Shown: positions 1-64,000 of the stretch, piece after piece
Layout of the letters: each line of letters starts with the position of its first letter
How positions within the stretch are numbered: the stretch's first letter is position 1
Origin: Halorientalis litorea
GTDB taxonomy: Archaea > Halobacteriota > Halobacteria > Halobacteriales > Haloarculaceae
Assembly: GCF_023028225.1 (NCBI RefSeq)
Contig: NZ_CP095482.1
Coordinates: 2,480,001-2,544,000 of the forward strand
Direction of reading: 5' to 3'
DNA: 64,000 bases
The notes under the pieces: model-generated
What the model saw: only the letters and a program-made list of their open reading frames with translations
Told to the model about the DNA's origin: nothing
Databases searched by the model: none
Program-made: the position numbers and the translations under genes

Positions 1-406
1 TATCCCGCGCCGCGTCGAGTACGTCGCCGCTCGCCGTCACGTCGCTCGCCGTCGCGCCGGCGAGTGCCAGCACCGGGTCGGCCTCGCCGAGTTCGGCCGC
101 GACGGCGAAGGCTCGCTCGCTCACCGGTGTCGTGCCGGGTTCGAGCGTGCAGTCGGCCGTCGTCGCGTCGTGGCCGACGGCGACGGTGGCGTCGGCGTCG
201 GTGACGCTCGCGGCGTCGGGGTCGGCGGCGACGCTGGCCTGGAAGGGCCGGTCGGCGGCGTCGAGTGCCCGCGCGAGGACACCGGTCGCCGCGAGTGCGT
301 CGCCGTCGGGGGCCGCGACGAGGCGGACGAGGCCAGCGTCACGACAGACGCTGGCGATGTCGCTGGCCGCGGTGGCTGACTCCCCGTGACGGTCGGCGGT
401 AGACAT
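1..406 (-). CDS. RecJ-like (DHH family) exonuclease, N-terminal part only
   Basis: The reading frame runs off the left edge, so only the first 135 codons are present. It starts at the ATG directly after the rps15 stop (ATAGATG), which indicates co-transcription and translational coupling. Residues 26-45 contain an Ala/Leu-rich segment around APDGDALAA. This resembles the first phosphoesterase motif of archaeal RecJ/DHH proteins, where an Asp/Gly pair precedes a small-residue helix. Haloarchaea commonly carry a RecJ-like single-strand exonuclease gene immediately after rps15, and that position supports the call. The metal-binding motifs that would prove it lie outside the window, so the function rests on position and a short N-terminal resemblance. 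Confidence 0.6.
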   Translation of the reverse strand, partial: MSTADRHGESATAASDIASVCRDAGLVRLVAAPDGDALAATGVLARALDAADRPFQASVAADPDAASVTDADATVAVGHDATTADCTLEPGTTPVSERAFAVAAELGEADPVLALAGATASDVTASGDVLDAARD

Positions 407-871
407 CTATTCGAGGAGGTCCTTCGCGGTGTCGTAGGAGTAGGTGAAGTCGGCCGCAACCTCGTCGCCACGGTAGTAGTCGACGAGACGGCGAATCTTC
501 GCCTCCGTGTTCTGCAAGGCGCGCTTGTTCTGGTGGTCGTTCGGGTTCTCCGCCATGTGTTCGCGGAGGCCGACGGCTCGCTCCATCAGGTTCCGCAGGT
601 CTTCGGGCAGGTCCGGTGCGGCCGCCTGCTCTTCGAGAATCTCCGTGACCTTCTTGTCCGTCGCGAGTTTGACGTTGGGAATCGGCGTCCCCTGTACGCC
701 CTCGTCACGGAGCTTCAGGCCGATTTCACTCGGGCTGTGCCCCTGCTCTGCTAGTTCGACGACGCGCTCCTCGATGGCGTCCGCGTCGACGTCGCTCCAC
801 TCCGGCGGTTCGTCTGCCACGGGCTTGTCCGAATCGGACGAGCCGCGGCGGCGTGTGTGCATTCGTGCCAT
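407..871 (-). CDS. rps15: 30S ribosomal protein S15 (archaeal type)
   Basis: The product is 154 residues, typical for archaeal S15 (the eukaryotic S13 homologue). The N-terminal half has the archaeal/eukaryotic extension with GHSPSEIGLKLRDEG followed by TPIPNVK. The C-terminal half is the three-helix S15 core that binds 16S rRNA in the platform of the small subunit, ending in KIRRLVDYYR. I chose the start giving MARMHTRRRG because archaeal S15 proteins begin with MARMH. The frame stays open 58 codons upstream, but that extension has no family counterpart. The stop codon abuts the ATG of the RecJ-like gene. Confidence 0.95.
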   Translation of the reverse strand: MARMHTRRRGSSDSDKPVADEPPEWSDVDADAIEERVVELAEQGHSPSEIGLKLRDEGVQGTPIPNVKLATDKKVTEILEEQAAAPDLPEDLRNLMERAVGLREHMAENPNDHQNKRALQNTEAKIRRLVDYYRGDEVAADFTYSYDTAKDLLE

Positions 872-1109
872 TGTTCTGATTGGAACCGCACTGGCTACTG
901 TCCGGCGTATCCGGCACTGCAGTCCGGCGAATCGCCGAAACACTACCGCAATCCCAAGCCGCCGAAAGGACTCCCCGAAGGGAGAGAGCGGCACTGTCGG
1001 AGTTGCGGCCGTGCTGTTCCCATCGTCACCTTCTCGCTCGCACACTTTACCGTTACTACTTCAGTCGCACACGTAACCCCGACTCGACGACTGATAATCG
1101 GCCAGCGCG

Positions 1110-1116
1110 CTTATAC
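1110..1116 (+). promoter_or_regulatory. TATA-like promoter element for the plus-strand pilin-like gene
   Basis: CTTATAC lies 27-33 nt before the ATG at 1143. That spacing fits a leaderless haloarchaeal transcript. It sits in the 271-nt divergent gap between rps15 and this gene. Confidence 0.5.
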
Positions 1117-1142
1117 AGGGTGAGTACAAAGAGGCGACAATT

Positions 1143-2711
1143 ATGTCTCTATCGGGAATACTGCCGAACTTGAGGGGTGACGAGCGCGGGGTGACGAGCC
1201 CGCTGGGCTACCTCCTCGTTATCTCGATGGTGATACTCGCGGTCACGTCCATCGTCGTCATCGGGTCCTCCGCACTGGGAGACACACAGAGCCAGTCGGA
1301 ACTCCGCCGTGCCGAACACTCGATGACGCTGTTCGACTCCCGGGCTGCGATGGTCGCGCTGGGTACCTCGGACTCACAGACCCTCGATTTCGGGACGGAC
1401 AGCGGCCAGTTCTACACACAACCCGACTACGGCTGGATGGCTATCAAACACGTCGACTACGACAACGCCGGGAACACTCAAGAGATATACAACGAGTCGC
1501 TCGGGGCGATGGTCTACGAGAACGAGAACACCCGGATGGCGTATCAGGGTGGTGGCGTCTGGCGCCTCGACCGGGACGGGGCCGCGACGATGGTGTCGCC
1601 GCCGGAGTTCCACTACCGGCAGGCGACGCTGACGCTGCCGGTCATCCGCCTGCTCGGTGAGACGGCCGGGAGCGGGGCACCGTCCGTCACCGTGAGTTCC
1701 AGACAGCAGGCACGGCTCCTGTTTCCCAACCAGTCGGCCAGCTACAACACGCTCCAGTCGAACTTCACGAACCCCGTCGAGAACGGGACTATCTACGTGG
1801 ACGTTCACAGTCGGTACTACGAGGGCTGGGCACAGTACTTCCGCCAGCGCACTGCCGGTGACGTGCGGACGTTCCACAACAACAACACCGCCCGCATCGA
1901 ACTCGTCAGTCTCGGCGGGAGCATCGGGCGGTTCCAACTCCCCAGCGACAGCGGTGCGGGCAGCCAAGACGTCAGTGCCGTCGCGACGGGCCACCCAATT
2001 CAGAATTTCAACCTCACGCTCGAAGAGGGGGGCAACTCAAACGGTGAGAGTCACTGGTCGCTCTACAGCGTGACCGACAAAGACGAGTTCGAGATACACG
2101 TCGAGATGGACAACGGCGGTGGTTGTCGCCCGCTCAACCTCCAGTACTACTACCACAACACCTCGACCGGTACGTATCAGGAGTGGTCGACGAACCTCGA
2201 CCACACGTCTAGCTCGGCCTACCAGTGTACGGAAGACGGGAACAAGATAGACGAGTTGCACCTCAACCTGACGAGTACGACTGAGACGGTAGAGTACACC
2301 GACATCACGGTGAACGGGGCGGCCTCTGGCAAGTACTGCTTCGCAAGCTCCATCGACAACAACTCGCCGGACGAACCCGTGACGGTCGACGACCACGGAA
2401 CCTACGACGACCAAGCGACGAACCCAGAGTTCAACGCTGGTAGTGACCTCACGACGGGAGACACTGCGACTCTCAACTGGACGACCAACCACTACATCTC
2501 GAAGTTGGGGCAGGACTTCGAGTTCCAGGTCACGGACAGTCAGGGCGCGAGTGCCACGAACTGTGAGGGGAACACGAACAACAACGGCGGGTCACAGCTC
2601 GTCGACGAGGACCTGTCGTTCGGTGTCCTCGACTACGCCGAGGCGGAAGGCGCGCAGTTCATCACGTATCTGCACGTCACCGAAAACGAGGTCGAGGTCG
2701 ACTTCGACTGA
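1143..2711 (+). CDS. DUF7289-like pilin-like surface protein (module A, plus-strand gene)
   Basis: The product is 522 residues. It begins with a short charged stretch ending DERG (residues 13-16), then a single hydrophobic segment (about 18-42) opening with VTSPLGYLL. This looks like an archaeal type III (prepilin) signal, in which the prepilin peptidase cuts before the hydrophobic helix. The remainder is a long extracellular part rich in Thr, Ser and Asn with many N-x-S/T sequons. The motif W229-x-x-YF (EGWAQYF) recurs at the same relative place in three other proteins of this locus. The gene converges on the module A operon with 33 nt between stop codons. No enzymatic domain is visible. A role as a large minor pilin or surface subunit is inferred from the signal and context. 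Confidence 0.75.
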   Translation: MSLSGILPNLRGDERGVTSPLGYLLVISMVILAVTSIVVIGSSALGDTQSQSELRRAEHSMTLFDSRAAMVALGTSDSQTLDFGTDSGQFYTQPDYGWMAIKHVDYDNAGNTQEIYNESLGAMVYENENTRMAYQGGGVWRLDRDGAATMVSPPEFHYRQATLTLPVIRLLGETAGSGAPSVTVSSRQQARLLFPNQSASYNTLQSNFTNPVENGTIYVDVHSRYYEGWAQYFRQRTAGDVRTFHNNNTARIELVSLGGSIGRFQLPSDSGAGSQDVSAVATGHPIQNFNLTLEEGGNSNGESHWSLYSVTDKDEFEIHVEMDNGGGCRPLNLQYYYHNTSTGTYQEWSTNLDHTSSSAYQCTEDGNKIDELHLNLTSTTETVEYTDITVNGAASGKYCFASSIDNNSPDEPVTVDDHGTYDDQATNPEFNAGSDLTTGDTATLNWTTNHYISKLGQDFEFQVTDSQGASATNCEGNTNNNGGSQLVDEDLSFGVLDYAEAEGAQFITYLHVTENEVEVDFD

Positions 2712-2744
2712 GTGGGCTGCCGTTTCCCGGACTGCCCCGGCCCG

Positions 2745-3509
2745 TCACCGCTCTATCTCTATCTCTATCGGGTGGACCACGACGAACAGTTTGTCGCGGT
2801 TCTGGAGTTCACACTCGACCCTGTCGCGCTCGCCGGGAAGGGGCACCGTGGAACAGGACACGCCCGGTCGCCGGTCGAGGTACCGCTCCCACGTCTCGTT
2901 GTTCTGTGTCGTGACGTTGACCCACATCGACCCGCTGTCGTACACTGACGCGTCACCGCGGTGGATGATGTTGGGCGTCCCACGGACCGCCCGGATGCGT
3001 GCCGTACTCCCGCCGAACGACTCCGGCGGCCGCGCGATGGTCCGTACGATGGGGATGTAAGTTTGGTTCGGGTCGAAGTCCATCGGCGGGTACTCGACGA
3101 AGAGCCCGCCGTTTCGCTGGCTCCGGAGGACACCGCCGAACGTGTAGTCGATTGTCGTCCCCTCGTCGCGCACACTCCGCCAGCGCACGACCCGTGAGGT
3201 GACGTTGACGCTGAAGTTCGTCCCCGTTCCCGAGCGAGCACTGACGTTGATGTTTGCGACCTCGACTGTGTTCAACTGCGCGTCCTGCAGGTTTATCTCG
3301 GTCGCACGACTCGGCGCGCCTTCACGGTGGACGTCGTTGAGATTGTCCGCGAAGACGTCGAAGGCCCGCTCGGCGTTGTTGATTTGCTCGTCGTATCTGA
3401 CGTCTTCGAGCGTACTGACGCCGGCTATCGAGACGATAGCAACCGTCGTCGCGACGAGGCTGAAGATGAGGATGAACCCGATAACGTCGCTCACCGCGCG
3501 CTCGTTCAT
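2745..3509 (-). CDS. DUF7289-like pilin-like protein (module A, gene 5)
   Basis: The product is 254 residues, with NERAVSDVIGFILIF at the N-terminus. This is a typical haloarchaeal pilin-like start, with a short charged leader followed by one hydrophobic helix that packs into a pilus-like filament. The exposed part contains several N-x-S/T sites and the W207-x-x-YL motif shared with the other DUF7289-like proteins here. The C-terminus, HPIEIEIER, closely matches that of its module B counterpart (GIEIER). It is the last gene of the five-gene module A operon, and its start overlaps the preceding stop by 4 nt. A minor-pilin role is inferred. Confidence 0.8.
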   Translation of the reverse strand: MNERAVSDVIGFILIFSLVATTVAIVSIAGVSTLEDVRYDEQINNAERAFDVFADNLNDVHREGAPSRATEINLQDAQLNTVEVANINVSARSGTGTNFSVNVTSRVVRWRSVRDEGTTIDYTFGGVLRSQRNGGLFVEYPPMDFDPNQTYIPIVRTIARPPESFGGSTARIRAVRGTPNIIHRGDASVYDSGSMWVNVTTQNNETWERYLDRRPGVSCSTVPLPGERDRVECELQNRDKLFVVVHPIEIEIER

Positions 3510-3973
3510 CGACGCTCACCCCCTTCGAGACGGAGGTGGCCACCGGCCGTGTAGTTCACCATCACCTGTCCACCGGTAATCTCGGTACCGTCCACGGTGG
3601 TCCGGTTGCTGAACTCGACTCGAACCGTGACGTCCTGTTGCTGGGACCTGAGACGGACGTACGGGTCGGCTTGCTCGACGATGGCGACGGTGTAGCCCGA
3701 CCCGGCGACGGATTGGGGGAACGAGCGGCTAATCGAGACGGCCGTGTTCCGGTCGCCCGACTGCACGAGTCTGTCGGTCGCTTCCACGTCCGAGGCCAGT
3801 TGCTGCCCGATGACGCGAAGTTCGACCTCCGCGGCTTGCTCGCGCTGGTCGCTGACGAACCCGGCACCTGCGATGAGCAACCCCGTGACGAGAATCGTCG
3901 CGATGCCGATACCGAGCGTGTAGCTGAGAGTAATCGACTGCCCGCGCCTGTCGGACTCGAAGCGGTCAGTCAT
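3506..3973 (-). CDS. DUF7266-like pilin-like protein (module A, gene 4)
   Basis: The product is 155 residues. DRRGQSITLSYTLGIGIATILVTG forms a charged leader plus hydrophobic helix near residues 8-32. It is followed by a region (EQAAEVELRVIGQQLASDVEATDRL) that looks helical, like the pilin helix continuation, and then a small beta-rich domain with N-x-T sites. I placed the start at MTDRFES, which overlaps the upstream stop by 8 nt; six further codons upstream are open but belong to the overlap. Its module B counterpart has the same N-terminal plan but is three times longer because of a PKD domain. Confidence 0.8.
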   Translation of the reverse strand: MTDRFESDRRGQSITLSYTLGIGIATILVTGLLIAGAGFVSDQREQAAEVELRVIGQQLASDVEATDRLVQSGDRNTAVSISRSFPQSVAGSGYTVAIVEQADPYVRLRSQQQDVTVRVEFSNRTTVDGTEITGGQVMVNYTAGGHLRLEGGERR

Positions 3974-4910
3974 CGCTCTCACCCGGAGCAACCCGTAGCT
4001 CCGTCGCGTACGATATCACCTGATTGTTGTACGCCACGCTCACGTCGGCGGCGTAGACGGCCGGTTGGATGTAAGGCTGGTCGGCGACCCACGGGTTGTC
4101 GTCTTCCACGCCCGAGAAACTCTCGTTGACGATGGTGCTGTACGTCCCGTCCGTGATTATCTTCGCGTTCCTGAATTCGAGGGTGTCCGCTCCAGAAAGC
4201 CCTCTCTCACGGAACACGTCGACGTATGGACAGTCACTGTCGTCGACTGTTCCCGCCGAGACGTTCACCCAGAACGGTGTGGTAGAGTATCCGCAGGACC
4301 CGATGGTCACGCCGTTCTCGATGACCTCGACGTCGCCGGTGTCGGTCACGTTCAACTGCCACGTGTCGGTGCCGTTCGTGGCGACGACGCTGAACTCCGG
4401 GCTAGCGATGGGAAGGAGGCTCGTATCGACGTTCCCGACGTTCACCTGCAACTCACGCGCGCCGTCCGGATTCTGGGCTAGCACCCAGTTGTTCGCGTGG
4501 TCGTCACTCGTGAAGTTGCGACTCTCGTTCGTCTGCTGTACCAGCGTCCCCTCGTCGTACCGGCGGAGCGTGTCGTTGACAACCTGCCCGTCGAACAGTT
4601 GGTGTTCCGTCGCCACCGACGAGACGTTCTCGAACCCTCTGGTGAGGTTCCGGTCGACGGCGTCGTACGACGACGAGTTCGTCGTGTTGTACGTGTTGAC
4701 GTACGTGACCAACTTCTCGGTGGCCGTCTCGACGACGTTCGCGTGTGCGATGGCGTCGGAGGTGGTCGTGCTTTCGCTCCGGGTAGCGAGGTTCTCGGTG
4801 AAGATGACGGAGTTGAGCACCAGCGCGAGGCCGATGAACGCGACGGCGAGTGCGAACCCCGTGACCAGCAGTATCTGCCCTCGGCGGGTCCGGTCGCTCA
4901 GATTCGCCAT
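3966..4910 (-). CDS. DUF7261-like pilin-like protein (module A, gene 3)
   Basis: The product is 314 residues. RTRRGQILLVTGFALAVAFIGLALVLNSVIFTE (about residues 8-40) gives a charged leader and one membrane helix ending in the conserved-looking LNSVIFTEN. The rest is extracellular, Asn/Thr/Ser rich, with two Cys (around SCGY and DCPY) that could form a disulfide. The module B gene at 11250-12212 has the same architecture, including LNTVLFTST. Start and stop overlap both neighbours, which points to translational coupling. No catalytic motif is seen. Confidence 0.8.
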   Translation of the reverse strand: MANLSDRTRRGQILLVTGFALAVAFIGLALVLNSVIFTENLATRSESTTTSDAIAHANVVETATEKLVTYVNTYNTTNSSSYDAVDRNLTRGFENVSSVATEHQLFDGQVVNDTLRRYDEGTLVQQTNESRNFTSDDHANNWVLAQNPDGARELQVNVGNVDTSLLPIASPEFSVVATNGTDTWQLNVTDTGDVEVIENGVTIGSCGYSTTPFWVNVSAGTVDDSDCPYVDVFRERGLSGADTLEFRNAKIITDGTYSTIVNESFSGVEDDNPWVADQPYIQPAVYAADVSVAYNNQVISYATELRVAPGESDD

Positions 4911-5482
4911 ACGACCACCTCGACTCGGACGACGTTGTACGTCGGCGTGTCCGGCGCGTAGTCCGGTGCGTAGAAGTTCCCCGCCAGTGGTGTCGACGTC
5001 CGGGCACCGGTGTGGTCGTAGAGCCTATCGTCGTCGGTCAGGATGACCGTCTTGGCCGACCGGACGGCGTTGTCGCTCGGCTGCCCGCGGTACACCATCT
5101 CCGTGGTCCGCCGGGCGTCTGTCGGGGTGTAGTACGTGAGATAGACGTTGTACGCGATACCGCGCTCGCCGAAGGCCCGTTCGAGGCGGTCACCGAACGC
5201 GTTCGGGGGTGCCCGACTCGTGTAGAAGTCCTCGCCGCTCGAGTTGTAAAACCGGTCGTCAGACGCGTTCCAGAACAGGACGGCACGCTTCAAATCGCCG
5301 GCCTGTGCCGCACCCGCGAGGACGCCCTCGACGCTCGCCTGCTGTTGGTTCTCGACGTGCTGGCTCGACGTGCTCGCCGACAGCGGCGTGACGGCGGTCA
5401 TCTGGAGTGCGAACAGGACGCTCGTCAGCAACAGCAACCCGGCGATGATGGATTCGAGCGTGTGTACTTGTCCTCGGTCCAT
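4898..5482 (-). CDS. DUF7288-like pilin-like protein (module A, gene 2)
   Basis: The product is 194 residues. The start MDRGQVHTLESIIAG gives the haloarchaeal pilin-like signature R-G-Q-x-x-T-L-E followed by a hydrophobic helix to about residue 32. The Glu inside the first residues of the helix matches the conserved Glu5 position of type IV pilins that pairs with the N-terminus of the neighbouring subunit. The distal part has MVYRGQPSDNAV, closely matched by MVYRGEPSDNAV in the module B paralogue, which marks a conserved surface loop. I preferred ATG 5482 to the ATG six codons upstream because it directly begins the charged leader. Confidence 0.8.
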   Translation of the reverse strand: MDRGQVHTLESIIAGLLLLTSVLFALQMTAVTPLSASTSSQHVENQQQASVEGVLAGAAQAGDLKRAVLFWNASDDRFYNSSGEDFYTSRAPPNAFGDRLERAFGERGIAYNVYLTYYTPTDARRTTEMVYRGQPSDNAVRSAKTVILTDDDRLYDHTGARTSTPLAGNFYAPDYAPDTPTYNVVRVEVVVWRI

Positions 5483-5483
5483 G

Positions 5484-6074
5484 TTACCACATTTCAACAA
5501 CGAGCGTCGCGTCGGTGTCGTTCAATTCGACGACTCTCCGTGCGGTGACCGTCGTCCCGGAACGTTGCGGTGGCGCGGGGCCGATGGCCGTCCGGGTTTC
5601 GGAACTGTCACAATCGCCGCTGTCCTTCTCGACGAACTCGGGCGGTGAACTGTCCTCGTCCCAACAGAGGACGTTGCCCCCGTCGGCGTCGTTCGTCAGG
5701 TTCGACTCGATGCTCACGTTCGCCAACTGCGTGTTCCTGACGCCGATTCGCTCCGTCAGGTTGTTGCCGGTGAACCCACAGTACCCCGGGCTCGTGTCCT
5801 CGAAGAACTTCACGGTACACGTCGTGTTGACGACGTGGGGTGTCTTCGGGTCACCGAGCAGTCCTTCCGAGAGACTGTCCGCAACGCGATTTGCGGTGAC
5901 TATCTCCTCCTGTCCGCCTTCGACGAACGGGGAGATCGTACCCGGGATGAACAGCAGGACGGACGTCAGCGCGAGCAGGAAGATACTCACTCCGACGGCG
6001 AAATCGAGCGTTGTCTGTGCCCGTGTTCGACGACCAGTCCGCGCGCTCGACCCGACGACTCGCCGGTCGGACAT
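5484..6074 (-). CDS. DUF7287-like pilin-like protein (module A, gene 1)
   Basis: The product is 196 residues. A longer charged leader (RRVVGSSARTGRRTRAQ) precedes TTLDFAVGVSIFLLALTSVLLF, a hydrophobic helix with an acidic residue (D24) near its start, as in type IV pilins. The extracellular part has four Cys in pairs (TTCTVKFF, YCGF, VLCWDE, GDCD), suggesting disulfides, plus several N-x-S/T sites. It is the first gene of the module A operon and its stop lies 1 nt from the next start. The promoter should be in the 340-nt gap upstream, where CTTAAAATAG at about 6160-6170 (minus strand) is the best TATA candidate, implying a leader of roughly 60 nt. Confidence 0.78.
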   Translation of the reverse strand: MSDRRVVGSSARTGRRTRAQTTLDFAVGVSIFLLALTSVLLFIPGTISPFVEGGQEEIVTANRVADSLSEGLLGDPKTPHVVNTTCTVKFFEDTSPGYCGFTGNNLTERIGVRNTQLANVSIESNLTNDADGGNVLCWDEDSSPPEFVEKDSGDCDSSETRTAIGPAPPQRSGTTVTARRVVELNDTDATLVVEMW

Positions 6075-6416
6075 CGGATTAGGGACCCCCCGCTACCGAA
6101 TCCACAGTTTCTGCTCCGGCCAGTGTCGAAGCAATGTCCTCTCGAGGCACTTTTTCAGCTATTTTAAGATTGGTCAATGTGTTGCATAACCGTTGTGGCC
6201 GATTCATAACTAGGTCGTAATACGTCTCAGGGGCGTACTTTCGGCAGTTTAGCTTCATATTACTTGTGGCCAAAGATTTATACGGCCCTCTCCCGTCATC
6301 ATTCCTGATAATCGAAGACGTGCCGATAAACTCGCGGGCGTCGCGTGGTGCCATCTCTCGCTGTGGATGGCCCTTCGATGGGTTTAAGAAAACACACCGG
6401 ATACGGTGGATTACGA
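6075..6416. other. AT-richer intergenic gap between module A and tRNA-Ala
   Basis: This gap of about 340 nt is visibly poorer in G+C than its flanks. It should hold the module A promoter (minus strand) and the tRNA promoter (plus strand). A short minus-strand open frame (6079-6354) has no recognisable features. No repeat, insertion sequence or RNA gene other than the tRNA was seen. Confidence 0.5.
6383..6390 (+). promoter_or_regulatory. TATA-like element for tRNA-Ala
   Basis: TTTAAGAA lies 27-34 nt upstream of the mature tRNA 5' end, the expected distance for an archaeal tRNA promoter. Confidence 0.5.
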
Positions 6417-6488
6417 GGGCTCGTAGATCAGCGGTAGATCATCCCCCTGGCACGGGGAAGGCCCGGGGTTCAAATCCCCGCGAGTCCA
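6417..6488 (+). tRNA. tRNA-Ala, anticodon GGC
   Basis: A complete cloverleaf can be drawn: a 7-bp acceptor (GGGCTCG with CGAGTCC), a D arm GATC/GATC, an anticodon stem TCCCC/GGGGA enclosing CTGGCAC, a 5-nt variable region, a T arm CGGGG-TTCAAAT-CCCCG, and discriminator A. The anticodon is GGC, read as Ala. The acceptor contains a G3:U70 wobble pair, the established identity element for alanyl-tRNA synthetase. CCA is not encoded, and no intron is present. Confidence 0.95.
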
Positions 6489-6704
6489 CTCCCTCGTTTC
6501 CTCGCGTTGTCCCGCTCGTTCTACTCGCGGGACCCCCACGAGTCCATCGAAGCAGGTTTTCGACCGAGACTGCCGACCGTCGGACGCGACTGGGTGCTCC
6601 ATCGAGCCGTTCACGGACGGCAATTCCGTGAGTCCGTCGAGGGGTGTCGCTGAGTGGTCCCGGGGTAATTCGCCGGGCGTGACGGCCAGCGACCTCGCCG
6701 ATGG

Positions 6705-6714
6705 TTTTACATAA
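6705..6714 (+). promoter_or_regulatory. TATA-like element for the VWA pilin-like gene
   Basis: TTTTACATAA sits about 35-44 nt before the chosen ATG at 6749. This would give a short leader of around 10-15 nt. Confidence 0.45.
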
Positions 6715-6748
6715 CCCGATTGCCAAAAAGGATCCACTAATTACTCTT

Positions 6749-8944
6749 ATGGCCGATTACGGGTCCGCGGCGGGCGACGAACGGGGGGTATCGGAGGTAC
6801 TGGGGTTCGCACTACTCATCGGGATGGTGTCGATAGGCGCGCTGTTGGTGGTCGTCTACGGCTCCGCGTCCATCGAACAGGTCCAAGACCAGACGGACAA
6901 GCGGACCGTCGAAATCGCGCTTCAGGAAGTGGACTCACAGCTCACCTCGCTCTCGAATCAAGCGGACGTGACCCAAGTCGAGTTCGAGATGGCGAACCTG
7001 AATCCGGGACGGGTCGACATCATACGGGCCGGGCACGTGAACATCACGGTCAATCAAAACAAGACGTGTAGCCTCGGGGCGAGCTATCCGAGTCGAGACG
7101 GCGTGCCACTGACGTCGATTCGGTACGAGACACAGGACGAGACGGTCATCGCCTACGAGGCCGGCGGCGTGTTCAGACAGGAACGCTCGAACCGGAGTTC
7201 GACTGTCACGTCCCCGGATGCGGACGTTCAGAACGGTGTCATACAGTTACAGTTGCTCAACCTGACCGGCGAAATCGACGAGTCCCGGAACACGGCGTTC
7301 CTCAACGTGTCCTCGTCCAGTCGAGAGACCGACCGACTCAACGACCAACTGTTCCAGGGAGAGTGCGTGCGCCCGGACAACGTGACCCTGCAGGTACAGA
7401 GTACGTTCTTCAGGGCCTGGGGTGACTACTTCGAGGAACAGACGGACCGGCCGGTGCAGACCTACGAGAACAACCAGACGGTTCAGGTGTTCTTCGGACA
7501 GCAGGACCTCCCGGAGGCGACCAACGACGAACTCAACCGCGTCGTCAATCTCTCCGCGAGCGCGTCGTACATGAACGAGGTGAACGTCACGGCGGAGAAC
7601 ATCTCCATCTCGAAGAACGCGACGACGTCATACCGCGTCTCGACGCGCCCCATCGGGAACGGGTCGACCAGTATCGCCAACAAGACGACGTTCAAAACAG
7701 CCGACCTCGGGAACTCGAACCCCACCGATGTCGTGTACGTCCTCGACACGTCCGGGTCGATGTCCGGGACGAAAATAACCGACGCGAAGCAAGCGGCCAT
7801 CGACTCGCTGTCCGTTCTGAACACCACCGACCGTGCTGGCGTCGTCGAATACAACAGCAGGGCAGACATGCTCACCTCGGGTGGACAGTTCCTGACGAAT
7901 ACCCTTCGTGGCCCCAACAGCGTCGAGAGTACCATCAACGGACTCTCGGCGGGCGGTGGCACGTGTATCAACTGTGGGATTCGGAAGGCACTGGACATGT
8001 ACGCGACGAGTAGCAACCAGACGCGGAACAAGACCATTATCCTCCTCAGTGACGGCCGTAACGACGTCTCGTGGGAATCGACGCCCAACATGAACAGTAG
8101 AACGCGGGACATGGCACGCCGAGCGGCCGCCCAAAACGTCACTATCTACGCTGCCGGGTTCGGTACACAAGCCGACGTTAACGAGTGCCTATTGGGTGGT
8201 CGCGGAGTTAGCTGTTCCCAACCGGGGATTACCAACATCACCGGCGGCGAGTACAACTTCTCCAGTAGCCCCGACGAACTTCGCCAGTTCTTCAGGGATT
8301 CTGCCACGAACATCGTCGAGCAGGAGCGGATTACGAACGTCCCGCTGACGGTGAACGCCACTCGGAACAACGCCGTCCAGCCACCCTTTATCGCGGGTAA
8401 CGACGAGGACATCGCCCGCATTCGGAACGGTGGCCGCGCGTTCCCGAACGTCAACGACCCGACCGCACCGTCGCAGTTCCAACAGACGTTCATCGTTCGG
8501 AACGGTGACAGCGTGGAACTGAACGCGACGTATACGGCCTGTGAGGAGTACGAGACGGTCCCGTTGACGGCTGGCGGCACGCCGGTCGCACGGTGTGCCA
8601 ACGTCAGCAACGCCGACCTCATCGGCCCGGACCACATCGGCGTCTATCGTGACGGCTACGACGCAGAACAGGGGCCGCGCCCGCTCCTGACGGACAACTC
8701 GCCATCGTGGGACGACACGATGTACGAGAAACTCGAATCCGAGAACCTCCTCGACAGCAACAACCACACCCAGTTAGAGAGCAATCAGGTGCTGGTCGTG
8801 TTCAACTTTAGCGTCGAGAGTGGGCACGACTGGGACTGGAATCGGATGCCGGTCCTCTACGAGGTGGGCCTCTCGGAGGGCGAAGCACGGCCACCCGTGG
8901 GGTACCTCCAAATCCGGGACGTGCGGATAGAAGACGAATCCTGA
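6749..8944 (+). CDS. Pilin-like surface protein with von Willebrand factor A domain (module B, plus-strand gene)
   Basis: The product is 731 residues. The leader GDERGVSEVLGFALLIGM gives a type III signal (charged DERG, then a hydrophobic helix with Glu near its start), so it should be cleaved and inserted like a pilin. Residues about 45-320 resemble the DUF7289-like region of the 1143-2711 protein, including W224-x-x-YF. A VWA domain follows (about 328-525), with the metal-ion site D333-T-S-G-S, GGGTCINCG and LLSDGRND. A beta-rich C-terminal region with N-x-S/T sites ends the protein. I chose ATG 6749 because it opens the leader directly; 16 further codons upstream are open but unlike a leader. 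VWA domains bind proteins or matrix, so a tip adhesin role is a reasonable inference. The gene converges on the module B operon, 48 nt away. Confidence 0.8.
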   Translation: MADYGSAAGDERGVSEVLGFALLIGMVSIGALLVVVYGSASIEQVQDQTDKRTVEIALQEVDSQLTSLSNQADVTQVEFEMANLNPGRVDIIRAGHVNITVNQNKTCSLGASYPSRDGVPLTSIRYETQDETVIAYEAGGVFRQERSNRSSTVTSPDADVQNGVIQLQLLNLTGEIDESRNTAFLNVSSSSRETDRLNDQLFQGECVRPDNVTLQVQSTFFRAWGDYFEEQTDRPVQTYENNQTVQVFFGQQDLPEATNDELNRVVNLSASASYMNEVNVTAENISISKNATTSYRVSTRPIGNGSTSIANKTTFKTADLGNSNPTDVVYVLDTSGSMSGTKITDAKQAAIDSLSVLNTTDRAGVVEYNSRADMLTSGGQFLTNTLRGPNSVESTINGLSAGGGTCINCGIRKALDMYATSSNQTRNKTIILLSDGRNDVSWESTPNMNSRTRDMARRAAAQNVTIYAAGFGTQADVNECLLGGRGVSCSQPGITNITGGEYNFSSSPDELRQFFRDSATNIVEQERITNVPLTVNATRNNAVQPPFIAGNDEDIARIRNGGRAFPNVNDPTAPSQFQQTFIVRNGDSVELNATYTACEEYETVPLTAGGTPVARCANVSNADLIGPDHIGVYRDGYDAEQGPRPLLTDNSPSWDDTMYEKLESENLLDSNNHTQLESNQVLVVFNFSVESGHDWDWNRMPVLYEVGLSEGEARPPVGYLQIRDVRIEDES

Positions 8945-8992
8945 CGCCACGCCGCGACAGCCGTCCTCGCCGTGCTCCCTGGCTGTCGTCCG

Positions 8993-9799
8993 TTACCGTT
9001 CGATTTCGATGCCGAGTACGGCACGTCTGATGTAGACGACACCGCTCTCACCGACATCGCAGACGTACGTGTCGTCCTCGACACTCGACTCCTCCCACCC
9101 GTTCTCGTCACGGGTGAAGTACCGGCCCCACCCTCCATCGAACGTCGAGTTGATAGTCACGTTCAGTTGCGTCCCGTTCGCGGCCGTGTTGGCGGTGGCC
9201 CCGGTTCGGTTCTCTGGGTAGAGCAGACTGGAGTTGTGCTGCCGTCCGGAGATTCGGGCGACGCCACCGCTGACGATTCGCTCCGTGTTACCGGTCAACC
9301 GGACTACCGAGACGACGGCGTGGCCGTCACCACAAGTGAAGCCCGGTTCGACTTGCATGATGCTGCTGTTGCTGCCGATGGCACCCCGGAACGTCGCACC
9401 GCTCTCGTACCCGATGTGCTCGCCGCTAATCCGGTACTGCAGGCGGCGTATCTCCACGCTCGTGTTGAAGTTCGGTCCAGAGGACCGGTGTATTTCGAAC
9501 GTCATGTTCGGTCCGTCTACGAGTCGCAGACTCCCACTCCGGAGTTCGATTTCGCTGGTCCGCCGCTCGGCGGTGCCGGTTTCCAACTCCTTGAAGTTCT
9601 GTCCGAGCAGGACGAACGACCGCTCCGTGTTCGTGGCGAGTTCGGCCTCCCGGGCGTCTTCGAGCGCGCCGAACCCGAACGTCGAGACGAGTGCGACGGA
9701 CGTGATGATGACGGCGAACGCCAGCACGAACCCGACGAGGTCACTGACCGCCCGGTCGGACTCCGGTTCGCTGCCACTGTGCTTTTTTCGCCCAGTCAT
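8993..9799 (-). CDS. DUF7289-like pilin-like protein (module B, gene 5)
   Basis: The product is 268 residues. A charged leader (TGRKKHSGSEPESDRA) is followed by VSDLVGFVLAFAVIITSVALVSTFGF, a single hydrophobic helix. The exposed region has several N-x-S/T sites, two Cys (FTCGDG and YVCDVG) and W224-x-x-YF near the C-terminus. It ends with the sequence GIEIER, like the module A paralogue at 2745-3509. It closes the module B operon, its ATG overlapping the upstream stop by 4 nt. A minor-pilin role is inferred from the signal, the duplication and linkage to pilB/pilC. Confidence 0.8.
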   Translation of the reverse strand: MTGRKKHSGSEPESDRAVSDLVGFVLAFAVIITSVALVSTFGFGALEDAREAELATNTERSFVLLGQNFKELETGTAERRTSEIELRSGSLRLVDGPNMTFEIHRSSGPNFNTSVEIRRLQYRISGEHIGYESGATFRGAIGSNSSIMQVEPGFTCGDGHAVVSVVRLTGNTERIVSGGVARISGRQHNSSLLYPENRTGATANTAANGTQLNVTINSTFDGGWGRYFTRDENGWEESSVEDDTYVCDVGESGVVYIRRAVLGIEIER

Positions 9800-11253
9800 G
9801 GCAGTCCACCGACCTCCTCGGTGAATCGGGTCGTGTACGTCTCGCCACCGACGCGATAGCGGACACCGATGGTGAAATCGGGGTCGGCCGGGAGTCCCTC
9901 GACAGCACGGTACTGGATAGCGAGGTTGCCTCCGTCCTCTACGTCTATCTCGACCCGGTCTCGCGGGTCGAAGTCACACTCGTAATACGTTCCCGAACCG
10001 TAGATAGCGTACGCGGACATCGATACCCCTCCATCAGGAATTGTGAGGCCCTCACAGCCGAGGTCTTTCCGCCCGATATACACCTGTTCGTCCTCGGTAT
10101 CAGTGTAGTCGTTGTCCTCGTTTTCGTTCGTGTTGATACGAATCTCGGGGAAATAGTAGAAATTGCTGTTGATACAATTTCCGAAGAAATTGTACGAGGT
10201 ACAGACGTATCGGTCCTCTGCAATCATCTCTCCGCCTGTGCCTTCGGGGTCGAAGAATACACCGGTGATAGTGATGTCGTTGCTGTGAGTGTTCTCGAAC
10301 CGAACCATGATATCGTCGCCATCGAAGTCGACGTTTTGCCCGGCCCGCGTCCTGTCGTCGGCTGGCGTACGTGTGAGCGTGAGTGGTGCTAGTCCGGCGA
10401 CAGTGATGTTATGCGAGTGCCACGTCGAAGCGTTCTCTTCGTCGGTCACTCGCAAGGTCACGTTTTGGGGGCCGTAGTTCCCACCGCCGTACGTGTGGGT
10501 GGTCGTCGCGGTGTTCAGGTTCTGTTCCTCGTAGGTTCCGTCCCCGTCGAAGTCCCAACTGTAGTTCAGGCCGGGACTGGCGGGATTGTCGGGGTCCGGG
10601 TCCTCGGCATTGGCGGTGAACGTCACGCCCCGGTTGGTGTCGGGGTACTCGGGGTCGACGGTGAACGAGACGTTCGTCGGCGGGAGGTTCGTCTCCCCGA
10701 TGATGCTCCCGCCCGTTCGCTGCTTGGCAACGTCGCCGCCGATACCCAACCGCAGCGGCGCGTCAGTCGCCCCTGTCTCGTCGATGGTTCCGGGAGCGGA
10801 ACTCCCGTTCCATTCGAGACGGTAGTGGCTGGCACTCACCGTCGAGATGTTCACGTCCGTCTCGTTGACCGAGAGCGGGATGTTCCGAACCACGTCGAGC
10901 CGCGTGACCTCCAGTTCGAGACACGAGTTCGGCGTCGACCGTAGCTCGGTACACTCGGACCCGTTGACGATGCGGACGGAGTAAGACGACCCGGAGACTC
11001 GCTCCGGGAGGTCGACCTGTATCGTCGCCGACCCGTTCCCGGCCGACAGTCGCTGGAGTTGGGTTATCGTCTCGGCGAGTTCGTTCCCGATGGTGTCCAG
11101 TCCCGACTGTGCGGCGTACTCCTGCTGGTTGTTGAGGTACGACCCGCCCGCGACGAGCAAACCGGTGATGAGGATGGTCGTGATACCGATAGCGAGGATG
11201 TGGTTGACGAGCGACGCCGCCCCCCGTCGGTCCGTGCGTATCGTCCATCTCAT
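9796..11253 (-). CDS. DUF7266-like pilin-like protein carrying a PKD domain (module B, gene 4)
   Basis: The product is 485 residues. The N-terminal part (RTDRRGAASLVNHILAIGITTILITGLLVAGG) matches the module A DUF7266-like protein, which has only 155 residues. From about residue 190 a PKD-type immunoglobulin-like domain is visible: PPTNVSFTVDPEYPD, then LNYSWDFDGDGTYEE and NVTLRVTDEENAS, the WDFDGDG core being diagnostic. A further beta-rich region with four Cys and an acidic NENEDNDYTDTEDE stretch precedes the C-terminus. I placed the start at MRWTIRTD, overlapping the upstream stop by 4 nt, because the 32 upstream codons lie in the neighbouring gene and lack a leader. PKD domains usually mediate protein or carbohydrate contacts at the cell surface. 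Confidence 0.8.
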   Translation of the reverse strand: MRWTIRTDRRGAASLVNHILAIGITTILITGLLVAGGSYLNNQQEYAAQSGLDTIGNELAETITQLQRLSAGNGSATIQVDLPERVSGSSYSVRIVNGSECTELRSTPNSCLELEVTRLDVVRNIPLSVNETDVNISTVSASHYRLEWNGSSAPGTIDETGATDAPLRLGIGGDVAKQRTGGSIIGETNLPPTNVSFTVDPEYPDTNRGVTFTANAEDPDPDNPASPGLNYSWDFDGDGTYEEQNLNTATTTHTYGGGNYGPQNVTLRVTDEENASTWHSHNITVAGLAPLTLTRTPADDRTRAGQNVDFDGDDIMVRFENTHSNDITITGVFFDPEGTGGEMIAEDRYVCTSYNFFGNCINSNFYYFPEIRINTNENEDNDYTDTEDEQVYIGRKDLGCEGLTIPDGGVSMSAYAIYGSGTYYECDFDPRDRVEIDVEDGGNLAIQYRAVEGLPADPDFTIGVRYRVGGETYTTRFTEEVGGLP

Positions 11254-12212
11254 GGGTAGATGCTCAGGTTGTGCCTCCGCTCGTAGTCTATCTCGGTCGA
11301 GGAGTACGCCATGGTGACGTTCGTGCTCCAGATGGCCGGCACTTGGCACGGGTCGGTGAAGCCGGTCACCGCCGGGTCGCCGCAGAAGTCGTACGACCCG
11401 CCGAAGTTCGCGCTCACGTTCGACCGTGCCACGAGACTGTACCGACCGTTAGCTCTGCCGCCGTCAGATATCTCGACACTGTAGGGCGGGTCGAGGTTCT
11501 CGGTCGCGTTGAACGCACACTCGCTGTTGAAACTCTCTCCGTCGAGTACGTCGAGAAGCACCCGACCACGGACCGCGAAACACTGCACGTTCCCCGTGTT
11601 GGGGCCGTGTGTCCGCTCGGTACTGATGTCGACCTTCGTGGCTCCTCCTGTATTGTTACGCTGGATGCCAATGTCTACTGATTCGCTCGCGTTTCGTATC
11701 GTGATATTGAATTCGTCGCTGTTCATCCCTGAGACGTTCAGGTTGACGACGAACCGGCCAACCGCCACTCGGTCGCTGTTCTCGACAACCTCCCAGTCCG
11801 AGACACTGGGTGTCGTCGGTGACTCGAAGGTCCCGTCCTCGCTCTGGACGACGCGTTGGCCGTACGTGACGTTGTTGTACGAGACGTTCACGAACACCGG
11901 TCGGCTCACCGTGTAACTCTCGCGCAATAGCCGCGTGTAGTTCGTGACGTTTCTGACGACGCTGTCACGGAGTTGTGGCCGCGAGAAGTTCTTGTCCCGG
12001 TGGTTCATTCGGAGGACCAGCGACCGTGTGCCCTCCCGTGCCGTCTGGTCGAACCGGACGGCGTCGTCGCTGGCGTCGACCGTCACGTCCGTCGTCACCG
12101 TACTCGTGAAGAGGACGGTGTTCAGGACGACGGTGAGGCCGATGATGATGAGCGCGAGCGAGACGGCCCCGACGAGGATGAGTTGCGCCCTGCGGTCGTC
12201 GGTCGCTACCAT
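11250..12212 (-). CDS. DUF7261-like pilin-like protein (module B, gene 3)
   Basis: The product is 320 residues. VATDDRRAQLILVGAVSLALIIIGLTVVLNTVLFTS is a charged leader plus one membrane helix, parallel to the module A protein at 3966-4910. The extracellular part contains four or more Cys (QCFAV, ECAFN, FCGDPA, PCQVP), which could form disulfides, and many N-x-S/T sites. Starts and stops overlap both neighbours by 4-7 nt. No enzymatic motif is visible. Confidence 0.8.
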   Translation of the reverse strand: MVATDDRRAQLILVGAVSLALIIIGLTVVLNTVLFTSTVTTDVTVDASDDAVRFDQTAREGTRSLVLRMNHRDKNFSRPQLRDSVVRNVTNYTRLLRESYTVSRPVFVNVSYNNVTYGQRVVQSEDGTFESPTTPSVSDWEVVENSDRVAVGRFVVNLNVSGMNSDEFNITIRNASESVDIGIQRNNTGGATKVDISTERTHGPNTGNVQCFAVRGRVLLDVLDGESFNSECAFNATENLDPPYSVEISDGGRANGRYSLVARSNVSANFGGSYDFCGDPAVTGFTDPCQVPAIWSTNVTMAYSSTEIDYERRHNLSIYP

Positions 12213-12826
12213 ACTGTCAGGCGCACCTCCACGACGTTGTACACCGGTCCGTCCATGGCGTTCGGGATCGGGTAGTACCCTCGGTCCCCGGTGGCGTTCG
12301 TCCCGAGGTCGGTCAACTGCACCCGCGTCGCGTTCGGCCCCGACAGCGTCTGGTTGTCGTACAGCGTCACGCGGTTGGTCGCCGTCACGGCGTTGTCCGA
12401 CGGTTCACCACGGTACACCATCGGAAGCGTCTCCGTCCCCGACGACTCGTTCTGGTACCGGAGGACGATGTTGTACGTGCGGCCCCGTGACTCGAAGGTC
12501 TGATTCAACACCTCGCCCAGTTGTCTCGGTGGTTTCCGGTTCCCGTACCCGATTTCTTCGTTGACCGCGCCCACGAACGCGAGCCTGTTGCGCGACCAGT
12601 ACCGGACGTACTCGGAGAGGCCGAACGTCTCGTTCTGTGCCGTCAGCCTGAGCACGTCGTCGGCCTCTGTCTGGACTTGTGACCGTATCTCGGGGTCGAC
12701 AGTCCCGCCCGTCGTCGGCGTGATGATGATGGCCTGTATCGCAAAGAGGACTGCAGAGAGGATAACCACCGACCCGATGACGGCCTCCAAGGTGAACGCC
12801 TGTCCCCTGTCTTCGCCCGTCACCAT
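12206..12826 (-). CDS. DUF7288-like pilin-like protein (module B, gene 2)
   Basis: The product is 206 residues, starting MVTGEDRGQAFTLEAVIGSV. The R-G-Q-x-F-T-L-E pattern and the following hydrophobic helix mirror the module A gene at 4898-5482. MVYRGEPSDNAV is shared almost identically with that paralogue. I chose ATG 12826, which overlaps the upstream stop by 7 nt; seven further codons upstream are open but not needed. It probably forms part of a minor-pilin complex with its operon partners. Confidence 0.8.
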   Translation of the reverse strand: MVTGEDRGQAFTLEAVIGSVVILSAVLFAIQAIIITPTTGGTVDPEIRSQVQTEADDVLRLTAQNETFGLSEYVRYWSRNRLAFVGAVNEEIGYGNRKPPRQLGEVLNQTFESRGRTYNIVLRYQNESSGTETLPMVYRGEPSDNAVTATNRVTLYDNQTLSGPNATRVQLTDLGTNATGDRGYYPIPNAMDGPVYNVVEVRLTVW

Positions 12827-13302
12827 ACTTTCACCACCAAGCGACAACTCGGGTCACAGCGCGTCCGATTCGAGAGCGAAACGATACGCGCACGCGCCGC
12901 CGCTGGCTGGTTTCGGCTGTCTTTCTCCGTCGCGAGTGGCGTCCCGTCGACGGTTACCAGCGACCGACTGCCCCCTTCCCTGACGGTTATGTTGATGGCT
13001 GTCCCGCGTGTGAACCCATATTGGTCCCGGAGTTGCGACTGGTTCTGTGAGAGCGTCGCGTTGAGTTTTGTCTCGTTGAGAATATTCTCGCCCTCCGCCG
13101 TCGCGTGTTCTCGAATCAGGTCTTGGCTGAGCCTATCCGCTCGCATCCCGTCGCTGTCGTCTATCCCCGCGGTGAACGGTTCGAGATAACTCGGGAACAA
13201 CCCGAAGACGAACGTCACCGTGATGAGGAACAGCGAGATACCGAGCGCGAAATCCTGAAGCGTCTGCCCCTTCCTGTCACCCCTAAATGCTGACTAACTC
13301 AT
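12820..13302 (-). CDS. DUF7287-like pilin-like protein with in-frame TAG at codon 3 (module B, gene 1)
   Basis: The frame encodes DRKGQTLQDFALGISLFLITVTFVFGLFPS, the same leader-helix plan as the module A gene at 5484-6074, then a short extracellular region with two Cys near the end. The only well-placed start is ATG at 13302, correctly spaced from a strong TATA element, but it reads ATG AGT TAG: the third codon is amber. Between that stop and the hydrophobic helix there is no ATG, GTG or TTG. A GTG at 13218 exists, but starting there would cut the helix in half. The gene is therefore either inactivated, read through, started at a rare codon, or affected by a sequencing error. The downstream genes remain intact. 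Confidence 0.65.
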
Positions 13303-13342
13303 CGTGAGTTACGTAGTGAGTAAAATACCTTTTGGCAACAAG

Positions 13343-13350
13343 TATATAAA
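13343..13350 (-). promoter_or_regulatory. TATA box of the module B operon
   Basis: TTTATATA on the minus strand, centred about 44 nt before ATG 13302, predicts transcription starting near 13320 with a short leader. It lies in the 127-nt gap after pilC, so the five-gene module has its own promoter in addition to any read-through from pilB-pilC. Confidence 0.6.
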
Positions 13351-13429
13351 ACCACCGCCGGGCCAGTTGGCATCGTCCGCGGTATGGTTCAGCCAGAAAC
13401 AGTCGACCGACTGATAGTAACGTCCGTGC

Positions 13430-15463
13430 TCACCCGACGGCAATCCACGTGATGAGCGCGAACGTGGGCAGGATGACCGCGAACTTCACCCCCGAGATGA
13501 GGTCGACGTTCCGGATGTAGCCGCCGATGAACGACGACATGATGGCCTGCAGCGTCACTGCGTGGAAGAACAGCAGCGAGAGCAGTTCGGTGTCGACACC
13601 GCCACCGAAACTCTGTCCGCCGCCGGGGGCAGCACCACCGCCGCCACCGCCGCCGGTGTTCGCAAGCCCGGCCATCACGTCGAGGAACTGCGTCTTCAGC
13701 AGTGCCATGACGCCCAGCAGCGTCATGTAGGTCATGATGATGATGACCAACTGCATCCGCGTGCGGGACTTGCGCTCGCGGTCGATGTCGTCTTGATTCT
13801 CCGAGGCCTGTGCGGCCGTCGTCAGCACGTCCTCGATTTGACTGGACGCCTCCTGTGCCTTGCTGATGAGTTTGACCGTCCGGGCTAGCCGCGGGATGTG
13901 GTACTCGTTGTTGAACTCCCGCATCGCGTCCTTGAGGCTGGTCCCGTACTTGACCTTCGCGTACATCGTCTCGAAGTCCTCGGCCAACCGCCCCGAAGAC
14001 GTGTTCGAGACGGTGTTCAGCGATTCGAGGAGCGTCAGCCCCGTGTCGTTGGCACTCGATAGTTTCCGCAAATTCTCCGAGAGTTGTGTCACGACACCAC
14101 GTCGCGACCGGACGTTCCACTCGTAGAAGATGGTCAGCGGGAGGAAGTTGATATACAGCGGGACGTACACCCAGAAGAACGTCGACATGACTGGCTTACT
14201 GACCATCCCGTCGATGCTGAGCGGTGCGAAGCCGGCGACGACCGACCCCGCCATCACCACTATCGTCAGCGGAACTGTCAGGCCCAACACCACCGTCGGG
14301 TGGTCACGGAAGAAGATGTGTGGCTTCTTCAGTATTTGGCCCAACTCGTAGGACCGTTCTCCGCTCTTCACCTTGTCGAAGATGCCGTACCCGCCGGTGA
14401 AGTTCTCGACGAGGCCGAGGTTGAAGATACCCAGCCCCTCTTGGACGACCACGTCGTCGCGTTGCCCGTCCGGCGTGAGGTAGCCGTCGCCGATTTCGTC
14501 CTGCGTGACCGTCGACACCATCACGAGGAACCCGACCCCCGTGAGCGGAATCAGCCCGTACACCGTGCCCAGCAGGAGCATCTGCTGGGACTTGCCCATC
14601 ATCTGCATGATGACGAGGATGATGATGAGCAAGAGGGGGAACAGCGAGAGCGTCATGTACATCTCGCCGAACAGTTCCATCGTCTCTAGCACTTGCTCTT
14701 GCTCCTGCTTGGCGGTCCGCATGTGCTTGTCCTTCTGGTCTTCGAGGAAACTCGTCATGTCACCGCCGGAGTTGACGATGGAGAGCATGTCCGTCAGGAA
14801 CTGCGCGAGTTCGTCGCTCGGCGTCTGGAGTGCTTGGTTCCTGATGGCCGTCCGGTAGTCCGTATCGAAGTACTCGGTTTCGAGGACGAGCGACTGGAAC
14901 TCTTGGGCAACCTCGCCGTACGTGTCGTCGGCTTTGGCCATCGCCTGCAGGATTTCGAGTTGGTTCAACCCCCCGACCGACAGCGCGTACATGAACGAGA
15001 TGGAGTCCGACAGCAGGACGTTAATCTCGCGTTTCCGTCCGCCCGCCCGGAAGTACGGAATCGAGACCATCGACCCGAACCCGATACCGAAGCCGATGAG
15101 GCCGAAGACGATGCCGGTGATGAACACCAGAATCGGTATCTTCAGCGCGAGCAGGATTTCCGGAACCGACTCCACGGGAATCCCGAGCAGAGTCGGTGCG
15201 TCCTCGAGAAAGAGGACGAAGATGGCGTAGCCCAGAAGCGACCCCATTATCCACAACACGAGGCCCGCCAGCACGCCGACCCCCAACGCGCGCGCGACGA
15301 ACAACTCGACGTTCTGGGGCATACGCGCCTGCGCGAGTTTCTTCTCTACACCGGCCACGAAGTCGCTGTTCTCGTTGAACAGGTACTGATAGAGCGGGTA
15401 GAACGTGTCACCGAACGAGCCGCCGCCGCTGAACGACTGCCCGTCACGCGTGTCGAGACTCAT
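13430..15463 (-). CDS. pilC: PilC/TadC-type pilus platform membrane protein
   Basis: The product is 677 residues with about nine hydrophobic segments. Two type II secretion F-type domains can be seen: one near residues 150-280 (VLLSDSISFMYALSVGGL, then FLTDMLSIVNSGGD) and one near 465-590 (LSENLRKLSSANDTGLTLL, then ARTVKLISKAQEASSQIEDVL). This two-domain arrangement is usual for archaeal pilus assembly platforms, which anchor the ATPase and guide pilins. A Gly-rich stretch (about 599-617) separates the last helices. The start lies 1 nt after the pilB stop, so the pair is an operon. The gene symbol follows general haloarchaeal use; paralogue number cannot be assigned. Confidence 0.9.
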   Translation of the reverse strand: MSLDTRDGQSFSGGGSFGDTFYPLYQYLFNENSDFVAGVEKKLAQARMPQNVELFVARALGVGVLAGLVLWIMGSLLGYAIFVLFLEDAPTLLGIPVESVPEILLALKIPILVFITGIVFGLIGFGIGFGSMVSIPYFRAGGRKREINVLLSDSISFMYALSVGGLNQLEILQAMAKADDTYGEVAQEFQSLVLETEYFDTDYRTAIRNQALQTPSDELAQFLTDMLSIVNSGGDMTSFLEDQKDKHMRTAKQEQEQVLETMELFGEMYMTLSLFPLLLIIILVIMQMMGKSQQMLLLGTVYGLIPLTGVGFLVMVSTVTQDEIGDGYLTPDGQRDDVVVQEGLGIFNLGLVENFTGGYGIFDKVKSGERSYELGQILKKPHIFFRDHPTVVLGLTVPLTIVVMAGSVVAGFAPLSIDGMVSKPVMSTFFWVYVPLYINFLPLTIFYEWNVRSRRGVVTQLSENLRKLSSANDTGLTLLESLNTVSNTSSGRLAEDFETMYAKVKYGTSLKDAMREFNNEYHIPRLARTVKLISKAQEASSQIEDVLTTAAQASENQDDIDRERKSRTRMQLVIIIMTYMTLLGVMALLKTQFLDVMAGLANTGGGGGGGAAPGGGQSFGGGVDTELLSLLFFHAVTLQAIMSSFIGGYIRNVDLISGVKFAVILPTFALITWIAVG

Positions 15464-15464
15464 C

Positions 15465-18005
15465 TCACTCCCCTTCTCCTGCTTCCGTTCCGGCCTTGGT
15501 CACGAACTGGCCGAAGTCGATTTCGGCGTCTTCGTCTTCGTCGTCGTCCTGTTGGACCGGTTCGATGTTCTCCTGCGTCTCGATACCACCCAGTGCCTTC
15601 ACGATTTCCGGCGTCTCCATGCTCTTGTACTGGTCGAACATCGGCTGTGCGTTCTCCAGAATCTCGTTCGTCTCTTCGAGCATCTCCTCACTCGCCGACG
15701 GCCGCGGGACCATCTCCTCTTTCTCGGGGTCGATGTCGATCATGACCGACTCCATGTCCCGCAGGTCTTCGAGGCTCTCTTCGAGTTTGTCGTGGGCGAT
15801 GAGCGTCAGGATGGTGTCCGGGTCGTTGATGAACGCCTGAATCGTCGCCGCCACCTGCTGGTAGGTGTTGATGCCGTTCTGGATGAGGTGGGCCAGCACG
15901 ATTTTGCGCTTGAACAACTCCTCGTCCAGTCGTTCCTGTGTCCACCCACGGTCGAACTTGATTTCCTCCAGCGTGTTGGACTGGCCCATCTGGATGAACG
16001 TGTCCGTCTCGGCCTGCCACTGGTAGACGTCCCTGACGTTGATTTCGTCGTTCTCGGCGGAGTACTCGTTGATTTCGGTCAGGGTCTTGCTCCGGCGGAC
16101 CTTCTTGCCGTCCGTCCGGCTCTGGGTCTGGATAGACACCAAATCGAGTGCCGTGAACAGCGTCTTCGAGACGTTGATTGGGTCGGTAGTGAACCGCTTG
16201 ATGACCTCGCCCACCGAGTCGGCGTGGAACGTCGTGTAGGTGGTGTGGCCCGTGGACATGACCTGGAAGAGGGTCCGGCCCTCCTCGCCACGAATCTCAC
16301 CCATGACGATGTAGTCTGGTCGCTGTCGCAGTGCGGCCTCCAGCAGGTCGAACTCGTCCACGTCGCCCGTATCGTCCTCACCGAAGGACGGCCGGGTGAC
16401 GGACGCGACCCAGTTGCGCTGCGGCAGTTCGACCTCGCGGGTGTCCTCGATGGAGACGATTTTCGCGTTCGAGGGGATGAACAGCGAGACGGCGTTCAGC
16501 GAGGTGGTCTTCCCCGAGGCAGTACCGCCCGCGAAGATGAGCGACTTGTGGTTCTCGATACAGAGCCACAGGAACGCCATCTGGTCGAGTGAGAAGGTGT
16601 TCCAGTTGATGAGGTCGATGGGCGTGAACGGCACGTCCTTGAACTGCCGGATGGTGTAGTTGGTCCCGTGGTCGGACACTTCCGCACCGAGGGTCAACTG
16701 CGAGCGTGACCCGTCCGGGAGCGTCGCGTCGACCTGTGGCTGACGCTTCGAGATACCCTTCCCGGACCGCTGGGCCAGTTTCACGACGAAGTCGTCGAGT
16801 TCCTCCTTGCCGTGTTCGACGTTCGAGATAATCTGTTCGTAGTCGGTGTGGTAGACGAACACCCGACTGTTGTACCCGTTACACGAGATGTCCTCGACGT
16901 TGATATCGTGTTTGATGGGGTCGATTTTGGCGAACCCGATGAAGTCCCGTTTCAGGTTGTACAGGAGTTTCTCGACCTGATACTCGTTGAGTGTGCTCGG
17001 GTCTTCCTCGATGATTGCCGGCTCGGGTCGCGCGCTGATACCGTCTAGCCCGCTCTCCTCCGCTGACTCTCCCTCGGGCCCCATCCCCAGCATCGACTTG
17101 ACGGCGACGAGCGCGCCGCCGTCGCCGTTGGTGGAACTGCCGCTCGGACTCCCGCCGTCGTAGATGTCGTACCGTTCGAGCAGTCGCTCGGATTCGCGCT
17201 GGATGACCTCCGCCCGGTCGGACTCGTCGCCTTGGACTACGACATCGTCTTCGGAGTACTTGATGGCGGTCTTGAGTTTGCCGGAGAGGAAGTCCTGTAG
17301 GTCGCGCTCGATGGCGTTGAGGTACGGCTCGATGACGTAGTATTTCTTCTCGTTTTCCTTCCGCGAGTGGAAGATGATGACACAGGCGTATGGTTTGTTG
17401 ACCCAGTACCGTTCGAGTTCTTGGAAGTGCTTTTTCTTCTCGATGGGGACCGCCTTCTCGATGTCGTACCGGTTGGTGACCGTCGTGTTCCCGTTCACGT
17501 CCGAGAAGAACATGTCCTCGTCGAGTTCCTCGTTCACGTCGACGGTGAACTCGTCGACCGTCTCCGTAAGCGTACTGGCGATGTTCTCGGCGTTGCTCAG
17601 TATTCCTTCCGTGTCGTCGGGGTCGAACCCGAGGTACTCCTCCGGTTCGAACGGCTTTTTCTCCCCCTCGCTCGTCCGCGGCGGCTCGCCCTCGTCGTCG
17701 TAGTAGTGTTCGCGCTTGAAGTGTTCCCACGTGTACTCGCCCTTGCGCACCGGCATCTCCTCGGGGTTGAGTTCCCGCTGGAGCGGCTTGTAGATAGATT
17801 CGGCCGCCCGCGCCCCTCGTTGCAATCGCTCTTCGGTCTCCCGAGGGTCGAACCCGAGGAACTCCGTCCTGTCGAACGGACCGCCCGTGTGGAACTCCCG
17901 GCGAACGTCCTCCCACGTGTACTCGCCGACAGTGGCTCGCTCGACCCGGGCGAGGACTTCCTCGGCGTCCGACGGGTCGCCCCCCTCTTTGTCATCAGTT
18001 GCCAT
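15465..18005 (-). CDS. pilB: PilB/TadA-type pilus assembly ATPase
   Basis: The product is 846 residues, longer than many family members. The C-terminal half is a type II/IV secretion ATPase with Walker A GGTASGKT (493-500), a TRE-type motif EDTREVELPQR, and the Walker B region with MGEIRG (E570). His residues in TGHTTYTTFHAD belong to the conserved His box. The hexameric enzyme powers extension of pilus-like filaments. The acidic N-terminus holds two related segments (about 28-61 and 90-136), each beginning EYTWE and ending in LGFDP. The Asp/Glu-rich C-terminal tail is typical of a haloarchaeal protein. It heads the operon with pilC; a TATA-like element lies about 30 nt upstream. Confidence 0.92.
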   Translation of the reverse strand: MATDDKEGGDPSDAEEVLARVERATVGEYTWEDVRREFHTGGPFDRTEFLGFDPRETEERLQRGARAAESIYKPLQRELNPEEMPVRKGEYTWEHFKREHYYDDEGEPPRTSEGEKKPFEPEEYLGFDPDDTEGILSNAENIASTLTETVDEFTVDVNEELDEDMFFSDVNGNTTVTNRYDIEKAVPIEKKKHFQELERYWVNKPYACVIIFHSRKENEKKYYVIEPYLNAIERDLQDFLSGKLKTAIKYSEDDVVVQGDESDRAEVIQRESERLLERYDIYDGGSPSGSSTNGDGGALVAVKSMLGMGPEGESAEESGLDGISARPEPAIIEEDPSTLNEYQVEKLLYNLKRDFIGFAKIDPIKHDINVEDISCNGYNSRVFVYHTDYEQIISNVEHGKEELDDFVVKLAQRSGKGISKRQPQVDATLPDGSRSQLTLGAEVSDHGTNYTIRQFKDVPFTPIDLINWNTFSLDQMAFLWLCIENHKSLIFAGGTASGKTTSLNAVSLFIPSNAKIVSIEDTREVELPQRNWVASVTRPSFGEDDTGDVDEFDLLEAALRQRPDYIVMGEIRGEEGRTLFQVMSTGHTTYTTFHADSVGEVIKRFTTDPINVSKTLFTALDLVSIQTQSRTDGKKVRRSKTLTEINEYSAENDEINVRDVYQWQAETDTFIQMGQSNTLEEIKFDRGWTQERLDEELFKRKIVLAHLIQNGINTYQQVAATIQAFINDPDTILTLIAHDKLEESLEDLRDMESVMIDIDPEKEEMVPRPSASEEMLEETNEILENAQPMFDQYKSMETPEIVKALGGIETQENIEPVQQDDDEDEDAEIDFGQFVTKAGTEAGEGE

Positions 18006-18030
18006 TGATCCACCCGTCGTGACAGGAGCA

Positions 18031-18040
18031 AAAAAAGCTT
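18031..18040 (-). promoter_or_regulatory. TATA-like element for pilB-pilC
   Basis: AAGCTTTTTT on the minus strand, about 26-35 nt before the pilB ATG, is the only AT-rich element at promoter distance. Confidence 0.4.
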
Positions 18041-18188
18041 ATGACGAGGTTATCGATTTTGAGGCACTCTCTCCCGGGAATATCCTCACAAGCGTCCAAC
18101 TGCTTCGCCCGATAAGACTCTGTATTCTCGCTCGTAAGCACCGTTTGTTCCGAATTATATCACTGTACAGGAAACGCTACGGCTCGGG

Positions 18189-19331
18189 TCAGGAGATGAA
18201 CGACTCGATGCGGGCCATCGCCTGCTTGAGTTGGCCCAACCCCGTCGCGTAGGAGACGCGGAGGTGGCCGTCACCGCCCTCGCCGAACGCTGTCCCGGGA
18301 ACCACGGCGACGCGTTCCTCGCGGAGCAACTCCTCCGCGAACGCCTCGGCGTCGTCCCCCGGACACTCGGGGAACGCGTAGAACGCGCCCGCGGCGTCGA
18401 AGCAGTCCAGCCCCATCTCCTCGAACCGTGAGAGGACGAACTTCCGGCGGCGGTCGTACTCCCCGACCATCTGCTGTACGTCGTCGTCGCAGTTCTGGAG
18501 CGCGTCTAGGGCCGCGTACTGTGCCGTCGTCGGTGCCGACAGCATCGTGTACTGGTGGATGCGGTTCATCCCCGCGATGGCCTCGGGCGGCCCCATCGCG
18601 TAACCGAGTCTGAGGCCGGTCATCGCGTAGGCCTTCGAGAAGCCGTTGAACACGATCGTCCGCTCGGCCATTCCCGGGAGCGTGGCGATGGACGTGTGGT
18701 CGTGCTCGTAGGTCAACTCCGAGTATATCTCGTCGGAGAGGACCACGAGGTCGTGTTCCCGGCAGAACTCGGCTACCTCCGCCAGTTCGTCGCCGGTCAT
18801 CGTCGCCCCGGTGGGGTTGTTCGGGTAGCAGTACACGAGGGCGTCGGCCTCGGCCGCGCCCGACTCCGCCAACACCTCGTAGGTTAGCTTGAACTCGTCT
18901 TCGGCCCGGGTCGGCACCGGGAGCGGGTCACCGCCCGCGAAGATGACGCCCGGGACGTACGAGACGTAGGACGGCTGTACCACTGCCACCGTGTCGCCGG
19001 GGTCGACCAGCGCGCGGAACGCGAGGTCGAGTGCCTCGCTCGCCCCGGCGGTGACGACGATTTCCTCGTCGGGGTCGTAGTCGAGGCCGTAGCGGTTCCG
19101 TTGGTCGGCGGCGATGGCCTCCCGGAGTTCCTTCTTGCCGCGGTTGGCGGTGTAGGAGGTCTGTCCCCGTTCGAGCGAGCCGATAGCGGCGTCGCGGGCA
19201 CTCCACGGTGCGGAAAAGTCCGGCTCACCCACGCCCAGCGAGATGATGTCGTCCATCTCCTCGGCGAGCTCGAAGAAGCGTCGGATGCCGGACGGCGGCA
19301 CGCTGTCGACGCGGTCCGAAACCTCCATCAT
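18189..19331 (-). CDS. Class I/II PLP-dependent aminotransferase
   Basis: The product is 380 residues, a usual length. PLP fold-type I features are clear: SLGVGEPDFSAPW near the N-terminus, the YCYPNNPTGA substrate/cofactor loop (about 167-176), LSDEIYSEL with the Asp that contacts the PLP nitrogen, and FNGFSKAYAMTGLRLGY with the Schiff-base Lys in SKAYAM. The C-terminal RVSYATG supplies the substrate carboxylate-binding Arg. It probably transaminates Asp/aromatic or alanine-type substrates; the exact amino acid cannot be read. Its ATGATG start overlaps the TGA of the Lrp-like regulator gene, so regulator and enzyme are translated together and the regulator probably senses an amino acid related to the reaction. 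Confidence 0.88.
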   Translation of the reverse strand: MMEVSDRVDSVPPSGIRRFFELAEEMDDIISLGVGEPDFSAPWSARDAAIGSLERGQTSYTANRGKKELREAIAADQRNRYGLDYDPDEEIVVTAGASEALDLAFRALVDPGDTVAVVQPSYVSYVPGVIFAGGDPLPVPTRAEDEFKLTYEVLAESGAAEADALVYCYPNNPTGATMTGDELAEVAEFCREHDLVVLSDEIYSELTYEHDHTSIATLPGMAERTIVFNGFSKAYAMTGLRLGYAMGPPEAIAGMNRIHQYTMLSAPTTAQYAALDALQNCDDDVQQMVGEYDRRRKFVLSRFEEMGLDCFDAAGAFYAFPECPGDDAEAFAEELLREERVAVVPGTAFGEGGDGHLRVSYATGLGQLKQAMARIESFIS

Positions 19332-19816
19332 GGTGAGACCGACAGTCTGTCCTCGTCGTCGCCGTCGCCGAACTCGATGCCCCGCTCCTTGTAGGCCTCC
19401 ATCACGTAGTGGGTGACCGTCTGGGTTATCTCGGGGACCGGCGCGACCTGTTCGCTGATGAACCGCGACACCTCGCTCATCGAGTCGCCTTCGACCGACA
19501 TGTCGAAGTCGTAGTCACCGCTGACGAGACGGAGCGAGGTCACTTCGGGGAACTTCGCCAGTCGGTCGGCGATGTCCCGGTAACTCGTCTCGCGGTCGAG
19601 CGTCACGTTGAGTTCGACGAGCGCGCGGACCTTCTCGTCTTCGAGTTCGCCGTAGTCGACGATGGCTTGGTACCCACAGATGACGCTCTCGGCTTCGAGG
19701 TCGGCGATGACTGCCTCGACTTCTTCGGGGTCCGCCCCCGTCTGGCGCGCGATATCCTCCGTCGACGTGCGCGCGTTCTCTCGCAGTATCGCCAGAATCT
19801 CGCCGCGACTGCTCAT
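19328..19816 (-). CDS. Lrp/AsnC family transcriptional regulator
   Basis: The product is 162 residues. An N-terminal winged helix (residues about 5-50: EILAILRENARTSTEDIARQ, then ADPEEVEAVIADLE) is followed by the RAM/AsnC ligand-binding domain with RALVELNVTLD and RLVSGDYDF. I chose ATG 19816 because CTTTAG at 19841-19846 (minus strand) lies at leaderless promoter distance; four codons upstream are also open. It is co-transcribed with the aminotransferase and probably regulates it in response to an amino acid. Confidence 0.88.
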   Translation of the reverse strand: MSSRGEILAILRENARTSTEDIARQTGADPEEVEAVIADLEAESVICGYQAIVDYGELEDEKVRALVELNVTLDRETSYRDIADRLAKFPEVTSLRLVSGDYDFDMSVEGDSMSEVSRFISEQVAPVPEITQTVTHYVMEAYKERGIEFGDGDDEDRLSVSP

Positions 19817-19940
19817 ACTATACCCCACCCGGGCGCGGACTAAAGGCTTGCTACATCTGCGCGGCTCCGTCGAAATCCTTGGACGGGAAACGCTCGCTGC
19901 ATACAGAGGGTGAGTTCAGCAGGACGAATGATCTCAACTC

Positions 19941-19968
19941 GACAGTCATAGTGGTACCAGCGACTGTC
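19941..19968. promoter_or_regulatory. Inverted repeat in the lrp-cbiM divergent gap
   Basis: GACAGTC and GACTGTC form a perfect 7-bp inverted repeat separated by 14 nt, and the spacer contains the palindrome TGGTACCA. It lies about 80 nt before cbiM and 125 nt before the lrp-like start. An operator function is only a suggestion. Confidence 0.3.
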
Positions 19969-20016
19969 TGACCCTTTCAATCTCGTGTTAACAACAGCTA
20001 AGTCTGAAATAGCCAA

Positions 20017-20030
20017 TTTTATTATTTTAG
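20017..20030 (+). promoter_or_regulatory. AT-rich promoter element for the cbiM operon
   Basis: TTTTATTATTTTAG ends 20 nt before the cbiM ATG at 20050. It is consistent with a TATA element for a nearly leaderless transcript. Confidence 0.5.
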
Positions 20031-20049
20031 AATTTGATCTTAATAACTG

Positions 20050-20730
20050 ATGGCACACATCCATCTCGGCGAAGGTTCGTTCCCGCTATGGGCACTGGCA
20101 CTTTGGACCGCTCTCGGTGTGACTTTCATTGCCGCGGTCGTCCACCGCGTCCGACGTGGCGGCATCAAACCGCATCAGATCGCTCTAGCTGGGATCGGTG
20201 CTGCAGCAAGTTTCGCGGTGTTCCAGCTGAACATCCCCATCTGGGGCGGCATCCACATGAACCTCACCGGCCTCGTCGGAATCCTCGCCGGGCCGCTGCT
20301 CGGGGCACTCATCGCACTGGTCGTGAACATCTTCTCGGCAGCCCTCGGCCACGGTGCAGTCGGCCTGCTTGGGGCGAATACGCTTGTCAACGCGAGTGAA
20401 GCTATCGTCGCCTACTACGCGTTTAAGACGCTGATGGGGATGGACTGGGACGTCTTCCCCGCCAGCGCGGGTGCCGCGACACTCGGCCTCTCAGCAGGCG
20501 CGTTCCTGATGGGGGCGATTATCGTCGTCAGCGGCGTGAACGGGAGCGCGCTGCCGCGTAGTGACCTGACGATTGCCGTCGCCGGTCTCGTGGGGCTCAA
20601 CCTCGGTGTCGCCGTCATCGAGGGGATCCTGACGGGCTTTATCGTTCAATTCCTCGCCTCCGTTCGTCCCGACCTCGTCGGCCTCGCCGACCGTGACACC
20701 CAGGAGGAACCGACTGGGGTGACCGCCTGA
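20050..20730 (+). CDS. cbiM: ECF transporter substrate-binding membrane protein for cobalt/nickel (CbiM-like)
   Basis: The product is 226 residues with about six or seven membrane segments, the usual CbiM size. It begins MAHIHLGEG, and the internal GGIHMNLTG segment carries the other His expected in the metal site. In CbiM/NikM proteins the metal is bound by the N-terminal amine, His2 and a His of the second loop. Here an Ala follows Met, so removal of Met would restore His to position 2. It captures Co2+ or Ni2+ for the CbiQ/CbiO module encoded directly downstream. Its TGA overlaps the next ATG by one base. Co versus Ni cannot be decided. Confidence 0.85.
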   Translation: MAHIHLGEGSFPLWALALWTALGVTFIAAVVHRVRRGGIKPHQIALAGIGAAASFAVFQLNIPIWGGIHMNLTGLVGILAGPLLGALIALVVNIFSAALGHGAVGLLGANTLVNASEAIVAYYAFKTLMGMDWDVFPASAGAATLGLSAGAFLMGAIIVVSGVNGSALPRSDLTIAVAGLVGLNLGVAVIEGILTGFIVQFLASVRPDLVGLADRDTQEEPTGVTA

Positions 20731-21053
20731 TGCAACACTGGAAGCAGTACGGTGGCCTGGCCGGCCTCTTCGCTGCCTTTCTCGCCGCTGGGTACTGGGG
20801 CTTCACCGCGACCGGCGGTGCCCTGCCGTGGGCTAAACGCTCTGCGAAGGCCCTCCAGCGCGGTGTGCAGGAGGGCGGCGGTTCGCTCGTCGACTTCGGC
20901 CGCGGTATCGTGGTGGCCGGCCCCATTCGGAACGGCGGGCTGATGCTCGAATTCGGCGCGCTCGTCCTCGTGCTAGTTGTCCTCGGTATCGGGCTGTACG
21001 TCTACGTCGACCGCTACGGCGGCCTCGAGGACGGAGAACGCCCGGCTCGGTAA
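20730..21053 (+). CDS. Small two-helix membrane protein in the CbiN position
   Basis: The product is 107 residues, with a hydrophobic helix at about 8-28 (GGLAGLFAAFLAAGYWGF), an intervening soluble loop with basic and Gly residues, and a second helix at about 71-93 (LMLEFGALVLVLVVLGIGL). Topology and position between cbiM and cbiQ match CbiN, the small auxiliary subunit that helps load metal into CbiM. I see no CbiN sequence signature, so it may be a haloarchaeal replacement. Start and stop sit within 2 nt of both neighbours. Confidence 0.7.
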   Translation: MQHWKQYGGLAGLFAAFLAAGYWGFTATGGALPWAKRSAKALQRGVQEGGGSLVDFGRGIVVAGPIRNGGLMLEFGALVLVLVVLGIGLYVYVDRYGGLEDGERPAR

Positions 21054-21055
21054 CC

Positions 21056-21868
21056 GTGACGACACTCTCGAATCACGTTCCCGACCCGCGGCTCATCACG
21101 GCGTTCGCCGAACGGCGAGACGGACCGTTGCACCGCGTCAATCCATGGACGAAGGTCGGCGTCGTCGGCGCACTCGTCCTCGCCGTCACGGTGTTCGACC
21201 GCCTCGCGCTCCTTGCGGGACTGTACGGAGCCGTACTGGTGGTCTATGGACTCGCGGGGATGCCATATCGACGGCTAGCTGGCTGGTACACGCTCCCGAT
21301 GCTTTTCATCGTCTCGGTCGCCGGGCCGCTGGCGTTTCTCGAACCGGGGACGCCTGTCGGCGGCGCGCTCTCGACACCGGTCGGTGAACTTTCGGTCACG
21401 TGGGCGGGGCTCGTCCTCTTCGGGGAACTCGCCTGTCGGTCACTCACGGTGGTCACGTTCGCCCTGACGGCGTCGATGACGACAAAATACACCGACGTCG
21501 CGTACATGATCGGGAGGTTGCTGCCGCGACCGATCGACCAGGTCGCGTTGCTCACCTACCGGTTCACGTTCGTGATGCTCGAGACGCTCGAAGACTTGGT
21601 GAAAGCCGCACTCTCCCGGGGGGCGAACTTCTCGGATTTCTGGTCGAACAAGCGACTGTACGCCAGAATCCTCGGAATGACGATATTGTCGGCGATCGAG
21701 CAGTCCGAACGACTCGTCAAGTCGATGGAAGCCCGTGGCTACAACGGCGACATCACGCTGTACGGCGACGTCTCGCGGCCACCGATCCACGAACTACTCA
21801 TCGTTGCCGGGTCGTATCTCGCTGTCGTCGGCTACGCGGCAGTCGCGGTCTACGGGGTGAGACTGTGA
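21056..21868 (+). CDS. cbiQ: ECF transporter T component CbiQ
   Basis: The product is 270 residues with four to six membrane helices. It contains the coupling helices characteristic of the family: ALSRGANFSDFW and KSMEARGYNGD, where the Ala-Arg-Gly motifs contact the ATPases. The gene starts with GTG, 2 nt after the previous stop, and its end overlaps the cbiO start by 4 nt. It couples ATP hydrolysis by CbiO to metal release from CbiM. Confidence 0.9.
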   Translation: MTTLSNHVPDPRLITAFAERRDGPLHRVNPWTKVGVVGALVLAVTVFDRLALLAGLYGAVLVVYGLAGMPYRRLAGWYTLPMLFIVSVAGPLAFLEPGTPVGGALSTPVGELSVTWAGLVLFGELACRSLTVVTFALTASMTTKYTDVAYMIGRLLPRPIDQVALLTYRFTFVMLETLEDLVKAALSRGANFSDFWSNKRLYARILGMTILSAIEQSERLVKSMEARGYNGDITLYGDVSRPPIHELLIVAGSYLAVVGYAAVAVYGVRL

Positions 21869-22740
21869 GTCGAGACGATTCACCGCTGGTTGATCTCCAG
21901 TGTGAGGCCCACACCTACCCCGACGGGACGGTCGGCATGCACGACGTCGACTTCTCGGTGTACCCCGACGAAGTCGTCGTACTCGTCGGCGGCAACGGTG
22001 CCGGGAAGTCGACACTCCTCGAACACCTGAACGCGACGCTCGTTCCCGACGACGGCGAACTCGTCGTCGACGGCACGTCGATCACCGAAGACAACAAGGC
22101 ACACGCACGGAGGGAAGTCGGCTTCGTCTTCCAGGACGCCGATACGCAACTCGTCGCGCCCACGGTCCTCGATGACGTGATGTTCGGCCTCCAGAACTAC
22201 GGCGTCCCCAGTGACGAAGCGAGAGAGCGCGCTCGTGAGGCACTCGCGACCGTCGACGCGAGCCACCTCGAAGACCGGATCCCTCACTACCTGAGCGGTG
22301 GCGAGAAACGCCTCGTCGGCCTCGCCGGCGTGCTCGTCCTCGAACCGAGCGTGGTCGTGCTGGACGAACCACTCGCAGGGCTTGACCCGGAGCGCTCCGA
22401 TCTGGTTGCCGATCGAATCGAGCAGATTCACCAAGAGGGTATCAGTGTCGTCCTGTCGACACACGACCTCGAATTCGCCGCCGAAGTTGCAGACCGTGTC
22501 TGTGTGATGGTCGACGGAAACATCGTCGGGAGTGGCACGCCACGGACGGTGTTCTACGACGATACGCTGCTAGCCGAAGCGAACCTTCACCCACCCAGTG
22601 CCGTTCGTGTGGTTCGCGATGTAGGATTGGATTCGACCGCACGGCCAGTAACGGAAGCCGATCTCGTCGCGCTTCTCGCGGGAGCCGGTGATTCAGACGC
22701 CAAACGAACCCCCCGATTCGAAGAGGCAGAAGACGTCTGA
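21865..22740 (+). CDS. cbiO: ECF transporter ATPase CbiO
   Basis: The product is 291 residues. It has Walker A GGNGAGKST (42-50), a Q-loop in VGFVFQDADTQL, the ABC signature LSGGEKR, Walker B VVVLDEPLAGLDP, and the H-loop in STHDLEF. The GTG start at 21865 overlaps the cbiQ TGA as GTGA, which implies translational coupling. The C-terminal extension of about 60 residues after the ATPase core (SAVRVVRDVGL onward) is longer than in minimal CbiO. It supplies energy for cobalt/nickel uptake, probably for cobalamin synthesis. Confidence 0.92.
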   Translation: MSRDDSPLVDLQCEAHTYPDGTVGMHDVDFSVYPDEVVVLVGGNGAGKSTLLEHLNATLVPDDGELVVDGTSITEDNKAHARREVGFVFQDADTQLVAPTVLDDVMFGLQNYGVPSDEARERAREALATVDASHLEDRIPHYLSGGEKRLVGLAGVLVLEPSVVVLDEPLAGLDPERSDLVADRIEQIHQEGISVVLSTHDLEFAAEVADRVCVMVDGNIVGSGTPRTVFYDDTLLAEANLHPPSAVRVVRDVGLDSTARPVTEADLVALLAGAGDSDAKRTPRFEEAEDV

Positions 22741-23071
22741 CGCTCTTCCGGATTCGCTCCCACCACCCTCGTCAGGGCGAGAGCAGGAGCCTGCGGTCCG
22801 TATGAGCGGTCTTCCTGCCCGATATCGCGGGGGCAGCATCGTACTGGGGCTCCCGTTAGCTCTGATCTTCGAGTTGCGACCGCGCGGGATTCGCGCTCCG
22901 TCTTCAGTGAGACCTCGAAAAATATATCAGCAGATTAAAACTCAACGGAGGCATCCACACGGAAACAGGGCTCTCACGTCACTGGTGTCATCGCCCGCGG
23001 ACGCCGACGGTTCCACCGCCGCCCTGCATATCGGGCTTCGACGCTCACCCCGAAGCCTCCGCCCTCGGCGG
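22741..23071. other. Intergenic gap between the convergent cbiO and acyl-CoA ligase genes
   Basis: No gene is visible in this roughly 330-nt gap. It holds CTGCCC/GGGCAG arms (22815-22836) around a CGATATCG core, a possible stem-loop terminator for cbi transcripts, and an AT-rich patch near 22918-22940. Nothing else was recognised. Confidence 0.4.
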
Positions 23072-24769
23072 TCACTCGGCCTCGCGTTCGCGCAGTTCCA
23101 ACCGCCGTATCTTCCCGGTCGTTGTCTGTGGCAGTTCGTCCACGAACTCGATTTCCCGCGGGTACTCGTACTCCGCCAGGCGGTCACGGACCAGTTCCTG
23201 TATCTCCGCGCGGAGGTCGTCGGTCTCCGCGACGCCCGCCGCCGGTTCGACGAACGCCTTGATGATTTCTCCCCGCGTCTCGTCGGGGACGCCGACGACG
23301 CCGGCCTGCACCGCGTCGGGGTGTTCGAGGATGGTCTCCTCGACTTCCATCGGGCCGACGCGGTACCCGGCGGTGATGATGACGTCGTCCTTCCGCGATT
23401 TGAACCGGACGTAGCCGTCCTCGCCGCGCTCCGCGAGGTCCCCGGTCAGGAACCACTCCCCGACCTGTTTGGCGGCGGTCTTCTCGGGCATCTTCCAGTA
23501 CTCGTCGAAGAACACGCGCCGGTCGTGCGGGCGAAGCGCGATTTCGCCCGTCTCGCCGGTCCCGAGCCGCTCGACTTCGCCCGCGCTGGCGGCCTCCGGG
23601 TCGAGGATGGCGAAGTCGTACCCCGGCAGGGGTTTGCCCATGCTCCCCGGACGCGTGTCGAACCACTGGCCCGAATTGCCGACGGCGAGGTTGAGTTCCG
23701 TCTGTCCGTAGAACTCGTTGATGGACACGTCGGTGAACGCCTCCCGGACCCACGTGACGATTTCCGGCGTCAACGGCTCCCCTGCCGCGGCGAACGCCTG
23801 CACGTCCAAGTCGTAGGTTCCGGCGGGGTCGTCGACTTCCATCAACATCCGGAGTGCCGTCGGCGGCATGAACGAGTGGGTCACGTCGAAGTCCGCGAGC
23901 AACTCGAAGGCCGTCTCGGCGTCGAACCCCTCGGCCGGGTAGCCGACCATCGTCCCGCCGTGGTGCCACGTGGCGAACAGCGTCCCGCCGAGTGCCGCGC
24001 CCCACGCCCAGTCCGCGGGCGTCCACACCGTCACGTCCGGGCCGAGGCCCTGGTCGAAGTAGTTGTACGCGGCGGCCGCACGCCCCAACCAGAGCGCGTG
24101 CGAGTGGAGAACGCCCTTCGGCGGCCCGGTGGACCCGCTCGTGTACATGATGGCCGTCTCCGTCTCCGGCGTCGCGTCGTGGGCCGCGACCTCGGTTCCG
24201 GGTGCCGCCAACACGTCCTCGAACGCCCGGATGTCGTCCGCTGGGTCGCTCGTCTCGATTTCCACCACGTCGTCGAGAGCCGGGCAGTCGTCGCGGATGG
24301 CCGCGATTTCCTCGCGCACGGCCGGGTCGATGACAACCGTATTCGCACCCGCGTCCGCGAGGCGGTACTGGAGTGCGTCCTCGCCGAACAGCACCGTCAG
24401 TGGGAGCGACACCGCCCCGAGTTTCCAGTTGGCCAGATGCGTGAGCGGGTTCTGTGGCTTCTGCGGGACGACGACGCCCACGCGGTCACCCGGCCCGACA
24501 CCCAACTCGGAGAGCCCCGCGGCGAGCCTGTCCGACCGCTCGTCGAGTTCGCGGAAGGTGAACGACTCGCGGCGACCGTCGGGGTAGACCTGTTCGAGCG
24601 CGGTCCGGTCCCGTCCGGTGGCGTCGCCCTCTCCACGGGGTGTCTCCGACGCCTCGCCGTGTTTCCGCAGAAAGTCCACCGCCGGATTGAACGATTCGGG
24701 GAGGTCCCACGAGAACTCCTCGCGGGCCGCCTCGTAGGAGTCGAAGTCCGGCATCACCGTCCATGGCAT
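23072..24769 (-). CDS. AMP-forming acyl-CoA synthetase (acetyl/medium-chain type)
   Basis: The product is 565 residues. ANL superfamily motifs are complete: MYTSGSTGPPKGVLHSH (phosphate loop), NEFYGQTELN, WFLTGDLAERGEDGYVRF, FKSRKDDVIITAGYRVGP and PQTTTGKIRRLEL with the catalytic Lys. It activates a carboxylate to acyl-adenylate and then acyl-CoA. The overall look (MPDFDSYEAAREEFSWDLPESFN) resembles medium-chain or acetyl-type haloarchaeal synthetases. An alternative ATG lies 5 codons in. It appears to be a single-gene unit. Confidence 0.85.
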   Translation of the reverse strand: MPWTVMPDFDSYEAAREEFSWDLPESFNPAVDFLRKHGEASETPRGEGDATGRDRTALEQVYPDGRRESFTFRELDERSDRLAAGLSELGVGPGDRVGVVVPQKPQNPLTHLANWKLGAVSLPLTVLFGEDALQYRLADAGANTVVIDPAVREEIAAIRDDCPALDDVVEIETSDPADDIRAFEDVLAAPGTEVAAHDATPETETAIMYTSGSTGPPKGVLHSHALWLGRAAAAYNYFDQGLGPDVTVWTPADWAWGAALGGTLFATWHHGGTMVGYPAEGFDAETAFELLADFDVTHSFMPPTALRMLMEVDDPAGTYDLDVQAFAAAGEPLTPEIVTWVREAFTDVSINEFYGQTELNLAVGNSGQWFDTRPGSMGKPLPGYDFAILDPEAASAGEVERLGTGETGEIALRPHDRRVFFDEYWKMPEKTAAKQVGEWFLTGDLAERGEDGYVRFKSRKDDVIITAGYRVGPMEVEETILEHPDAVQAGVVGVPDETRGEIIKAFVEPAAGVAETDDLRAEIQELVRDRLAEYEYPREIEFVDELPQTTTGKIRRLELREREAE

Positions 24770-24822
24770 ACGGGAGTGGTGGAACGCCGGGTGATTTCAC
24801 CTTTCGGGTCGCGACCCGCTAC

Positions 24823-25536
24823 TCACGGCGGAATCGGGAGCGACGACCCGACCGGACGAATCAGACTCGCCCGCACGTCGACGCCGGGGCTGTAGTGAAC
24901 CAGCGGGTCGCCACCGGGGTGGTCGAACCCGTTGGCCTGAAACAGGTCGTTCTCGCGTATCGTCAGGGCCGCCGATTGCAGGTCCCACGGCGGATGCTCG
25001 ACCGGGCCGGCGTACAGCGTGCCCCCGTCCGAGGCGGCGTAGAAGCGATACCGCTCGGTCAGGAACGCATCGAGCGTGCCCGGGTCGGCCGGCGTCGGGT
25101 CGCCCGTCGGCTGATACGTCGCATCGAAATCCGCCGCCGGGACGCCGTCGTGGGTCCGCTGACTGCGGAGTCGGATGCCGTCGCCGGTCCCTTCGACGGA
25201 CATCGCGGCGCGGTAGTACGGCAAGTTGAACACTCGACGGGCGACGCCGACGCTCAGTCCGTCGTCGGCGTCCAGGTTGTAGAAGTAGATGCCCGGCCCG
25301 TTCGGTCCAGTCACGTACGTCCGGAGGTTCAGTTCGGGGAAGGACCGTCCGATTGGTGCCCCACGTGGCCGGATGTCTTCCATCTGGAAGCCGACGACGC
25401 CGAGGTAGGCGTCGCCGTCGTACGTGTCCGCCGAGAGACCCTCGGGGAGACTCTCCTCGACCACTGCCGGGTCGACGGCCCAGTGTGCGAACAGCACGTC
25501 CGCCCAGCGCATCGACAGCAACGACGGACTGAACAT
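24823..25536 (-). CDS. YqjF-like (DUF2071) protein
   Basis: The product is 237 residues. Features of the DUF2071 family include MRWADVLFAHWAVDP near the start, YLGVVGFQMEDIRPRG, ELNLRTYVTGPNGPGIYFYNLDAD in the middle, and LPYYRAAM. The biochemical role of the family is not established; the fold resembles acetoacetate decarboxylase-like barrels. I chose ATG 25536 (MFSPSLLS) over a start 10 codons upstream because a GAAAAC element lies about 25 nt before it. Confidence 0.75.
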   Translation of the reverse strand: MFSPSLLSMRWADVLFAHWAVDPAVVEESLPEGLSADTYDGDAYLGVVGFQMEDIRPRGAPIGRSFPELNLRTYVTGPNGPGIYFYNLDADDGLSVGVARRVFNLPYYRAAMSVEGTGDGIRLRSQRTHDGVPAADFDATYQPTGDPTPADPGTLDAFLTERYRFYAASDGGTLYAGPVEHPPWDLQSAALTIRENDLFQANGFDHPGGDPLVHYSPGVDVRASLIRPVGSSLPIPP

Positions 25537-25666
25537 ATCTACGGTACGTGTTCGAGGGGTTTTCACCTGTCGGTCCCGGCGGGGTGCCCCGGGACTGCTC
25601 GCCGCTGGTCACCCGCGACTGTTCCGGCCCGCAACTGCTTAGGGTGGCCCGAATCACGGTCCGGAT

Positions 25667-26083
25667 ATGCGCTATCTCCTGTGGGCACTGCTGGCTCTCG
25701 TCGCGTACACGCTGGTCCCTCCGTTCGTGAAACTCGCCACGGCCGACATCCCGAGCGACGTGGTGTTGCTGGTCTCGAACGGGATTTTAGTCCTCGCCGC
25801 TGTCGGCATCATCCTCGTCTCGGACGTGTCTGTCGCGCCATACCTGACACACGACCGGGCCATCTACGCCTACGGTGCGGGCGTCGCGCTGACTGTCGGC
25901 ATCGTCTCGTATTACCGGGCGTTGGCGGCGGGGCCGGTGAGCGTCGTCGTCCCCATCTTCGGGATGTTCATCGCCACCAGTTCCATCGTCGGCATCGCGT
26001 TCCTCGACGAACCGCTCACGGCACGGAAGGCGGCCGGCGTCGCTCTCGCCGTCGTCGCGGTGTATCTCACCTCCGTGGAGTAG
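25667..26083 (+). CDS. Half-size EamA/DMT-type membrane transporter
   Basis: The product is 138 residues with about five hydrophobic segments covering nearly the whole protein. The C-terminal part (PIFGMFIATSSIVGIAFLDEPLTARKAAGVALAVVAVYLTS) is the classic end of an EamA repeat. Full DMT exporters have two repeats, so this single-repeat protein probably acts as a dimer. The exported metabolite is unknown. The stop codon is 39 nt from the next gene on the same strand. Confidence 0.8.
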   Translation: MRYLLWALLALVAYTLVPPFVKLATADIPSDVVLLVSNGILVLAAVGIILVSDVSVAPYLTHDRAIYAYGAGVALTVGIVSYYRALAAGPVSVVVPIFGMFIATSSIVGIAFLDEPLTARKAAGVALAVVAVYLTSVE

Positions 26084-26122
26084 GGTACGTTTTTGCCCGT
26101 CCCGACTGTAGTGAGGCCCGTC

Positions 26123-26686
26123 ATGGTCGCACTCGATTCCGAAGACGACGCCATCGCTCGCGGCGAATCGGCACCGGACTTCGAACTCCCCGCCGCCAGC
26201 GATGAGTCTTACTCCCTCGCGGACTTCGCCGACAGGGACGCTCTCTTGGTCGTGTTTACCTGCAACCACTGCCCGTACGCCAAGGCCAAGTTCGACGAAC
26301 TCAACCACATCGCCGAGACGTACGACGACGTAGCCGTCGTGGGTATCAACCCGAACGACGCGGAAGAGTACCCCGACGACTCGTTCGAGCGCATGCAGGA
26401 ACTCGTCGCCGATGGCACCATCGAGTACGACGCCTATCTCCGGGACGAGTCACAGGCCGTCGCCGAGGCTTACGGAGCCGTCTGCACGCCCGACCCGTTC
26501 CTGTTCGAAAACGCGGACGGCGAGTTCGAACTCGTCTATCACGGCCGGCTGGACGACGCGACGAATCCCGACGAGGAACCGACCGAGATGGAGATGCGGG
26601 ACATCATCGACCGACTGCTCGCCGGGGAGGAGATAGACGACGAGTTCCGGCCGAGCCGTGGCTGCTCGATAAAGTGGCGAGACTGA
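26123..26686 (+). CDS. Thioredoxin-fold redoxin (AhpC/TSA-like) protein
   Basis: The product is 187 residues. SAPDFELPAASDESYSLADF is a peroxiredoxin/redoxin-like opening, followed by LVVFTCNHCPYAKAK with a CxxC active site (C48-N-H-C approximately), then VVGINPNDAEEYPDDSFE and CTPDPFLF. The end, RGCSIKWRD, is typical of the small redoxin family that carries a second Cys near the C-terminus. It probably reduces disulfides or peroxides in the cytoplasm. The start ATG 26123 follows the Pro/Val region of an earlier open frame and precedes the conserved domain directly. Confidence 0.8.
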   Translation: MVALDSEDDAIARGESAPDFELPAASDESYSLADFADRDALLVVFTCNHCPYAKAKFDELNHIAETYDDVAVVGINPNDAEEYPDDSFERMQELVADGTIEYDAYLRDESQAVAEAYGAVCTPDPFLFENADGEFELVYHGRLDDATNPDEEPTEMEMRDIIDRLLAGEEIDDEFRPSRGCSIKWRD

Positions 26687-26707
26687 CGAACAGACTGCCG
26701 GACGGAA

Positions 26708-27136
26708 CTACTTCAGCCGTTCCTGCAGGAAGGAGGGGTGGGCGGCGGCGACGCCGTCGAGCGAGACGATTTCGTCGTTGATGACGTCGCCCAGCGCGTC
26801 CCCGTCGGACGCGTGGACCTCCGCCATCAGCGTGTGGTCACCGCTCGACGTGTACAGTGCCTCTATCTCGTCGATACCCTTGAGCGTGCGTGTCACCTCG
26901 ACGTACCGTTCGCTCTCCACGTCGATACCGACGATGGCGATGGATTTCGAGGAGAGTTTCTTCGGGTCCACGTCGGCGGAGTACCCGACGATGACGCCCT
27001 CGTCCTCCAGCCGTTGGATGTACTTTCGGACCGTCGGCTTCGACACGTTTGCCCGGTCTGCTATCTCTGCGTAGGAGGCCTGCGCGTCCTCTTCGAGGAC
27101 AGAGAGGATGCGTTCCTCCGTTGACTCGGCGGCCAT
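26708..27136 (-). CDS. Lrp/AsnC family transcriptional regulator
   Basis: The product is 142 residues. The winged-helix domain (about 5-50) includes RILSVLEEDAQASYAEIADR and KPTVRKYIQRLEDEGVI, and the RAM domain has IAIVGIDVESE and YTSSGDHTLMAEV. The start MAAESTEE lies about 28 nt from an AT-rich element (minus strand AAGATATTTTTTC at 27158-27170). It converges on the redoxin gene, leaving 21 nt between stops, and is transcribed in the same direction as korAB. Confidence 0.88.
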   Translation of the reverse strand: MAAESTEERILSVLEEDAQASYAEIADRANVSKPTVRKYIQRLEDEGVIVGYSADVDPKKLSSKSIAIVGIDVESERYVEVTRTLKGIDEIEALYTSSGDHTLMAEVHASDGDALGDVINDEIVSLDGVAAAHPSFLQERLK

Positions 27137-27254
27137 GCACACTACTTTTGGGTCCGTGAAAAAATATCTTCCGAACCCGAAAACAGTCGTCACGAACCGA
27201 GTACCAGCATTGGGCCGGTGACGGGTGTACCGCTCAGACGCCCGGAACCGGCGA

Positions 27255-28190
27255 TTAGCGGTGGTGATGGAGCAAGTCGGCCGACCGCTCCCACTCGGCG
27301 TCCTCGTCGAAGTACCGCTCGGCCAGCGGTTCCTCCGGCATCTCGCCGACCGCCCGTTTCTCCGCGCCGTAGGACGGCCGGTCGCCGTCGACGTAGAACC
27401 GCCCCGTCAGGACCTCCCCCTCGTGCAGTTTGCTCTCCGCCTCGAACATCATGTCGGCGGCTTCCCGACGGTCCGTCACGTCGAAGTCGTAGTCCTCGGA
27501 GTCCTGTACGTCGACGTACGGGACGTACTCCTTGGCGTCCTTGTTCCACGTGGGACACTGCGTGAGGAAGTCGATGTGGGCGAACCCGTCGTGTTCGATG
27601 GCTTCGGCGAGAATCTCGCGGGCCTGATTGGGGTTGACGGCGGCCGTCCGGGCGACGTAGGAAGACCCCGAGGTCAGCGACAGCGACAGCGGACGAACCG
27701 GGTCTTTGGCACTCCCGTGGGGTTGGGTCTTCGACTTGTGGCCCTTCGGACTGGTGGGCGAAGTCTGACCCTTGGTCAGCCCGAATATCTCGTTGTTGAA
27801 CACGATGTAGGTGATGTCGTGGTTCTCGCGGGCGGTGTGCATGAAGTGGTTGCCGCCGATACCGTAGCCGTCGCCGTCACCGCCCGCAGCGATGACTTCG
27901 AGGCCGGGATTGGCGAGTTTCGCCGCCCGCGCCACCGGGAGCGACCGCCCGTGAATCGAGTGGAAGCCGTAACTCTCGAAGTACGAGGAGAGTTTGCCGG
28001 AACAGCCGATGCCGGTCACCAACAGCGTCTCGTCGGGCGTCCGGCCCACGTCGGGCATGGCCTGTTTCAGTGCCTTCAGGACGCCGAAGTCGCCACACCC
28101 CGGACACCACGTCGCCTGTGGCTCGATGCCGGGCGTGAACTCTTCTTGGTCTATCTCTCGGTCGTCGTCGATTGCACTGAATACACTCAT
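27255..28190 (-). CDS. korB: 2-oxoacid:ferredoxin oxidoreductase, beta subunit
   Basis: The product is 311 residues. It has WCPGCGDFGVLKAL near residue 28, the iron-sulfur/TPP region GIGCSGKLSSYF, and the thiamine diphosphate-binding motif GGDGDGYGIGGNHF followed by FNNEIFGLTKGQTSPT. This subunit binds TPP and, with the alpha subunit encoded 2 nt upstream, oxidatively decarboxylates 2-oxoglutarate or pyruvate to the acyl-CoA, reducing ferredoxin. Haloarchaea have both Por and Kor; the KGHKSKTQPHG loop resembles 2-oxoglutarate-type or broad 2-oxoacid enzymes, so korB is a best guess. Confidence 0.88.
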   Translation of the reverse strand: MSVFSAIDDDREIDQEEFTPGIEPQATWCPGCGDFGVLKALKQAMPDVGRTPDETLLVTGIGCSGKLSSYFESYGFHSIHGRSLPVARAAKLANPGLEVIAAGGDGDGYGIGGNHFMHTARENHDITYIVFNNEIFGLTKGQTSPTSPKGHKSKTQPHGSAKDPVRPLSLSLTSGSSYVARTAAVNPNQAREILAEAIEHDGFAHIDFLTQCPTWNKDAKEYVPYVDVQDSEDYDFDVTDRREAADMMFEAESKLHEGEVLTGRFYVDGDRPSYGAEKRAVGEMPEEPLAERYFDEDAEWERSADLLHHHR

Positions 28191-28192
28191 TG

Positions 28193-30106
28193 TCAGTCAC
28201 CTGCCGCGGGCACGAACTTCATGCTCTCGTGGGGGAGCGTGCTCTCCCCGTCGATGCTCGTCTCGAACCCCTCGACCACTTCCCGTGGCTCGAAGGGTTC
28301 GCCGTTGTACTTGAGGAGGCTGGCCAGTCTCGGGCCGAACCGCCCGAGTTCCTTCTGGGTGAGGCCACGGAACTGCGCCGTCGCGTTCATCTCGACCACC
28401 AGACACTCCTCGACGCTCTCGACGAACTCGGTCACTTCCGCCTCGGGGTACGGCATCAGGTCGCTGACGCCGAGTGCCTTCACCGAGTGGCCCGCCTCCC
28501 GGAGGCGGTCCACCGCCTCGAAGACGGTCCCCTGCTGGCTCCCCCACGTCATGATGCCGTACTCGGCGTCGGCGGGGCCGTGGGTCGTCTGGTGGCTGTG
28601 GTCGCGTTCGTCGAGTTCCGACCGGATGGTGTCGAGTTTCCCGAGCCGTCGGTTCACCTGTGCGACGCGGTTCGTGGGACTCTCGCTGATGTGTCCCTCC
28701 GGACTGTGTTCGTTCCCCGTCGCGAGGAACCGCCCTCCTTGCTGGCCGGGGATGGACCGCGGACTGACGCCGTTCTCGGGGTCGTGTCGGAACCGCTGGA
28801 ACTTCCCCGATGAGTGGTGGGCGGCCTCGGCGATTTCGTCCTCGGTGAGCGTCGCTCCCAAGTCGGGGTTCGGTTCCCGGTCGAAGAAGGCTTCGTCGAC
28901 GTTCCGGAGTTCGCCCTGTATCTTCTGGTCGTAGACGACGACGACCGGAATCTGGTAGTTGTAGGCCACCTGGAAGGCAGTCCGCGTCTGCTCGTAGGAC
29001 TCCCGGATGTTGGCCGGCGCGAACACGACGCGCGTCGAGTCGCCTTGACTCGTGTAGAGGACGTGTTCGAGGTCGGACTGTTCGGGTTTGGTCGGCATCC
29101 CCGTCGACGGCCCGGCACGCATCGCTTCGACGAGGACGAGCGGTGTCTCGGTCATCTCCGCGAGTCCCAGCGGCTCGGACATCAGCGCGAACCCGCCTCC
29201 CGAGGACCCGGACATCGCCTTTACACCGGCGTGCGAGGCTCCGAGCGCGAGCGCGGCAGCGGCGATTTCGTCCTCGACTTGCTCGGAGACGCCGCCGACT
29301 GCCGGGAGGTGCTGTGACATGATGGTGAACACGTCGGTCCACGGGGTCATCGGGTACCCGGAGATGAACCGGCAGCCCTCGTCCATCGCACCGTAAGCGA
29401 TGGCGTTGGACCCGGACATGAGGACCTGTTGCTCGTCGTGGTCGCCCGTCGGCGCGCGCCAGTCGTGGGTAAACTCGTAGTCGGCTTTCACCGACTCGTA
29501 GGCGGTTTCGAGGATTTCGAGGTTCGCCTCCAGTATCTCCCCGGACATGGCGTCCTCCATGAGGCTCTCGATGTGGTCGAGGTCCATGTCGAGCAGTGCG
29601 GCCGTCGCCCCGACGCCGGCGGTGTTGCGCATCACCTCGCGGCCGTGTTCTCGCGCCAATCCACGCAAGTCCAGCGGGTAGACGTGCCAGTCGTTCTCCT
29701 CGGCGCGCGCTTCGAGGTCGACGCCCGCCGCCGCCAGTGTCTCCTCGTCGAGGAGGCCCTCGTCGTAGACGATGATGCCGCCCTCGTTGAGCTCGTCGAG
29801 GTTCTCGGCCAGCGGTTTCACCTCCTCGTTGCCGTAAATCGTGTCGTGGTCTGCCTGCGGGTTTCGGGCGAAACTGTCGCCCAGTGCCAGCAGGAAATTG
29901 AAGCCGTTGCCACGCGAGCGTACGGGGGCATCGTCTGCCCGAACTTCGACGTACGTGTGTCCACCACGGATTCGGGACGGGTAGTGCCGATGCGTGAACA
30001 CGCACAACCCGGCCCGCATCAACGCCTTGGCGAAGTTCTGGCTCGTCGAGTCGATTCCGTCCCCGGAACCGCCTGCGATTCGCCACATGAGTTCCCTGTC
30101 TGTCAT
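28193..30106 (-). CDS. korA: 2-oxoacid:ferredoxin oxidoreductase, fused gamma-alpha subunit
   Basis: The product is 637 residues. Residues 1-190 are a gamma domain (RIAGGSGDGIDSTSQNFAKA, GIIVYDEG), fused to an alpha (pyrimidine-binding) domain with GSNAIAYGAMDEGCRFISGYPMTPWT, SGSSGGGFALMSE and RAGPSTGMPTKPEQSDL, and a C-terminal domain with TWGSQQGTV and EMNATAQF. The gamma-alpha fusion is normal for haloarchaeal enzymes. It forms an operon with korB. A 6-bp hairpin with a 4-nt loop lies 11 nt before the ATG in the leader. Confidence 0.88.
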   Translation of the reverse strand: MTDRELMWRIAGGSGDGIDSTSQNFAKALMRAGLCVFTHRHYPSRIRGGHTYVEVRADDAPVRSRGNGFNFLLALGDSFARNPQADHDTIYGNEEVKPLAENLDELNEGGIIVYDEGLLDEETLAAAGVDLEARAEENDWHVYPLDLRGLAREHGREVMRNTAGVGATAALLDMDLDHIESLMEDAMSGEILEANLEILETAYESVKADYEFTHDWRAPTGDHDEQQVLMSGSNAIAYGAMDEGCRFISGYPMTPWTDVFTIMSQHLPAVGGVSEQVEDEIAAAALALGASHAGVKAMSGSSGGGFALMSEPLGLAEMTETPLVLVEAMRAGPSTGMPTKPEQSDLEHVLYTSQGDSTRVVFAPANIRESYEQTRTAFQVAYNYQIPVVVVYDQKIQGELRNVDEAFFDREPNPDLGATLTEDEIAEAAHHSSGKFQRFRHDPENGVSPRSIPGQQGGRFLATGNEHSPEGHISESPTNRVAQVNRRLGKLDTIRSELDERDHSHQTTHGPADAEYGIMTWGSQQGTVFEAVDRLREAGHSVKALGVSDLMPYPEAEVTEFVESVEECLVVEMNATAQFRGLTQKELGRFGPRLASLLKYNGEPFEPREVVEGFETSIDGESTLPHESMKFVPAAGD

Positions 30107-30116
30107 GGTAAATCAT

Positions 30117-30132
30117 CGGCCGGAAACGGCCG
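30117..30132 (-). promoter_or_regulatory. Hairpin in the korA 5' leader
   Basis: CGGCCG-GAAA-CGGCCG (plus-strand reading) is a perfect 6-bp stem with a 4-nt loop. It lies 11 nt upstream of the korA ATG. On the korA mRNA the loop reads UUUC. It could influence ribosome access or transcript stability, which is speculative. Confidence 0.3.
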
Positions 30133-30292
30133 CCGTATTGGAGAAACTACCCGCCGAGACAAAAGAGTTTGCTACGTGTTCACATACATTAATGATGAGC
30201 ATTGCGACGGACGATCGTGCCCCGGGACAGTCGGAAGATTTCACCGCGGCGTCACGCGGTTGTGGTCGCTCGGTGGTCCGAACCCTCGCAAC

Positions 30293-30302
30293 GCATAAAA
30301 GG
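30293..30302 (+). promoter_or_regulatory. TATA-like element for the DICT-domain gene
   Basis: GCATAAAAGG lies 28-37 nt before ATG 30330, suggesting a short or absent leader. Confidence 0.5.
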
Positions 30303-30329
30303 ACGGAGGCCGAGTCTCAGGCGAGGCGA

Positions 30330-31082
30330 ATGTCCCTATCGGAACTCATCGCTGGTGTCGAGGAACACGAGAAGACGCTTACTGTGTTCAACGCGGAGGA
30401 GGACGCGGTTCTCTCCGAACTACGCGAGCGTTTCGCCGACCGGAACGTCACCGTCACGAGCGAGTCCACGCCGAGCGGAAAGCCCGGTGAGTTCGTCACG
30501 CTCAGCGAGAACGGTGAGGTACTGACGGCCACGTCGTTGAGCGACCTCGAGCAGATGCTGGCGGAGACGGACGCGGCAATGGGCCTCTCTGACAGCCCGT
30601 ACCGTCCGATTCTGGACCACATGGACGATACGATGTTCACGTCGTGGAGCATCGAGCAAATGGTCCAGGCGTCCCGTGAAATCGAGGACCGGGCGTGGCG
30701 GGTCGGTGAGGGGACGGTCCACGCCGGCTTCCAGTACCTCTCGACGCTCCGGGGCGAACTCCCTGTCTACGAACGACTGGCGTCGAAGGACCTCGACATC
30801 CACGCGTACGGCGCGCCCGACGAGGACCCGCCGGAGAACGAGGGCCTCACGCTCCACATCGAGCGGGCGAGCGAGATAGAGGAGTCGTGGTTCGTGGTCT
30901 TCGACGGCGGTGAGTCCGCCGCCGGGCGCGGCGACACCGCGAACGCGACGGACAACAAGTGCGCCCTGCTGGCGGAAGAACGCGAGCCGCGGCAGTTCTA
31001 CGGCTTCTGGACGTACGACCCGGATACGGTCGACTGGATTCTCGACTACCTCGAATCGACCTACGGGGCCGTCGAACAGTGA
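30330..31082 (+). CDS. DICT sensory domain protein
   Basis: The product is 250 residues with no transmembrane segment. The opening MSLSELIAGVEEHEKTLTVF and the central FTSWSIEQMVQASREIEDRAWR with HAGFQYLSTLRGELPVYERLA match the DICT domain, found in haloarchaeal and bacterial signalling proteins, often beside HTH or diguanylate cyclase domains. Here it stands alone. The C-terminal part (CALLAEEREPRQFYGFWTYDPDTVDWILDYL) also fits DICT. It lies divergently from korAB. A sensory or protein-interaction role is inferred. Confidence 0.75.
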   Translation: MSLSELIAGVEEHEKTLTVFNAEEDAVLSELRERFADRNVTVTSESTPSGKPGEFVTLSENGEVLTATSLSDLEQMLAETDAAMGLSDSPYRPILDHMDDTMFTSWSIEQMVQASREIEDRAWRVGEGTVHAGFQYLSTLRGELPVYERLASKDLDIHAYGAPDEDPPENEGLTLHIERASEIEESWFVVFDGGESAAGRGDTANATDNKCALLAEEREPRQFYGFWTYDPDTVDWILDYLESTYGAVEQ

Positions 31083-31201
31083 CCGACCGGGCGACGTGAC
31101 TGCGACCGGCCGGGTATCGGCACGAAAGGGGGCATCGGACGGGAGCGTGTCGGCCCTCCGCCGTTCACCGGACTGCCGACGCTACGGACGGCTCTTGTTG
31201 T

Positions 31202-32350
31202 CTACCACTGCCCGTAGACGAGGTTGCGCTGTATCTCGTTGGCACCCTCGTAGATGACGGGGATGCGCACGTCCCGGTAGACGCGGGCGATGCGGTTCTC
31301 GGTCAGCACCGACCGGCCGCCGTGGAGTTGCATCCCGCGCTCGGCACACATCGTCGCCGTCTCGGTGGATTTGACTTTCGCCATCGCGGCCCACAGTCCC
31401 GCGTTGTCGTGGTCTGTAACCTTCTTCGCCGCCCGCCAGTTCAGTGCGCGCGCGCTCTCGAACTCGGTCCGCATGTCAGCGAGCGTGTGTTGGACCTTCT
31501 GGAATTCGCTCACGTCCCGGCCGAACGCCGTCCGTCCGTGGACGAACTCGTGTGCCTCCTCGATGGCCGCCGTCGCGAGGCCGAGGCCGTGCCCGCCGAC
31601 GACGACGCGCCCGTGGTTGAAGAAGTCGGCGAGCATGTAGAACCCCGCGCCCTCCGTCCCGATGAGGTTCTCCTCGGAGACGCGCGCGTCGTTCAGTTCG
31701 ATGTGTGCCTGCTTCGAGGCGCGAAAGCCCATCTTCTCGGGGATGTGTTCGGCGTCGTAGCCGTCGGTGTCGGTGGGGACGGCGAACAGCGAGTAGTTGC
31801 CGTAGCGGTTGTCCTCGTCGTCGTCCGTTTTCGCGTAGAGTGTCACCCAGTCCGCCTCCACGCCGTTGCCGACCCAGTACTTCTCGCCGTTCAGGACGTA
31901 CTCGTCGCCGTCCTTCTCGGCGGTGGTCTGCATCCCCGCGAGATCACTCCCCGTCTCGGGTTCGGACACCGCGAGGCCGGTTATCTGCTCGTTCTCCGCG
32001 ACGGGCCGGAGGAGCCGTTCCTTCTGCTCCTCGGACCCGTATTCGTCCGTGATTTCCGCACCGAAACTCGCCAACTGGAGCGTCAGCGCGATACCGGCGT
32101 CGGCACGATAGAACTCTTCAGCCATCGCCAGTATCTCCGTCAGCGAGAGGCCGCGGCCGCCGTACTCCTCGGAGATGTCCTGTGCGACGAGGCCGGCGTC
32201 CATCCCCGCCTCCAGTATCTCCCACGGGTACTCGCCGGATTCGTAGTAGTCCGCCGCCGCCGGCTCGATGTGCTCCGCCGCGAACTCCCGGGCCTCCTGT
32301 TTGACGTCGCGGGCACCCTCCGGCACCACGTCTTCCGTTAGCAGTTCCAT
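31202..32350 (-). CDS. Acyl-CoA dehydrogenase (canonical active site)
   Basis: The product is 382 residues, full length. FAD/substrate motifs include LAVSEPETGSDLAGMQTTAE and KYWVGNGVEADWVT, FGRDVSEFQKVQHTLADM in the C-terminal bundle, and MQLHGGRSVLTENRIAR. The catalytic Glu occurs in IYEGANEIQRN at the standard position. It introduces a 2,3-double bond into an acyl-CoA and passes electrons to ETF. The stop is 120 nt from the DICT gene end. Two tandem TTGTAAA units lie about 50 nt upstream of the start. Confidence 0.9.
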   Translation of the reverse strand: MELLTEDVVPEGARDVKQEAREFAAEHIEPAAADYYESGEYPWEILEAGMDAGLVAQDISEEYGGRGLSLTEILAMAEEFYRADAGIALTLQLASFGAEITDEYGSEEQKERLLRPVAENEQITGLAVSEPETGSDLAGMQTTAEKDGDEYVLNGEKYWVGNGVEADWVTLYAKTDDDEDNRYGNYSLFAVPTDTDGYDAEHIPEKMGFRASKQAHIELNDARVSEENLIGTEGAGFYMLADFFNHGRVVVGGHGLGLATAAIEEAHEFVHGRTAFGRDVSEFQKVQHTLADMRTEFESARALNWRAAKKVTDHDNAGLWAAMAKVKSTETATMCAERGMQLHGGRSVLTENRIARVYRDVRIPVIYEGANEIQRNLVYGQW

Positions 32351-32396
32351 GACCGGAAGTTAACAAGGGCTGCACAAACAAAAACAGACTGGAACA

Positions 32397-32410
32397 TTGT
32401 AAATTGTAAA
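32397..32410. promoter_or_regulatory. Tandem TTGTAAA repeat between acyl-CoA dehydrogenase and SDR genes
   Basis: Two adjacent copies of TTGTAAA lie in the divergent gap, 47 nt before the dehydrogenase start and 100 nt before the SDR start. The spacing suits a regulator site or an upstream promoter element for either gene. Confidence 0.3.
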
Positions 32411-32509
32411 CTAAGTTCGAGTTTCTTCCGTCGCCCGTGCGGGTGCCCAGCGTACCGGGACGCGTCGCTGTCGACACTCCTATCACGGAGTCGAACGCCG
32501 ACTCCGGTA

Positions 32510-33367
32510 ATGACGGACACAGGTCCGCTCGACGGGACGGTCTGTATCGTGACTGGTGGCGGCCGCGGTCTGGGCGAGGCGACGGCCGAGCACCTGGCTA
32601 GTGAGGGCGCGACGGTCGTCGTGAACGACCTCGGGACCTCGTTGCAGGGCGACGGCGCGAGCGAGGAACCCGCAGCCGAGACCGTGGCGGCGATTCGCGA
32701 CGCTGGTGGGACTGCCATGGCGCATTTCGGGGACGTGACCGAACTCGACTACACTGAGGAGCTGATCGCCGATACGGTGGCCGAGTACGGCCGTGTCGAC
32801 GCCGCCGTCAACTTCGCTGGCGTCCTGCGGGACGCCTACCTGACGGAGATGACCGGTGACGACTGGGACACGGTAATCGACGTGCACCTGCGGGGCCACT
32901 TCGCCCTGCTCCGGAACCTCGCGCGCCACTGGGACGAGACGGCCGACGATGCCGACCGCGAGCGTGCGTTCGTCGGCGTCACCAGCCCCTCGGCACTGGG
33001 TAACGCCGGGCAGGCCAACTACTCGGCCGCCAAGGCCGGCGTGCTGGGGCTGATACGCACCGCCTCCGCGGAGTTGCCCCGTTTCGACGCCCGCGCGAAC
33101 GCGCTCTTGCCCATCGCCTACACCCGGATGATCGAGGACATGCCTCACCAGCCCTTCGGCGAGGACGACTTCCCGCCGGAGAAGGTCGCGCCCGTCGTCG
33201 GCTACCTCGTCAGCGAGGCCGCCGAGGGCGTCAACGGCAAGACCGTCCGCGCACAGGGCGACATGGTGTCGCTGGTGGCCGACCCGGAAGACGAGAACTC
33301 GATGGTCGATTCCGAGGGCTGGACCGTCGAGAAACTGAGCGAGCGGTTCGACGAACTGCTGGGTTGA
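32510..33367 (+). CDS. Short-chain dehydrogenase/reductase (3-hydroxyacyl-CoA dehydrogenase-like)
   Basis: The product is 285 residues. The NAD(P) site is VTGGGRGLGEATAEHL with an acidic NDLG after strand 2, followed by NFAGVLRDAYL and the catalytic S-Y-K set in TSPSALGNAGQANYSAAKAG. NDLG plus a long C-terminal tail (ENSMVDSEGWTVEKLSERFDELLG, after the usual SDR end) resembles the dehydrogenase part of peroxisomal MFE-2. An acyl-CoA beta-oxidation role is inferred, supported by the divergent acyl-CoA dehydrogenase. It is a paralogue of 43340-44269. Confidence 0.85.
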   Translation: MTDTGPLDGTVCIVTGGGRGLGEATAEHLASEGATVVVNDLGTSLQGDGASEEPAAETVAAIRDAGGTAMAHFGDVTELDYTEELIADTVAEYGRVDAAVNFAGVLRDAYLTEMTGDDWDTVIDVHLRGHFALLRNLARHWDETADDADRERAFVGVTSPSALGNAGQANYSAAKAGVLGLIRTASAELPRFDARANALLPIAYTRMIEDMPHQPFGEDDFPPEKVAPVVGYLVSEAAEGVNGKTVRAQGDMVSLVADPEDENSMVDSEGWTVEKLSERFDELLG

Positions 33368-33570
33368 CACCCCGACGGTTCGCGTTCCACTGTCGGCTCC
33401 CGTATCCTATCGCCCTCCCGTTACGTTAGTAGAACAACCACTTCCCGGACCACGGTCGGTCGACTCGGGCGGTGTGTGGCGATTCCGGTCGGAGTCCGAA
33501 GCCGAAGTGCTCTCTGCTCTAGAATAATGGATACCAGAGTGAATAAACCAGACATGGATAAATAGGGGAT

Positions 33571-35301
33571 ATGGTACAGGGCGTCGCGGCGGGACCGTGG
33601 TCGATAGTTCCCGCGTTACTCGCGATCAGTCTGGCCTGGTACACGCGGGACGCACTGATTGGACTGTTCACGGGGATCGTCGCCGCGGGCGTGATTCTGG
33701 GCGCGCTCCACCCGCAGGCGGTCGGGGTGCCGTCCGATCTGGTGACGGTCGGCGGCGACCTCGGAACGATGAGTCCCCAAGACGACGGCGATCCGTGGAC
33801 CATCGGCGTCGGCGGTGTCGTGCTCGGGGCGTTGTTCGGGTTGAAGCTCGTCCCCGAGATCATGGCCACCGCGCCGATGTTCGGCGCGTGGTACGTCGAG
33901 AACGTGTTGCTCGCCATCTTCGCCATCGGCGGGATGATCGGCTTGATGATTCGCGCGGGCGCGATTCAGGGCGTCCTCGAGGTGCTGACGTCGCGGGTCG
34001 AATCCGCGGCCGACGCCGAGAAGGCGGCGTTCCTGGCGGGCATCGCCATCCACATAGACGACTACTTCAATTGCCTCGTGGTCGGGTCGATGATGCGCCC
34101 GCTCACCGACGCCTACGACGTTTCGCGGGCGAAACTCGCGTACTACGTCGATTCGGCCGGGTCCCCGGCCGCCAGACTGGCCTTCTACTCGACGTGGGGC
34201 GCGGCGATGGTCGGATTCATCGGCGGCGGGCTCACCGAGGCACACAAGCAGGGCCTGCTTCCGAGCCGGATGGCCGATTTCGTCAGCACCGGGGGCGAGA
34301 GCGTCAGTGCCGCGACGGGGGCCGTCTGGCCGTTGTTCTTCAACACACTGTTCACCGGGTTCTACTCGTGGGTCGCCTTGGGCATCGCGGCTCTGGTTGC
34401 TTGGCAGTTAGTTCCCAACATCGGGCCGATGAAACGCGAGGAGGAGCGCGCTCGGGCTGGTGACGGCGTCCTCGGTCCCGACGCCGACCCAATGATCTCC
34501 GAAGAGATGGACGAGTACGAGATGTACGAGGGGGCGACGCCGGACTGGCGGAACTTCGCCATCCCGCTCCTGACGATGGTGGTCGTCGGCCTCGGCGCGA
34601 TGTTCTGGCGAAGCAGCCCTGTCGTCTTCGTCGAGGGGAGGGCGGGGGCGACGCTCTTCTCGCTGGGCGGCTGGCAACTCGTTGCCCCGCCCAGCGGGCC
34701 GTGGGCGTTCAACATCGGTGGCGTCCAACTCGGCGTCGCCTCGTTCACTGCTCTCGTGGTCGCGTTCGCACTGTACCGACTCCGCGGTGATGTTCCCTCG
34801 AACAAGGACGCCACGGACGCGCTACTCGTCGGGTTCAAGGGCATCCTCATGGCGGCCGTCATCCTGACGTTCGCGAGTTCCATCCAGCAGGCAGTCTCGT
34901 TGCTCGGGATTGCCTCGTTCGTCACCAACGTGTTCGGCGGGCTACCGGCCTGGATAATCCCAGTCAGCGTGTTCCTCGTGACGAGTTTCGTCAGCTTCGC
35001 CGACGGGTCCTCGTGGTCGACCTACGGAATCATGTTCCCCATCGCGGTCCCGCTGGCGTTCGCGACCGGCGCGAACCTCCCGCTGGTCCTCGGTGCCGTC
35101 TTCAGCGGTGGCATCTTCGGCGACCACACCTCACCGATCAGCGATACGACGGTGCTGGCGTCCTCGACCAGCGGGAGCGACCACATGGTCCACATCCGGA
35201 CCCAGATCCCCTACGCGCTCGGCACGGCCGGCATCTCCGCCCTCCTATTCCTGCTCGGCGGATTCCTCCTGCCGGTGGGATTCCAGGTGATCCCGTACTG
35301 A
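33571..35301 (+). CDS. NhaC-family Na+/H+ antiporter
   Basis: The product is 576 residues with about 12 hydrophobic segments. Two signatures of the NhaC family are seen: DDYFNCLVVGSMMRPLTD in the N-terminal half and SGGIFGDHTSPISDTTVLAS near the C-terminus. A hydrophilic, acidic loop (about 290-325, EEERARAGDGVLGPDADPMISEEMDEYE) divides the protein. It exchanges sodium for protons or may transport an organic acid with Na+; NhaC relatives include malate/lactate antiporters. GAATAAACC lies 22-30 nt before the ATG and could be the promoter. Confidence 0.85.
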   Translation: MVQGVAAGPWSIVPALLAISLAWYTRDALIGLFTGIVAAGVILGALHPQAVGVPSDLVTVGGDLGTMSPQDDGDPWTIGVGGVVLGALFGLKLVPEIMATAPMFGAWYVENVLLAIFAIGGMIGLMIRAGAIQGVLEVLTSRVESAADAEKAAFLAGIAIHIDDYFNCLVVGSMMRPLTDAYDVSRAKLAYYVDSAGSPAARLAFYSTWGAAMVGFIGGGLTEAHKQGLLPSRMADFVSTGGESVSAATGAVWPLFFNTLFTGFYSWVALGIAALVAWQLVPNIGPMKREEERARAGDGVLGPDADPMISEEMDEYEMYEGATPDWRNFAIPLLTMVVVGLGAMFWRSSPVVFVEGRAGATLFSLGGWQLVAPPSGPWAFNIGGVQLGVASFTALVVAFALYRLRGDVPSNKDATDALLVGFKGILMAAVILTFASSIQQAVSLLGIASFVTNVFGGLPAWIIPVSVFLVTSFVSFADGSSWSTYGIMFPIAVPLAFATGANLPLVLGAVFSGGIFGDHTSPISDTTVLASSTSGSDHMVHIRTQIPYALGTAGISALLFLLGGFLLPVGFQVIPY

Positions 35302-35374
35302 GGGGTGGTGACGGACACCGAGCGCGCTCGGTGTGGGTCGAGCGAGCCGACTTCGACAGAACGAGGCTACCCGA

Positions 35375-37033
35375 TCACTCGCTGTCGGGCGCGGCCTCTT
35401 CGGGCACCTGTCCTTCGACCAGTGACTCTTGGGCGTACTCCTCCCGGAGGTCCTTCTTCGAGAACTTCCCGGTCGCCGTCTTGGGCACCTCGTCGATTTC
35501 GATGAAGTCGTCGGGGAGCCACCACTTCGGATACTCCTCGCTAATCATCTCCCGGAGGTTCTGTTCGAGCGTGTCCACGTCGACCCCTTTCCCGGGGACG
35601 ACGAACGCGACGGGTCGTTCCTGCCAACGCTCGTGGGGGACGCCGACGACGGCGGCCTCGGCCACGTCGTCGTGGGCCATGATTGCGTTCTCCAGTTCGA
35701 CCGAGGAAATCCACTCCCCGCCCGACTTGATGACGTCTTTGGCCCGGTCGACGATCTGGATGTAGCCGTCCTCGTCGACGGTGACCACGTCACCGGTCTT
35801 GAGCCAGTTCCCCTCGAAGTCCGTCTCGTTCGCTTCGGGTCGCTTGAAGTACTCCTGTGTGACCCACGGGCCACGGACGTGGAGTTCGCCGAAGTCCTCG
35901 CCGTTCCACGGTACCTCGTTGCCGTCGTCGTCGATGACGCGGAACTCCAATCCGGGGACGACGAGGCCCTGCTTGGCCCGGCGTTCGAGTTGCTCCTCGT
36001 AGGTCAAATCCTCCGCGAGGCCGCCTTTGAGGTGGGCGACGCTCCCGATGGGACTCATCTCGGTCATCCCCCACGCGTGCGTGACGCTGACGCCGTGGTC
36101 GTCGAACCACTCTATCATGGCCTTCGGCGCGGCGGACCCGCCGATGATGACCGTGTCGAGCGTCGAGAGGTCCACGTCGTTACCGGCCTGCATGTACTCC
36201 TGGAGACCCAGCCACACCGTCGGGACGCCCGCCGTGATGGTGACGCCCTCGTCCTCGATGAGACCCGCGATGTCCTCGGGGTCCGGCGAGGGGCCGGGGT
36301 AGACGTGTTTCGCACCCGCCGCAGTGGTCGAGAACGGCATCCCCCACGCGTTGACGTGGAACATCGGGACGACGGGCATCACCACTTCGTCGTCCCCGAT
36401 GCCGAGGCCCTGCGGGGTCATCGTCGCCATCGTGTGTGACCAGAGCATCTGCTGGGTGTACTCGACGCCCTTGGGCTTGCCCGTCGTCCCCGACGTGTAA
36501 CACATCCCGGCGGGCCGCTCTTCGTCCAGTACCGGCCAGTCGTACCCGGTGTCGTGGCCGTCGATGAACGACTCGTAGTCGACAGCGTTCATGCCGAGGT
36601 CGGGCGTCTCCGACCCCATGACGACGATTTGCTCGACGCTCTCGAACGCTTCGGGGTCGTGTGCCGCCGCCAACTTCTCGGCCAGCGACGGGTCGACGAA
36701 GATGATACGGTCCTCGGCGTTCTGGACGATGAACTGGATGTGTTCGTCCGGCAGGAGCGGGTTGATAGTGTGGAGTTGCCGCCCAGTCGTCGGGATGGCG
36801 AAGTACGTCTCGAAGTGACGGTGGTGGTTCCAACAGAACGTGGCGACGCGCTCGCCGTCACCGATACCCACCTCGTCCATCGCGTGTGCGAGCTGTGCGG
36901 TCCGGTCGGCGTACTCGCTGTACGTGTACCGCTCGATACCTTCGTGGGTACGAGAGACAATCTCGGTATCGGGGTACAGTTTCTCGGCACGCCACAGGAA
37001 CGGTCGCAGAGTCTGGTCTGTCCCTCCAGGCAT
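35375..37033 (-). CDS. Long-chain fatty-acid--CoA ligase (AMP-forming)
   Basis: The product is 552 residues. ANL motifs are complete: [63 protein letters not shown], and the C-terminal [18 protein letters not shown] with the catalytic Lys. The form ([21 protein letters not shown] near residue 90) fits long-chain fatty-acyl-CoA ligases. It activates fatty acids for beta-oxidation. No neighbour shares an obvious operon with it; an AT-rich element (CATTATTTCG, minus) lies about 40-50 nt before the ATG. Confidence 0.88.
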
Positions 37034-37115
37034 AGGCTACACCTCGTGTGCATCGCTAATGATTGTTCCCCCGAAATAATGACACATCTGTGATGCGTTC
37101 GTCCCCGGCGGCCGC

Positions 37116-37784
37116 TCACTCGGTCCGGCAACTGACCGCGACGCCCTCCCCCAACGGCAGGAGCGTCGTCTCGAAGGCGGGGTCGTCACCGACGCGGCGT
37201 ACGTAGTCTGCCACCCCGCGCGTGTGCCGGTTCGCGTCGGCTACGTCGTCACCGGCCACGAGTCGTCGGAGCGCGTCGAAATCGACGACACCGGCAGTCA
37301 TCGCGTTGTCCGCGACGACGACGCCACCGACCGGTACCTTCGCCCGAACCGCCTCGAAGGCCTCGCGATAGCGGTGTTTCTCGTTGTCCACGAGTACCAC
37401 GTCGAAGGGACCCTCGTAGTCTTCGACCGTCTCGATTGCGTCCCCGAGTTCGTAGCGTGCGATGGACTCGAACCCGCCGCGAGCCATGTACTCGCGGGCC
37501 GCGTCGAGTTCCCCGGCGTCGACTTCCGTCAGCACGACCTCGCCGTCCGCCGGGAGCGCGCGGGCGAACCAGTACGCCGAGTAGCCGAACCCGGAGCCGA
37601 ACTCGAAGACCCGCCGGGCGTCCACGAGGCGGGCGAGCATCTGCAACCACCCACCGACGGCCGGGCCGACCGTCGGGAACCCCTCGTCGTCGGCCCGCTC
37701 GTCCATCTCCGCGATGACCGAGTCCGGTTCGGGACCGAGTGCCCGGGCGAACGACGCGATGGCGTCGGGGAGTGTGCCGTCCAT
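37116..37784 (-). CDS. O-methyltransferase family protein (SAM-dependent)
   Basis: The product is 222 residues. The SAM site is RRVFEFGSGFGYSAYWFARAL, followed by GEVVLTEVDAGELDAARE, FDVVLVDNEKHRYREAF, and VGGVVVADNAMTAGVV. These match the catechol O-methyltransferase-like (OMT-3) family, of which haloarchaea carry a copy. Substrate and physiological role cannot be told. ATG 37784 was selected because the residues upstream show no methyltransferase pattern. Confidence 0.82.
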   Translation of the reverse strand: MDGTLPDAIASFARALGPEPDSVIAEMDERADDEGFPTVGPAVGGWLQMLARLVDARRVFEFGSGFGYSAYWFARALPADGEVVLTEVDAGELDAAREYMARGGFESIARYELGDAIETVEDYEGPFDVVLVDNEKHRYREAFEAVRAKVPVGGVVVADNAMTAGVVDFDALRRLVAGDDVADANRHTRGVADYVRRVGDDPAFETTLLPLGEGVAVSCRTE

Positions 37785-38090
37785 GCGGTGCGGTACGTCG
37801 CGGTGGCTGAAAAGTCCACGCGACGCCGAACCCGAGTCCGAGGCGGTCGCGTACGTCGTGGCGACGACGCTCGGCCGGTTCCCGACGACGAGGGACAGCA
37901 CGGGGCGAGAGGCCCGGCGAGGGTAACGGCGGCGACGACGAACAGCACGGACCACAGCGGTCGCTTCACTACCGTCCGCCCTCCTCACCGCGTCGAGACG
38001 GTGGCGAGAGTTACCGTGCCCGGTGGCACCGTGGCCCTCACAGACACGACCCCCGCGCGGCTTATCCCCCTCCAAACCGTTCTTCGAACA
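37785..38090. other. Intergenic gap, possibly with a decayed small membrane-protein frame
   Basis: This gap separates the divergent methyltransferase and a small membrane-protein gene. On the minus strand, a GTG at 37969 opens 23 codons encoding a hydrophobic segment (PLWSVLFVVAAVTLAGPLAP). After about 70 nt the hydrophobic reading would need a frame change to continue into VLSLVVGNRPSVVATTYATA. This may be chance or a decayed gene. The rest shows no feature. Confidence 0.3.
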
Positions 38091-38318
38091 ATGACTGACC
38101 AACTATACCACCGCCTTCTCGTCGTCCAGTTGCTCGCGCTCGCGGCCACGCTCGCTGGTGACGCGACGGGGCTGACCGTCCTCGCTGCCGCCGGTGCGGG
38201 GGTCCTCTTCCTGTCTCTCGCTGCCCTCTTCGTCTCGATGACGACGGCACTCGTCTCCGGCGTCGGGTCGTGGGGAACTGGACGGCCACACATCGCCGAC
38301 GCTCCCCGCGTCGAGTGA
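38091..38318 (+). CDS. Small two-helix membrane protein, unknown function
   Basis: The product is 75 residues with two hydrophobic segments (about 8-23 and 29-53) and a short hydrophilic C-terminus. The frame starts with ATG and ends with TGA in a high-G+C codon pattern; GCTTATCCC lies about 30 nt upstream as a possible promoter. I do not recognise a family. It may be a small haloarchaeal membrane protein, but a coincidental open frame is possible. Confidence 0.5.
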   Translation: MTDQLYHRLLVVQLLALAATLAGDATGLTVLAAAGAGVLFLSLAALFVSMTTALVSGVGSWGTGRPHIADAPRVE

Positions 38319-38404
38319 GCGCGAGCGTCACGCGCCGCCAGACGCGGCTCCCGTGTCGTGCTGAGAGCGACGTCCACGAGCCCCTCGGGGCGTCCCGCTT
38401 AGTG

Positions 38405-38413
38405 GGGTTTATC
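38405..38413 (+). promoter_or_regulatory. TATA-like element for the RCK-DHH gene
   Basis: GGGTTTATC lies about 26-34 nt before ATG 38439. Confidence 0.45.
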
Positions 38414-38438
38414 AGTCTCGCCGACTGGATTCGAACCC

Positions 38439-39965
38439 ATGGTAGACCGGTTGGTGGTTGGCTGTGGACAGGTCGGCCACTTGCTGGTCGAGGACCTCGC
38501 GGACCGGCCGGGCGAACTGCTGGTCCTCGAAGAGAACGAGCGACACGTCACCCGACTCCGTGAGGCGGGCATCAGCGCGAAGCAGGCCGACCTGACCGAC
38601 CCCGAGACGCTCCGTGCAGAGGGTGGAGCTGCGACGACTGTCCTCGTTGCCGGGGGGCAACCTGCCCGGAACCGTGCCCGCGTGACGGCCGTCAGGACGG
38701 CGTTCCCGGACGCGCTCGTGGTCGCCTACGCCGGAACGGACCCGACGGAGGATGACCTCTCCCACTTCCGGAGGGCGGCCGACGAGGTGGTCGACCCGAC
38801 GCGGACGACGGCCGAGTTCGTCGTCCAGCGGGCGGGCGACGACGGCCACAACCTCCGGCAACTGCGCGCGGCGTTCCGCTCCGTTTCGGACCCGCTCGCT
38901 ATCGTCACGCACGACAACCCCGACCCCGACGCCATCGCCAGTGCCGTCGCGCTCCGGCGCGTCGCAACCGCGCTCGGCGTCGACGCTGAAGTCTGTTACT
39001 ACGGCGAGATAACCCACCAAGAGAACCGCGCGTTCGTCAACCTGTTGGGGTTCGACCTCACGCAAATCGACGGCGACACCGACCTCTCCGAGTACGGTGG
39101 GTTCGCCCTCGTCGACCACTCCCGGCCGGGCGTCAACGACCAGTTGCCTGCGGAGACGCCCGTCGACATCGTCATCGACCACCATCCACCCCGGGCACCC
39201 GTCGACGCTGGGTTCGTCGACCTGCGGAGCGACGTCGGCGCGACGAGTACGCTCCTCGTGCAGTACCTGCAGGCGTTCGGTCTCGAAATCGACGAGACGG
39301 TGGCAACGGGTCTCCTCTTCGGTATCCGCGTGGATACCGACGACTTCACGCGTGAGGTATCGACGGCAGACTTCGAGGCCGCCGCGACGCTCGCTCCCCA
39401 CGCCGACTTCGGGACGCTCGAACGCATCGAGTCACCGAGTGCCAGCGACGACACCTTCGACACCATCGCCAGCGCGATTGCCAACCGCCAGCGACGCGGG
39501 TCCGTCGTGACTAGCTCCGTCGGCGACCTATCCGACCGAGACTCGTTGGCACAGGCCGCAGAACGACTGCTGGAACTAGACGGGGTAGCCGTCACTGTCG
39601 TCTACGGACTGAAAGACGGCGTCATCTACATCTCCGGACGGGCCCGGGGGACGGACCTAGACCTCGGTGAGACGCTCCGGAACGCCTTCGACCAAATCGG
39701 GAGCGCGGGCGGGCACGCCGACATGGCCGGGGCGCAGATTCTCGTCACGGACACGACGCTCGACCCGACGACGGACCCGGACAGCGACCACGAGGAGGAC
39801 GACGGCGACGAGATGGACACGTCGTTCGCCGCGGCCGACGTGGCCGGCGACTTGGAGGCGTTCATCACCGGCCGGTTCTACGAGGCACTCGACTCCCGCC
39901 CGCACCGCGAGACTGCGGGACTGTACGCCGGGCCGACCACCGACATCGACGATATCGTCCTGTAA
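38439..39965 (+). CDS. RCK_N-DHH-DHHA1 phosphoesterase
   Basis: The product is 508 residues. Residues about 3-115 form an RCK_N/TrkA-N-like Rossmann domain beginning VVGCGQVGHLLVEDLA, with an acidic residue (EEN) after strand 2 as in NAD-binding domains. A DHH domain follows with HDNPDPDAIAS (H158-D159-N-P-D162-P-D164) and D247-H248-H249, then a DHHA1 domain ending GRARG and SAGGHADMAGAQI. DHH-DHHA1 proteins hydrolyse small phosphodiesters such as cyclic dinucleotides or nanoRNA. The fusion to RCK_N, which senses nucleotides in K+ transporters, is known in archaea; the substrate is not established. The acidic tail near 450 is haloarchaeal. Confidence 0.85.
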   Translation: MVDRLVVGCGQVGHLLVEDLADRPGELLVLEENERHVTRLREAGISAKQADLTDPETLRAEGGAATTVLVAGGQPARNRARVTAVRTAFPDALVVAYAGTDPTEDDLSHFRRAADEVVDPTRTTAEFVVQRAGDDGHNLRQLRAAFRSVSDPLAIVTHDNPDPDAIASAVALRRVATALGVDAEVCYYGEITHQENRAFVNLLGFDLTQIDGDTDLSEYGGFALVDHSRPGVNDQLPAETPVDIVIDHHPPRAPVDAGFVDLRSDVGATSTLLVQYLQAFGLEIDETVATGLLFGIRVDTDDFTREVSTADFEAAATLAPHADFGTLERIESPSASDDTFDTIASAIANRQRRGSVVTSSVGDLSDRDSLAQAAERLLELDGVAVTVVYGLKDGVIYISGRARGTDLDLGETLRNAFDQIGSAGGHADMAGAQILVTDTTLDPTTDPDSDHEEDDGDEMDTSFAAADVAGDLEAFITGRFYEALDSRPHRETAGLYAGPTTDIDDIVL

Positions 39966-40031
39966 CCCACTTCGACAGCGGGCAGTTCCGTGACAGCGAA
40001 GACGTTTTGCTCGCGGACGGTGATGCCTCAG

Positions 40032-40850
40032 ATGATGGACGACGAGGCGGAGAAACCACGAGTCAGGGACTACATGACACGCGACGTGGCGACGGTTTCC
40101 CCCGACGATACCGTCGCCGACGTGGCCCAACGAATCGCAGAGAGCGACGCACACAGCGGCTTCCCCGTCTGTGACGGCCGACACGTCGAGGGGTTCGTCA
40201 GTGCCCGGGACCTGTTGCTCGCCGAGGACCACGAACCGATTTTCAGGGTGATGACCAACGACCTACTCGTCGCCCACCCCGACATGAAACTGACCGACGC
40301 CAGTCGCGTCATCCTCCGGTCGGGCATCCAACGGCTCCCCGTCGTCGACGACGCGGGCAACCTCGTCGGCATCATCAGCAACGCCGACGTGATTCGGAGC
40401 CACATCGAACGTGCCACGCCCGGAAAGGTGGACAAACTCCTCCGGACGCTCGAAAACATCCACGGCATCGAGGCCCGACAGGAGCGACGCGACGTACCGC
40501 TGGCGAAGCTGACACCCACACAGAGCCGCGTCTACGCCGACGAACTGGAGGGGCGACGGTACGAACTCCAGCGGGGTCTGGCCGAACCGCTCGTCGTCAT
40601 CGACAACGACGGCGAGTTCCTCCTCGCTGACGGCCACCACCGCGTCAAGGCCGCCCACAGTCTGGGCATCGACGAGATGGACGCCTACGTCATCGTCATC
40701 TCGGAACGCGTCGACCTCGGAATGGCCGAAACCGCCGAGAAAGAGAACCTGAACGACATCGGCGACATCGAAGAAGTCGACTACGCACACCATCCCCTCG
40801 TCGAGACGACGAAACGCCTGCAGAACTCCGACGAGGAACAGCCTCGATAG
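40032..40850 (+). CDS. CBS-pair and ParB-like domain protein
   Basis: The product is 272 residues. Two CBS domains (about 8-70 and 75-130) begin RVRDYMTRDVATVSPDDTV and PVVDDAGNLVGIISNADVI. They are followed by a ParB/Srx-like domain with PLAKLTPTQ, VVIDNDGEFLLADGHHRVKAAHSLG (about 190-205). The DGHHR core is the nucleotide-binding motif of the ParB N-terminal superfamily. CBS pairs bind adenosyl ligands and ParB-like domains can hydrolyse nucleotides, so a regulatory enzyme is plausible. I chose ATG 40032 because GACGTTTTGC lies about 26 nt away; ATG 40023 is an alternative. It follows the RCK-DHH gene on the same strand. Confidence 0.8.
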   Translation: MMDDEAEKPRVRDYMTRDVATVSPDDTVADVAQRIAESDAHSGFPVCDGRHVEGFVSARDLLLAEDHEPIFRVMTNDLLVAHPDMKLTDASRVILRSGIQRLPVVDDAGNLVGIISNADVIRSHIERATPGKVDKLLRTLENIHGIEARQERRDVPLAKLTPTQSRVYADELEGRRYELQRGLAEPLVVIDNDGEFLLADGHHRVKAAHSLGIDEMDAYVIVISERVDLGMAETAEKENLNDIGDIEEVDYAHHPLVETTKRLQNSDEEQPR

Positions 40851-41311
40851 TGTACGATATCGATTATAGACAGAATGCGTACAAAATTCTCACAGACACG
40901 TCTCGGTCTGTTGCCATGGAATCACTGTCTCTCGTCCGTGCATAATACATTCTGTAGTGTGTGGTAGCTTCATACGCCCTCTCCGGATAGGAGAACTGGT
41001 TTCGTGTGAATACGACTGCCAGTCTGCCGAGGCGGCGCGGTCGCGTCGACGGTTTCGAGTGAAAATCGTAGAGAGTGAACCAGAGCGTCCAAAACAGCGT
41101 TTCACTACCTCCTCCGACGGTAGGCCCTAGTCGAAAGTCGTGGCGTGCCCACCGCCAGAAATTCAAATAGCAAATCAAACACAAGAGCTGAAAAGTCACA
41201 AAAATGGTATTTACTCCGGAGACTTCTGTCACGCTGTCACCCTCGCGGCGACTCCGGGCAGAGCGGTCGGGTGTCAGTAAAGCTAAGTGGCCGACGGTTG
41301 GAGTGAGAGGC
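40851..41311. other. G+C-poorer intergenic stretch without a convincing gene
   Basis: About 460 nt with visibly lower G+C than the flanks. A 149-codon minus-strand open frame (40864-41313) contains an aromatic and hydrophobic stretch but no family motif and no plausible promoter or codon bias. A repeat-bounded mobile element was not found. The MaoC gene promoter lies at the right end (GTAAAGCTAAG at 41277-41287). Confidence 0.4.
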
Positions 41312-41890
41312 ATGGCAGAGGATGCTAGCAGCGACGCGACAGAGCGGCGTCTCCAAACCGGGTGGCAGGGCCGGTACTACGAGGATTTCGAGGTCGGAGA
41401 CGTGTACAAACATCCGTTCGGGCGGACGGTCACCGAGACGGACAACGTCTGGATGACCAACGTGACGATGAACCTGAACCCGATGCACTTCAACGAGGCG
41501 TACGCGGCCGAGACGGAGTTCGGAGAACGTCTCGTCGACGGTACCTTCGTGTTCGCACTGGCCGTCGGGATGAGCGTCATCGACGTCTCCATCAACGCCA
41601 CGGCGAACCTCGGGTACGACGAGGTACGCCACCACGCGCCGGTGTTCCACGGCGACACCATCTTCGCAGAGAGCGAAGTGCTGTCGAAACGCGAGAGTGA
41701 GTCCCGCGACCACGTCGGTATGGTCACGACAGAACTGCGCGCGTACAATCAGGAGGGGACGAAGGTGCTCTCGCTGAAGCGCACGCCGATGGTTCTCAAG
41801 CGGGAGTACGCCGAACCGACCGCCGAACAGCCGCCGGGATGGCCCGCGGGCGTCGGTACGACCGAGGCGGAGTTGAGTGCGGATGAGTAG
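41312..41890 (+). CDS. MaoC-like acyl-CoA dehydratase/hydratase
   Basis: The product is 192 residues, one hot-dog domain. YEDFEVGDVYKHPFGRTVTETDNVWMT and NLNPMHFNEAYAAET hold the MaoC active-site region (hydratase Asp/His positions in NPMHFN), and LVDGTFVFALAVG follows. This pattern is closest to mesaconyl-CoA or beta-methylmalyl-CoA-type MaoC hydratases. The stop overlaps the CoA-transferase start by 8 nt (ATGAGTAG), so the two are co-translated. ATG 41312 was chosen because the 36 codons upstream are not hydratase-like. Confidence 0.82.
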   Translation: MAEDASSDATERRLQTGWQGRYYEDFEVGDVYKHPFGRTVTETDNVWMTNVTMNLNPMHFNEAYAAETEFGERLVDGTFVFALAVGMSVIDVSINATANLGYDEVRHHAPVFHGDTIFAESEVLSKRESESRDHVGMVTTELRAYNQEGTKVLSLKRTPMVLKREYAEPTAEQPPGWPAGVGTTEAELSADE

Positions 41891-43343
41891 CGAGTCCGAC
41901 GGCCCACGCGTCCCGGAGGGCATCCCGGAACTGACCGCCGAGGAGGCCGCGGCGACCATCGCCGACGACGCGGTGATGACTGTCAGTGGGTTCGGGAGCG
42001 TCGGCTACCCGAAGGAAGTCCCGCTCGCGCTGGCCGACAGCGGCCGTGACCTCGAACTGACGGTCATCAGCGGCGGGAGCGTGGGCGACGAAATCGACAC
42101 CGCGATGGTCGAATCGGGGGCCATCGCCCGTCGGTTCCCGTACCAAGCTACGTCCATCGCGCGCGAGAAGGTCAACGACGGCACCATCGCCATGCACGAC
42201 CGCCACATCAGCAGTCTCGGTGACGACGTCGTCTTCGAGCAGTTGGCGAGTCCCGACGTGGCCGTCGTCGAAGCCGTCGCCGTCGGCGAGGACTGGCTGA
42301 TTCCGTCCACGTCAATCGGCCACACCCCCGCCTTCGTCGAGCAAGCCCCGGAACTCCTCGTCGAAGTCAACGAAACCCAACCCCGCAACCTCTCGCGCTT
42401 CCACGACGTGTACCGCCCGGCGATGCCGCCGAACCGCGAGCCGATTCCGATAACCGACCCCGGCGAGCGCGTCGGCGATGCGAAAGTCAGCTTCGACCCG
42501 GACACACTCCGGGGTGTCGTCCGCACCGACCGCCGTGACTCGACGTACTCGTTCCGCGACCCGACCGACGACGACACAGCCATCGCCGCGAACCTCCGGG
42601 ACTTCCTCGAAGCCGAAATCGCGCGCAACCCCGTCTTCGCAGAGGCCGTCCGCCTCCAGTTCGGGGTCGGCAGTCTCGGCAACGCGCTGATGGGCGAACT
42701 CGGCGACGCGGAGTTCGGCGACCGAACCGTCTCGTACTTCGGCGAGGTCATTCAGGACGGCCTGCTCGATATGCTCGATGCCGGTGACCTCGACGTGGCG
42801 AGCGCGACGACGCTCGCGCTCTCGGCGGACGGACAGGACCGCCTGTTCGGGAACATCGAGGCCTACGAGGACGAGGTGGTTCTCCGTCCGGCCGATATCT
42901 CGAACTCCCCGGAACTCATCGCCCGGATGGGCGTGTTCGCGGTCAACAGCGCGCTCGAAGTCGACGTGTACGGGCACGTCAACTCGACGCACGTGAACGG
43001 CTCTCACCTCATCAACGGCCTCGGCGGGAGCGGCGACTTCAACCGGAGTTCGGCCGTCGCCACCGTTGCACTCCCCTCCACGGCCAGCGGCGGCGACATC
43101 TCCCGTATCGTTCCGATGGTGCCCCACGTCGACCACACCGAACACGACGTAGGCATCGTCATCACAGAGCAGGGTACCGCGGACCTGCGCGGGCTCTCGC
43201 CGCGGGAGCGCGCGCTCGAAGTCATCGACAACTGCGCCCACCCGGACTACCGCGCTGACCTCCGGGACTACTACGAACGCGCCCGCGAACAGGGCGGACA
43301 CGTTCCTCACGACCTCGAAACGGCCTACGACTGGACCGGCTAA
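41883..43343 (+). CDS. Acetyl-CoA hydrolase/CoA-transferase family protein
   Basis: The product is 486 residues. GFGSVGYPKEVPLAL, QFGVGSLGNALM, SYFGEVIQDGLLDMLDAG (likely carrying the catalytic Glu that forms the CoA thioester) and the late EQGTADLRGLSPRERAL match the acetyl-CoA:carboxylate CoA-transferase (Cat1/AarC/YgfH-like) family. It probably transfers CoA from acetyl- or succinyl-CoA to an organic acid made usable by the neighbouring hydratase and dehydrogenase. The stop overlaps that of the opposite SDR gene by 4 nt. Confidence 0.82.
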   Translation: MSSESDGPRVPEGIPELTAEEAAATIADDAVMTVSGFGSVGYPKEVPLALADSGRDLELTVISGGSVGDEIDTAMVESGAIARRFPYQATSIAREKVNDGTIAMHDRHISSLGDDVVFEQLASPDVAVVEAVAVGEDWLIPSTSIGHTPAFVEQAPELLVEVNETQPRNLSRFHDVYRPAMPPNREPIPITDPGERVGDAKVSFDPDTLRGVVRTDRRDSTYSFRDPTDDDTAIAANLRDFLEAEIARNPVFAEAVRLQFGVGSLGNALMGELGDAEFGDRTVSYFGEVIQDGLLDMLDAGDLDVASATTLALSADGQDRLFGNIEAYEDEVVLRPADISNSPELIARMGVFAVNSALEVDVYGHVNSTHVNGSHLINGLGGSGDFNRSSAVATVALPSTASGGDISRIVPMVPHVDHTEHDVGIVITEQGTADLRGLSPRERALEVIDNCAHPDYRADLRDYYERAREQGGHVPHDLETAYDWTG

Positions 43344-44269
43344 CTCCGACCGTCCGACTCCGGGAGTGCCTCCAGCAGGCTTCCCGGCTCAGTTTTGCTC
43401 CGTGGTTCGTCCGCCAGCAACTCGTCCAGCGCGTCGGCCAGAGCCGCGGCCGTCCACCCGCCCGCCATCGTCGCCTGCCGGTCGAACTCGGGGTCGGTGA
43501 CGGTGAAGACGGTGTCGCCGCCGATGGCGAAGGTCCAGCCGGTCACGTCCTCGGCGTGGTCAGAGAGCAGGACTGCCGGGAGCGGCGTGACCTTCTCCGG
43601 CCCCAACTGCTCGGTCGGGAGTCCCTCGACGATGTCCTCGGGCACGTTCGCCCGGAGCATCCGCGTGTCCGCGGCGGGCATCATCGCGTTGACGCGCACG
43701 CCGTACCGGTGCAGGTCGCGGGCCGCCGTGCGAGTCAGGCCCAGTACGCCCGCCTTCGCCGCGGAGTAATTGAGTTGGCTCGCGCTCCCCCGACCCGACG
43801 CCGAGGAGACGGCGACGAACGAGCGTTGGCCGTCCAACTCGTCCGCCTTCGACCGCTCGCGCCAGTGGTCCCCGAGGTGTTTGATGAGGTTGAAGTGGCC
43901 CGTCATGTGTACGTCGAGGACCGCCTTCCAGTCCTCCAAGGGCATGTTGAACGTCATGGCGTCGCGCAGGAACCCGGCGTAGTTGACCGCGCCGTCGATG
44001 CGGCCGTGTTCTGCGGCGGTGTCTGCGACCATCGACGCGACGTACGCCTCGTCGGTCACGTCGCCGAAACTCACCGTCGCCGTGCCGCCGTCGTCGCGGA
44101 TGTCCTCGGCCACTGCTTCGACGGCACCCTCGTTCGAGCCTTCGCCGTGCGGGCGCGCACCCAAGTCGGCGACGACGACCGTCGCGCCGAGGTCCGCGAG
44201 GTGTTTCGCCGTCGCTTCCCCGAGACCGCTGGCCGCACCGGTAACGATGATTACCTTCCCGTCCATCAT
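43340..44269 (-). CDS. Short-chain dehydrogenase/reductase, paralogue of 32510-33367
   Basis: The product is 309 residues. VTGAASGLGEATAKHLAD and VADLG form the nucleotide site; NYAGFLRDAMTFN and SSASGRGSASQLNYSAAKAG carry the catalytic Ser, Tyr and Lys. A C-terminal extension after the SDR core (GGWTAAALADALDELLAD) parallels the other SDR here. I chose ATG 44269 because GTTTTATT (minus strand, 44298-44305) lies 30-36 nt upstream; a GTG two codons earlier is possible. Genomic context suggests a 3-hydroxyacyl-CoA dehydrogenase step. Confidence 0.83.
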   Translation of the reverse strand: MMDGKVIIVTGAASGLGEATAKHLADLGATVVVADLGARPHGEGSNEGAVEAVAEDIRDDGGTATVSFGDVTDEAYVASMVADTAAEHGRIDGAVNYAGFLRDAMTFNMPLEDWKAVLDVHMTGHFNLIKHLGDHWRERSKADELDGQRSFVAVSSASGRGSASQLNYSAAKAGVLGLTRTAARDLHRYGVRVNAMMPAADTRMLRANVPEDIVEGLPTEQLGPEKVTPLPAVLLSDHAEDVTGWTFAIGGDTVFTVTDPEFDRQATMAGGWTAAALADALDELLADEPRSKTEPGSLLEALPESDGRS

Positions 44270-44297
44270 TGTCACTCCCCACCAAGACGGCCGACGG

Positions 44298-44305
44298 AAT
44301 AAAAC
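44298..44305 (-). promoter_or_regulatory. TATA-like element for the SDR gene
   Basis: GTTTTATT on the minus strand, 30-36 nt before ATG 44269, is the only AT-rich element in the 54-nt gap after the MmgE/PrpD gene. Confidence 0.5.
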
Positions 44306-44323
44306 TACGTCGCGGTCCCCGCC

Positions 44324-45664
44324 TCACTCCGGTCGGAGCGCGGCGGTCAGGGTCGTAACGCTGTCCACGTCCCGGAGGCCGTCGAGCAGGTCGTAGGCCG
44401 CCCCGGGTGCCACGTCGGGGCCGTGTGCGACGCAGTCCTCGAACTTCGCCCGGAGTGCCTCGTCGGAGAGCGGGTTCGCCGGCGTCCCCGGTGGCCGCTC
44501 TTGGAAGCGCGTGTACCGCTCCCCGTCGGTCGTCTCGATTTCGACGCGCGCGCTGTACCCCTCGTCGGGGATGTCGGGGTCCACGGCGAACGTAACGCGC
44601 TCCCGAACCGCGTCCACCGTCGGGTCGGCGACGGCGTCGTCGGTGAACGCGTCCAGTCCGAGGCGGTCCCGGACGATGCCCGAGGCGACGGTGTACTCCA
44701 TCGAGAACTTCCCTTCGAGGCCGGTGTCGGGGTCGCTGTAGTGGAGCGCGGTGTCGGCGGCTTTCGAGGCACCGACCGCCACGCGTTCCACGTCCCCGGG
44801 TGCGATGTCGTGGTCGGCCGCGAGGTGCTGTGCGGCGGCGACGCTGGAGTGGGTGAAGTAACAGCAGGGGTACTTCTTGACGCGGATGCCCTCGGTCACG
44901 AGCGTCCACGGGTCGCCCGGCGGGGTCACGTCCGTCGCCGGGCCACCCTCGCCCGCGTACAGGTCGAGGAAGCCGAGTTCGCCGTCGATGGCACCCTCGG
45001 CGGCGGTGAACCCCTCGGCGGCGAGACGGGCGGCGGTCACGCCCGCCCGCGAGGACAATCCCGGGTGCAGGGGCTTGGTCATCGTCCCGAAGTTCGCCTT
45101 CAGGCCGCTGGGCATCGACGCCGCCAGCTCGAAGGCGTGGCGCGCGGAGTCGGTGTCGAGGCCCAACAGCGAGGCGGCCGCCGCTGTCGCGCCGAAGACG
45201 CCCAGCGTCGGCGTCGAGTGCCACCCGCGCTCGTAGTGGGCCGGGAGGAGGTACCGACCGAGGTACGTCTCCGTCTCGAAGCCGACGGCGAATGCCGTCA
45301 CGAGGGCACGGCCCGACGCCCCCGCGGACTCGCCGACGGCCAGTGCCGGTGCGACGAGCGTGACGCTCGGGTGCCACACCTCGCCGACCACGTCGTCGTA
45401 GTCCAGCGCGTGGCCCGCGGTGGCGTTGACGAGGGCGGCGGCGTCGGCGGGTGCGTCGCGGTCGGTCCCGAGGACACTCGCCTCGCCGCCGTGCGCGAAC
45501 ACGGCCCGCGTCTTCTCGGCTGCGGGTTCGGCCGTCCCCGGGAGCGTCACGCCGACCGTGTCGACGAACGCGCGCTCGACGGTGCGAACGCCCTCCTCGG
45601 GGACGTCTGCGTACTCCGTCTCCGCGACGAACTCGGCCAGTCGCTCCGCGACGTGGCCCGCCAT
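44324..45664 (-). CDS. MmgE/PrpD family protein
   Basis: The product is 446 residues, typical length. DTVGVTLPGTAEP, NATAGHALDYDDV (N-terminal signature with the DYDD acidic site), RGWHSTPTLGVFGAT, and IRVKKYPCCYFTHSS are all MmgE/PrpD features. The family includes 2-methylcitrate dehydratase and cis-aconitate decarboxylase, so the reaction is likely a dehydration or decarboxylation of a small tricarboxylic acid. It starts 1 nt after the acyl-CoA dehydrogenase stop and forms an operon with it. Confidence 0.82.
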   Translation of the reverse strand: MAGHVAERLAEFVAETEYADVPEEGVRTVERAFVDTVGVTLPGTAEPAAEKTRAVFAHGGEASVLGTDRDAPADAAALVNATAGHALDYDDVVGEVWHPSVTLVAPALAVGESAGASGRALVTAFAVGFETETYLGRYLLPAHYERGWHSTPTLGVFGATAAAASLLGLDTDSARHAFELAASMPSGLKANFGTMTKPLHPGLSSRAGVTAARLAAEGFTAAEGAIDGELGFLDLYAGEGGPATDVTPPGDPWTLVTEGIRVKKYPCCYFTHSSVAAAQHLAADHDIAPGDVERVAVGASKAADTALHYSDPDTGLEGKFSMEYTVASGIVRDRLGLDAFTDDAVADPTVDAVRERVTFAVDPDIPDEGYSARVEIETTDGERYTRFQERPPGTPANPLSDEALRAKFEDCVAHGPDVAPGAAYDLLDGLRDVDSVTTLTAALRPE

Positions 45665-45665
45665 C

Positions 45666-46865
45666 TCAGTACGACCGCGGCAGGCCCAGCACCTGCTCGC
45701 TGATGTAGTTGAGGACGAGTTGCTGAGTGATGGGGACCAGCCGCGTCAGCCGTGCCTCCCGGAAGTACCGTTCCACGTCGTACTCGGTGGCGACGCCGAA
45801 CCCGCCGTGGGTCTGGACGGCGGCGTCGGCCGCCTCGAAGGCCGCTTCCGAAGCGAGGTACTTCGACATGTTCGCCAGCGCGCCGAGGTCCGTCGCCTCC
45901 GCCCCCTGTGCGGCGGCGTTGTAGGTCATCTGTTTGGCGGCTTGGACCTTCGCGAACGCCTCTGCGAGCGGGTGCTGGATGGCCTGATTCTTGCCGATTT
46001 GTCGCCCGAACACCTCCCGCTCGTTGGCGTACTGCACGCCGCGGTCCACGGCGAGGCGGCCCAGTCCGAGGCACTCGGCGGCGATGACCAGCCGTTCCTC
46101 GTTGAGGCCGTCGAGCACCTGATAGAACCCGTCGCCCTCGTCGCCGAGCAGGTGTTCCTCGGGGACGCGCATGTCCTCGAAGTAGACGGAGTAGGAGTGG
46201 ACGAACTCGCTCGCGGACTTGTGTATCTGGTCGTAGTCGAGCGTCCCGGCCGAGACGGCCTCGTCGACGTCCACGAGGAACATCGAGATGCCCTTGGTCT
46301 TCTTGTCCACCTCCTCCTTGGGTGTCGTGCGCGCGACGACGATGGCGTAGTCGCTCACGTCCAGTCGCGAGGTCCAAATCTTCTGGCCGTTGATGACGTA
46401 CTCGTCGCCGTCCTTCTCGGCGCGTGTCTCGATGGCCGTCGAGTCGGACCCGGCGTTCGGCTCGGTCAGGCAGAACGCTTGGAGGGACGTCTCGCCCGAG
46501 GCGAGTTCGGGGACCAACTCCTCTTTGAGGTCCTCGCTGCCGTGGTTGACCAGCGCGACGCTGTTGTAGATCCCGCCGTGGACGGCCTGTGCGGCGGCGA
46601 ACCCGCCACCGCCCGCCGCTATCTCCTCCATCATCACGACTGTCTCGTTGGTGGACATTCCGGCCCCGCCGTACTCCTCGGGGAGGAGGATGCCCAGCCA
46701 CCCCTGTTCGCCGAGGGTGTCGACGAACTCGTGGGGGTACTCACCCTTCTGTGACTGCTCGCGCCAGTACTCGCGGTCGAAGTCGTCGCAGATGTTCCGG
46801 ATGCTCTTCTGGACGAGCCGCTGGTTCTCGGTCAACTCGACGAACTGGTCGTTCGCTGGACTCAT
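45666..46865 (-). CDS. Acyl-CoA dehydrogenase with non-canonical catalytic loop
   Basis: The product is 399 residues. ILLPEEYGGAGMSTNETVVM, CLTEPNAGSDSTAIETRAEK, QKIWTSRLDVSDYAI and FGRQIGKNQAIQHPLAEAF are standard. The C-terminal segment reads RLTRLVPITQQLVLNY where canonical enzymes have YEGTxxIQ, so the usual catalytic Glu is absent there. ATG 46865 was preferred because it directly opens the N-terminal helical domain. Minus-strand GCTATCTTTTTGC about 25-37 nt upstream is a likely promoter, facing the IclR promoter in the 115-nt divergent gap. Confidence 0.83.
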   Translation of the reverse strand: MSPANDQFVELTENQRLVQKSIRNICDDFDREYWREQSQKGEYPHEFVDTLGEQGWLGILLPEEYGGAGMSTNETVVMMEEIAAGGGGFAAAQAVHGGIYNSVALVNHGSEDLKEELVPELASGETSLQAFCLTEPNAGSDSTAIETRAEKDGDEYVINGQKIWTSRLDVSDYAIVVARTTPKEEVDKKTKGISMFLVDVDEAVSAGTLDYDQIHKSASEFVHSYSVYFEDMRVPEEHLLGDEGDGFYQVLDGLNEERLVIAAECLGLGRLAVDRGVQYANEREVFGRQIGKNQAIQHPLAEAFAKVQAAKQMTYNAAAQGAEATDLGALANMSKYLASEAAFEAADAAVQTHGGFGVATEYDVERYFREARLTRLVPITQQLVLNYISEQVLGLPRSY

Positions 46866-46950
46866 TGGCCCGGCTTGGGTTCCCCCGAGCAAAAAGATAG
46901 CGGGTCTGGCCGCGGCCGCGTCGCTCGGCATCCGTTCGAGCAAGCGGAAC

Positions 46951-46958
46951 GTTAAGTG
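46951..46958 (+). promoter_or_regulatory. TATA-like element for iclR
   Basis: GTTAAGTG lies 23-30 nt before ATG 46981. It is divergent from the acyl-CoA dehydrogenase promoter. Confidence 0.45.
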
Positions 46959-46980
46959 GGTGGCGAACACACTCACGGGT

Positions 46981-47745
46981 ATGAGCACCGAACCCAAACG
47001 AACCGTCGCCGCCGTCGAGACGACGTTCGACGTACTGGAGGCACTGAAAGAAGAAGACGGGATGCGGTTGACGGAATTGGCCGGGAAGTTGGACATGGCG
47101 AAAAGCACCGTCCATCGGTACCTCCAGACGCTCCTCGCAGACCGCTACGTCGTCAAGGAGGGCGACACCTATCGCGTGAGTCTCCGCTTTCTTGACTTGG
47201 GCGAACACGCACGCAACCGGGACGAGTGCTATCGGATGGCGAAGCAGAAAGTGGCCGAACTGGCCGAAGAGACCGACGAACGCGCCCAGTTCATCGTCGA
47301 GGAACACGGACAGGCCGTCTACGTCCACCGCAAGGCTGGGAGCCACGCGGTCCAGACCGACCCCGGCATCGGCAAACGTATCGACCTCCACGCCACCTCT
47401 GCCGGGAAAGCCATCATCTCCGAGTGGTCGGACGCGAAGATACGCGAGTTCGCCGACACGTGGGGCCTCCCCTCGCACACGGACGAGACCATCACGGACG
47501 TGGACGAACTCCTCGCCGCCGCCGAAGCGACCCGCGAGCGCGGGTACGCGGTCAACCGAGGCGAGAACATCGACGGCCTTCGCGCCATCGGCGTGGCAGT
47601 CTGTGGCCCTGATGGACAGCCAATCGGCGCGCTCAGCGTCTCCGGCCCGACGAACCGGATGAAGGGTGAGTGGTTCGAGCAGGACCTTCCCGACATGCTC
47701 CTCGGGTTCACCAACGAGATGGAACTGAACCTGCGCTACTCCTGA
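46981..47745 (+). CDS. IclR family transcriptional regulator
   Basis: The product is 254 residues. The winged helix-turn-helix (about 10-65) includes TFDVLEALKEEDGMRLTELA and KSTVHRYLQTLLADRYVVKEG. The effector domain has ERAQFIVEEHGQAVYVHRK, LHATSAGKAIISEWSD, RGYAVNRGENIDGLRAIGVAV, and GALSVSGPTNRM. IclR proteins bind small carboxylates and control nearby catabolic operons. The divergent acyl-CoA dehydrogenase-MmgE/PrpD operon is the likeliest target. Confidence 0.88.
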   Translation: MSTEPKRTVAAVETTFDVLEALKEEDGMRLTELAGKLDMAKSTVHRYLQTLLADRYVVKEGDTYRVSLRFLDLGEHARNRDECYRMAKQKVAELAEETDERAQFIVEEHGQAVYVHRKAGSHAVQTDPGIGKRIDLHATSAGKAIISEWSDAKIREFADTWGLPSHTDETITDVDELLAAAEATRERGYAVNRGENIDGLRAIGVAVCGPDGQPIGALSVSGPTNRMKGEWFEQDLPDMLLGFTNEMELNLRYS

Positions 47746-47939
47746 CTCTGTTCTACATAATCGAACAACTGACCGTCCGAGAAACGTTAAAAAACGGCAA
47801 GAGAGTTGCGCTGGACCTGTTTCGGGACACATAGCGGTGCCGTGCTGGCAAATTCGAACTGTTCCGGTGACTCGAACGACGAATCGTGCCTTCGATGCTG
47901 TCGAAACCGTTTTCAGACGCATCGGCGAACTCGCATGTG

Positions 47940-48563
47940 ATGACCGACAACGGAGACGACGGGACAGCGTCGGGCCGCCGGAGCAAGGTCGGGCGTGTCA
48001 TCGCGGAGCGGGAACTCGACGGCCTCGGGGACGAACTGGAGCGACGCTGGACGGGGGACCGGGGGGAACGGCAGAGCCTCCGGGAACTCGCGGACTGGTT
48101 CAACAGCCGGGTCCTCGAAGCCGCGATGGCGGCCGCTGGCGAACAGGTCCTCGATGGCGAGGCGGCCAACCTCTACGACCTCCTGACCGGCGACGAAGTC
48201 AGCGGCGGGACACGGACGGAGGCGGAGCGTCGGCTGGCACGCACGGGCGTGGACGTGGACGAGGTGAAGCGTGACTTCGTCTCACATCAGGCAGTCCACA
48301 CCTATCTCACCGACTACCGGAAGGTCGAGGGCCCCTCGAACGAGACGGAGCGGAGCGTCGACGACGCCACCGAGACCATCCAACGACTCCGAAACCGGAC
48401 GAACGCCGTCGTAGAACGCACCGTCGGCGCGTTGCACGACGCCGACGAGATATCGGTCGGTGACTTCGACGTTTTCGTCGACGTGCGCGTCTCCTGTAAC
48501 GACTGTCAGCGGACCTACGGCGTCACCGACCTTCTCCGGAACGGTGGCTGTGACTGTCAGTGA
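47940..48563 (+). CDS. rdfA: RdfA-like rod-shape-determining factor
   Basis: The product is 207 residues. SKVGRVIAERELDGLGDELERRWTG, the HTH-like RQSLRELADWFNSRVLEAAM, and DFVSHQAVHTYLTDYRKVEGPSN match the RdfA family, which in Haloferax volcanii is required for rod formation. The C-terminal SCNDCQRTYGV and GGCDCQ form a possible zinc site. RdfA in that organism interacts with a partner encoded elsewhere; no such gene is seen here. I chose ATG 47940 because CCGTTTTCAG about 24-33 nt upstream could be its TATA; 18 further codons upstream are not conserved in type. Confidence 0.8.
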   Translation: MTDNGDDGTASGRRSKVGRVIAERELDGLGDELERRWTGDRGERQSLRELADWFNSRVLEAAMAAAGEQVLDGEAANLYDLLTGDEVSGGTRTEAERRLARTGVDVDEVKRDFVSHQAVHTYLTDYRKVEGPSNETERSVDDATETIQRLRNRTNAVVERTVGALHDADEISVGDFDVFVDVRVSCNDCQRTYGVTDLLRNGGCDCQ

Positions 48564-48585
48564 GGCCACCGGAACCGGGGCAACG

Positions 48586-48611
48586 CCATTACAAACATAA
48601 TCTTGTAATGG
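48586..48611. promoter_or_regulatory. 9-bp inverted repeat downstream of rdfA
   Basis: CCATTACAA and TTGTAATGG are perfect 9-bp inverted arms around an 8-nt AT-rich spacer, 23 nt after the rdfA stop. It could be a protein-binding operator or a weak terminator. Confidence 0.4.
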
Positions 48612-48707
48612 ACGTGGGGACGGCCGAGGGTAGCGTCTGCCTTCTCTGTCCGACTGTCGTCGCCGAACCGTGTCGACCGTCCACGGTGAAAGCCGATGAC
48701 AATTGTT

Positions 48708-48735
48708 CCGACTGTGCGAACGCTCGCACAGTCGG
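48708..48735. other. 12-bp perfect hairpin sequence
   Basis: CCGACTGTGCGA and TCGCACAGTCGG are perfect 12-bp arms with a 4-nt loop (ACGC). No U-rich tract follows, so an ordinary intrinsic terminator is less likely than a structured RNA or regulator site. Confidence 0.45.
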
Positions 48736-49080
48736 CACTGACGGACTGGCAATCTACCCGACTCAGCCTTCGAGACGGCCCCCGAGTGGGCGTGTGTCGA
48801 CACGTGCTGATTCGTGAACTATGTGGACGCTACCTATCGGGGGGGGCTTCGCTGGCACGGACTATGCAAAACCGCAAGAAGTGTGTCGGTTAGCTCGGCC
48901 CGGACACGGTTTCTACAGGTCTCTCTCGGGGCACACTGTGTTCGAGCATCCGGGACAATTGTGTGGGGTGGTCACGTGGGGCAATCACTGGACACGACTG
49001 GCGCGCCGAGTCGGCGAGCCAAGGTCCCACTCACGGAATCGCCGTAACAGTTAGATAACTCCCCGTCGAACGGGCCGGCA

Positions 49081-49764
49081 ATGGCGTTGCTCGAAGTAAG
49101 CGGTCTGACGAAAGAGTTCGGGACGATTCAGGCTCTCGACGGTGTCGACTTGGACATCGAAGAGAACAGAGTCTACTCGATAATCGGGCCGAACGGTGCG
49201 GGGAAATCGACGCTGTTCAACTGTATCACGGGCTTTTACTTCCCGACCAGCGGGTCGGTGCGGTTTCGCGGCGAGGACATCACCGGACGTGCCTCGTACT
49301 CCATCGCGCGGGACGGTATCCGCCGCGTGTTCCAGTCGACGGACGTGTTCGACGAGTTGACCGTCCTCGAAATCGTCAATCTCGCGGCGACGAACTCCGA
49401 CCCGAAGGAGTTGATGGAGACGCTCGACCTGATAGAGATACGCGACGAACAGGGAGACAGCCTCTCGCTGTACGAACGCAAGCGGGTCGCCCTCGCGCTC
49501 GCCATGGACGGCGAGTTACTGCTCCTCGATGAAATCTTCTCGGGTCTCAACCCCACCGAGAAGCCCAAGATGAGAGAGTACATCGAGCGAATCGCCGAGA
49601 AACGGACCGTCGTCCTCATCGAACACGACGTGGAGACGGCCTTCGAACTCGCCGACGAGATAATCGTCCTCTATCAGGGGCGCGTCCTCGGAACCGGCAG
49701 CCCCGAGGAAATCAAGAACGACCCCGAGGTGAAGCAGAAGTACCTGAGCGAGATGGCACTGTGA
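49081..49764 (+). CDS. livG: Branched-chain-amino-acid-type ABC transporter ATPase, LivG-like
   Basis: The product is 227 residues. Walker A GPNGAGKST (about 38-46), Q-loop VFQSTD, Walker B LLLLDEIFSGLNPTE and H-loop LIEHD are present. The ABC signature is LSLYERKR, where LSGGQ/LSYGQ is usual; this matches a LivG branch with a variant signature and the GLNPTE ending. It is shorter than many LivG proteins. With LivF it powers uptake of a small carboxylate or amino acid. Confidence 0.85.
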   Translation: MALLEVSGLTKEFGTIQALDGVDLDIEENRVYSIIGPNGAGKSTLFNCITGFYFPTSGSVRFRGEDITGRASYSIARDGIRRVFQSTDVFDELTVLEIVNLAATNSDPKELMETLDLIEIRDEQGDSLSLYERKRVALALAMDGELLLLDEIFSGLNPTEKPKMREYIERIAEKRTVVLIEHDVETAFELADEIIVLYQGRVLGTGSPEEIKNDPEVKQKYLSEMAL

Positions 49765-49858
49765 CGCCACTCCGGTGCCGTCGGGAGGTATGTCAGTAGC
49801 AGTGAAGCCCACGAGTCCGCCCGACAGGACCCAACCCACATAAAAAACCACCGTGGAC

Positions 49859-49867
49859 TTTATATAA
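49859..49867 (+). promoter_or_regulatory. TATA box for the substrate-binding protein gene
   Basis: TTTATATAA lies 22-30 nt before ATG 49889. It provides the receptor gene with a promoter of its own, after the 124-nt gap from livG. Confidence 0.65.
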
Positions 49868-49888
49868 TGCCCGATATACAGGGGTACT

Positions 49889-51151
49889 ATGCCATCAAGG
49901 CGAACGTACCTACGTTCAGTGGGCGGCGCGGTGACTGTTGGTGCCCTCGCAGGGTGTTCGGGTCTCACCGGCGGCGGCGGTGAGGACCAAATCACGTTCG
50001 GTGCCGTCAACCCGCTGTCGGGGCCGGCGGGTTTCTTCGGTGAGCTCATCTCGGATATCCAAGGGAGTTGGCAGCAGCGAGTCAACGAGGACGGCGGCCT
50101 CAACGTGGCTGGTGAACAGCGCGAAGTCGTCATCGAGGAGTACGACTCCGAAACGAGCAACGAGGGCGTCCGCTCGGGCATCGAGAACGCCGTCAACGTC
50201 GACAACGTCGACATGGTCCTCTCGGTGTTCCGGACCGGTGGGTCGCTGACCGCGGCCCCGATTCTCAACGAGAACGAGATTCCGGGCATCACGCACGGGT
50301 TCACGCCACGTATCAACGAGGAGGGGAACTACCTCCTGCGCTGGACCACCAGCACGCTGATGCACGCGTACCCGTACCTGACGTGGATTTCGGAGAACGA
50401 CGACATCGAGACGGTCGGGTACCTCGTCGAGGAGGGCGAGTTCGGTGACGACGCCCTCCGTTCGGTCGACTACTGGTTCCGAGAGGCCGACAACCCCGGC
50501 GATTACGTCCAGTTGGGTCGCTTCCCGCGGAGTCAGCAGGACTTCTCGTCGTTCATCTCGGAGGCGAGCAACGCCTACGACAACGGCGACATCGACGCGG
50601 TCATCATCGACACGTGGGCGACGCCGCTCCAGTTGTTCCTCGAACAGCAGGGCCAGCGGGGCCTCAACGAGCAGATGCCGGTCATCTCGGGCGTCGTCGG
50701 CGGCGACTGGACGCCCAACATCGGGGAACTCGGCTCGGCGATGAACAACGTCTACCACTCGCAGGTGTACGCCCGCCCCGAGTGGGCCGGCAACGAGGCA
50801 ATCGCCCAGACGCTCCCCGACGACTTCGAGGAGCGGGCCAGCGCGCTGGAGGGCCTCGACCTCGAAACCCAGCACCCGGTCAACAACCTGTTCTACTCCG
50901 AACTCATCGGTGTCGAACAGGCGTTCCAGAACGCCGAATCCGCCTCGGGTCCGGACCTCCGGGCGTCCCTCGTCGAGAACGAACTTGAGACTCTCGTCGG
51001 GCCGATTACAATCAACAACAAGGGGCAAGGTGCGGTCAACGCTGCCCTGTCACGGTTCAGCGTCGAGGGTGGCGACCCGGCCGTCACCGAAGTCCCGTGG
51101 TCGGGCGAAGTCCCCGCCATCACGAGCATCCCGCCGGAAGTCGACCTCTGA
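49889..51151 (+). CDS. ABC transporter substrate-binding lipoprotein (LivJ/LivK-like)
   Basis: The product is 420 residues. SRRTYLRSVGGAVTVGALAGC gives a twin-arginine (Tat) signal with a lipobox LAGC, so the protein is exported folded and lipid-anchored, the usual haloarchaeal route. The remainder (FGAVNPLSGPAGFFGELISDIQG, VVIEEYDSETSNEGVRSGIENAV) is type I periplasmic-binding fold. Family members bind branched-chain amino acids, amides, urea or aromatic acids, so the ligand is open. A strong TATA lies directly upstream. Confidence 0.88.
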   Translation: MPSRRTYLRSVGGAVTVGALAGCSGLTGGGGEDQITFGAVNPLSGPAGFFGELISDIQGSWQQRVNEDGGLNVAGEQREVVIEEYDSETSNEGVRSGIENAVNVDNVDMVLSVFRTGGSLTAAPILNENEIPGITHGFTPRINEEGNYLLRWTTSTLMHAYPYLTWISENDDIETVGYLVEEGEFGDDALRSVDYWFREADNPGDYVQLGRFPRSQQDFSSFISEASNAYDNGDIDAVIIDTWATPLQLFLEQQGQRGLNEQMPVISGVVGGDWTPNIGELGSAMNNVYHSQVYARPEWAGNEAIAQTLPDDFEERASALEGLDLETQHPVNNLFYSELIGVEQAFQNAESASGPDLRASLVENELETLVGPITINNKGQGAVNAALSRFSVEGGDPAVTEVPWSGEVPAITSIPPEVDL

Positions 51152-51171
51152 CCACCTGACCAACCTTCACA

Positions 51172-52107
51172 ATGGCTCTCACAGACGCACTGATAAACGG
51201 ATTGATAATCGGGAGCGTGTACGCACTGTTCGCTGCCAGCTTCACCATCATCTTCGGCGTGATGGACATCCCGAACATGGCACACGCCGCGCTGTTCGCC
51301 GGCGGCGCGTACGTGTACTACCAGTTGGCGGGCATCATGGGACTGCACTGGACTATCGGCATCCTCGGGGCCGTCGTCGGCATCGTCGCCGTCGGTGCCG
51401 TCATGGAACTCACGCTCCTCAAACCACTCTACGGGCGGAGCGAGTCGGAGTACATCTTCGGCGTCATCCTGATAACGTTGGGTGCCGCGCGCATCCTCGA
51501 AGAGGCGTTCGGGAGTATCTGGTCGCGCGCGCCACTCTCGGTCACCATCGCCGAACTCCAAGGTGCTGGCAAATCCATCCCGATATTTGGGATCCCGGTG
51601 TCGTACCTGCAAGTCGTGGTCATCGCCGTCGCGGTGTTGAACTTCGTGTTCCTCTACTGGCTCATCAACTACACGAGCATCGGGCGGAGCATCCGCGCGG
51701 TGGTGCAGGACCGCGAACTGGCGTACATGAAAGGCATCGACGTCGACCGCCTGTTCCTGCTCGCGTTCCTGCTCGGGAGCGGGATGATTGCGGTGGCGGG
51801 CGTGCTGAACGCCGCGCTGTTCACCCTCGAACCGTCGATGGGCTTCGGCCTGCTCATCAAGGCGTTCATCATCGTCATCCTCGGCGGGTTCGGGAACATC
51901 CTCGGTGCCGCGGCCGCCGGGTTCGGACTCGGCTTGTACGAAGCAATCGCGGTCCAACAGCTGGAATCGTACTACATCTTCGCCTCGGAGTTCCTGCTGC
52001 TCATCGTGTTCTTCCTCGCCAAGGCACTTCTCTCGACAGAACGGGCGAGTCCGGTCATCGTGCAACTGCGCGCTCGCGTCTCCGACTGGAGGAGTAGCGA
52101 TGAGTGA
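51172..52107 (+). CDS. livH: ABC transporter permease, LivH-like
   Basis: The product is 311 residues with about eight membrane segments. ALTDALINGLIIGSVYALFAAS at the N-terminus and AYMKGIDVDRLFLLAFLLGSGMIAVAGVL plus VILGGFGNILGAAAAGFGLGL are characteristic LivH features. It forms the translocation path with LivM. The livM start overlaps its stop by 8 nt, giving translational coupling. Confidence 0.9.
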   Translation: MALTDALINGLIIGSVYALFAASFTIIFGVMDIPNMAHAALFAGGAYVYYQLAGIMGLHWTIGILGAVVGIVAVGAVMELTLLKPLYGRSESEYIFGVILITLGAARILEEAFGSIWSRAPLSVTIAELQGAGKSIPIFGIPVSYLQVVVIAVAVLNFVFLYWLINYTSIGRSIRAVVQDRELAYMKGIDVDRLFLLAFLLGSGMIAVAGVLNAALFTLEPSMGFGLLIKAFIIVILGGFGNILGAAAAGFGLGLYEAIAVQQLESYYIFASEFLLLIVFFLAKALLSTERASPVIVQLRARVSDWRSSDE

Positions 52108-53137
52108 GGAATCAGCACGACCCGAGGACGCGGCCGCAATCGAGGGGCTGGACATCGACCTCGCGGGCGTCGACTGGCCCGCGGTCGTTCGACAGGCACT
52201 GTACGTCCTCGTTCCGGGGCTACTGTTCATCCCCTTCGCCGCCTCGAACATCGGATTCATCGCGCGCCCCATCCTCATCTTCGCCATCATCGCGATGGGC
52301 TACAACATCATGGTCGGGTGGCCGGACCTGCTGGTGTTCTGTCCGGCGGCAATCGCCATCGTCGGCGGCGTCTCCTCCGGGCTGTTAGCACAGGCCGGTG
52401 TCCCGTTCCTCGTCGCGTTCCTGCTCGGCGGCGTGGCCGGGGCACTTGTCGGCGTCGTCGTCGCGCTCATCGCCATCATCATCCGCACCTCCTTCGACTT
52501 CGTCATCGCGACGCTCGCGCTCGAACAGTTGATATTCACCGCGCTCGTCATCTGGGCGGCTGTCGGCCCCGCCGGACTCCGGGTCGGTGACATCGAAACC
52601 CCGTCCATCGCCGGGATGGCACTGACCGGACAGGTCGAGACGTACCTCTTCCTGTTGGCAGTACTGATCTTCTCCGTCGTCGTCGTCGCCGCCTTCGACA
52701 ACTCCCTGCTGGGGACGCTCTCGGTGGCGACCGGCGAGAACGAGGACCTGCTGACTTCCATCGGGTACCAGCCCTCGAAGTACAAGTTCGTCTCCCTCGT
52801 CCTCGGGGCCTTCCTGCTCGGCATCGGCGGTGCCTCGTACATCCACGTCAACAACCTCATGGTGCCTAACTCGTGGGTCCTGCCACAGACCGTCATCCTG
52901 CTGACCATCATCGTCGTGGGTGGCCTGCGGACCATCCACGGCCCGATAGTCGGCGCGCTCGTGATGGTCGGCATCCCCGAGTTCTCGCGGCTGCTTGGCA
53001 TCAGTGGCTTCCAGCAGTACCTCATCGGCGGCGCGCTCATCGCCATCGTCCTGTTCGCGCCGGCGGGAATCCTCGGTACCTACCAGAACCGCGTCGGAAT
53101 CTCTATCCGCGACAAGCTCAGGGGGTTGTGGTCGTGA
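52100..53137 (+). CDS. livM: ABC transporter permease, LivM-like
   Basis: The product is 345 residues with about nine membrane segments after an acidic N-terminal tail. GYNIMVGWPDLLVFCPAAIAIVG and TSIGYQPSKYKFVSLVLGAFLLGIGGASYIHVNNLMVP fit LivM, as does VVGGLRTIHGPIVGALVMVGIPEF. ATG 52100 overlaps livH by 8 nt. The last three residues end 28 nt before livF. Confidence 0.9.
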   Translation: MSEESARPEDAAAIEGLDIDLAGVDWPAVVRQALYVLVPGLLFIPFAASNIGFIARPILIFAIIAMGYNIMVGWPDLLVFCPAAIAIVGGVSSGLLAQAGVPFLVAFLLGGVAGALVGVVVALIAIIIRTSFDFVIATLALEQLIFTALVIWAAVGPAGLRVGDIETPSIAGMALTGQVETYLFLLAVLIFSVVVVAAFDNSLLGTLSVATGENEDLLTSIGYQPSKYKFVSLVLGAFLLGIGGASYIHVNNLMVPNSWVLPQTVILLTIIVVGGLRTIHGPIVGALVMVGIPEFSRLLGISGFQQYLIGGALIAIVLFAPAGILGTYQNRVGISIRDKLRGLWS

Positions 53138-53165
53138 CCCGGAACACGCTCGGGAGGTGGGCACG

Positions 53166-53882
53166 ATGAGTAGCGAGCCGCAACTCACCGTGAACAGTGT
53201 CGACATCTCCTACGGCGACCTCACGGTGGTCCGTGACGCGAGTATGACCGCCGACGAGGGCTCCGTCGTCTCCATCGTCGGTGCGAACGGTGCCGGGAAG
53301 ACGACGCTGTTGAAGACAATCGCCGGCATCAAAGAACCCGACGAGGGTGCCATCACCTTCGAGGGACAGAACATCGTGGGGCAGAAACCCCACGAGATAA
53401 TCGAGCAGGGGCTGGTGTACGTCCCCGAACGGCACCAGATATTCCCGGACATGACGGTCCGCGAGAACCTGCTCATCGCCCGGTCACCCATCGGGGAAGC
53501 GGGCGCGACGGAAGCGATGGCCGACCTGTTCGACATCTTCCCCATCCTCGACGAACGCGAAGACCAACTCGCGGGGACGATGAGCGGCGGGCAACAGCAG
53601 ATGCTCGCCATCGCGCAGGGACTGGTCGCGGAACCCGACCTCCTGATGCTCGACGAGCCGACGCTCGGCCTCGCGCCACAGATCGTCGACGACGTCTGGC
53701 AGACGATTCAGGACATCAGCGAGGAGGGCGTGACGATAATCCTCGTGGACGAGAAAGTCGAGTTGGCCCAAGAGATAGCCGACTCGATGTACCTGATGCG
53801 CGAGGAGACGCTCACCTACCTCGGCGAGCGCGGCGAGTTCCGCGAGGCCTACGAAGAGGCTACGAGCAGCCTGATGGGCTGA
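53166..53882 (+). CDS. livF: ABC transporter ATPase, LivF-like
   Basis: The product is 238 residues. It has Walker A GANGAGKTTLL (about 38-46), Q-loop region YVPERHQIFPDMTVRENL (a LivF hallmark), signature MSGGQQQMLAIAQGL, Walker B LLMLDEPTLGLAP, and H-loop DEK rather than the usual His (ILVDEKVE). It completes the importer. The D-E-K at the H-loop position is a variation to note. Confidence 0.88.
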   Translation: MSSEPQLTVNSVDISYGDLTVVRDASMTADEGSVVSIVGANGAGKTTLLKTIAGIKEPDEGAITFEGQNIVGQKPHEIIEQGLVYVPERHQIFPDMTVRENLLIARSPIGEAGATEAMADLFDIFPILDEREDQLAGTMSGGQQQMLAIAQGLVAEPDLLMLDEPTLGLAPQIVDDVWQTIQDISEEGVTIILVDEKVELAQEIADSMYLMREETLTYLGERGEFREAYEEATSSLMG

Positions 53883-53925
53883 CCTCGCCGGAACTTTCTT
53901 GCCCCGTGGCGGGGAACGTCGTTCC

Positions 53926-54366
53926 ATGTCCGTCGAAGAGCGGCTAGAGCGACTGGAATCGGGTGAAGAGATACGGCAACTCCGTGCGAACTACTGCTAC
54001 CACATCGACCACACGAACCCCGACGAGTTCACGTCCCTGTTCGTCGACGACGGCACTATCGACTTCGGGAGTGCCGGCACCTACACCGGCCACGACGAAC
54101 TCCACGAGTTCGTCGCCGACATCGTGCCCGACTACTACTCGTTCATCGTCCACATGCTCCACAACCCGATAATCGACGTCGACGGCGACACCGCGAGCGG
54201 ACGGTGGTACTTCGAGGCTCCGGCCACCTCCGAGGGCACGGACATGTGGATACAGGGAGAGTACACCGACAGCTACGTCCGCGAAGACGGTAAGTGGTTG
54301 TTCGAGTCCGTCGACACTCGGTTCAACTACGTCGCCGAGTACGACGACGGCTGGGGCGAGGACTGA
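53926..54366 (+). CDS. SnoaL/NTF2-like domain protein
   Basis: The product is 146 residues, one NTF2-like fold. EEIRQLRANYCYHIDHTNPDEFTSLFVDDGTIDF and GHDELHEFV are typical of the SnoaL-like 4 family, whose members are ring-cyclases, dehydratases or isomerases or have no enzymatic role. Its position between the importer and a CoA ligase suggests a catabolic task. CTTTCTTG lies about 25-32 nt before the ATG. Confidence 0.78.
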   Translation: MSVEERLERLESGEEIRQLRANYCYHIDHTNPDEFTSLFVDDGTIDFGSAGTYTGHDELHEFVADIVPDYYSFIVHMLHNPIIDVDGDTASGRWYFEAPATSEGTDMWIQGEYTDSYVREDGKWLFESVDTRFNYVAEYDDGWGED

Positions 54367-54410
54367 CCGGCGGCGGTTCCGGTCGGAACTGTCTGCCGAG
54401 CGGTGTCGTG

Positions 54411-54420
54411 GATTTATTTG
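54411..54420 (+). promoter_or_regulatory. TATA-like element for the acyl-CoA ligase gene
   Basis: GATTTATTTG is 28-37 nt before ATG 54448. Confidence 0.55.
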
Positions 54421-54447
54421 CTCCCGGGTTCCCAGTGTAGGCAGAGC

Positions 54448-56079
54448 ATGGTATCCTTGACGAGAGAGACTGTCGCGGACGCAGTCGACACGCTCGCGGC
54501 AGAACACGACGGGACCGCGCTCCGCTTCGAGGGACGGGAGACGACGTTCGACGAACTCGCCGAGGGGAGTACCGACTTCGCCGACGGCATCGCGGCGTTG
54601 GGACACCAGTCCGGCGACCCGGCGGCGATTTGGCTCCCGAACCGTCCGCAGTGGTTCGAGTCCTACGTCGGCTTCGCCCGCGTCGGGGCACCCGTCGTGA
54701 CGGTCAACACGCGGTATCGCACGCACGAACTCGAATACATGCTGGAGGACAGCGAGACGACGACGCTGGTCCTGCAGGGGCAACTGCTGACCCGGGACTT
54801 CCTCGACATGCTCCGGGACGTGTGCCCGGCAGTCGACGAGGTGGCTCCCGACGAACTGGCGGCCGCCACGGACCTCGCGCTGGAGCGTGTCGTCGTTCTC
54901 GACCCGGACGGGGACACGGACGTTCCACGCGGCGCGTACACCTACGACGAGGTCATCCAGCGGGGCCGTGACGCCGGCGCGCTCGCCGCCGACATCGACG
55001 TCTCCCCGGATGACCCCGCCACGGTGTTCTACACCAGCGGCACCACCTCCCAGCCGAAAGGCGTCATCCACGACCACGTGAGCACGGTCACCCATCCGCG
55101 CGCGATGGTCGAGTGGCAGCGCGTCGACTCGGACCACACGGGCATCGCCGTTATCCCCGTCTGTGGTGTCGCCGGCTTCGACTTCTCGTGGGCGAACCTG
55201 CTGGCTGGCACGACGCTCGTCCTCCAACCGACGTTCGACCCCGAGGACGCCGCTCGCGCCATCGAACAGCAGGAAGTCACCTACATCGCCGCCGTCGGCG
55301 AGATGTACGCGGCGATGATGGACACGGGTCGGGACCTGACCTCGCTCGAACGCGGGAGCGCGTGGCTGGTTGACCAGGACGACTTGGACGAGATAGAGGC
55401 GACGTGTGAGTTCCCGGTCGACCAGCCGTACGGCCTCAGCGAGGGACACTCTCACATGTGTCTCAGCCCGCCGGACGCCGACGCCGACGAACGGCACCGT
55501 GCCGGCGGCTACCCGATTCACGAGGACATCGAGGTGACCATCCGCGACCCGGAGACTGGCGAGGACGTGGGCACGGACGACCCCGGCGAACTCCACCTGC
55601 GCGGGTACGTCCGGATGCGCGAGTACCTCAACAAACCCGAGAAGACCGCCGAGGAGATAGACGCGGACGGGTGGCTGGCGACCGGCGACATGTGTGAAGT
55701 TGCCGACGACGGACGGATGACGTACCACTCCCGCATCGAGGACATGCTCCGCCTGCGGGGCTTCCGCGTGACGCCACAGGAAGTCGAGAGTGCCATCGAG
55801 GACCACGCGGCCGTCGAGCGGGCACAGGTCGTCGGCGTCGACAGGGGCGACGGCGAGGAAGTTGCCGTCGCGTTCGTACGCTGTGCCGACGGCCAGTCGG
55901 TCGCCGAATCCGACCTCGCCGCCTTCATGAACGAACACGTCGCCGACTACAAGGTCCCCTCCGAGTTCGTGTTCGTGGACTCGTTCCCGACGACCGAGAG
56001 TCCCAACGGCGTGAAGATACAGCGCGCGGAACTGGTCGACCGGGCGGGCAGGTTGGTGGACCCTGACCGAGGGACGTAA
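54448..56079 (+). CDS. AMP-forming acyl-CoA ligase
   Basis: The product is 543 residues. FYTSGTTSQPKGVIHDH (phosphate loop), QPYGLSEGHSHMCLS, GWLATGDMCEVADDGRMTYH and IEDMLRLRGFRVTPQEVE are seen. In the C-terminal core the usual TATGKIxR reads ESPNGVKIQRAEL, so Gly is replaced by Val but a Lys remains in the right place. The PYGLSE motif and the medium length place it with CaiC/FadD-like aryl or carnitine-type ligases. It probably activates the imported acid. ATG 54448 was chosen for its TATA spacing. Confidence 0.82.
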   Translation: MVSLTRETVADAVDTLAAEHDGTALRFEGRETTFDELAEGSTDFADGIAALGHQSGDPAAIWLPNRPQWFESYVGFARVGAPVVTVNTRYRTHELEYMLEDSETTTLVLQGQLLTRDFLDMLRDVCPAVDEVAPDELAAATDLALERVVVLDPDGDTDVPRGAYTYDEVIQRGRDAGALAADIDVSPDDPATVFYTSGTTSQPKGVIHDHVSTVTHPRAMVEWQRVDSDHTGIAVIPVCGVAGFDFSWANLLAGTTLVLQPTFDPEDAARAIEQQEVTYIAAVGEMYAAMMDTGRDLTSLERGSAWLVDQDDLDEIEATCEFPVDQPYGLSEGHSHMCLSPPDADADERHRAGGYPIHEDIEVTIRDPETGEDVGTDDPGELHLRGYVRMREYLNKPEKTAEEIDADGWLATGDMCEVADDGRMTYHSRIEDMLRLRGFRVTPQEVESAIEDHAAVERAQVVGVDRGDGEEVAVAFVRCADGQSVAESDLAAFMNEHVADYKVPSEFVFVDSFPTTESPNGVKIQRAELVDRAGRLVDPDRGT

Positions 56080-56124
56080 CCGGTTGCCCCGTGGGTTTAT
56101 GTTCCGCTCGGGGGGACTGACGGT

Positions 56125-56526
56125 ATGGCCTACTCCACTGTCCAGCAGGTGCGCATCGAAGACACGACACAGGCGGGGACGATGTTCTACGTGAGCGTCC
56201 TCCGCTACCTGAACCGCGCCGTCGAGGACGTCCTCTCGGCGGTCGGGTACGGCTACGCCGAGAACCTCGAAGCGCGTGACCTCGCGCTGTTCGTCGTCCA
56301 CGTCGACATCGACTACGTCGCGCCCGTCTCGCTGGGCACCGACATCGACATCACAGTCACGCCCACCGTCGACGACTCGACGATTACCTTCGACGCGACC
56401 GGACGGGCCGACGGTGAGGCGGTGTTCCGGGCGACGGAGGTCCGCGTCGCGGCGTCGCTGTCTGAAAAGGAGTCACGAGCGGTCCCCACGGCACTCGCGG
56501 ACGGCCTCGCGGCGTACGCCGACTAG
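56125..56526 (+). CDS. Hot-dog acyl-CoA thioesterase (4-hydroxybenzoyl-CoA thioesterase-like)
   Basis: The product is 133 residues, one hot-dog domain. QQVRIEDTTQAGTMFYVSVLRYLNRAVEDVL follows the family pattern, where DTD-x-x-G-H-V-Y-F is usual; here it is DTTQAGTMFY, so the first Asp is kept while the catalytic His position is Met. It probably hydrolyses an acyl-CoA or acts on a CoA-linked intermediate. TTTATG about 28 nt upstream is the likely promoter. It lies 45 nt downstream of the ligase. Confidence 0.75.
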   Translation: MAYSTVQQVRIEDTTQAGTMFYVSVLRYLNRAVEDVLSAVGYGYAENLEARDLALFVVHVDIDYVAPVSLGTDIDITVTPTVDDSTITFDATGRADGEAVFRATEVRVAASLSEKESRAVPTALADGLAAYAD

Positions 56527-56537
56527 TCGCAGGTGGC

Positions 56538-58151
56538 TCACTGCGCCTCACGGTCCCACGCGTCGCCGATACCGCGTTTGCGCAAGTCGTGGCGTTGGAC
56601 GTTGTTCTTCGTGTCGCTCCGGGGGAACGAGTCCACGAACTCGACGTAGCGGGGGTGTTTGAACGCCGCTAGCTTCCCCTCACAGAACGCGACCAGTTCC
56701 TCGGGCGTCACGTCGCCGTCGGCGATGACGTAGGCCTTGATGTCCTCCTCGCCGATTTCCGAGGGCACGCCGACGATGATGGCCTCCGCGACGGCGTCGT
56801 GGCGTTCGAGGACGACCTCTATCTCCTGTGCGGAGATGTTCTCGCCCATCCGGCGGAGCCAGTGGGCCTTCCGGCCGACGAAGCGGAACATCCCGTCCTC
56901 GTCGATGCGGCCGAGGTCACCGGTGTGGAGCCACAGCCCTTGGAACGCTTCGACGGTGGCTTCGGGGTGGCTGAAGTACTCCTTCATGAACGTGTGTGGG
57001 ATGGCCGGGCGCAGGCAGATTTCGCCCACTTCGCCCGTCTCGACGGGGTCGCCGTCGTCGTCGAGTATCTCGAAGACGGCCCACTCGCAGTCGTCCACGT
57101 AGCCGGCGGGCTTGCCGGTGCCGTCCTCGATTGACTCGTAGTCGTCCTCGGTGAGCGTGTGGTAGGTCAGCAGGATGCCGCCGTTCTCCGAGAGCGCGTA
57201 CGGTTCCACGATGTCGATGTCGAACCGCTCGTGGGCGGGGCGGGCGAACTCGGGGTCCATCGACCCGACGCCGACGCGTGCGGTGTTCTCGACGGGTCCG
57301 TCGTGGGTGCGCAGGAGCGCGCCCCAGATTCCGCCGAGCGGGTCGATGATGGTCGCCTCGTGTTCGTTGACTTGCTCGAAGAAGGCGGAGGCACTGAACC
57401 GACGGACGACGACGCTTTTCATGTCACACATCATCGGCCCGACGACGCCGAACTGCTGGCCGCCGACGTGGAACAACTGGAGGACGGTGAGGTGCGTGTC
57501 CGCGGGCGTCGCGTCGAACGCCTCGCGGTAGCGATATCCCGTCGCGACGACGGCGAAGTGGGGGAGGAGAATCGGTTTCGGGGTGCCCGTCGTCCCGCCA
57601 GTGAAGTTTATCTGTGCGGGGTCACCGGGTGCGACGTCCACCTCGGGGGGGTTACCGTCGGCGTCGAGCAAGTCCTCGAACGGGCGGGCACCGGCAAGTT
57701 CGGCCCCGCGGACGAACTCCTCTTGGACCGCCACGCCGTCACGGACAGACTGGTACTGGTCGAGACAGGACTCGTCGACGACCAGCGCGGTGGCTTCGAT
57801 GTCCCGAATCGGTTGACGGAGGTCCGCCTCCTCCAAATCCGTGTTCAGCGACGCCCAGACCGCCCCGATGCGCATACAGCCGAACCACACGAGGACGTGG
57901 TCGAGGACGTTGGGCATGAACGTCGCCACGCGGTCACCCTTCCCGATGCCGAGGTCCGCGAGTGCCGCCGCGATGGTGTCCGCCTTCTCGCCGACTTCCG
58001 CGTAGGTCAACTCCCGCCCCGTCTCGCTCTCGACGAGGAACGTGTCGTCGCCGTTCTCGGCCGTCTTCGTCGCTATCAACTCCGTGACCGTGCTGATTGG
58101 GAACTCCCCCGGACGGACCGGCAGGTCCGTGGGTCTGGGCGATGATACCAT
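56538..58151 (-). CDS. AMP-binding CoA ligase, CaiC-like, with altered C-terminal catalytic motif
   Basis: The product is 537 residues. NFTGGTTGTPKPILLPHF (phosphate loop, with NFTGG for the usual YTSG), EPYALSENGGIL, WLHTGDLGRIDEDGMFRFVGRKAHWLRRMGENISAQEIE are present. The terminal motif is PRSDTKNNVQRHDLRK, where TATGKIxR is usual: Asn replaces the catalytic Lys when aligned on VQR, although a Lys lies two residues earlier. It may therefore be a weaker or specialised ligase. GGTATAAG (minus, near 58176-58183) is a good TATA about 28 nt before ATG 58151. Stop codon converges on the thioesterase gene. Confidence 0.8.
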   Translation of the reverse strand: MVSSPRPTDLPVRPGEFPISTVTELIATKTAENGDDTFLVESETGRELTYAEVGEKADTIAAALADLGIGKGDRVATFMPNVLDHVLVWFGCMRIGAVWASLNTDLEEADLRQPIRDIEATALVVDESCLDQYQSVRDGVAVQEEFVRGAELAGARPFEDLLDADGNPPEVDVAPGDPAQINFTGGTTGTPKPILLPHFAVVATGYRYREAFDATPADTHLTVLQLFHVGGQQFGVVGPMMCDMKSVVVRRFSASAFFEQVNEHEATIIDPLGGIWGALLRTHDGPVENTARVGVGSMDPEFARPAHERFDIDIVEPYALSENGGILLTYHTLTEDDYESIEDGTGKPAGYVDDCEWAVFEILDDDGDPVETGEVGEICLRPAIPHTFMKEYFSHPEATVEAFQGLWLHTGDLGRIDEDGMFRFVGRKAHWLRRMGENISAQEIEVVLERHDAVAEAIIVGVPSEIGEEDIKAYVIADGDVTPEELVAFCEGKLAAFKHPRYVEFVDSFPRSDTKNNVQRHDLRKRGIGDAWDREAQ

Positions 58152-58175
58152 AGTCCGAACTTCCCCGCCGTCGCA

Positions 58176-58183
58176 CTTATACC
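58176..58183 (-). promoter_or_regulatory. TATA box of the CaiC-like ligase gene
   Basis: GGTATAAG on the minus strand, 25-32 nt before ATG 58151. Confidence 0.55.
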
Positions 58184-58281
58184 TGCTTGTGAGGCACCAC
58201 AGAGCCAGTTAGCACGCTATCACGACTGGTCCGGGTGCGCCCGACACAACGGTTTAGTCGCCGCCGGGAGATTGGTGTATC

Positions 58282-59235
58282 ATGTCCGACCAGCAAGGCA
58301 TGGACTTCCTCGACGGCGTCCCGAGCAACTGGGGTCGCTGGGGCGAGGACGACGAACTCGGCGCGGTGAACTACCTGACGAACGAGCAAGTGCTACGCGG
58401 GATTCGGGCCGTCGAGGACGGCGAGACGTTCGCGCTCGGCCTCCCCATCGGGCGGCCCGAGGGCGACCCAGTGTGGCCGGGCCGGGACGGGACGAACCAC
58501 TACATGGACCGCGACAAGGGCCACTACGAGTCCGGAAAGGCCACCGCTCACGGCCGGGCGCAGGGGGCCGACGACGTGGTCCACATGCCGCTCCACGGGA
58601 CGACACACGTCGACGCACCGGGACACATCTGGTACGACGACGAGATGTACAACGGTTTCGACGCCAACACCACGAAGGGAGGCCTCGACCGCTGTTCCGT
58701 CGACACCCTCGGCGACCACGGGATACTGGGTCGGGGCGTCCTGCTGGATATCGCGCGCCATCGCGGCGTCGAGACGCTCGAACCCGGGGCACGTATCACC
58801 CTCGACGAACTCCGGGAGTGCGCCGCGGCCCAAGGCGTCGAACTCGAACAGCGTGACGTCCCGGTCTTGCGGACGGGGTGGCTCGAACAGTACTACGACG
58901 AGGACGGCATCGACATCTACGAGGGGAAGTTCCGCGAACCCGGCCTCACCCACTCGGAGGAACTGCTGGAGTGGTTCCACGAGCGGGAGATTCCGGCGTT
59001 CGGTACCGACACCATCGCCAACGAACAGACAATCTCCGACGAGACGGGGACGCCGATTCCGCTCCACGCTGGCCTCCTGCGGGACCAGGGCGTCGTGTTC
59101 AACGAGATGCTCGACCTCTCTGCCCTCGCCGAGGCCTGTGACGAGAGCGGTCGCTACGCGTTCTTCTACGTCGCCGCGCCGCTGAAGTTCGTCCACGGCA
59201 CCGGGTCGCCGGTGAACCCGCTCGCGGTCCGATAG
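58282..59235 (+). CDS. Cyclase/kynurenine-formamidase-like metal hydrolase
   Basis: The product is 317 residues. WGRWGEDDELGAVNYLT at the N-terminus and the metal-binding HMPLHGTTHVDAPGH (about 95-110) are diagnostic of the cyclase family (PF04199), whose HxGTHxDxPxH motif binds the metal. Later motifs, FGTDTIANEQT and HAGLLRDQGVVFNEML, fit too. The family includes kynurenine formamidase, isatin hydrolase and polyketide cyclases; an amide or ring-opening hydrolase is likely. GGTTTAGTC about 22-30 nt upstream is the promoter candidate. Confidence 0.8.
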   Translation: MSDQQGMDFLDGVPSNWGRWGEDDELGAVNYLTNEQVLRGIRAVEDGETFALGLPIGRPEGDPVWPGRDGTNHYMDRDKGHYESGKATAHGRAQGADDVVHMPLHGTTHVDAPGHIWYDDEMYNGFDANTTKGGLDRCSVDTLGDHGILGRGVLLDIARHRGVETLEPGARITLDELRECAAAQGVELEQRDVPVLRTGWLEQYYDEDGIDIYEGKFREPGLTHSEELLEWFHEREIPAFGTDTIANEQTISDETGTPIPLHAGLLRDQGVVFNEMLDLSALAEACDESGRYAFFYVAAPLKFVHGTGSPVNPLAVR

Positions 59236-59259
59236 CGCGGCGAAAAGCGCGACGCCGCG

Positions 59260-60015
59260 CTACTCGTCTGGGTGAGTGACCTGCTCGTCTATCTCCTGCC
59301 AGATATCGAACGCCATCGGGTTCTGTTCCTCTTCGAGGATTTCCGCGACGACGCCGGTCGCACGGCTGACGATGGCGAAGCCACGCGCCGCCGTCGGCGG
59401 GAGGTCCATGTCGAGCGTGACGGCCGCGATAGCTCCCGTCGCGTTGATGGGGAGCGTCAGGCCGGTGCGGTCCTCGAACTCCACCTGCACGTCGTGGATG
59501 ATGTCGATGTGTTCGCCCGCCACGTCGGCGTCCTCGGCGAGTTCGAAGAACGTCTGTGCCCGCGGGTCCTCGGGGTCGAAGTCCGGGTGGCCGATACCGG
59601 CGAAGTTGTCGCCACGGTCCTGATAGTCGTCGACGAGTTCTTGCACGGCCGCCTCCCGGTCGTCGGCCGCGGCGAGGGTTTCGAGGTCCTCGGCGCACTC
59701 CTTCATCGTCCCGATGAACCGCGACCCGACGCCGTTGACCGCGTTGGCGACCGAGTTCTGGACCGCGTCGGGTTCGGTGACCAGCGTCAGCCGGCTCACG
59801 ATGGACGACGGCGTGATGCCGTGGACCATCAGCGAGGACAACATCGCGTCGAGGACTTCCTCCTCCTCGGGGGTCGGTTCCTCACCCGTCCACATGTAGT
59901 AGAGCGTCTGGGTGAACGTCATCTCGCCCAGCACCTCGGTGGCGAGGTCCTTCTCCCGGAAGGAAATCGATTCTTCGTCGTGGTCCGACAGTCGTGACTC
60001 GAACGTACGCGACAT
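59260..60015 (-). CDS. Citryl-CoA lyase/citrate-synthase-like protein
   Basis: The product is 251 residues, half the size of a full citrate synthase. It has GVGSRFIGTMKECAEDL where citrate synthases have GPLHGG (the first catalytic His is absent), GIGHPDFDPEDPRAQTFF (matching the second His region with DPRA) and NATGAIAAVTLDMDLPP. This is the pattern of proteins called citryl-CoA lyase in haloarchaea and actinobacteria. It could cleave or form a C-C bond in a CoA ester such as citramalyl- or citryl-CoA. ATG 60015 opens the conserved region directly. Confidence 0.78.
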   Translation of the reverse strand: MSRTFESRLSDHDEESISFREKDLATEVLGEMTFTQTLYYMWTGEEPTPEEEEVLDAMLSSLMVHGITPSSIVSRLTLVTEPDAVQNSVANAVNGVGSRFIGTMKECAEDLETLAAADDREAAVQELVDDYQDRGDNFAGIGHPDFDPEDPRAQTFFELAEDADVAGEHIDIIHDVQVEFEDRTGLTLPINATGAIAAVTLDMDLPPTAARGFAIVSRATGVVAEILEEEQNPMAFDIWQEIDEQVTHPDE

Positions 60016-60080
60016 GGGAGGGTCGAGACGCGCCCGGAGTATCAATCTTCGTGTCCCGGCCGAGATACCCTCGGTCGCAC

Positions 60081-60893
60081 TCAGTTCGTCGAGGGGTCCC
60101 GCGTCGTGATACCGGGTTGGTCGCTCAGCGTCTCGAAGTCGTCGCTGTCGTGGAGGAAGGCGACCAGCGCGTCCTCTTCGCGGGCGAGGTCACGGACCCT
60201 TCGAATCGAGGCGACCGTCTCCTCGGTGGACCAGTTGAACGCGGTACACAGTTCCTTCTCGTAGGCGTCCCGGACGTGGGCCACGTCGGCGGCGAGAATG
60301 ACGGTCTGACCCTCGACGGAGTCCAGCACGACCGACTGGTGGCCGGGCGTGTGGCCCGGCGTCGGGAGACAGACGACGCTTCCGTCGCCGAACACGTCGT
60401 AACGGCCGTCGGCCACGGTCACGTCGTAGTCGTAGGAGCGTAGCGGGCTGATGTCGTTTTCGAGGTAGAAGGTCCACTGGGTCTGGTCGGGCCACCACGC
60501 GTACCGGAGTTCGTCCTGCTGGACGACGAACTCGGCGTCCGGAAACTGGGTAATCTCGCCCGCGTGGTCGAGGTGGAGGTGTGAGAGTATCACCGTGTCA
60601 ACGTCGCTCGGGTCGTAGCCCGCGTCGTCCAGTTGGGCCGTCAGCCGGTGGTCCTCGGTCATGGCCGTCATCCCGCGCATCGCCTTCATGTGGGGCGCGC
60701 CGTACCCCTCCGGGTCCTCCAGTGCCTCGTAGCTGACGCCGGTGTCGAGCAGGACCGTCCCCTCGGGGTGGTCTATCAGGTAGGCAGGGCATTTAGCGGT
60801 GTACTCGTTGCCGAAGCCGCGCATCTGGACGACTTGGCTGTAATCGAAGGTCCAGTCCGACGTGTTGAACGCAGTTACCTCTATATCCGGCAT
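60081..60893 (-). CDS. Metallo-beta-lactamase-fold hydrolase (AHL-lactonase-like)
   Basis: The product is 270 residues. The HLHLDHAG motif, CLPTPGHTPGHQSVVL, LAADVAH and the C-terminal FLHDSDDF supply the full set of metal ligands for a two-metal MBL hydrolase. Form and length are similar to N-acyl-homoserine-lactone lactonases, but many of these are general lactonases. A lactone or ester hydrolysis within the acid-degradation cluster is plausible. An AT-rich element (minus, 60918-60928) lies about 25-35 nt before ATG 60893. Confidence 0.82.
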   Translation of the reverse strand: MPDIEVTAFNTSDWTFDYSQVVQMRGFGNEYTAKCPAYLIDHPEGTVLLDTGVSYEALEDPEGYGAPHMKAMRGMTAMTEDHRLTAQLDDAGYDPSDVDTVILSHLHLDHAGEITQFPDAEFVVQQDELRYAWWPDQTQWTFYLENDISPLRSYDYDVTVADGRYDVFGDGSVVCLPTPGHTPGHQSVVLDSVEGQTVILAADVAHVRDAYEKELCTAFNWSTEETVASIRRVRDLAREEDALVAFLHDSDDFETLSDQPGITTRDPSTN

Positions 60894-60993
60894 AGACGGG
60901 ACAAGAGGGGGCACCCATATCATAATTGTGTCGTTCTGCCGAACGGTTCCGTAGCTGGCGGACTCGTGAATACGGCGACTGCCACTCCCGCGT

Positions 60994-61006
60994 GGATTTA
61001 TGATAC
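60994..61006 (+). promoter_or_regulatory. TATA-like element for the flavin reductase-like gene
   Basis: GGATTTATGATAC lies 20-32 nt before ATG 61026. Confidence 0.5.
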
Positions 61007-61025
61007 TCATCCCCCTACGGCCGAC

Positions 61026-61628
61026 ATGGAGATATCGCTCGGTAACGGGGACGCGGAGTTCCTCCACCGACTCCTCAGTAGCGTCGTGGTTCCGCGACCC
61101 ATCGGCTGGATTAGTTCACGCGACGCGGACGGCCGGGTCAACCTCGCGCCGTTCAGCTACTTCACCGTCGCGAGTACCGTCCCGCCGGTCCTCGCGCTCT
61201 CCTTCGAACCGCGGGACGACGGGTCGACAAAGGACACGCCGTCGAACGTCGAAACGACTGGCGAGTTCGTCTACAACCTCGTGACCGAACCCCTGCTGGA
61301 ATCCGTCGACCGGACCAGCGCGCCCCTCGACGCGGGCGAGAACGAGTTCGGCATCTCGGCCGTGACGCAAGCCCCCGCCGAAACCGTCGACGTCCCACGG
61401 GTCGCGGAAGCCGAGGCACACTTCGAGTGTTCCTTCGAGGACTCGCTGGACGTGTACGGCAACACCGTCGTCTTCGGCCGTGTCGAACACGTTCACCTCG
61501 CGGAGAGCGTCCGCGACGGCGGCGAGGTGGACGCAACGCTGGTCGACGCCGTGGGTCGTCTCGGCGGACCGTACTACACCGGCATCGACATCCTCCCGAC
61601 ACAACGGGACTACGACCCGGACCTCTGA
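61026..61628 (+). CDS. Flavin reductase-like (FMN-binding split barrel) protein
   Basis: The product is 200 residues. VVPRPIGWISSRDADGRVNLAPFSYFTVASTVPP is the classic opening of the flavin reductase-like domain, which binds FMN; EFVYNLVTE follows. Members reduce flavin for partner monooxygenases or act as FMN-dependent enzymes. The luciferase-like oxidoreductase at 62845 could be its partner. The gene is divergent from the metallo-hydrolase and separated from the next dehydrogenase by 67 nt. Confidence 0.82.
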   Translation: MEISLGNGDAEFLHRLLSSVVVPRPIGWISSRDADGRVNLAPFSYFTVASTVPPVLALSFEPRDDGSTKDTPSNVETTGEFVYNLVTEPLLESVDRTSAPLDAGENEFGISAVTQAPAETVDVPRVAEAEAHFECSFEDSLDVYGNTVVFGRVEHVHLAESVRDGGEVDATLVDAVGRLGGPYYTGIDILPTQRDYDPDL

Positions 61629-61664
61629 GAGCGGCGGGAACGGCACGCTGAGCCGGGAGGAACG

Positions 61665-61670
61665 TTTATT
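61665..61670 (+). promoter_or_regulatory. TATA-like element for the acyl-CoA dehydrogenase gene
   Basis: TTTATT lies 26-31 nt before ATG 61696. Confidence 0.45.
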
Positions 61671-61695
61671 TGACCGCGGACCTGCATACGAGAGA

Positions 61696-62823
61696 ATGGT
61701 ACACCTCACCCAAGAGCAACAGATGATAGTGTCGTCGGTCAGGGACCTCGCGGAGAGTGAGTTCGCCGAGAAGGCGGGCAGGTGGGGCGGTGAACTCCCG
61801 TGGGAGAACATCCACCTGCTCGCCGAGAACGACTTCCTCGGGCTGAACCTCGACGAGGCATACGGCGGGGCCGGACTCTCGGAGTTCGAGGCGATGCTGG
61901 TCATCGACACCGTCGGGCAGGTCTGTCCGGACACCGGCTACGCCCTGAACGTCCTGCACTTCTTCCCGCTTATCGTCCAGAAGTTCGGGTCCGAGACGGT
62001 CAAGGAGACGTACCTCCCGCCGCTCGTCGAGGGCGAGGCGTTCATCGCGACGGCCATCTCCGAACCCGAGTCCGGGTCCGACGTGTTCTCGATGGAGACC
62101 ACCGTCCGCGAGGAGGGGGCCGAGTTGCGTCTGAACGGCCAGAAGACGTGGGTGAGCGACGTGCCCGACAGCGAGGGCGTCGTCGTCTGGGTCCTGTTCG
62201 AGGAGGGTATCGGGAGCGTCATCGTCGACTTGGACGCCGAGGGTGTCGAAATCGGCGAACACTTCACGAACATGGCCGGGCACACGCAGACCCAACTGTT
62301 CTTCGAGGACGTGGTGGTCCCCGACGAGAACGTCCTCGTCCGCGGTGACGCGGCGAACCAGTTCGAGTCGTTGAACTGGGAGCGGTTGGGTAACTCGGCG
62401 ATGATAAACGGGTTCATGGGCTTCGCCGTCGAACGCGCCTTCGAGTACGCACAGGACCGCCAGCAGTTCGACCAGTCCATCCTCGAGTTCCAGGGCATCG
62501 AGTGGAAGTTCGCGGACATGGTGAAACACCTGCAAGCGTCGCGGTCGCTCGCGCTGTCGGCGGGGCGGAACGCGGCCGAACGCGGTGACCGCCCCGACCG
62601 ACTGGAGAGTTCGCTGGCGACGCTGTACGCCTCCGAGTTCGCCGAACACGTCGTGAGCGAGGCACTCCAGATTCACGGCGCGAACGGCTACCAGCAGGGC
62701 CACCCCTTGGAGTACCTCTATCGGTTCGTCCGTGGCTTCCGCATCGGTGCGGGGACCGACGAGATACAGAAAAACCAGATAGCGGCGACGCTGAAACGGG
62801 AGGGCGTGCCGAAAATAGAGTGA
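61696..62823 (+). CDS. Acyl-CoA dehydrogenase lacking the canonical C-terminal Glu
   Basis: The product is 375 residues. LDEAYGGAGLSEFEAML, ISEPESGSDVFSMETT, QKTWVSDVPDSEGVVV and QIHGANGYQQGHPLEYL fit the family. The catalytic Glu position (YEGT in canonical enzymes) is occupied by GAGT, in RIGAGTDEIQKN. This occurs in some heteromeric or alternative-base dehydrogenases. It probably oxidises a CoA ester in the local pathway. ATG 61696 was chosen for the TATA at 61665-61670. Confidence 0.83.
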   Translation: MVHLTQEQQMIVSSVRDLAESEFAEKAGRWGGELPWENIHLLAENDFLGLNLDEAYGGAGLSEFEAMLVIDTVGQVCPDTGYALNVLHFFPLIVQKFGSETVKETYLPPLVEGEAFIATAISEPESGSDVFSMETTVREEGAELRLNGQKTWVSDVPDSEGVVVWVLFEEGIGSVIVDLDAEGVEIGEHFTNMAGHTQTQLFFEDVVVPDENVLVRGDAANQFESLNWERLGNSAMINGFMGFAVERAFEYAQDRQQFDQSILEFQGIEWKFADMVKHLQASRSLALSAGRNAAERGDRPDRLESSLATLYASEFAEHVVSEALQIHGANGYQQGHPLEYLYRFVRGFRIGAGTDEIQKNQIAATLKREGVPKIE

Positions 62824-62844
62824 CCGGCGACGAGTGCGAGCGGG

Positions 62845-63828
62845 TCAGTACGCCTCGGGTGCGGCGGCCGCGAACGACCGCTCGATGGCGTCGTCGTCCA
62901 GACTGGACGGGAACGAGACCAACGGCGTGTCCACTGCCGGGGTGTCTTCGAGTTCGCCGAGTTTCTGTCGCACGTCGTCGGTCGTTCCCGAACAGCCCAA
63001 GTCGTCGACCATCTCCGGGGTGACGTGGCCGCGGGCCGCGTCCCTGTCGCCGGACCGCCACGCGTCGGCGATACGCTCGGCGTGGTCTGGGTAGCCCGTC
63101 GCCACCGCGTTCTTGTACCCGTCGGCCGACCCGGCGAAGTACGCTATCGCGCCGCGAACGGCGTCGCGAGCCGCATCCGGGTCGTCGTCGTTCGCGGCGA
63201 CGTGTGCCCACGGCGCGACGGCGATGTCGTCGGGGTCACGGTCACGCTCCCGGGCGTGGTCGGCGACGTACTCGAACGCGCCGTCGAGTTCCGAGTACGG
63301 GACCATGTTCGGGAGCCACCCGTCACACAGCCGCGCGGTGACACGGCGGTTCGCCGGGCCGAGCGCGGCGTTGTACACCGGCACGTCCGCCGACAACCCC
63401 GGGAAGTCGGCCGTGTCGAACACCTCCCCATCGTAGTCCACAGAGTCGGTGTCGCTCGTGAACAACTGCACGAGTTCGACCGCCTCGTGTGTCCGCCGAA
63501 TGGGCCGTTCGAAGGTCATTCCGTGCAGGTCCTCGATGGCCTTCGGCGTGCTGACCCCGACGCCGAGGACGAACCGTCCGTCGGAGAGACGGTCCAGCGA
63601 GTTCGCGCCCATCGCCAGCACCGCCGGAGAGCGCGAAAAGACGTTGACGATGCCCGTCCCGATAGTTACGCCGTCAGTCCGCTCGGCTACTGCCGCCAGT
63701 TCCGCGAAGGAGTTCTCGCCCCACAGTTCGCCCTGCCAGACCGAACTGTAGCCACGCGCCTCCGCTCGGACGCCGAACTCCGCTTGGCCAGTCTCCGCCG
63801 TCTCCGGCAGGAGTATCCCGACTGTCAT
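62845..63828 (-). CDS. Luciferase-like (LLM class, F420- or FMN-dependent) oxidoreductase
   Basis: The product is 327 residues. EARGYSSVWQGELWGENSF, GIVNVFSRSPAVLAMGANSLDRLSDGRF and RPIRRTHEAVELVQLFTS are hallmarks of bacterial luciferase-family TIM barrels using F420 or FMN. Haloarchaea make F420, so an F420-dependent role is possible. It faces the acyl-CoA dehydrogenase gene, with 21 nt between stops. GATTTATGTC (minus, about 63854-63863) is a likely TATA 25-35 nt from ATG 63828. Confidence 0.83.
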   Translation of the reverse strand: MTVGILLPETAETGQAEFGVRAEARGYSSVWQGELWGENSFAELAAVAERTDGVTIGTGIVNVFSRSPAVLAMGANSLDRLSDGRFVLGVGVSTPKAIEDLHGMTFERPIRRTHEAVELVQLFTSDTDSVDYDGEVFDTADFPGLSADVPVYNAALGPANRRVTARLCDGWLPNMVPYSELDGAFEYVADHARERDRDPDDIAVAPWAHVAANDDDPDAARDAVRGAIAYFAGSADGYKNAVATGYPDHAERIADAWRSGDRDAARGHVTPEMVDDLGCSGTTDDVRQKLGELEDTPAVDTPLVSFPSSLDDDAIERSFAAAAPEAY

Positions 63829-64000
63829 CGCTCCGAAATACTGGGGTGGCCATCGACATAAATCACGGGCCCGACATTCGGTCCGGATTCAAACGGACCT
63901 GTCCGAATAAATATAATAATAAAGGTGAATAGCACATAATATAAAAAATATAATATATTAGAATATAATTTCCTTTGTGTAAAACAAACTTCCGAGCCAC
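63829..64000. other. AT-rich right edge
   Basis: About 170 nt with the segment 63907-63970 at roughly 11 percent G+C, against about two thirds or more in the rest of the window. It contains many TATA-like runs but no reading frame. Its meaning cannot be told without the sequence beyond the edge. Confidence 0.5.

Follow-up and report, generated by a model that had tools for sequence, protein, structure and literature searches.

Two minor-pilin-like cassettes near one predicted type IV pilus motor in Halorientalis litorea, and apparent block exchange of such cassettes in related haloarchaea

Several described systems come close to the locus considered here. The haloarchaeal PilB4-type locus of type IV pili is described as an ATPase and TadC beside a pilin set of its own, within which a major pilin (arCOG03926) is predicted and which includes a minor pilin (arCOG02911) of variable length, about 250-550 aa, "prone to duplications" (Makarova, Koonin, and Albers 2016, PMC4858521). 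In Haloferax the PilB3-C3 pair is reported to be able to rescue a pilB1-C1 deletion (PMC6491452). Among bacteria, Myxococcus xanthus is reported to have three T4aP clusters (1-3) that serve one machine with one major pilin, every cluster encoding four minor pilins and the tip protein PilY1 (PMC7541494), while the account of the Myxococcus Kil/Tad pilus presents interchangeable Tip complexes encoded by four paralogous minor-pilin clusters with variable domains for one pilus (PMC12075869). The PilB protein of S. sanguinis is described as a pilin module with a grafted VWA domain (PMC8179133).

The window analysed here is a 64,000-nucleotide stretch of the Halorientalis litorea genome (NZ_CP095482.1, positions 2,480,001 to 2,544,000). 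A sequence-only reading had described in it two modules, A and B, as a duplicated minor-pilin cassette, perhaps two alternative tip complexes for one motor. The layout it gave is present in both modules, with a plus-strand gene facing five minus-strand genes of the same order, a tRNA gene between the modules, and pilB-pilC adjoining module B only (Table 1). Pfam names the same family as that reading for 12 of the 12 module genes, 11 of them above the cut-off and B4 just below it. The gene order rpsO-A-tRNA-B-pilC-pilB recurs in several genera, and in Haloarculaceae A-type cassettes often have tRNA-Ala beside them. The PilB beside module B (846 aa, T2SSE domain at residues 418-627), with a pilin set next to its gene, may be of the PilB4 type. 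One detail required correction: B6 had been started at 13302, where the ATG is followed by AGT and TAG, so that no open frame can begin there. With this in-frame TAG just upstream, B6 is without a usual start codon ahead of its helix; the first ATG, GTG, or TTG past the TAG is a GTG at 13218, within the helix, and in this genome module B may be impaired at this gene.

Table 1. Features of modules A and B and their neighbours in the window.
Feature	Position	Strand	Evidence
rpsO, ribosomal protein S15, flanks the A locus, start putative	407..1045	-	Pfam S13/S15 N 2e-22, S15 2e-15; synteny
A1, facing gene of module A, 522 aa: DUF7289 pilin-like domain + DUF7308 payload	1143..2711	+	Pfam DUF7289 3e-22, DUF7308 4e-35
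A2, DUF7289 pilin-like protein, last in operon A	2745..3509	-	Pfam 1e-59; BLASTP vs B2 2e-23
A3, DUF7266 pilin-like protein	3506..3973	-	Pfam 9e-25
A4, DUF7261 pilin-like protein	3966..4910	-	Pfam 3e-7, 31.3 bits, cut-off 27
A5, DUF7288 pilin-like protein	4898..5482	-	Pfam 9e-66; AlphaFold model pLDDT 91
A6, DUF7287 pilin-like protein, first in operon A	5484..6074	-	Pfam 9e-40
tRNA-Ala(GGC), between modules	6417..6489	+	ARAGORN
B1, facing gene of module B, 731 aa: DUF7289 + VWA	6749..8944	+	Pfam DUF7289 7e-21, VWA 7e-17
B2, DUF7289 pilin-like protein	8993..9799	-	Pfam 3e-41
B3, DUF7266 + PKD-like domain	9796..11253	-	Pfam DUF7266 4e-20; PKD_4 1e-5, 26.0 bits, just below cut-off 27
B4, DUF7261-like protein	11250..12212	-	Pfam 2e-5, 25.6 bits, below cut-off 27; BLASTP vs A4 3e-8
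B5, DUF7288 pilin-like protein	12206..12826	-	Pfam 2e-59
B6, DUF7287 pilin-like protein	12820..about 13293	-	Pfam 1e-31; translation; relatives
pilC/TadC-like membrane platform of the motor	13430..15463	-	Pfam T2SSF 6e-27
pilB, motor assembly ATPase	15465..18005	-	Pfam T2SSE 3e-31, PilB3_C 1e-7, PilB3_N 0.001 (below cut-off)

Each module is probably a minor-pilin cassette that can be transferred and that serves one type IV pilus motor of the archaeal kind. Its overlapping operon would yield five pilin-like proteins (DUF7287, 7288, 7261, 7266, and 7289), which prepilin peptidase would cleave and which would join into a priming or tip complex, or a short fibre. The facing gene would add a modular pilin that exposes its C-terminal payload, VWA in B and DUF7308 in A, on the outside of the cell. 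The PilB-PilC pair beside module B would be the motor for both modules, and in related species the cassette beside pilC would be replaced as a block while the motor stays. A literature search for papers naming DUF7261, 7266, 7287, 7288, or 7289 found none.

The pilin character of these proteins is indicated by a cleavage-like motif ahead of a hydrophobic helix, present in 169/170 DUF7287, 177/178 DUF7288, 173/174 DUF7261, 173/175 DUF7266, and 171/175 DUF7289 proteins and in 96/111 facing genes (86-99% per family), against 4-6.5% of shuffled segments. Prepilin-type cleavage and assembly as pilins are predicted. The DUF7288 model consists of helices followed by a beta sheet; its comparison with solved pilins (Foldseek, VIA-align) listed no known pilin, an absence that is uninformative either way, and the DUF7288 profile gave a single match among solved structures, at chance level (E 0.72). 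An alternative to an adhesive pilus as the product of the modules would be a sensory or secretion pseudopilus, serving for example in DNA uptake or protein export. In its favour are a weak likeness of the DUF7288 globular part to sensor domains and to ribosomal folds (best Z 6.2, in the chance range) and the fact that type II secretion likewise has minor pseudopilins in fixed sets. This reading is unlikely in view of the payloads, as VWA, CARDB, and PKD domains are common in adhesins and the VWA domain of B1 matches, besides many other VWA proteins, the pilus proteins Mfa5, SpaC, RrgA, and S. sanguinis PilB.

A further question is whether a cassette makes the tip or the entire fibre. If each were a complete subunit set including the shaft, one operon protein would be the major pilin and A and B would be two whole fibres. 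The five pilin-like genes, all different, stay together, two DUF7261 genes follow one another in three loci (L089, L163, and L169), as major pilins may, and the PilB4 locus has been assigned its own predicted major pilin as described in PMC4858521, so the cassette may make shaft as well as tip. On the other hand, a separate shaft could be supplied by PilA-type Pilin_N genes, to which the genome has 13 matches, 11 of them above the cut-off and all 11 outside the window, or by the Pilin_N genes that plasmids of Haloferax mediterranei, Halobaculum, and Salinibaculum carry near their cassette loci. The two-fibre reading is rather improbable.

The paralogy of the two modules is confirmed by BLASTP, with all six A/B pairs homologous (A1/B1 4e-20, A2/B2 2e-23, A3/B3 1e-18, A5/B5 1e-35; A4/B4 3e-8 over 84 aligned columns and A6/B6 3e-7 over 61 columns). 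The similarity goes well past the N-terminal helix in four of the six pairs, A4/B4 and A6/B6 being limited to the stated columns. Local tandem duplication of one cassette in the lineage of the window would agree with the same layout, the adjacency, and the homologous pairs, and with the tandem arrangement being seen again in several genera. It is nevertheless highly improbable: a single clade of A-type and B-type cassettes, a group fixed beforehand by the claim of the earlier reading and independently of the trees, is rejected (p-AU 7e-7), so the two modules are not each other's closest relatives, and over aligned columns the A and B proteins of the window share 21-37% identity, against 39-64% with their respective counterparts in another genome (G233). 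The B lineage also occurs in another family and on a plasmid, which likewise argues against local copying: Haloprofundus marisrubri and Haloplanus ruber (Haloferacaceae) have B-lineage cassettes next to pilBC that group with those of another family, and a B-lineage cassette (support 0.999) lies on a Salinigranum plasmid, where a PilB match at E<=1e-100 was looked for and none was found. The best explanation, on comparison of sequences, is that A and B are probably two old, non-sister cassette lineages retained side by side. The trees are built on strongly diverged proteins by a quick search under a single-matrix model, and the A group receives a support of 19 from one of them and 0.98 from another.

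Decay of module A as a copy was also considered and is not supported by dN/dS in three pairs of loci from other genomes. The values were 0.08-0.35 for L050/L064, 0.19-0.27 for L038/L043, and 0.26-0.63 for the A-type pair L070/L074, where constraint is weaker than in the two other pairs. A decayed A locus was observed in L095.

The occurrence of the six genes as a unit was examined in 180 haloarchaeal loci and the window, which gave 178 cassettes, equal to 169 distinct DUF7288 sequences, nine being counted twice because sets of loci overlap. All five operon genes in one order are found in 163 of the 178 cassettes, and in the remaining 15 the genes present keep the same order, which speaks against the genes occurring singly. 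The sample is non-random: 60 Haloarculaceae loci (L038-L097) were chosen by hand with preference for genomes with two or more cassettes, 40 from other families (L098-L137) were taken from the matches listed at about one per genus, and L138-L217, the best 80 of 329 relatives, were anchored on pilB, a class-wide DUF7288 alignment having offered no sufficiently conserved stretch, and are uninformative on how often cassettes stand alone. Among loci not found via pilB, pilC is in reach of 38/40 cassettes of other families and 34/69 of Haloarculaceae. Co-occurrence with a pilB like that beside module B was borne out, since DUF7288 and this PilB are both present in 183 of 194 genomes and both absent from 6, with a cassette without PilB in 2 and PilB without a cassette in 3 (Fisher 3e-8). 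DUF7288 also occurs in the laboratory strain of Haloferax volcanii.

Most multi-cassette genomes have one such motor: of the 43 Haloarculaceae genomes in which DUF7288 matches at least twice, 39 have a single PilB at E<=1e-150 and 4 have two PilB of the kind beside module B. The window genome also has five T2SSE ATPase genes besides pilB, six in all, so module A could use another motor, in which case its function would be unrelated to the motor beside B. The two cassettes of a genome are often far apart, and the Haloferax rescue cited above (PMC6491452) suggests that ATPases need not be specific, a finding that has been counted in favour of this possibility. It is considered distinctly unlikely, given the recurrent rpsO-A-tRNA-B-pilC-pilB order, given six loci (L070, L074, L143, L146, L147, and L160) in which an A-type cassette is the nearest one before pilC, 0.4-2.6 kb off with no B between, and given one Haloarculaceae genus (g12) in which 7/7 sampled genomes are without DUF7288 and without PilB like that beside module B. 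Service of both modules by the PilB-PilC pair is preferred as the likely arrangement, and the proposal of alternative tip complexes for one motor would fit the comparative evidence. Of the earlier interpretation, the paralogous modules, the conserved unit, the link to pilB, and two cassettes with one such motor are retained, while the local duplication is not.

The new observation is that, in the Haloarculaceae pairs examined, the cassette beside near-identical pilB/pilC is replaced, as judged from alignments, as a whole block. Between L055 and L095 PilB/PilC are 98.1% identical, while the cassettes are 22.5% identical, each of the six genes at 20-27%; at the DNA level three long flanking matches are 94-97% identical, and homology ends about 130 bp past tRNA-Ala and restarts with the final codon of pilC. 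The motor genes form one clade (support 100) in the genus to which the window belongs, and one clade for the cassettes beside them, a taxonomic group set independently of the trees, is rejected (p 6e-4); the L055/L057/L095 and VWA groups used in AU tests were picked after identities or trees were known. The six cassette genes co-vary and are decoupled from pilB-pilC: Spearman coefficients of pairwise identities are 0.35-0.77 among cassette genes and -0.11 to 0.26 against pilBC (n=36), and 0.44-0.74 and 0.06-0.30, respectively, for Haloarculaceae only (n=27). Such swaps in related species suggest an exchangeable business end of surface fibres, like a tool head. No description of cassette swapping in archaea was found in the literature search.

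The facing gene combines the pilin-like domain with one of several payloads, namely, DUF7305, DUF7308, VWA, or CARDB, and the payload follows the cassette better than the motor, requiring 12 changes when placed on the cassette tree, 23 when placed on that of pilBC, and about 51 if shuffled, in a comparison of the 84 cassettes that have complete pilB and pilC genes and a labelled payload. It also varies within the A group (DUF7305 15, DUF7308 13, short form 1). The labels come from our own profiles seeded on Pfam hits, with which Pfam concurred in 7/7 DUF7305-labelled frames checked, and the counts omit 58 cassettes with neither a facing nor an adjacent second DUF7289 gene, 52 of which lie outside the hand-picked Haloarculaceae loci. 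B1 joins pilin leader and helix with a VWA domain in one protein: its translation shows a DxSxS motif, and its model has a 56-residue helix (15-70), then a beta-rich domain, and a VWA fold at about 316-525 (best Z 23.8). B1 is a candidate modular tip adhesin. The enlargement of B3 is, by lineage comparison, a general trait of the VWA lineage.

In the proposed cassette model the cassette products would sit at the tip and act in adhesion, and A and B would be alternatives. A wider and more tentative reading, to which somewhat less than even weight is given, is that interchangeable tip cassettes form a pool common to the whole class of haloarchaea. Any six-gene cassette arriving by recombination or plasmid would then be accepted by a conserved motor, strains would come to differ in surface specificity (towards mating partners, surfaces, or viruses), much as serotypes arise from sugar-coat loci, and genomes with two or three cassettes could switch among them. 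Five Pfam families of unknown function gain a joint proposed role, and the series of swaps found in nature, at motor identities of 86-98%, offers a ready-made experiment on the acceptance of different subunit sets by the motor. If cassettes set surface specificity, there is a possible bearing on haloarchaeal mating, biofilms, and virus attachment.

In comparison with the known systems, the locus resembles the PilB4-type locus in its ATPase and TadC-like genes beside a pilin set of their own, and DUF7289, which fits the variable, duplication-prone minor pilin of that locus, may correspond to arCOG02911. Relative to the PilB4 locus as it is described in PMC4858521, the block-replaced unit, more than one cassette to a motor, A-type cassettes that lack pilBC, and the series of payloads are features of the present system. 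B1 resembles S. sanguinis PilB, the structure of which (7b7p) is among its fold matches, but differs from the protein described in PMC8179133 in that its pilin-like domain is DUF7289 and that it is read from a separate facing gene. With M. xanthus T4aP the locus would share several minor-pilin clusters for one machine, whereas the M. xanthus clusters of PMC7541494 belong to other protein families and another domain of life and their tip protein is PilY1, not a pilin. The interchangeable Tip complexes of the Kil/Tad pilus (PMC12075869) belong to a bacterial Tad system, while the apparent replacement of whole blocks beside the motor genes is a feature of the haloarchaeal cassettes.

The window belongs to the chromosome of a 3.2-Mb parent assembly and carries two six-gene modules, A and B, between rpsO on one side and the pilC-pilB motor genes on the other. 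Each module consists of one plus-strand gene (A1 or B1, the facing gene) converging on five overlapping minus-strand genes, as the sequence-only reading had proposed for both, and its family names were agreed by Pfam, B4 lying slightly below the cut-off. Additional Pfam domains are DUF7308 in A1, VWA in B1, and a PKD-like stretch, also slightly below the cut-off, in B3. Homology was detectable for all pairs from A1/B1 to A6/B6, which bears out the paralogy of the modules. The start given for B6 had to be abandoned, since the frame is not open from 13302; a usual start codon was sought between the TAG and the helix and none is present, while most of the 18 relatives listed for B6 (DUF7287) do have one before the helix. 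This oddity reflects a start of a non-standard kind, damage to the gene, or an error in the sequence.

Coordinates of individual features
Feature	Sequence	Position	Remark
Start formerly given for B6	Window, minus strand	13294-13302	ATG AGT then TAG
Extra 663-aa DUF7289 frame	Window's genome	G000:C1:2056869-2057564 and 2059983-2060579	Adjoins another T2SSE ATPase
Module A remnant	Locus L095, oriented	3.6-4.8 kb	Part of facing gene and DUF7287 left; ~4.2 kb between gone compared with L055
VWA fold	B1 AlphaFold model	Residues ~316-525	Best Z 23.8

Profiles built from the window proteins were run over fetched loci, namely 100 loci of at most 20 kb (60 from Haloarculaceae and 40 from other families) plus 80 named loci located through pilB, to obtain gene layouts. 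The suggested unit is conserved: 163 of 178 cassettes carry the complete five-gene operon, ordered DUF7287, DUF7288, DUF7261, DUF7266, DUF7289, and in the remaining 15 the genes detected keep this order. DUF7287 is missing from eight of the 15 solely through the distance limit applied, because the layouts show the gene; four others, from one family, are without detected DUF7261, and three are truncated at locus ends. Locus L053 (genome G235) has three consecutive cassettes, two on one side of tRNA-Ala and one on the other, and in L049 (G050) a 2,296-residue CARDB-rich frame is flanked by two cassettes in opposite orientation.

Within the class DUF7288 was found in 185 of 194 sampled genomes and the window's PilB was matched (E<=1e-150) in 186. 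The proposed co-occurrence with pilB held, both DUF7288 and window-type PilB being present in 183 genomes and neither in 6, with cassette only in 2 and PilB only in 3. Additional cassettes are characteristic of Haloarculaceae, where 27 of 40 genomes have at least two DUF7288 genes versus 4 of 154 others; in a larger sample of this family the figure was 43 of 86 (two of the 43 include a partial match), and 39 of these 43 multi-cassette genomes have one PilB of the window kind, two being present in G196, G206, G214, and G232. PilB open frames reach 1,139-1,438 aa in loci L103, L104, L106-L108, and L117-L120, most of which are without facing gene, versus about 790-930 aa in most Haloarculaceae loci seen.

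In the Haloarculaceae pairs examined, the cassettes are exchanged as blocks beside the motor. PilB and PilC of the window and of loci L046, L039, L041, and L044, all of one genus, form one clade (support 100), while the cassettes beside these five motors fall into two distant groups, a single clade being rejected (p 6e-4). The cleanest case is the pair L055 and L095 of the same genus, where PilB/PilC are 98.1% identical and all six cassette genes 20–27%; the flanks contain three long matches of 94–97% identity, and homology stops ~130 bp past tRNA-Ala to restart at the last codon of pilC. The pattern recurs in L063/L067 (motor 93%, cassette 31%) and L046/L039 (86% and 27%), and among 164 locus pairs with at least 75% identical PilB/PilC the cassettes are less than 45% identical in 66. 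Across 36 loci with all parts, the six cassette genes co-vary (Spearman correlations of pairwise identities 0.35–0.77) and are decoupled from pilBC (−0.11 to 0.26). In the converse test, a single clade for the motors of seven loci with VWA-type cassettes was rejected (p 7e-34). Haloprofundus marisrubri and Haloplanus ruber (Haloferacaceae) have a VWA-lineage cassette adjoining pilBC that groups with those of another haloarchaeal family (support 1.0, nearest pair); judging from such groupings, the VWA lineage has crossed families. A full VWA/PKD cassette of this lineage (support 0.999) lies on a 437-kb plasmid of Salinigranum marinum (L218, NZ_CP100462.1), in which no PilB match was found at E<=1e-100; on other haloarchaeal plasmids cassettes, pilB, and pilC occur together.

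The origin of A and B by local duplication was not upheld, since a single clade of A and B types was rejected (p-AU 7e-7). In the tree of concatenated operon proteins B groups with 13 other cassettes (support 99), each of which has a neighbouring VWA gene. A groups with 25 others, and for 23 of these 26 the fetched stretch includes rpsO or tRNA-Ala(GGC); the A group has support 19 in this tree and 0.98 in another tree of larger size. Three families (L093, L110, L126, L137) show a single cassette in the order rpsO, tRNA-Ala, cassette, pilC, pilB; the arrangement in the window and in some other Haloarculaceae loci is rpsO, A, tRNA-Ala, B, pilC, pilB. Thus, most simply, A is an extra cassette that sits between rpsO and the tRNA gene, and cassettes from several lineages are gained and lost at the site before pilC. 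In some genomes 20–72 kb separate A from B. Here similarity to the tandem layout ends at the tRNA-Ala 3' end (L055 compared with L056), the B side carries a stretch matching the tRNA-Ala(GGC) 3' end (L057 compared with L095; L056 and L057 are from G113), and G113, G218, and, weakly, G058 have tyrosine integrase matches close to the B-side junction. This separation suggests that an element has inserted into the tRNA gene.

The facing gene has a DUF7289 domain at its start and one of several payloads at its end. In 120 cassettes with a facing-type gene these were DUF7305 (38), DUF7308 (34), VWA (20), CARDB (11), and more rarely a short form (10), CARDB+VWA (3), DUF7305+VWA (1), or other (3). Pfam saw the domains in 20 examples, except that it did not list DUF7289 for two very long ones (L079, L049). 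Over the 84 cassettes common to both trees, the cassette tree has 12 payload changes and the pilBC tree 23, with a shuffled mean of 51. In the larger tree, payload varies within the A group (DUF7305 15, DUF7308 13, short form 1). In the VWA lineage (n=19) the VWA gene is facing or next in 18, that of L061 lying on its other side, and DUF7266 frames of at least 430 residues occur in 18 of 19 versus 2 of 159 other cassettes.

Nearly all cassette proteins have a leader motif and, directly after it, a hydrophobic helix. An acidic residue stands at +5 in 154/170 DUF7287 and at +6 in 165/178 DUF7288 proteins and is mostly absent from DUF7261 and DUF7266, which recalls, without proving, ordered minor pilins with tip subunits that have no Glu5. 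The DUF7288 AlphaFold model (pLDDT 91) matched no pilin when compared with known structures. The B1 model (pLDDT 79, pTM 0.52) shows a helix of 56 residues, a domain rich in beta structure, and a VWA fold, and its Foldseek matches are many VWA proteins, some of them from pili, such as S. sanguinis PilB, RrgA, and Mfa5. The dN/dS values over six genes in three A-type pairs were 0.08–0.35, 0.19–0.27, and 0.26–0.63, and those of pilB and pilC in four pairs 0.06–0.11.

If the cassette works as bacterial minor pilins do, its five operon proteins would initiate the assembly of the fibre at PilC, with the facing modular pilin placed at the tip to bind a target; one motor shared by two cassettes would yield two kinds of fibre end, possibly in alternation. 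The main rival, in which the cassette makes the whole fibre including the shaft, seems less likely; it is favoured by two consecutive DUF7261 genes, both covering nearly the whole profile, in three loci (L089, L163, L169), and by the major pilin predicted in the PilB4 locus (PMC4858521).

Several known systems are relevant to the preferred reading, in which an exchangeable cassette would prime assembly and occupy the tip. Makarova et al. 2016 (PMC4858521) describe a PilB4-type haloarchaeal locus as having its own pilin set, in which one minor pilin varies in length and is readily duplicated, and the ATPase/TadC and pilins as evolving independently. PilB1-C1 was found to be replaceable by PilB3-C3 (Legerme and Pohlschroder 2019; PMC6491452), several minor-pilin clusters serve one machine in Myxococcus (PMC7541494, PMC12075869), and VWA modular pilins are known in Streptococcus (PMC8179133). 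As far as literature searches go, the archaeal six-gene cassette as an exchange unit with a payload series is new.

Follow-up and report, generated by a model that had tools for sequence, protein, structure and literature searches.

A DUF7289-VWA modular minor pilin as a candidate tip adhesin of haloarchaeal type IV pili

Introduction

The closest described counterparts of the protein considered here are bacterial. In Streptococcus sanguinis, the minor subunit PilB joins a pilin to a VWA domain and PilC joins a pilin to Ig-like and ConA-like lectin domains, the two belonging to one predicted tip complex, PilABC (PMC9934059, PMC8179133). In Tad pili, the minor pilin CpaL carries a VWA domain and is predicted to lie at the tip, and deletion of cpaL raises surface-sensing output (PMC12607857). 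For archaea, the available portion of a survey by Makarova and colleagues describes arCOG02911 as a minor pilin of euryarchaeal clade-2 type IV pili (T4P), found in PilB3/PilB4-type loci, duplicated, 250-550 aa long and beta-rich; vWA proteins figure there in a regulatory role (ArnB) and, in bacteria, as TadG, and in that portion VWA or lectin fusions to arCOG02911 pilins are not described (Makarova 2016, PMC4858521). DUF7289, the domain at the centre of this study, and arCOG02911 are probably the same family. No tip adhesin of haloarchaeal T4P is described in the open-licence literature that was searched.

Here we consider 64,000 nt of Halorientalis litorea (GCF_023028225.1, contig NZ_CP095482.1, positions 2,480,001 to 2,544,000, forward strand), hereafter the window, in which an earlier note had proposed that a VWA protein with a pilin-type N-terminus might be a pilus-tip adhesin. 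The bacterial models chosen in that note, PilY1 and the streptococcal pilins, were the wrong ones: PilY1 is not a pilin, and streptococcal sortase pili have no relation to type IV pili. Apter analogues are the modular pilins PilB/PilC, which belong to T4P in S. sanguinis, and the Tad-pilus proteins TadG/CpaL. With PilY1/PilC of T4aP the haloarchaeal protein does share a VWA domain, a gene encoded with a minor-pilin cluster and a proposed tip position, but PilY1 combines a non-pilin N-terminus with a C-terminal beta-propeller, whereas the N-terminus of the VWA pilin is pilin-like and the protein has no Pfam match to the PilC/PilY1 beta-propeller.

Results and Discussion

Leader, helix and domains of the VWA pilin

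The gene lies at 6749-8944 on the plus strand (ATG at 6749, stop codon ending at 8944) and encodes a DUF7289-VWA modular minor pilin of 731 aa. An upstream start at 6701 was rejected because translation from it would cross AT-rich, promoter-like DNA (TTTACATAA), and because a start at 6749 gives a leader as long as that of most orthologues. The predicted class III (prepilin) leader (6749-6787), reading ...AGDERG/VSEVLGFALLIGMVSIGALLVVVYGS and followed by a hydrophobic helix, would be cut by prepilin peptidase after G13, at DERG/VSEVLG. Each of the 20 orthologues has a site of the type [RK][GA]/ before a hydrophobic helix, with R12 unchanged throughout their alignment, bearing out the DERG motif and hydrophobic helix of the earlier note; the glutamate occupies mature position 3, not 5. 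Residues 13-43 are the sole TM-like stretch, and a long pilin alpha-1 helix is predicted at about residues 14-69 (6788-6955). Structure prediction, which by the earlier note would have told against the proposal had it lacked such a helix, places one of about 55 residues in both AlphaFold2 models (15-69 and 12-69), followed by strands, with moderate confidence.

Residues 12-245 (6782-7483) match the Pfam domain DUF7289 (PF23960; E 6.9e-21, 75.3 bits against a curated cut-off of 27), which upholds the assignment of a DUF7289-like region. The W224-x-x-Y-F element that had been read from the sequence, here W224-G-D-Y-F, is a motif of the family: W224 does not vary among the 20 orthologues or among the 12 DUF7289 sequences that were aligned. 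A VWA domain follows at about residues 327-526 (7727-8326; Pfam 327-479, E 7.2e-17; model range 316-527, VIA-align Z 18-23), with the MIDAS motif DxSxS at D333-T-S335-G-S337 (7745-7759) and the other ligands at T405 (7961-7963) and D435 (8051-8053). All five residues are invariant in the 20 orthologues, so that the DxSxS...T...D pattern on a VWA fold is complete, as the earlier note had held; such invariance, in proteins only 31-39% identical to that of the window, is far beyond chance. The domain is predicted to bind a divalent metal.

Both a C-terminal beta-rich domain (about residues 540-731; 8366-8941) and two cysteine pairs had been overlooked. The domain is conserved and shows no relation to DUF7308 by hhalign (0.1%). 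The pairs, Cys107/Cys206 in the DUF7289 part and Cys598/Cys616 in the C-terminal domain, are invariant in the alignment of 20, and in most orthologues these four account for every cysteine beyond the N-terminal helix.

Set against S. sanguinis PilB, the protein is alike in its class III leader, pilin part and C-terminal VWA domain with an intact MIDAS, and unlike it in the extra domain that follows the VWA. The pilin parts are unrelated, being DUF7289 and DUF7266 in haloarchaea, where the machine is of the archaeal VirB11/TadC type; no Pfam match to the bacterial N-methylation motif family was found in the VWA pilin, whose pilin part is DUF7289. By this comparison of domains, the likeness lies in architecture and does not extend to homology of the pilin parts; given the lack of a homologous pilin moiety, the protein may work like the S. 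sanguinis PilB/PilC family without being a member of it.

The AlphaFold2 models were built from the window protein and four orthologues only and are hence shallow (pLDDT 63.6 and pTM 0.44 for the whole protein; 64.0 and 0.57 for residues 1-324). The modelled VWA part superimposes on solved VWA domains at Z 18-23, among them those of the pilus adhesins SpaC, Mfa5 and PitA, and sequence-profile matches in the PDB include SpaC, Mfa5, GBS104, RrgA and S. sanguinis PilB (7b7p). VWA domains are common in non-adhesive proteins too, and these structural matches speak to fold rather than function, as the VWA domains of many unrelated proteins score equally. Searches of PDB folds with the pilin part alone, from models of modest quality, gave a best Z of 4.2, which is chance level.

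Locus and relatives

Immediately downstream, and all on the minus strand, lies a cluster of minor-pilin genes here called module B. A small DUF7289 minor pilin (8993-9799; Pfam 2.8e-41) is convergent with the VWA pilin gene at a distance of 49 bp and is followed by a DUF7266 minor pilin with a PKD extension (9796-11349; Pfam), a DUF7261-like minor pilin (11250-12212; 25.6 bits in Pfam, just below the cut-off, and a separate profile match), a DUF7288 minor pilin (12206-12847; genome-wide Pfam match 3.8e-59) and a DUF7287 minor pilin (12820-13218). Beyond these lie a PilC/TadC-like platform protein (13430-15463; NCBIfam FlaJ/GspF matches) and a PilB-type assembly ATPase of the VirB11/FlaI family (15465-18005; NCBIfam, T2SSE). 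In the region of the DUF7287 gene (12820-13290, minus strand) an N-terminal pilin-type segment, RGDRKGQTLQDFALGISLFLI, lies upstream and in frame, but no ATG, GTG or TTG separates it from the stop codon further upstream; this may reflect an error in the sequence, an unusual start codon or a lesion, and for want of a usual start codon the copy of the system in this genome may be impaired.

A paralogous cluster, module A (DUF7289-7266-7261-7288-7287; 2745-6074, minus strand; Pfam), comes without its own pilB/pilC. Convergent with it is a gene for a DUF7289-DUF7308 modular pilin (1143-2711, plus strand; Pfam), which fills at module A the slot that the VWA pilin fills at module B. The DNA that separates module A from the VWA pilin gene contains a tRNA-Ala gene (ggc; 6417-6489), at which cassettes may have inserted.

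Among 391 haloarchaeal genomes searched, 19 further full-length or two-piece orthologues were found, 13 in the window's own family and 6 in another family of the same order. Orthologues from named sources are those of Halapricum hydrolyticum, Haloprofundus marisrubri, Haloplanus ruber and a Halobacteriales MAG; a search of genome contigs returned four true orthologues and, below them, unrelated VWA proteins. No full-length DUF7289-VWA fusion from outside the class stands among the matches listed for a sample of the phylum, where DUF7289-only proteins do occur, and the viral collection gave one distant VWA match only, confined to the VWA part. These counts come from a one-protein query that undercounts distant fusions, from neighbourhoods of which some are clipped by contig ends, and from related genomes that are not independent.

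The DUF7287-7288-7261-7266-7289 cluster adjoins the VWA pilin gene in 20/20 loci (the 19 relatives and the window), and tadC(pilC)/pilB stand upstream of the cluster wherever the orthologue stretches reach far enough, so that the linkage to PilB/PilC, on which the earlier proposal relied, holds well beyond this genome. In 17 of the 20 (16/19 relatives plus the window) the VWA gene and the small DUF7289 gene converge, with 7-202 bp between them; in the remaining three (L046, L050 and L059) the VWA gene runs on the cluster's own strand.

Pilin identity and export

Profile comparison by hhalign with PilA-type N-termini gave 94% for the small DUF7289 pilin and 88% for the VWA-pilin family, the latter over only 21 columns, with controls below 1%; DUF7289 against DUF7266 gave 94%. 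Such homology to the pilins of the cluster bears on a rival reading, that the product is a membrane-anchored surface protein which merely happens to lie near a pilus locus, its helix an ordinary uncleaved anchor. VWA surface proteins are indeed common, and the VWA pilin has no match to Pfam Pilin_N; against this stand the conservation of the R[GA]/ site in 20/20 orthologues and the adjoining minor-pilin cluster in every locus, on the same strand in three, and we regard this reading as very improbable. Together the sequence evidence supports an archaeal modular pilin, a minor subunit of type IV pili whose MIDAS is intact.

The protein has 24 N-glycosylation sequons after residue 40, compared with 10.5 in shuffles (maximum 20), and the count exceeds every shuffle in 18/20 aligned sequences, L042 and L058 being the exceptions; this excess fits an exported protein. 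A cytoplasmic regulator VWA of the ArnB type was rejected in view of the pilin leader and the sequon enrichment. The genome as a whole has a single Peptidase_A24 gene, coding for prepilin peptidase, along with six ATPases of the T2SSE type, four VWA genes and 13 matches to Pilin_N.

A partner pilin with a PKD or lectin extension

The DUF7266 pilin of the cluster differs sharply according to whether a VWA pilin is encoded beside it: its tail measures 278-743 aa in 20/20 VWA-linked clusters and 6-29 aa in 68 other clusters (Fisher p 5e-19, shared ancestry ignored), the sole apparent exception being the separate module A of L046. PKD domains were found in 21/21 long-tailed DUF7266 proteins scanned (the 20 that are VWA-linked and L076), and a carbohydrate-binding domain in 9/21 (Laminin_G_3/ConA-like in 6, malectin in 2 and ricin-B in 1, with families counted separately on the assumption that no protein has two). 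The DUF7266 protein of the window itself has a weak PKD match (E 1.1e-5) and about 200 residues without assignment, with no lectin recognised. As in S. sanguinis PilC, a partner minor pilin of the locus carries an Ig-like (PKD) domain and, in relatives, a ConA-like lectin, but the copy in the window, with its PKD and about 200 unassigned residues, is unlike PilC in having no recognised lectin. The bulky domains of both haloarchaeal pilins, as of PilB and PilC, would best fit a tip, and by this analogy the PKD-extended DUF7266 pilin is predicted to form a second arm there.

Exchangeable passengers in the DUF7289 slot

A further 60 stretches were centred on DUF7288, which is present in 73/79 sampled genomes, and a large DUF7289 protein lies within 9.5 kb in 38/64 clusters. 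The passengers in this slot include DUF7308, DUF7305 and CARDB/Ig arrays, with other VWA arrangements elsewhere, and one DUF7305 copy also matches the ice-binding-like adhesive domain pAdhesive_15. At L188 and L194 the protein in the same slot retains DUF7289 and the C-terminal domain (E 2e-12 and 3e-8) without a VWA; the VWA thus behaves as a removable insert. In a FastTree of DUF7289 domains, a quick tree whose support values are local only, the large pilins fall apart from the small ones, L207 excepted, and the VWA and CARDB forms group apart from the DUF7308/DUF7305 forms. At L207 (6937-9213, minus strand) it is the cluster's DUF7261 minor pilin that carries a fused VWA, with an intact MIDAS, apparently a separate graft.

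Several loci showed other arrangements. A DUF7289 protein of 2267 aa with CARDB repeats lies between two minor-pilin clusters at L200 (7524-14327). At L166 (11950-13374), L156 (6964-9009) and L199 (2234-4843), DUF7305 overlaps an ice-binding-like adhesive match or is accompanied by bactofilin/FapA-like stretches, a hint of a beta-solenoid adhesin. Minor-pilin clusters without pilB/pilC in reach, like module A, occur at L159, L161, L175 and L196; clusters of this kind would need machinery encoded elsewhere.

The variety of passengers also bears on the reading that the VWA pilin primes or anchors assembly at the envelope and never reaches the tip, its VWA binding the S-layer or other pilins. Minor pilins prime assembly in bacteria, a small and a large DUF7289 paralogue are encoded as a pair, and bacterial TadG was once proposed as a pilus anchor (PMC4858521). 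However, the VWA is dispensable, as L188 and L194 show, and passengers vary widely, unlike what a conserved assembly role would lead one to expect; we consider an anchoring or priming role improbable.

Comparison with Tad tips and the question of mechanosensing

The arrangement resembles that of TadG/CpaL and of the KilN 'Tips' of Myxococcus, in which a large minor pilin with a variable C-terminal domain (VWA in CpaL) is encoded with smaller minor pilins (PMC12607857, PMC12075869), and the Tad/Kil systems likewise have several interchangeable tip cassettes and a related class of ATPase and platform (PMC12075869). There are differences: the VWA of CpaL is split by a beta-rich insert, and the haloarchaeal cassettes, unlike TadG/CpaL, combine the large pilin with five others of small or middle size. 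No Pfam match to Tad/TadE at E <= 0.01 was found in the VWA pilin or in nine pilin-like neighbours at the locus.

This likeness is one ground for a different emphasis, in which the VWA pilin acts mainly in mechanosensing or in the control of pilus dynamics, its tip VWA reading tension or contact and restraining a response as proposed for PilY1 and CpaL. The architecture equals that of CpaL/TadG, a minor pilin with a VWA at the predicted Tad tip (PMC12607857), and the conserved cysteine pairs could set mechanical stability as in PilY1; yet no sensing pathway was seen next to the locus, and the lectin/PKD arms, together with swaps to ice-binding-like, CARDB and DUF7308 passengers, point to binding. 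Sensing as the main role seems unlikely, and would in any case be compatible with a pilin at the tip.

A probable two-armed adhesive tip

We consider it likely, on support that is strong but indirect and by analogy with the bacterial systems, that the VWA pilin is a modular minor pilin at the pilus tip, where its VWA would form one arm for binding and the PKD/lectin pilin would supply the second. Its leader would be cut by the prepilin peptidase, for which the genome has a single Peptidase_A24 gene, and its alpha-1 helix and DUF7289 head would then enter the complex of module B minor pilins (DUF7287, 7288, 7261, 7266-PKD and 7289), with the adjacent PilB/PilC assembling the pilus. Incorporated into the filament in this way, the VWA pilin, by virtue of its bulk, would cap it and display a divalent-metal-binding VWA domain able to engage a ligand, while the PKD-extended and often lectin-bearing DUF7266 pilin would show a second arm, giving a two-armed adhesive tip. 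Placement at the tip is suggested by the bacterial parallels.

The variable slot and the clusters without pilB/pilC nearby lead to a wider reading, to which we give roughly even chances: that haloarchaeal pili carry exchangeable two-armed adhesive tips, drawn from paralogous cassettes and a variable DUF7289 pilin (VWA, DUF7308, ice-binding-like DUF7305 or CARDB arrays), the VWA cassette always coming with the PKD/lectin arm; on this reading they would have converged on the VWA and lectin tip of streptococcal T4P and on the swappable tips of Tad/Kil pili. Both the DUF7266 PKD/lectin partner and the interchangeable DUF7289 slot, with its clusters lacking pilB/pilC nearby and its resemblance to exchangeable Tad-pilus tips, are new beyond the earlier note.

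Conclusions

The VWA pilin is a good candidate for a tip adhesin of haloarchaeal pili, with residues that can be tested (D333, S335, S337, T405 and D435), and its locus offers a partner pilin, lectin-bearing in some relatives, and a set of naturally exchanged passengers. If the proposal is true, archaea and Gram-positive bacteria would have independently put VWA and lectin modules on unrelated pilin scaffolds, and pilus tips would be swapped as cassettes in archaea too.
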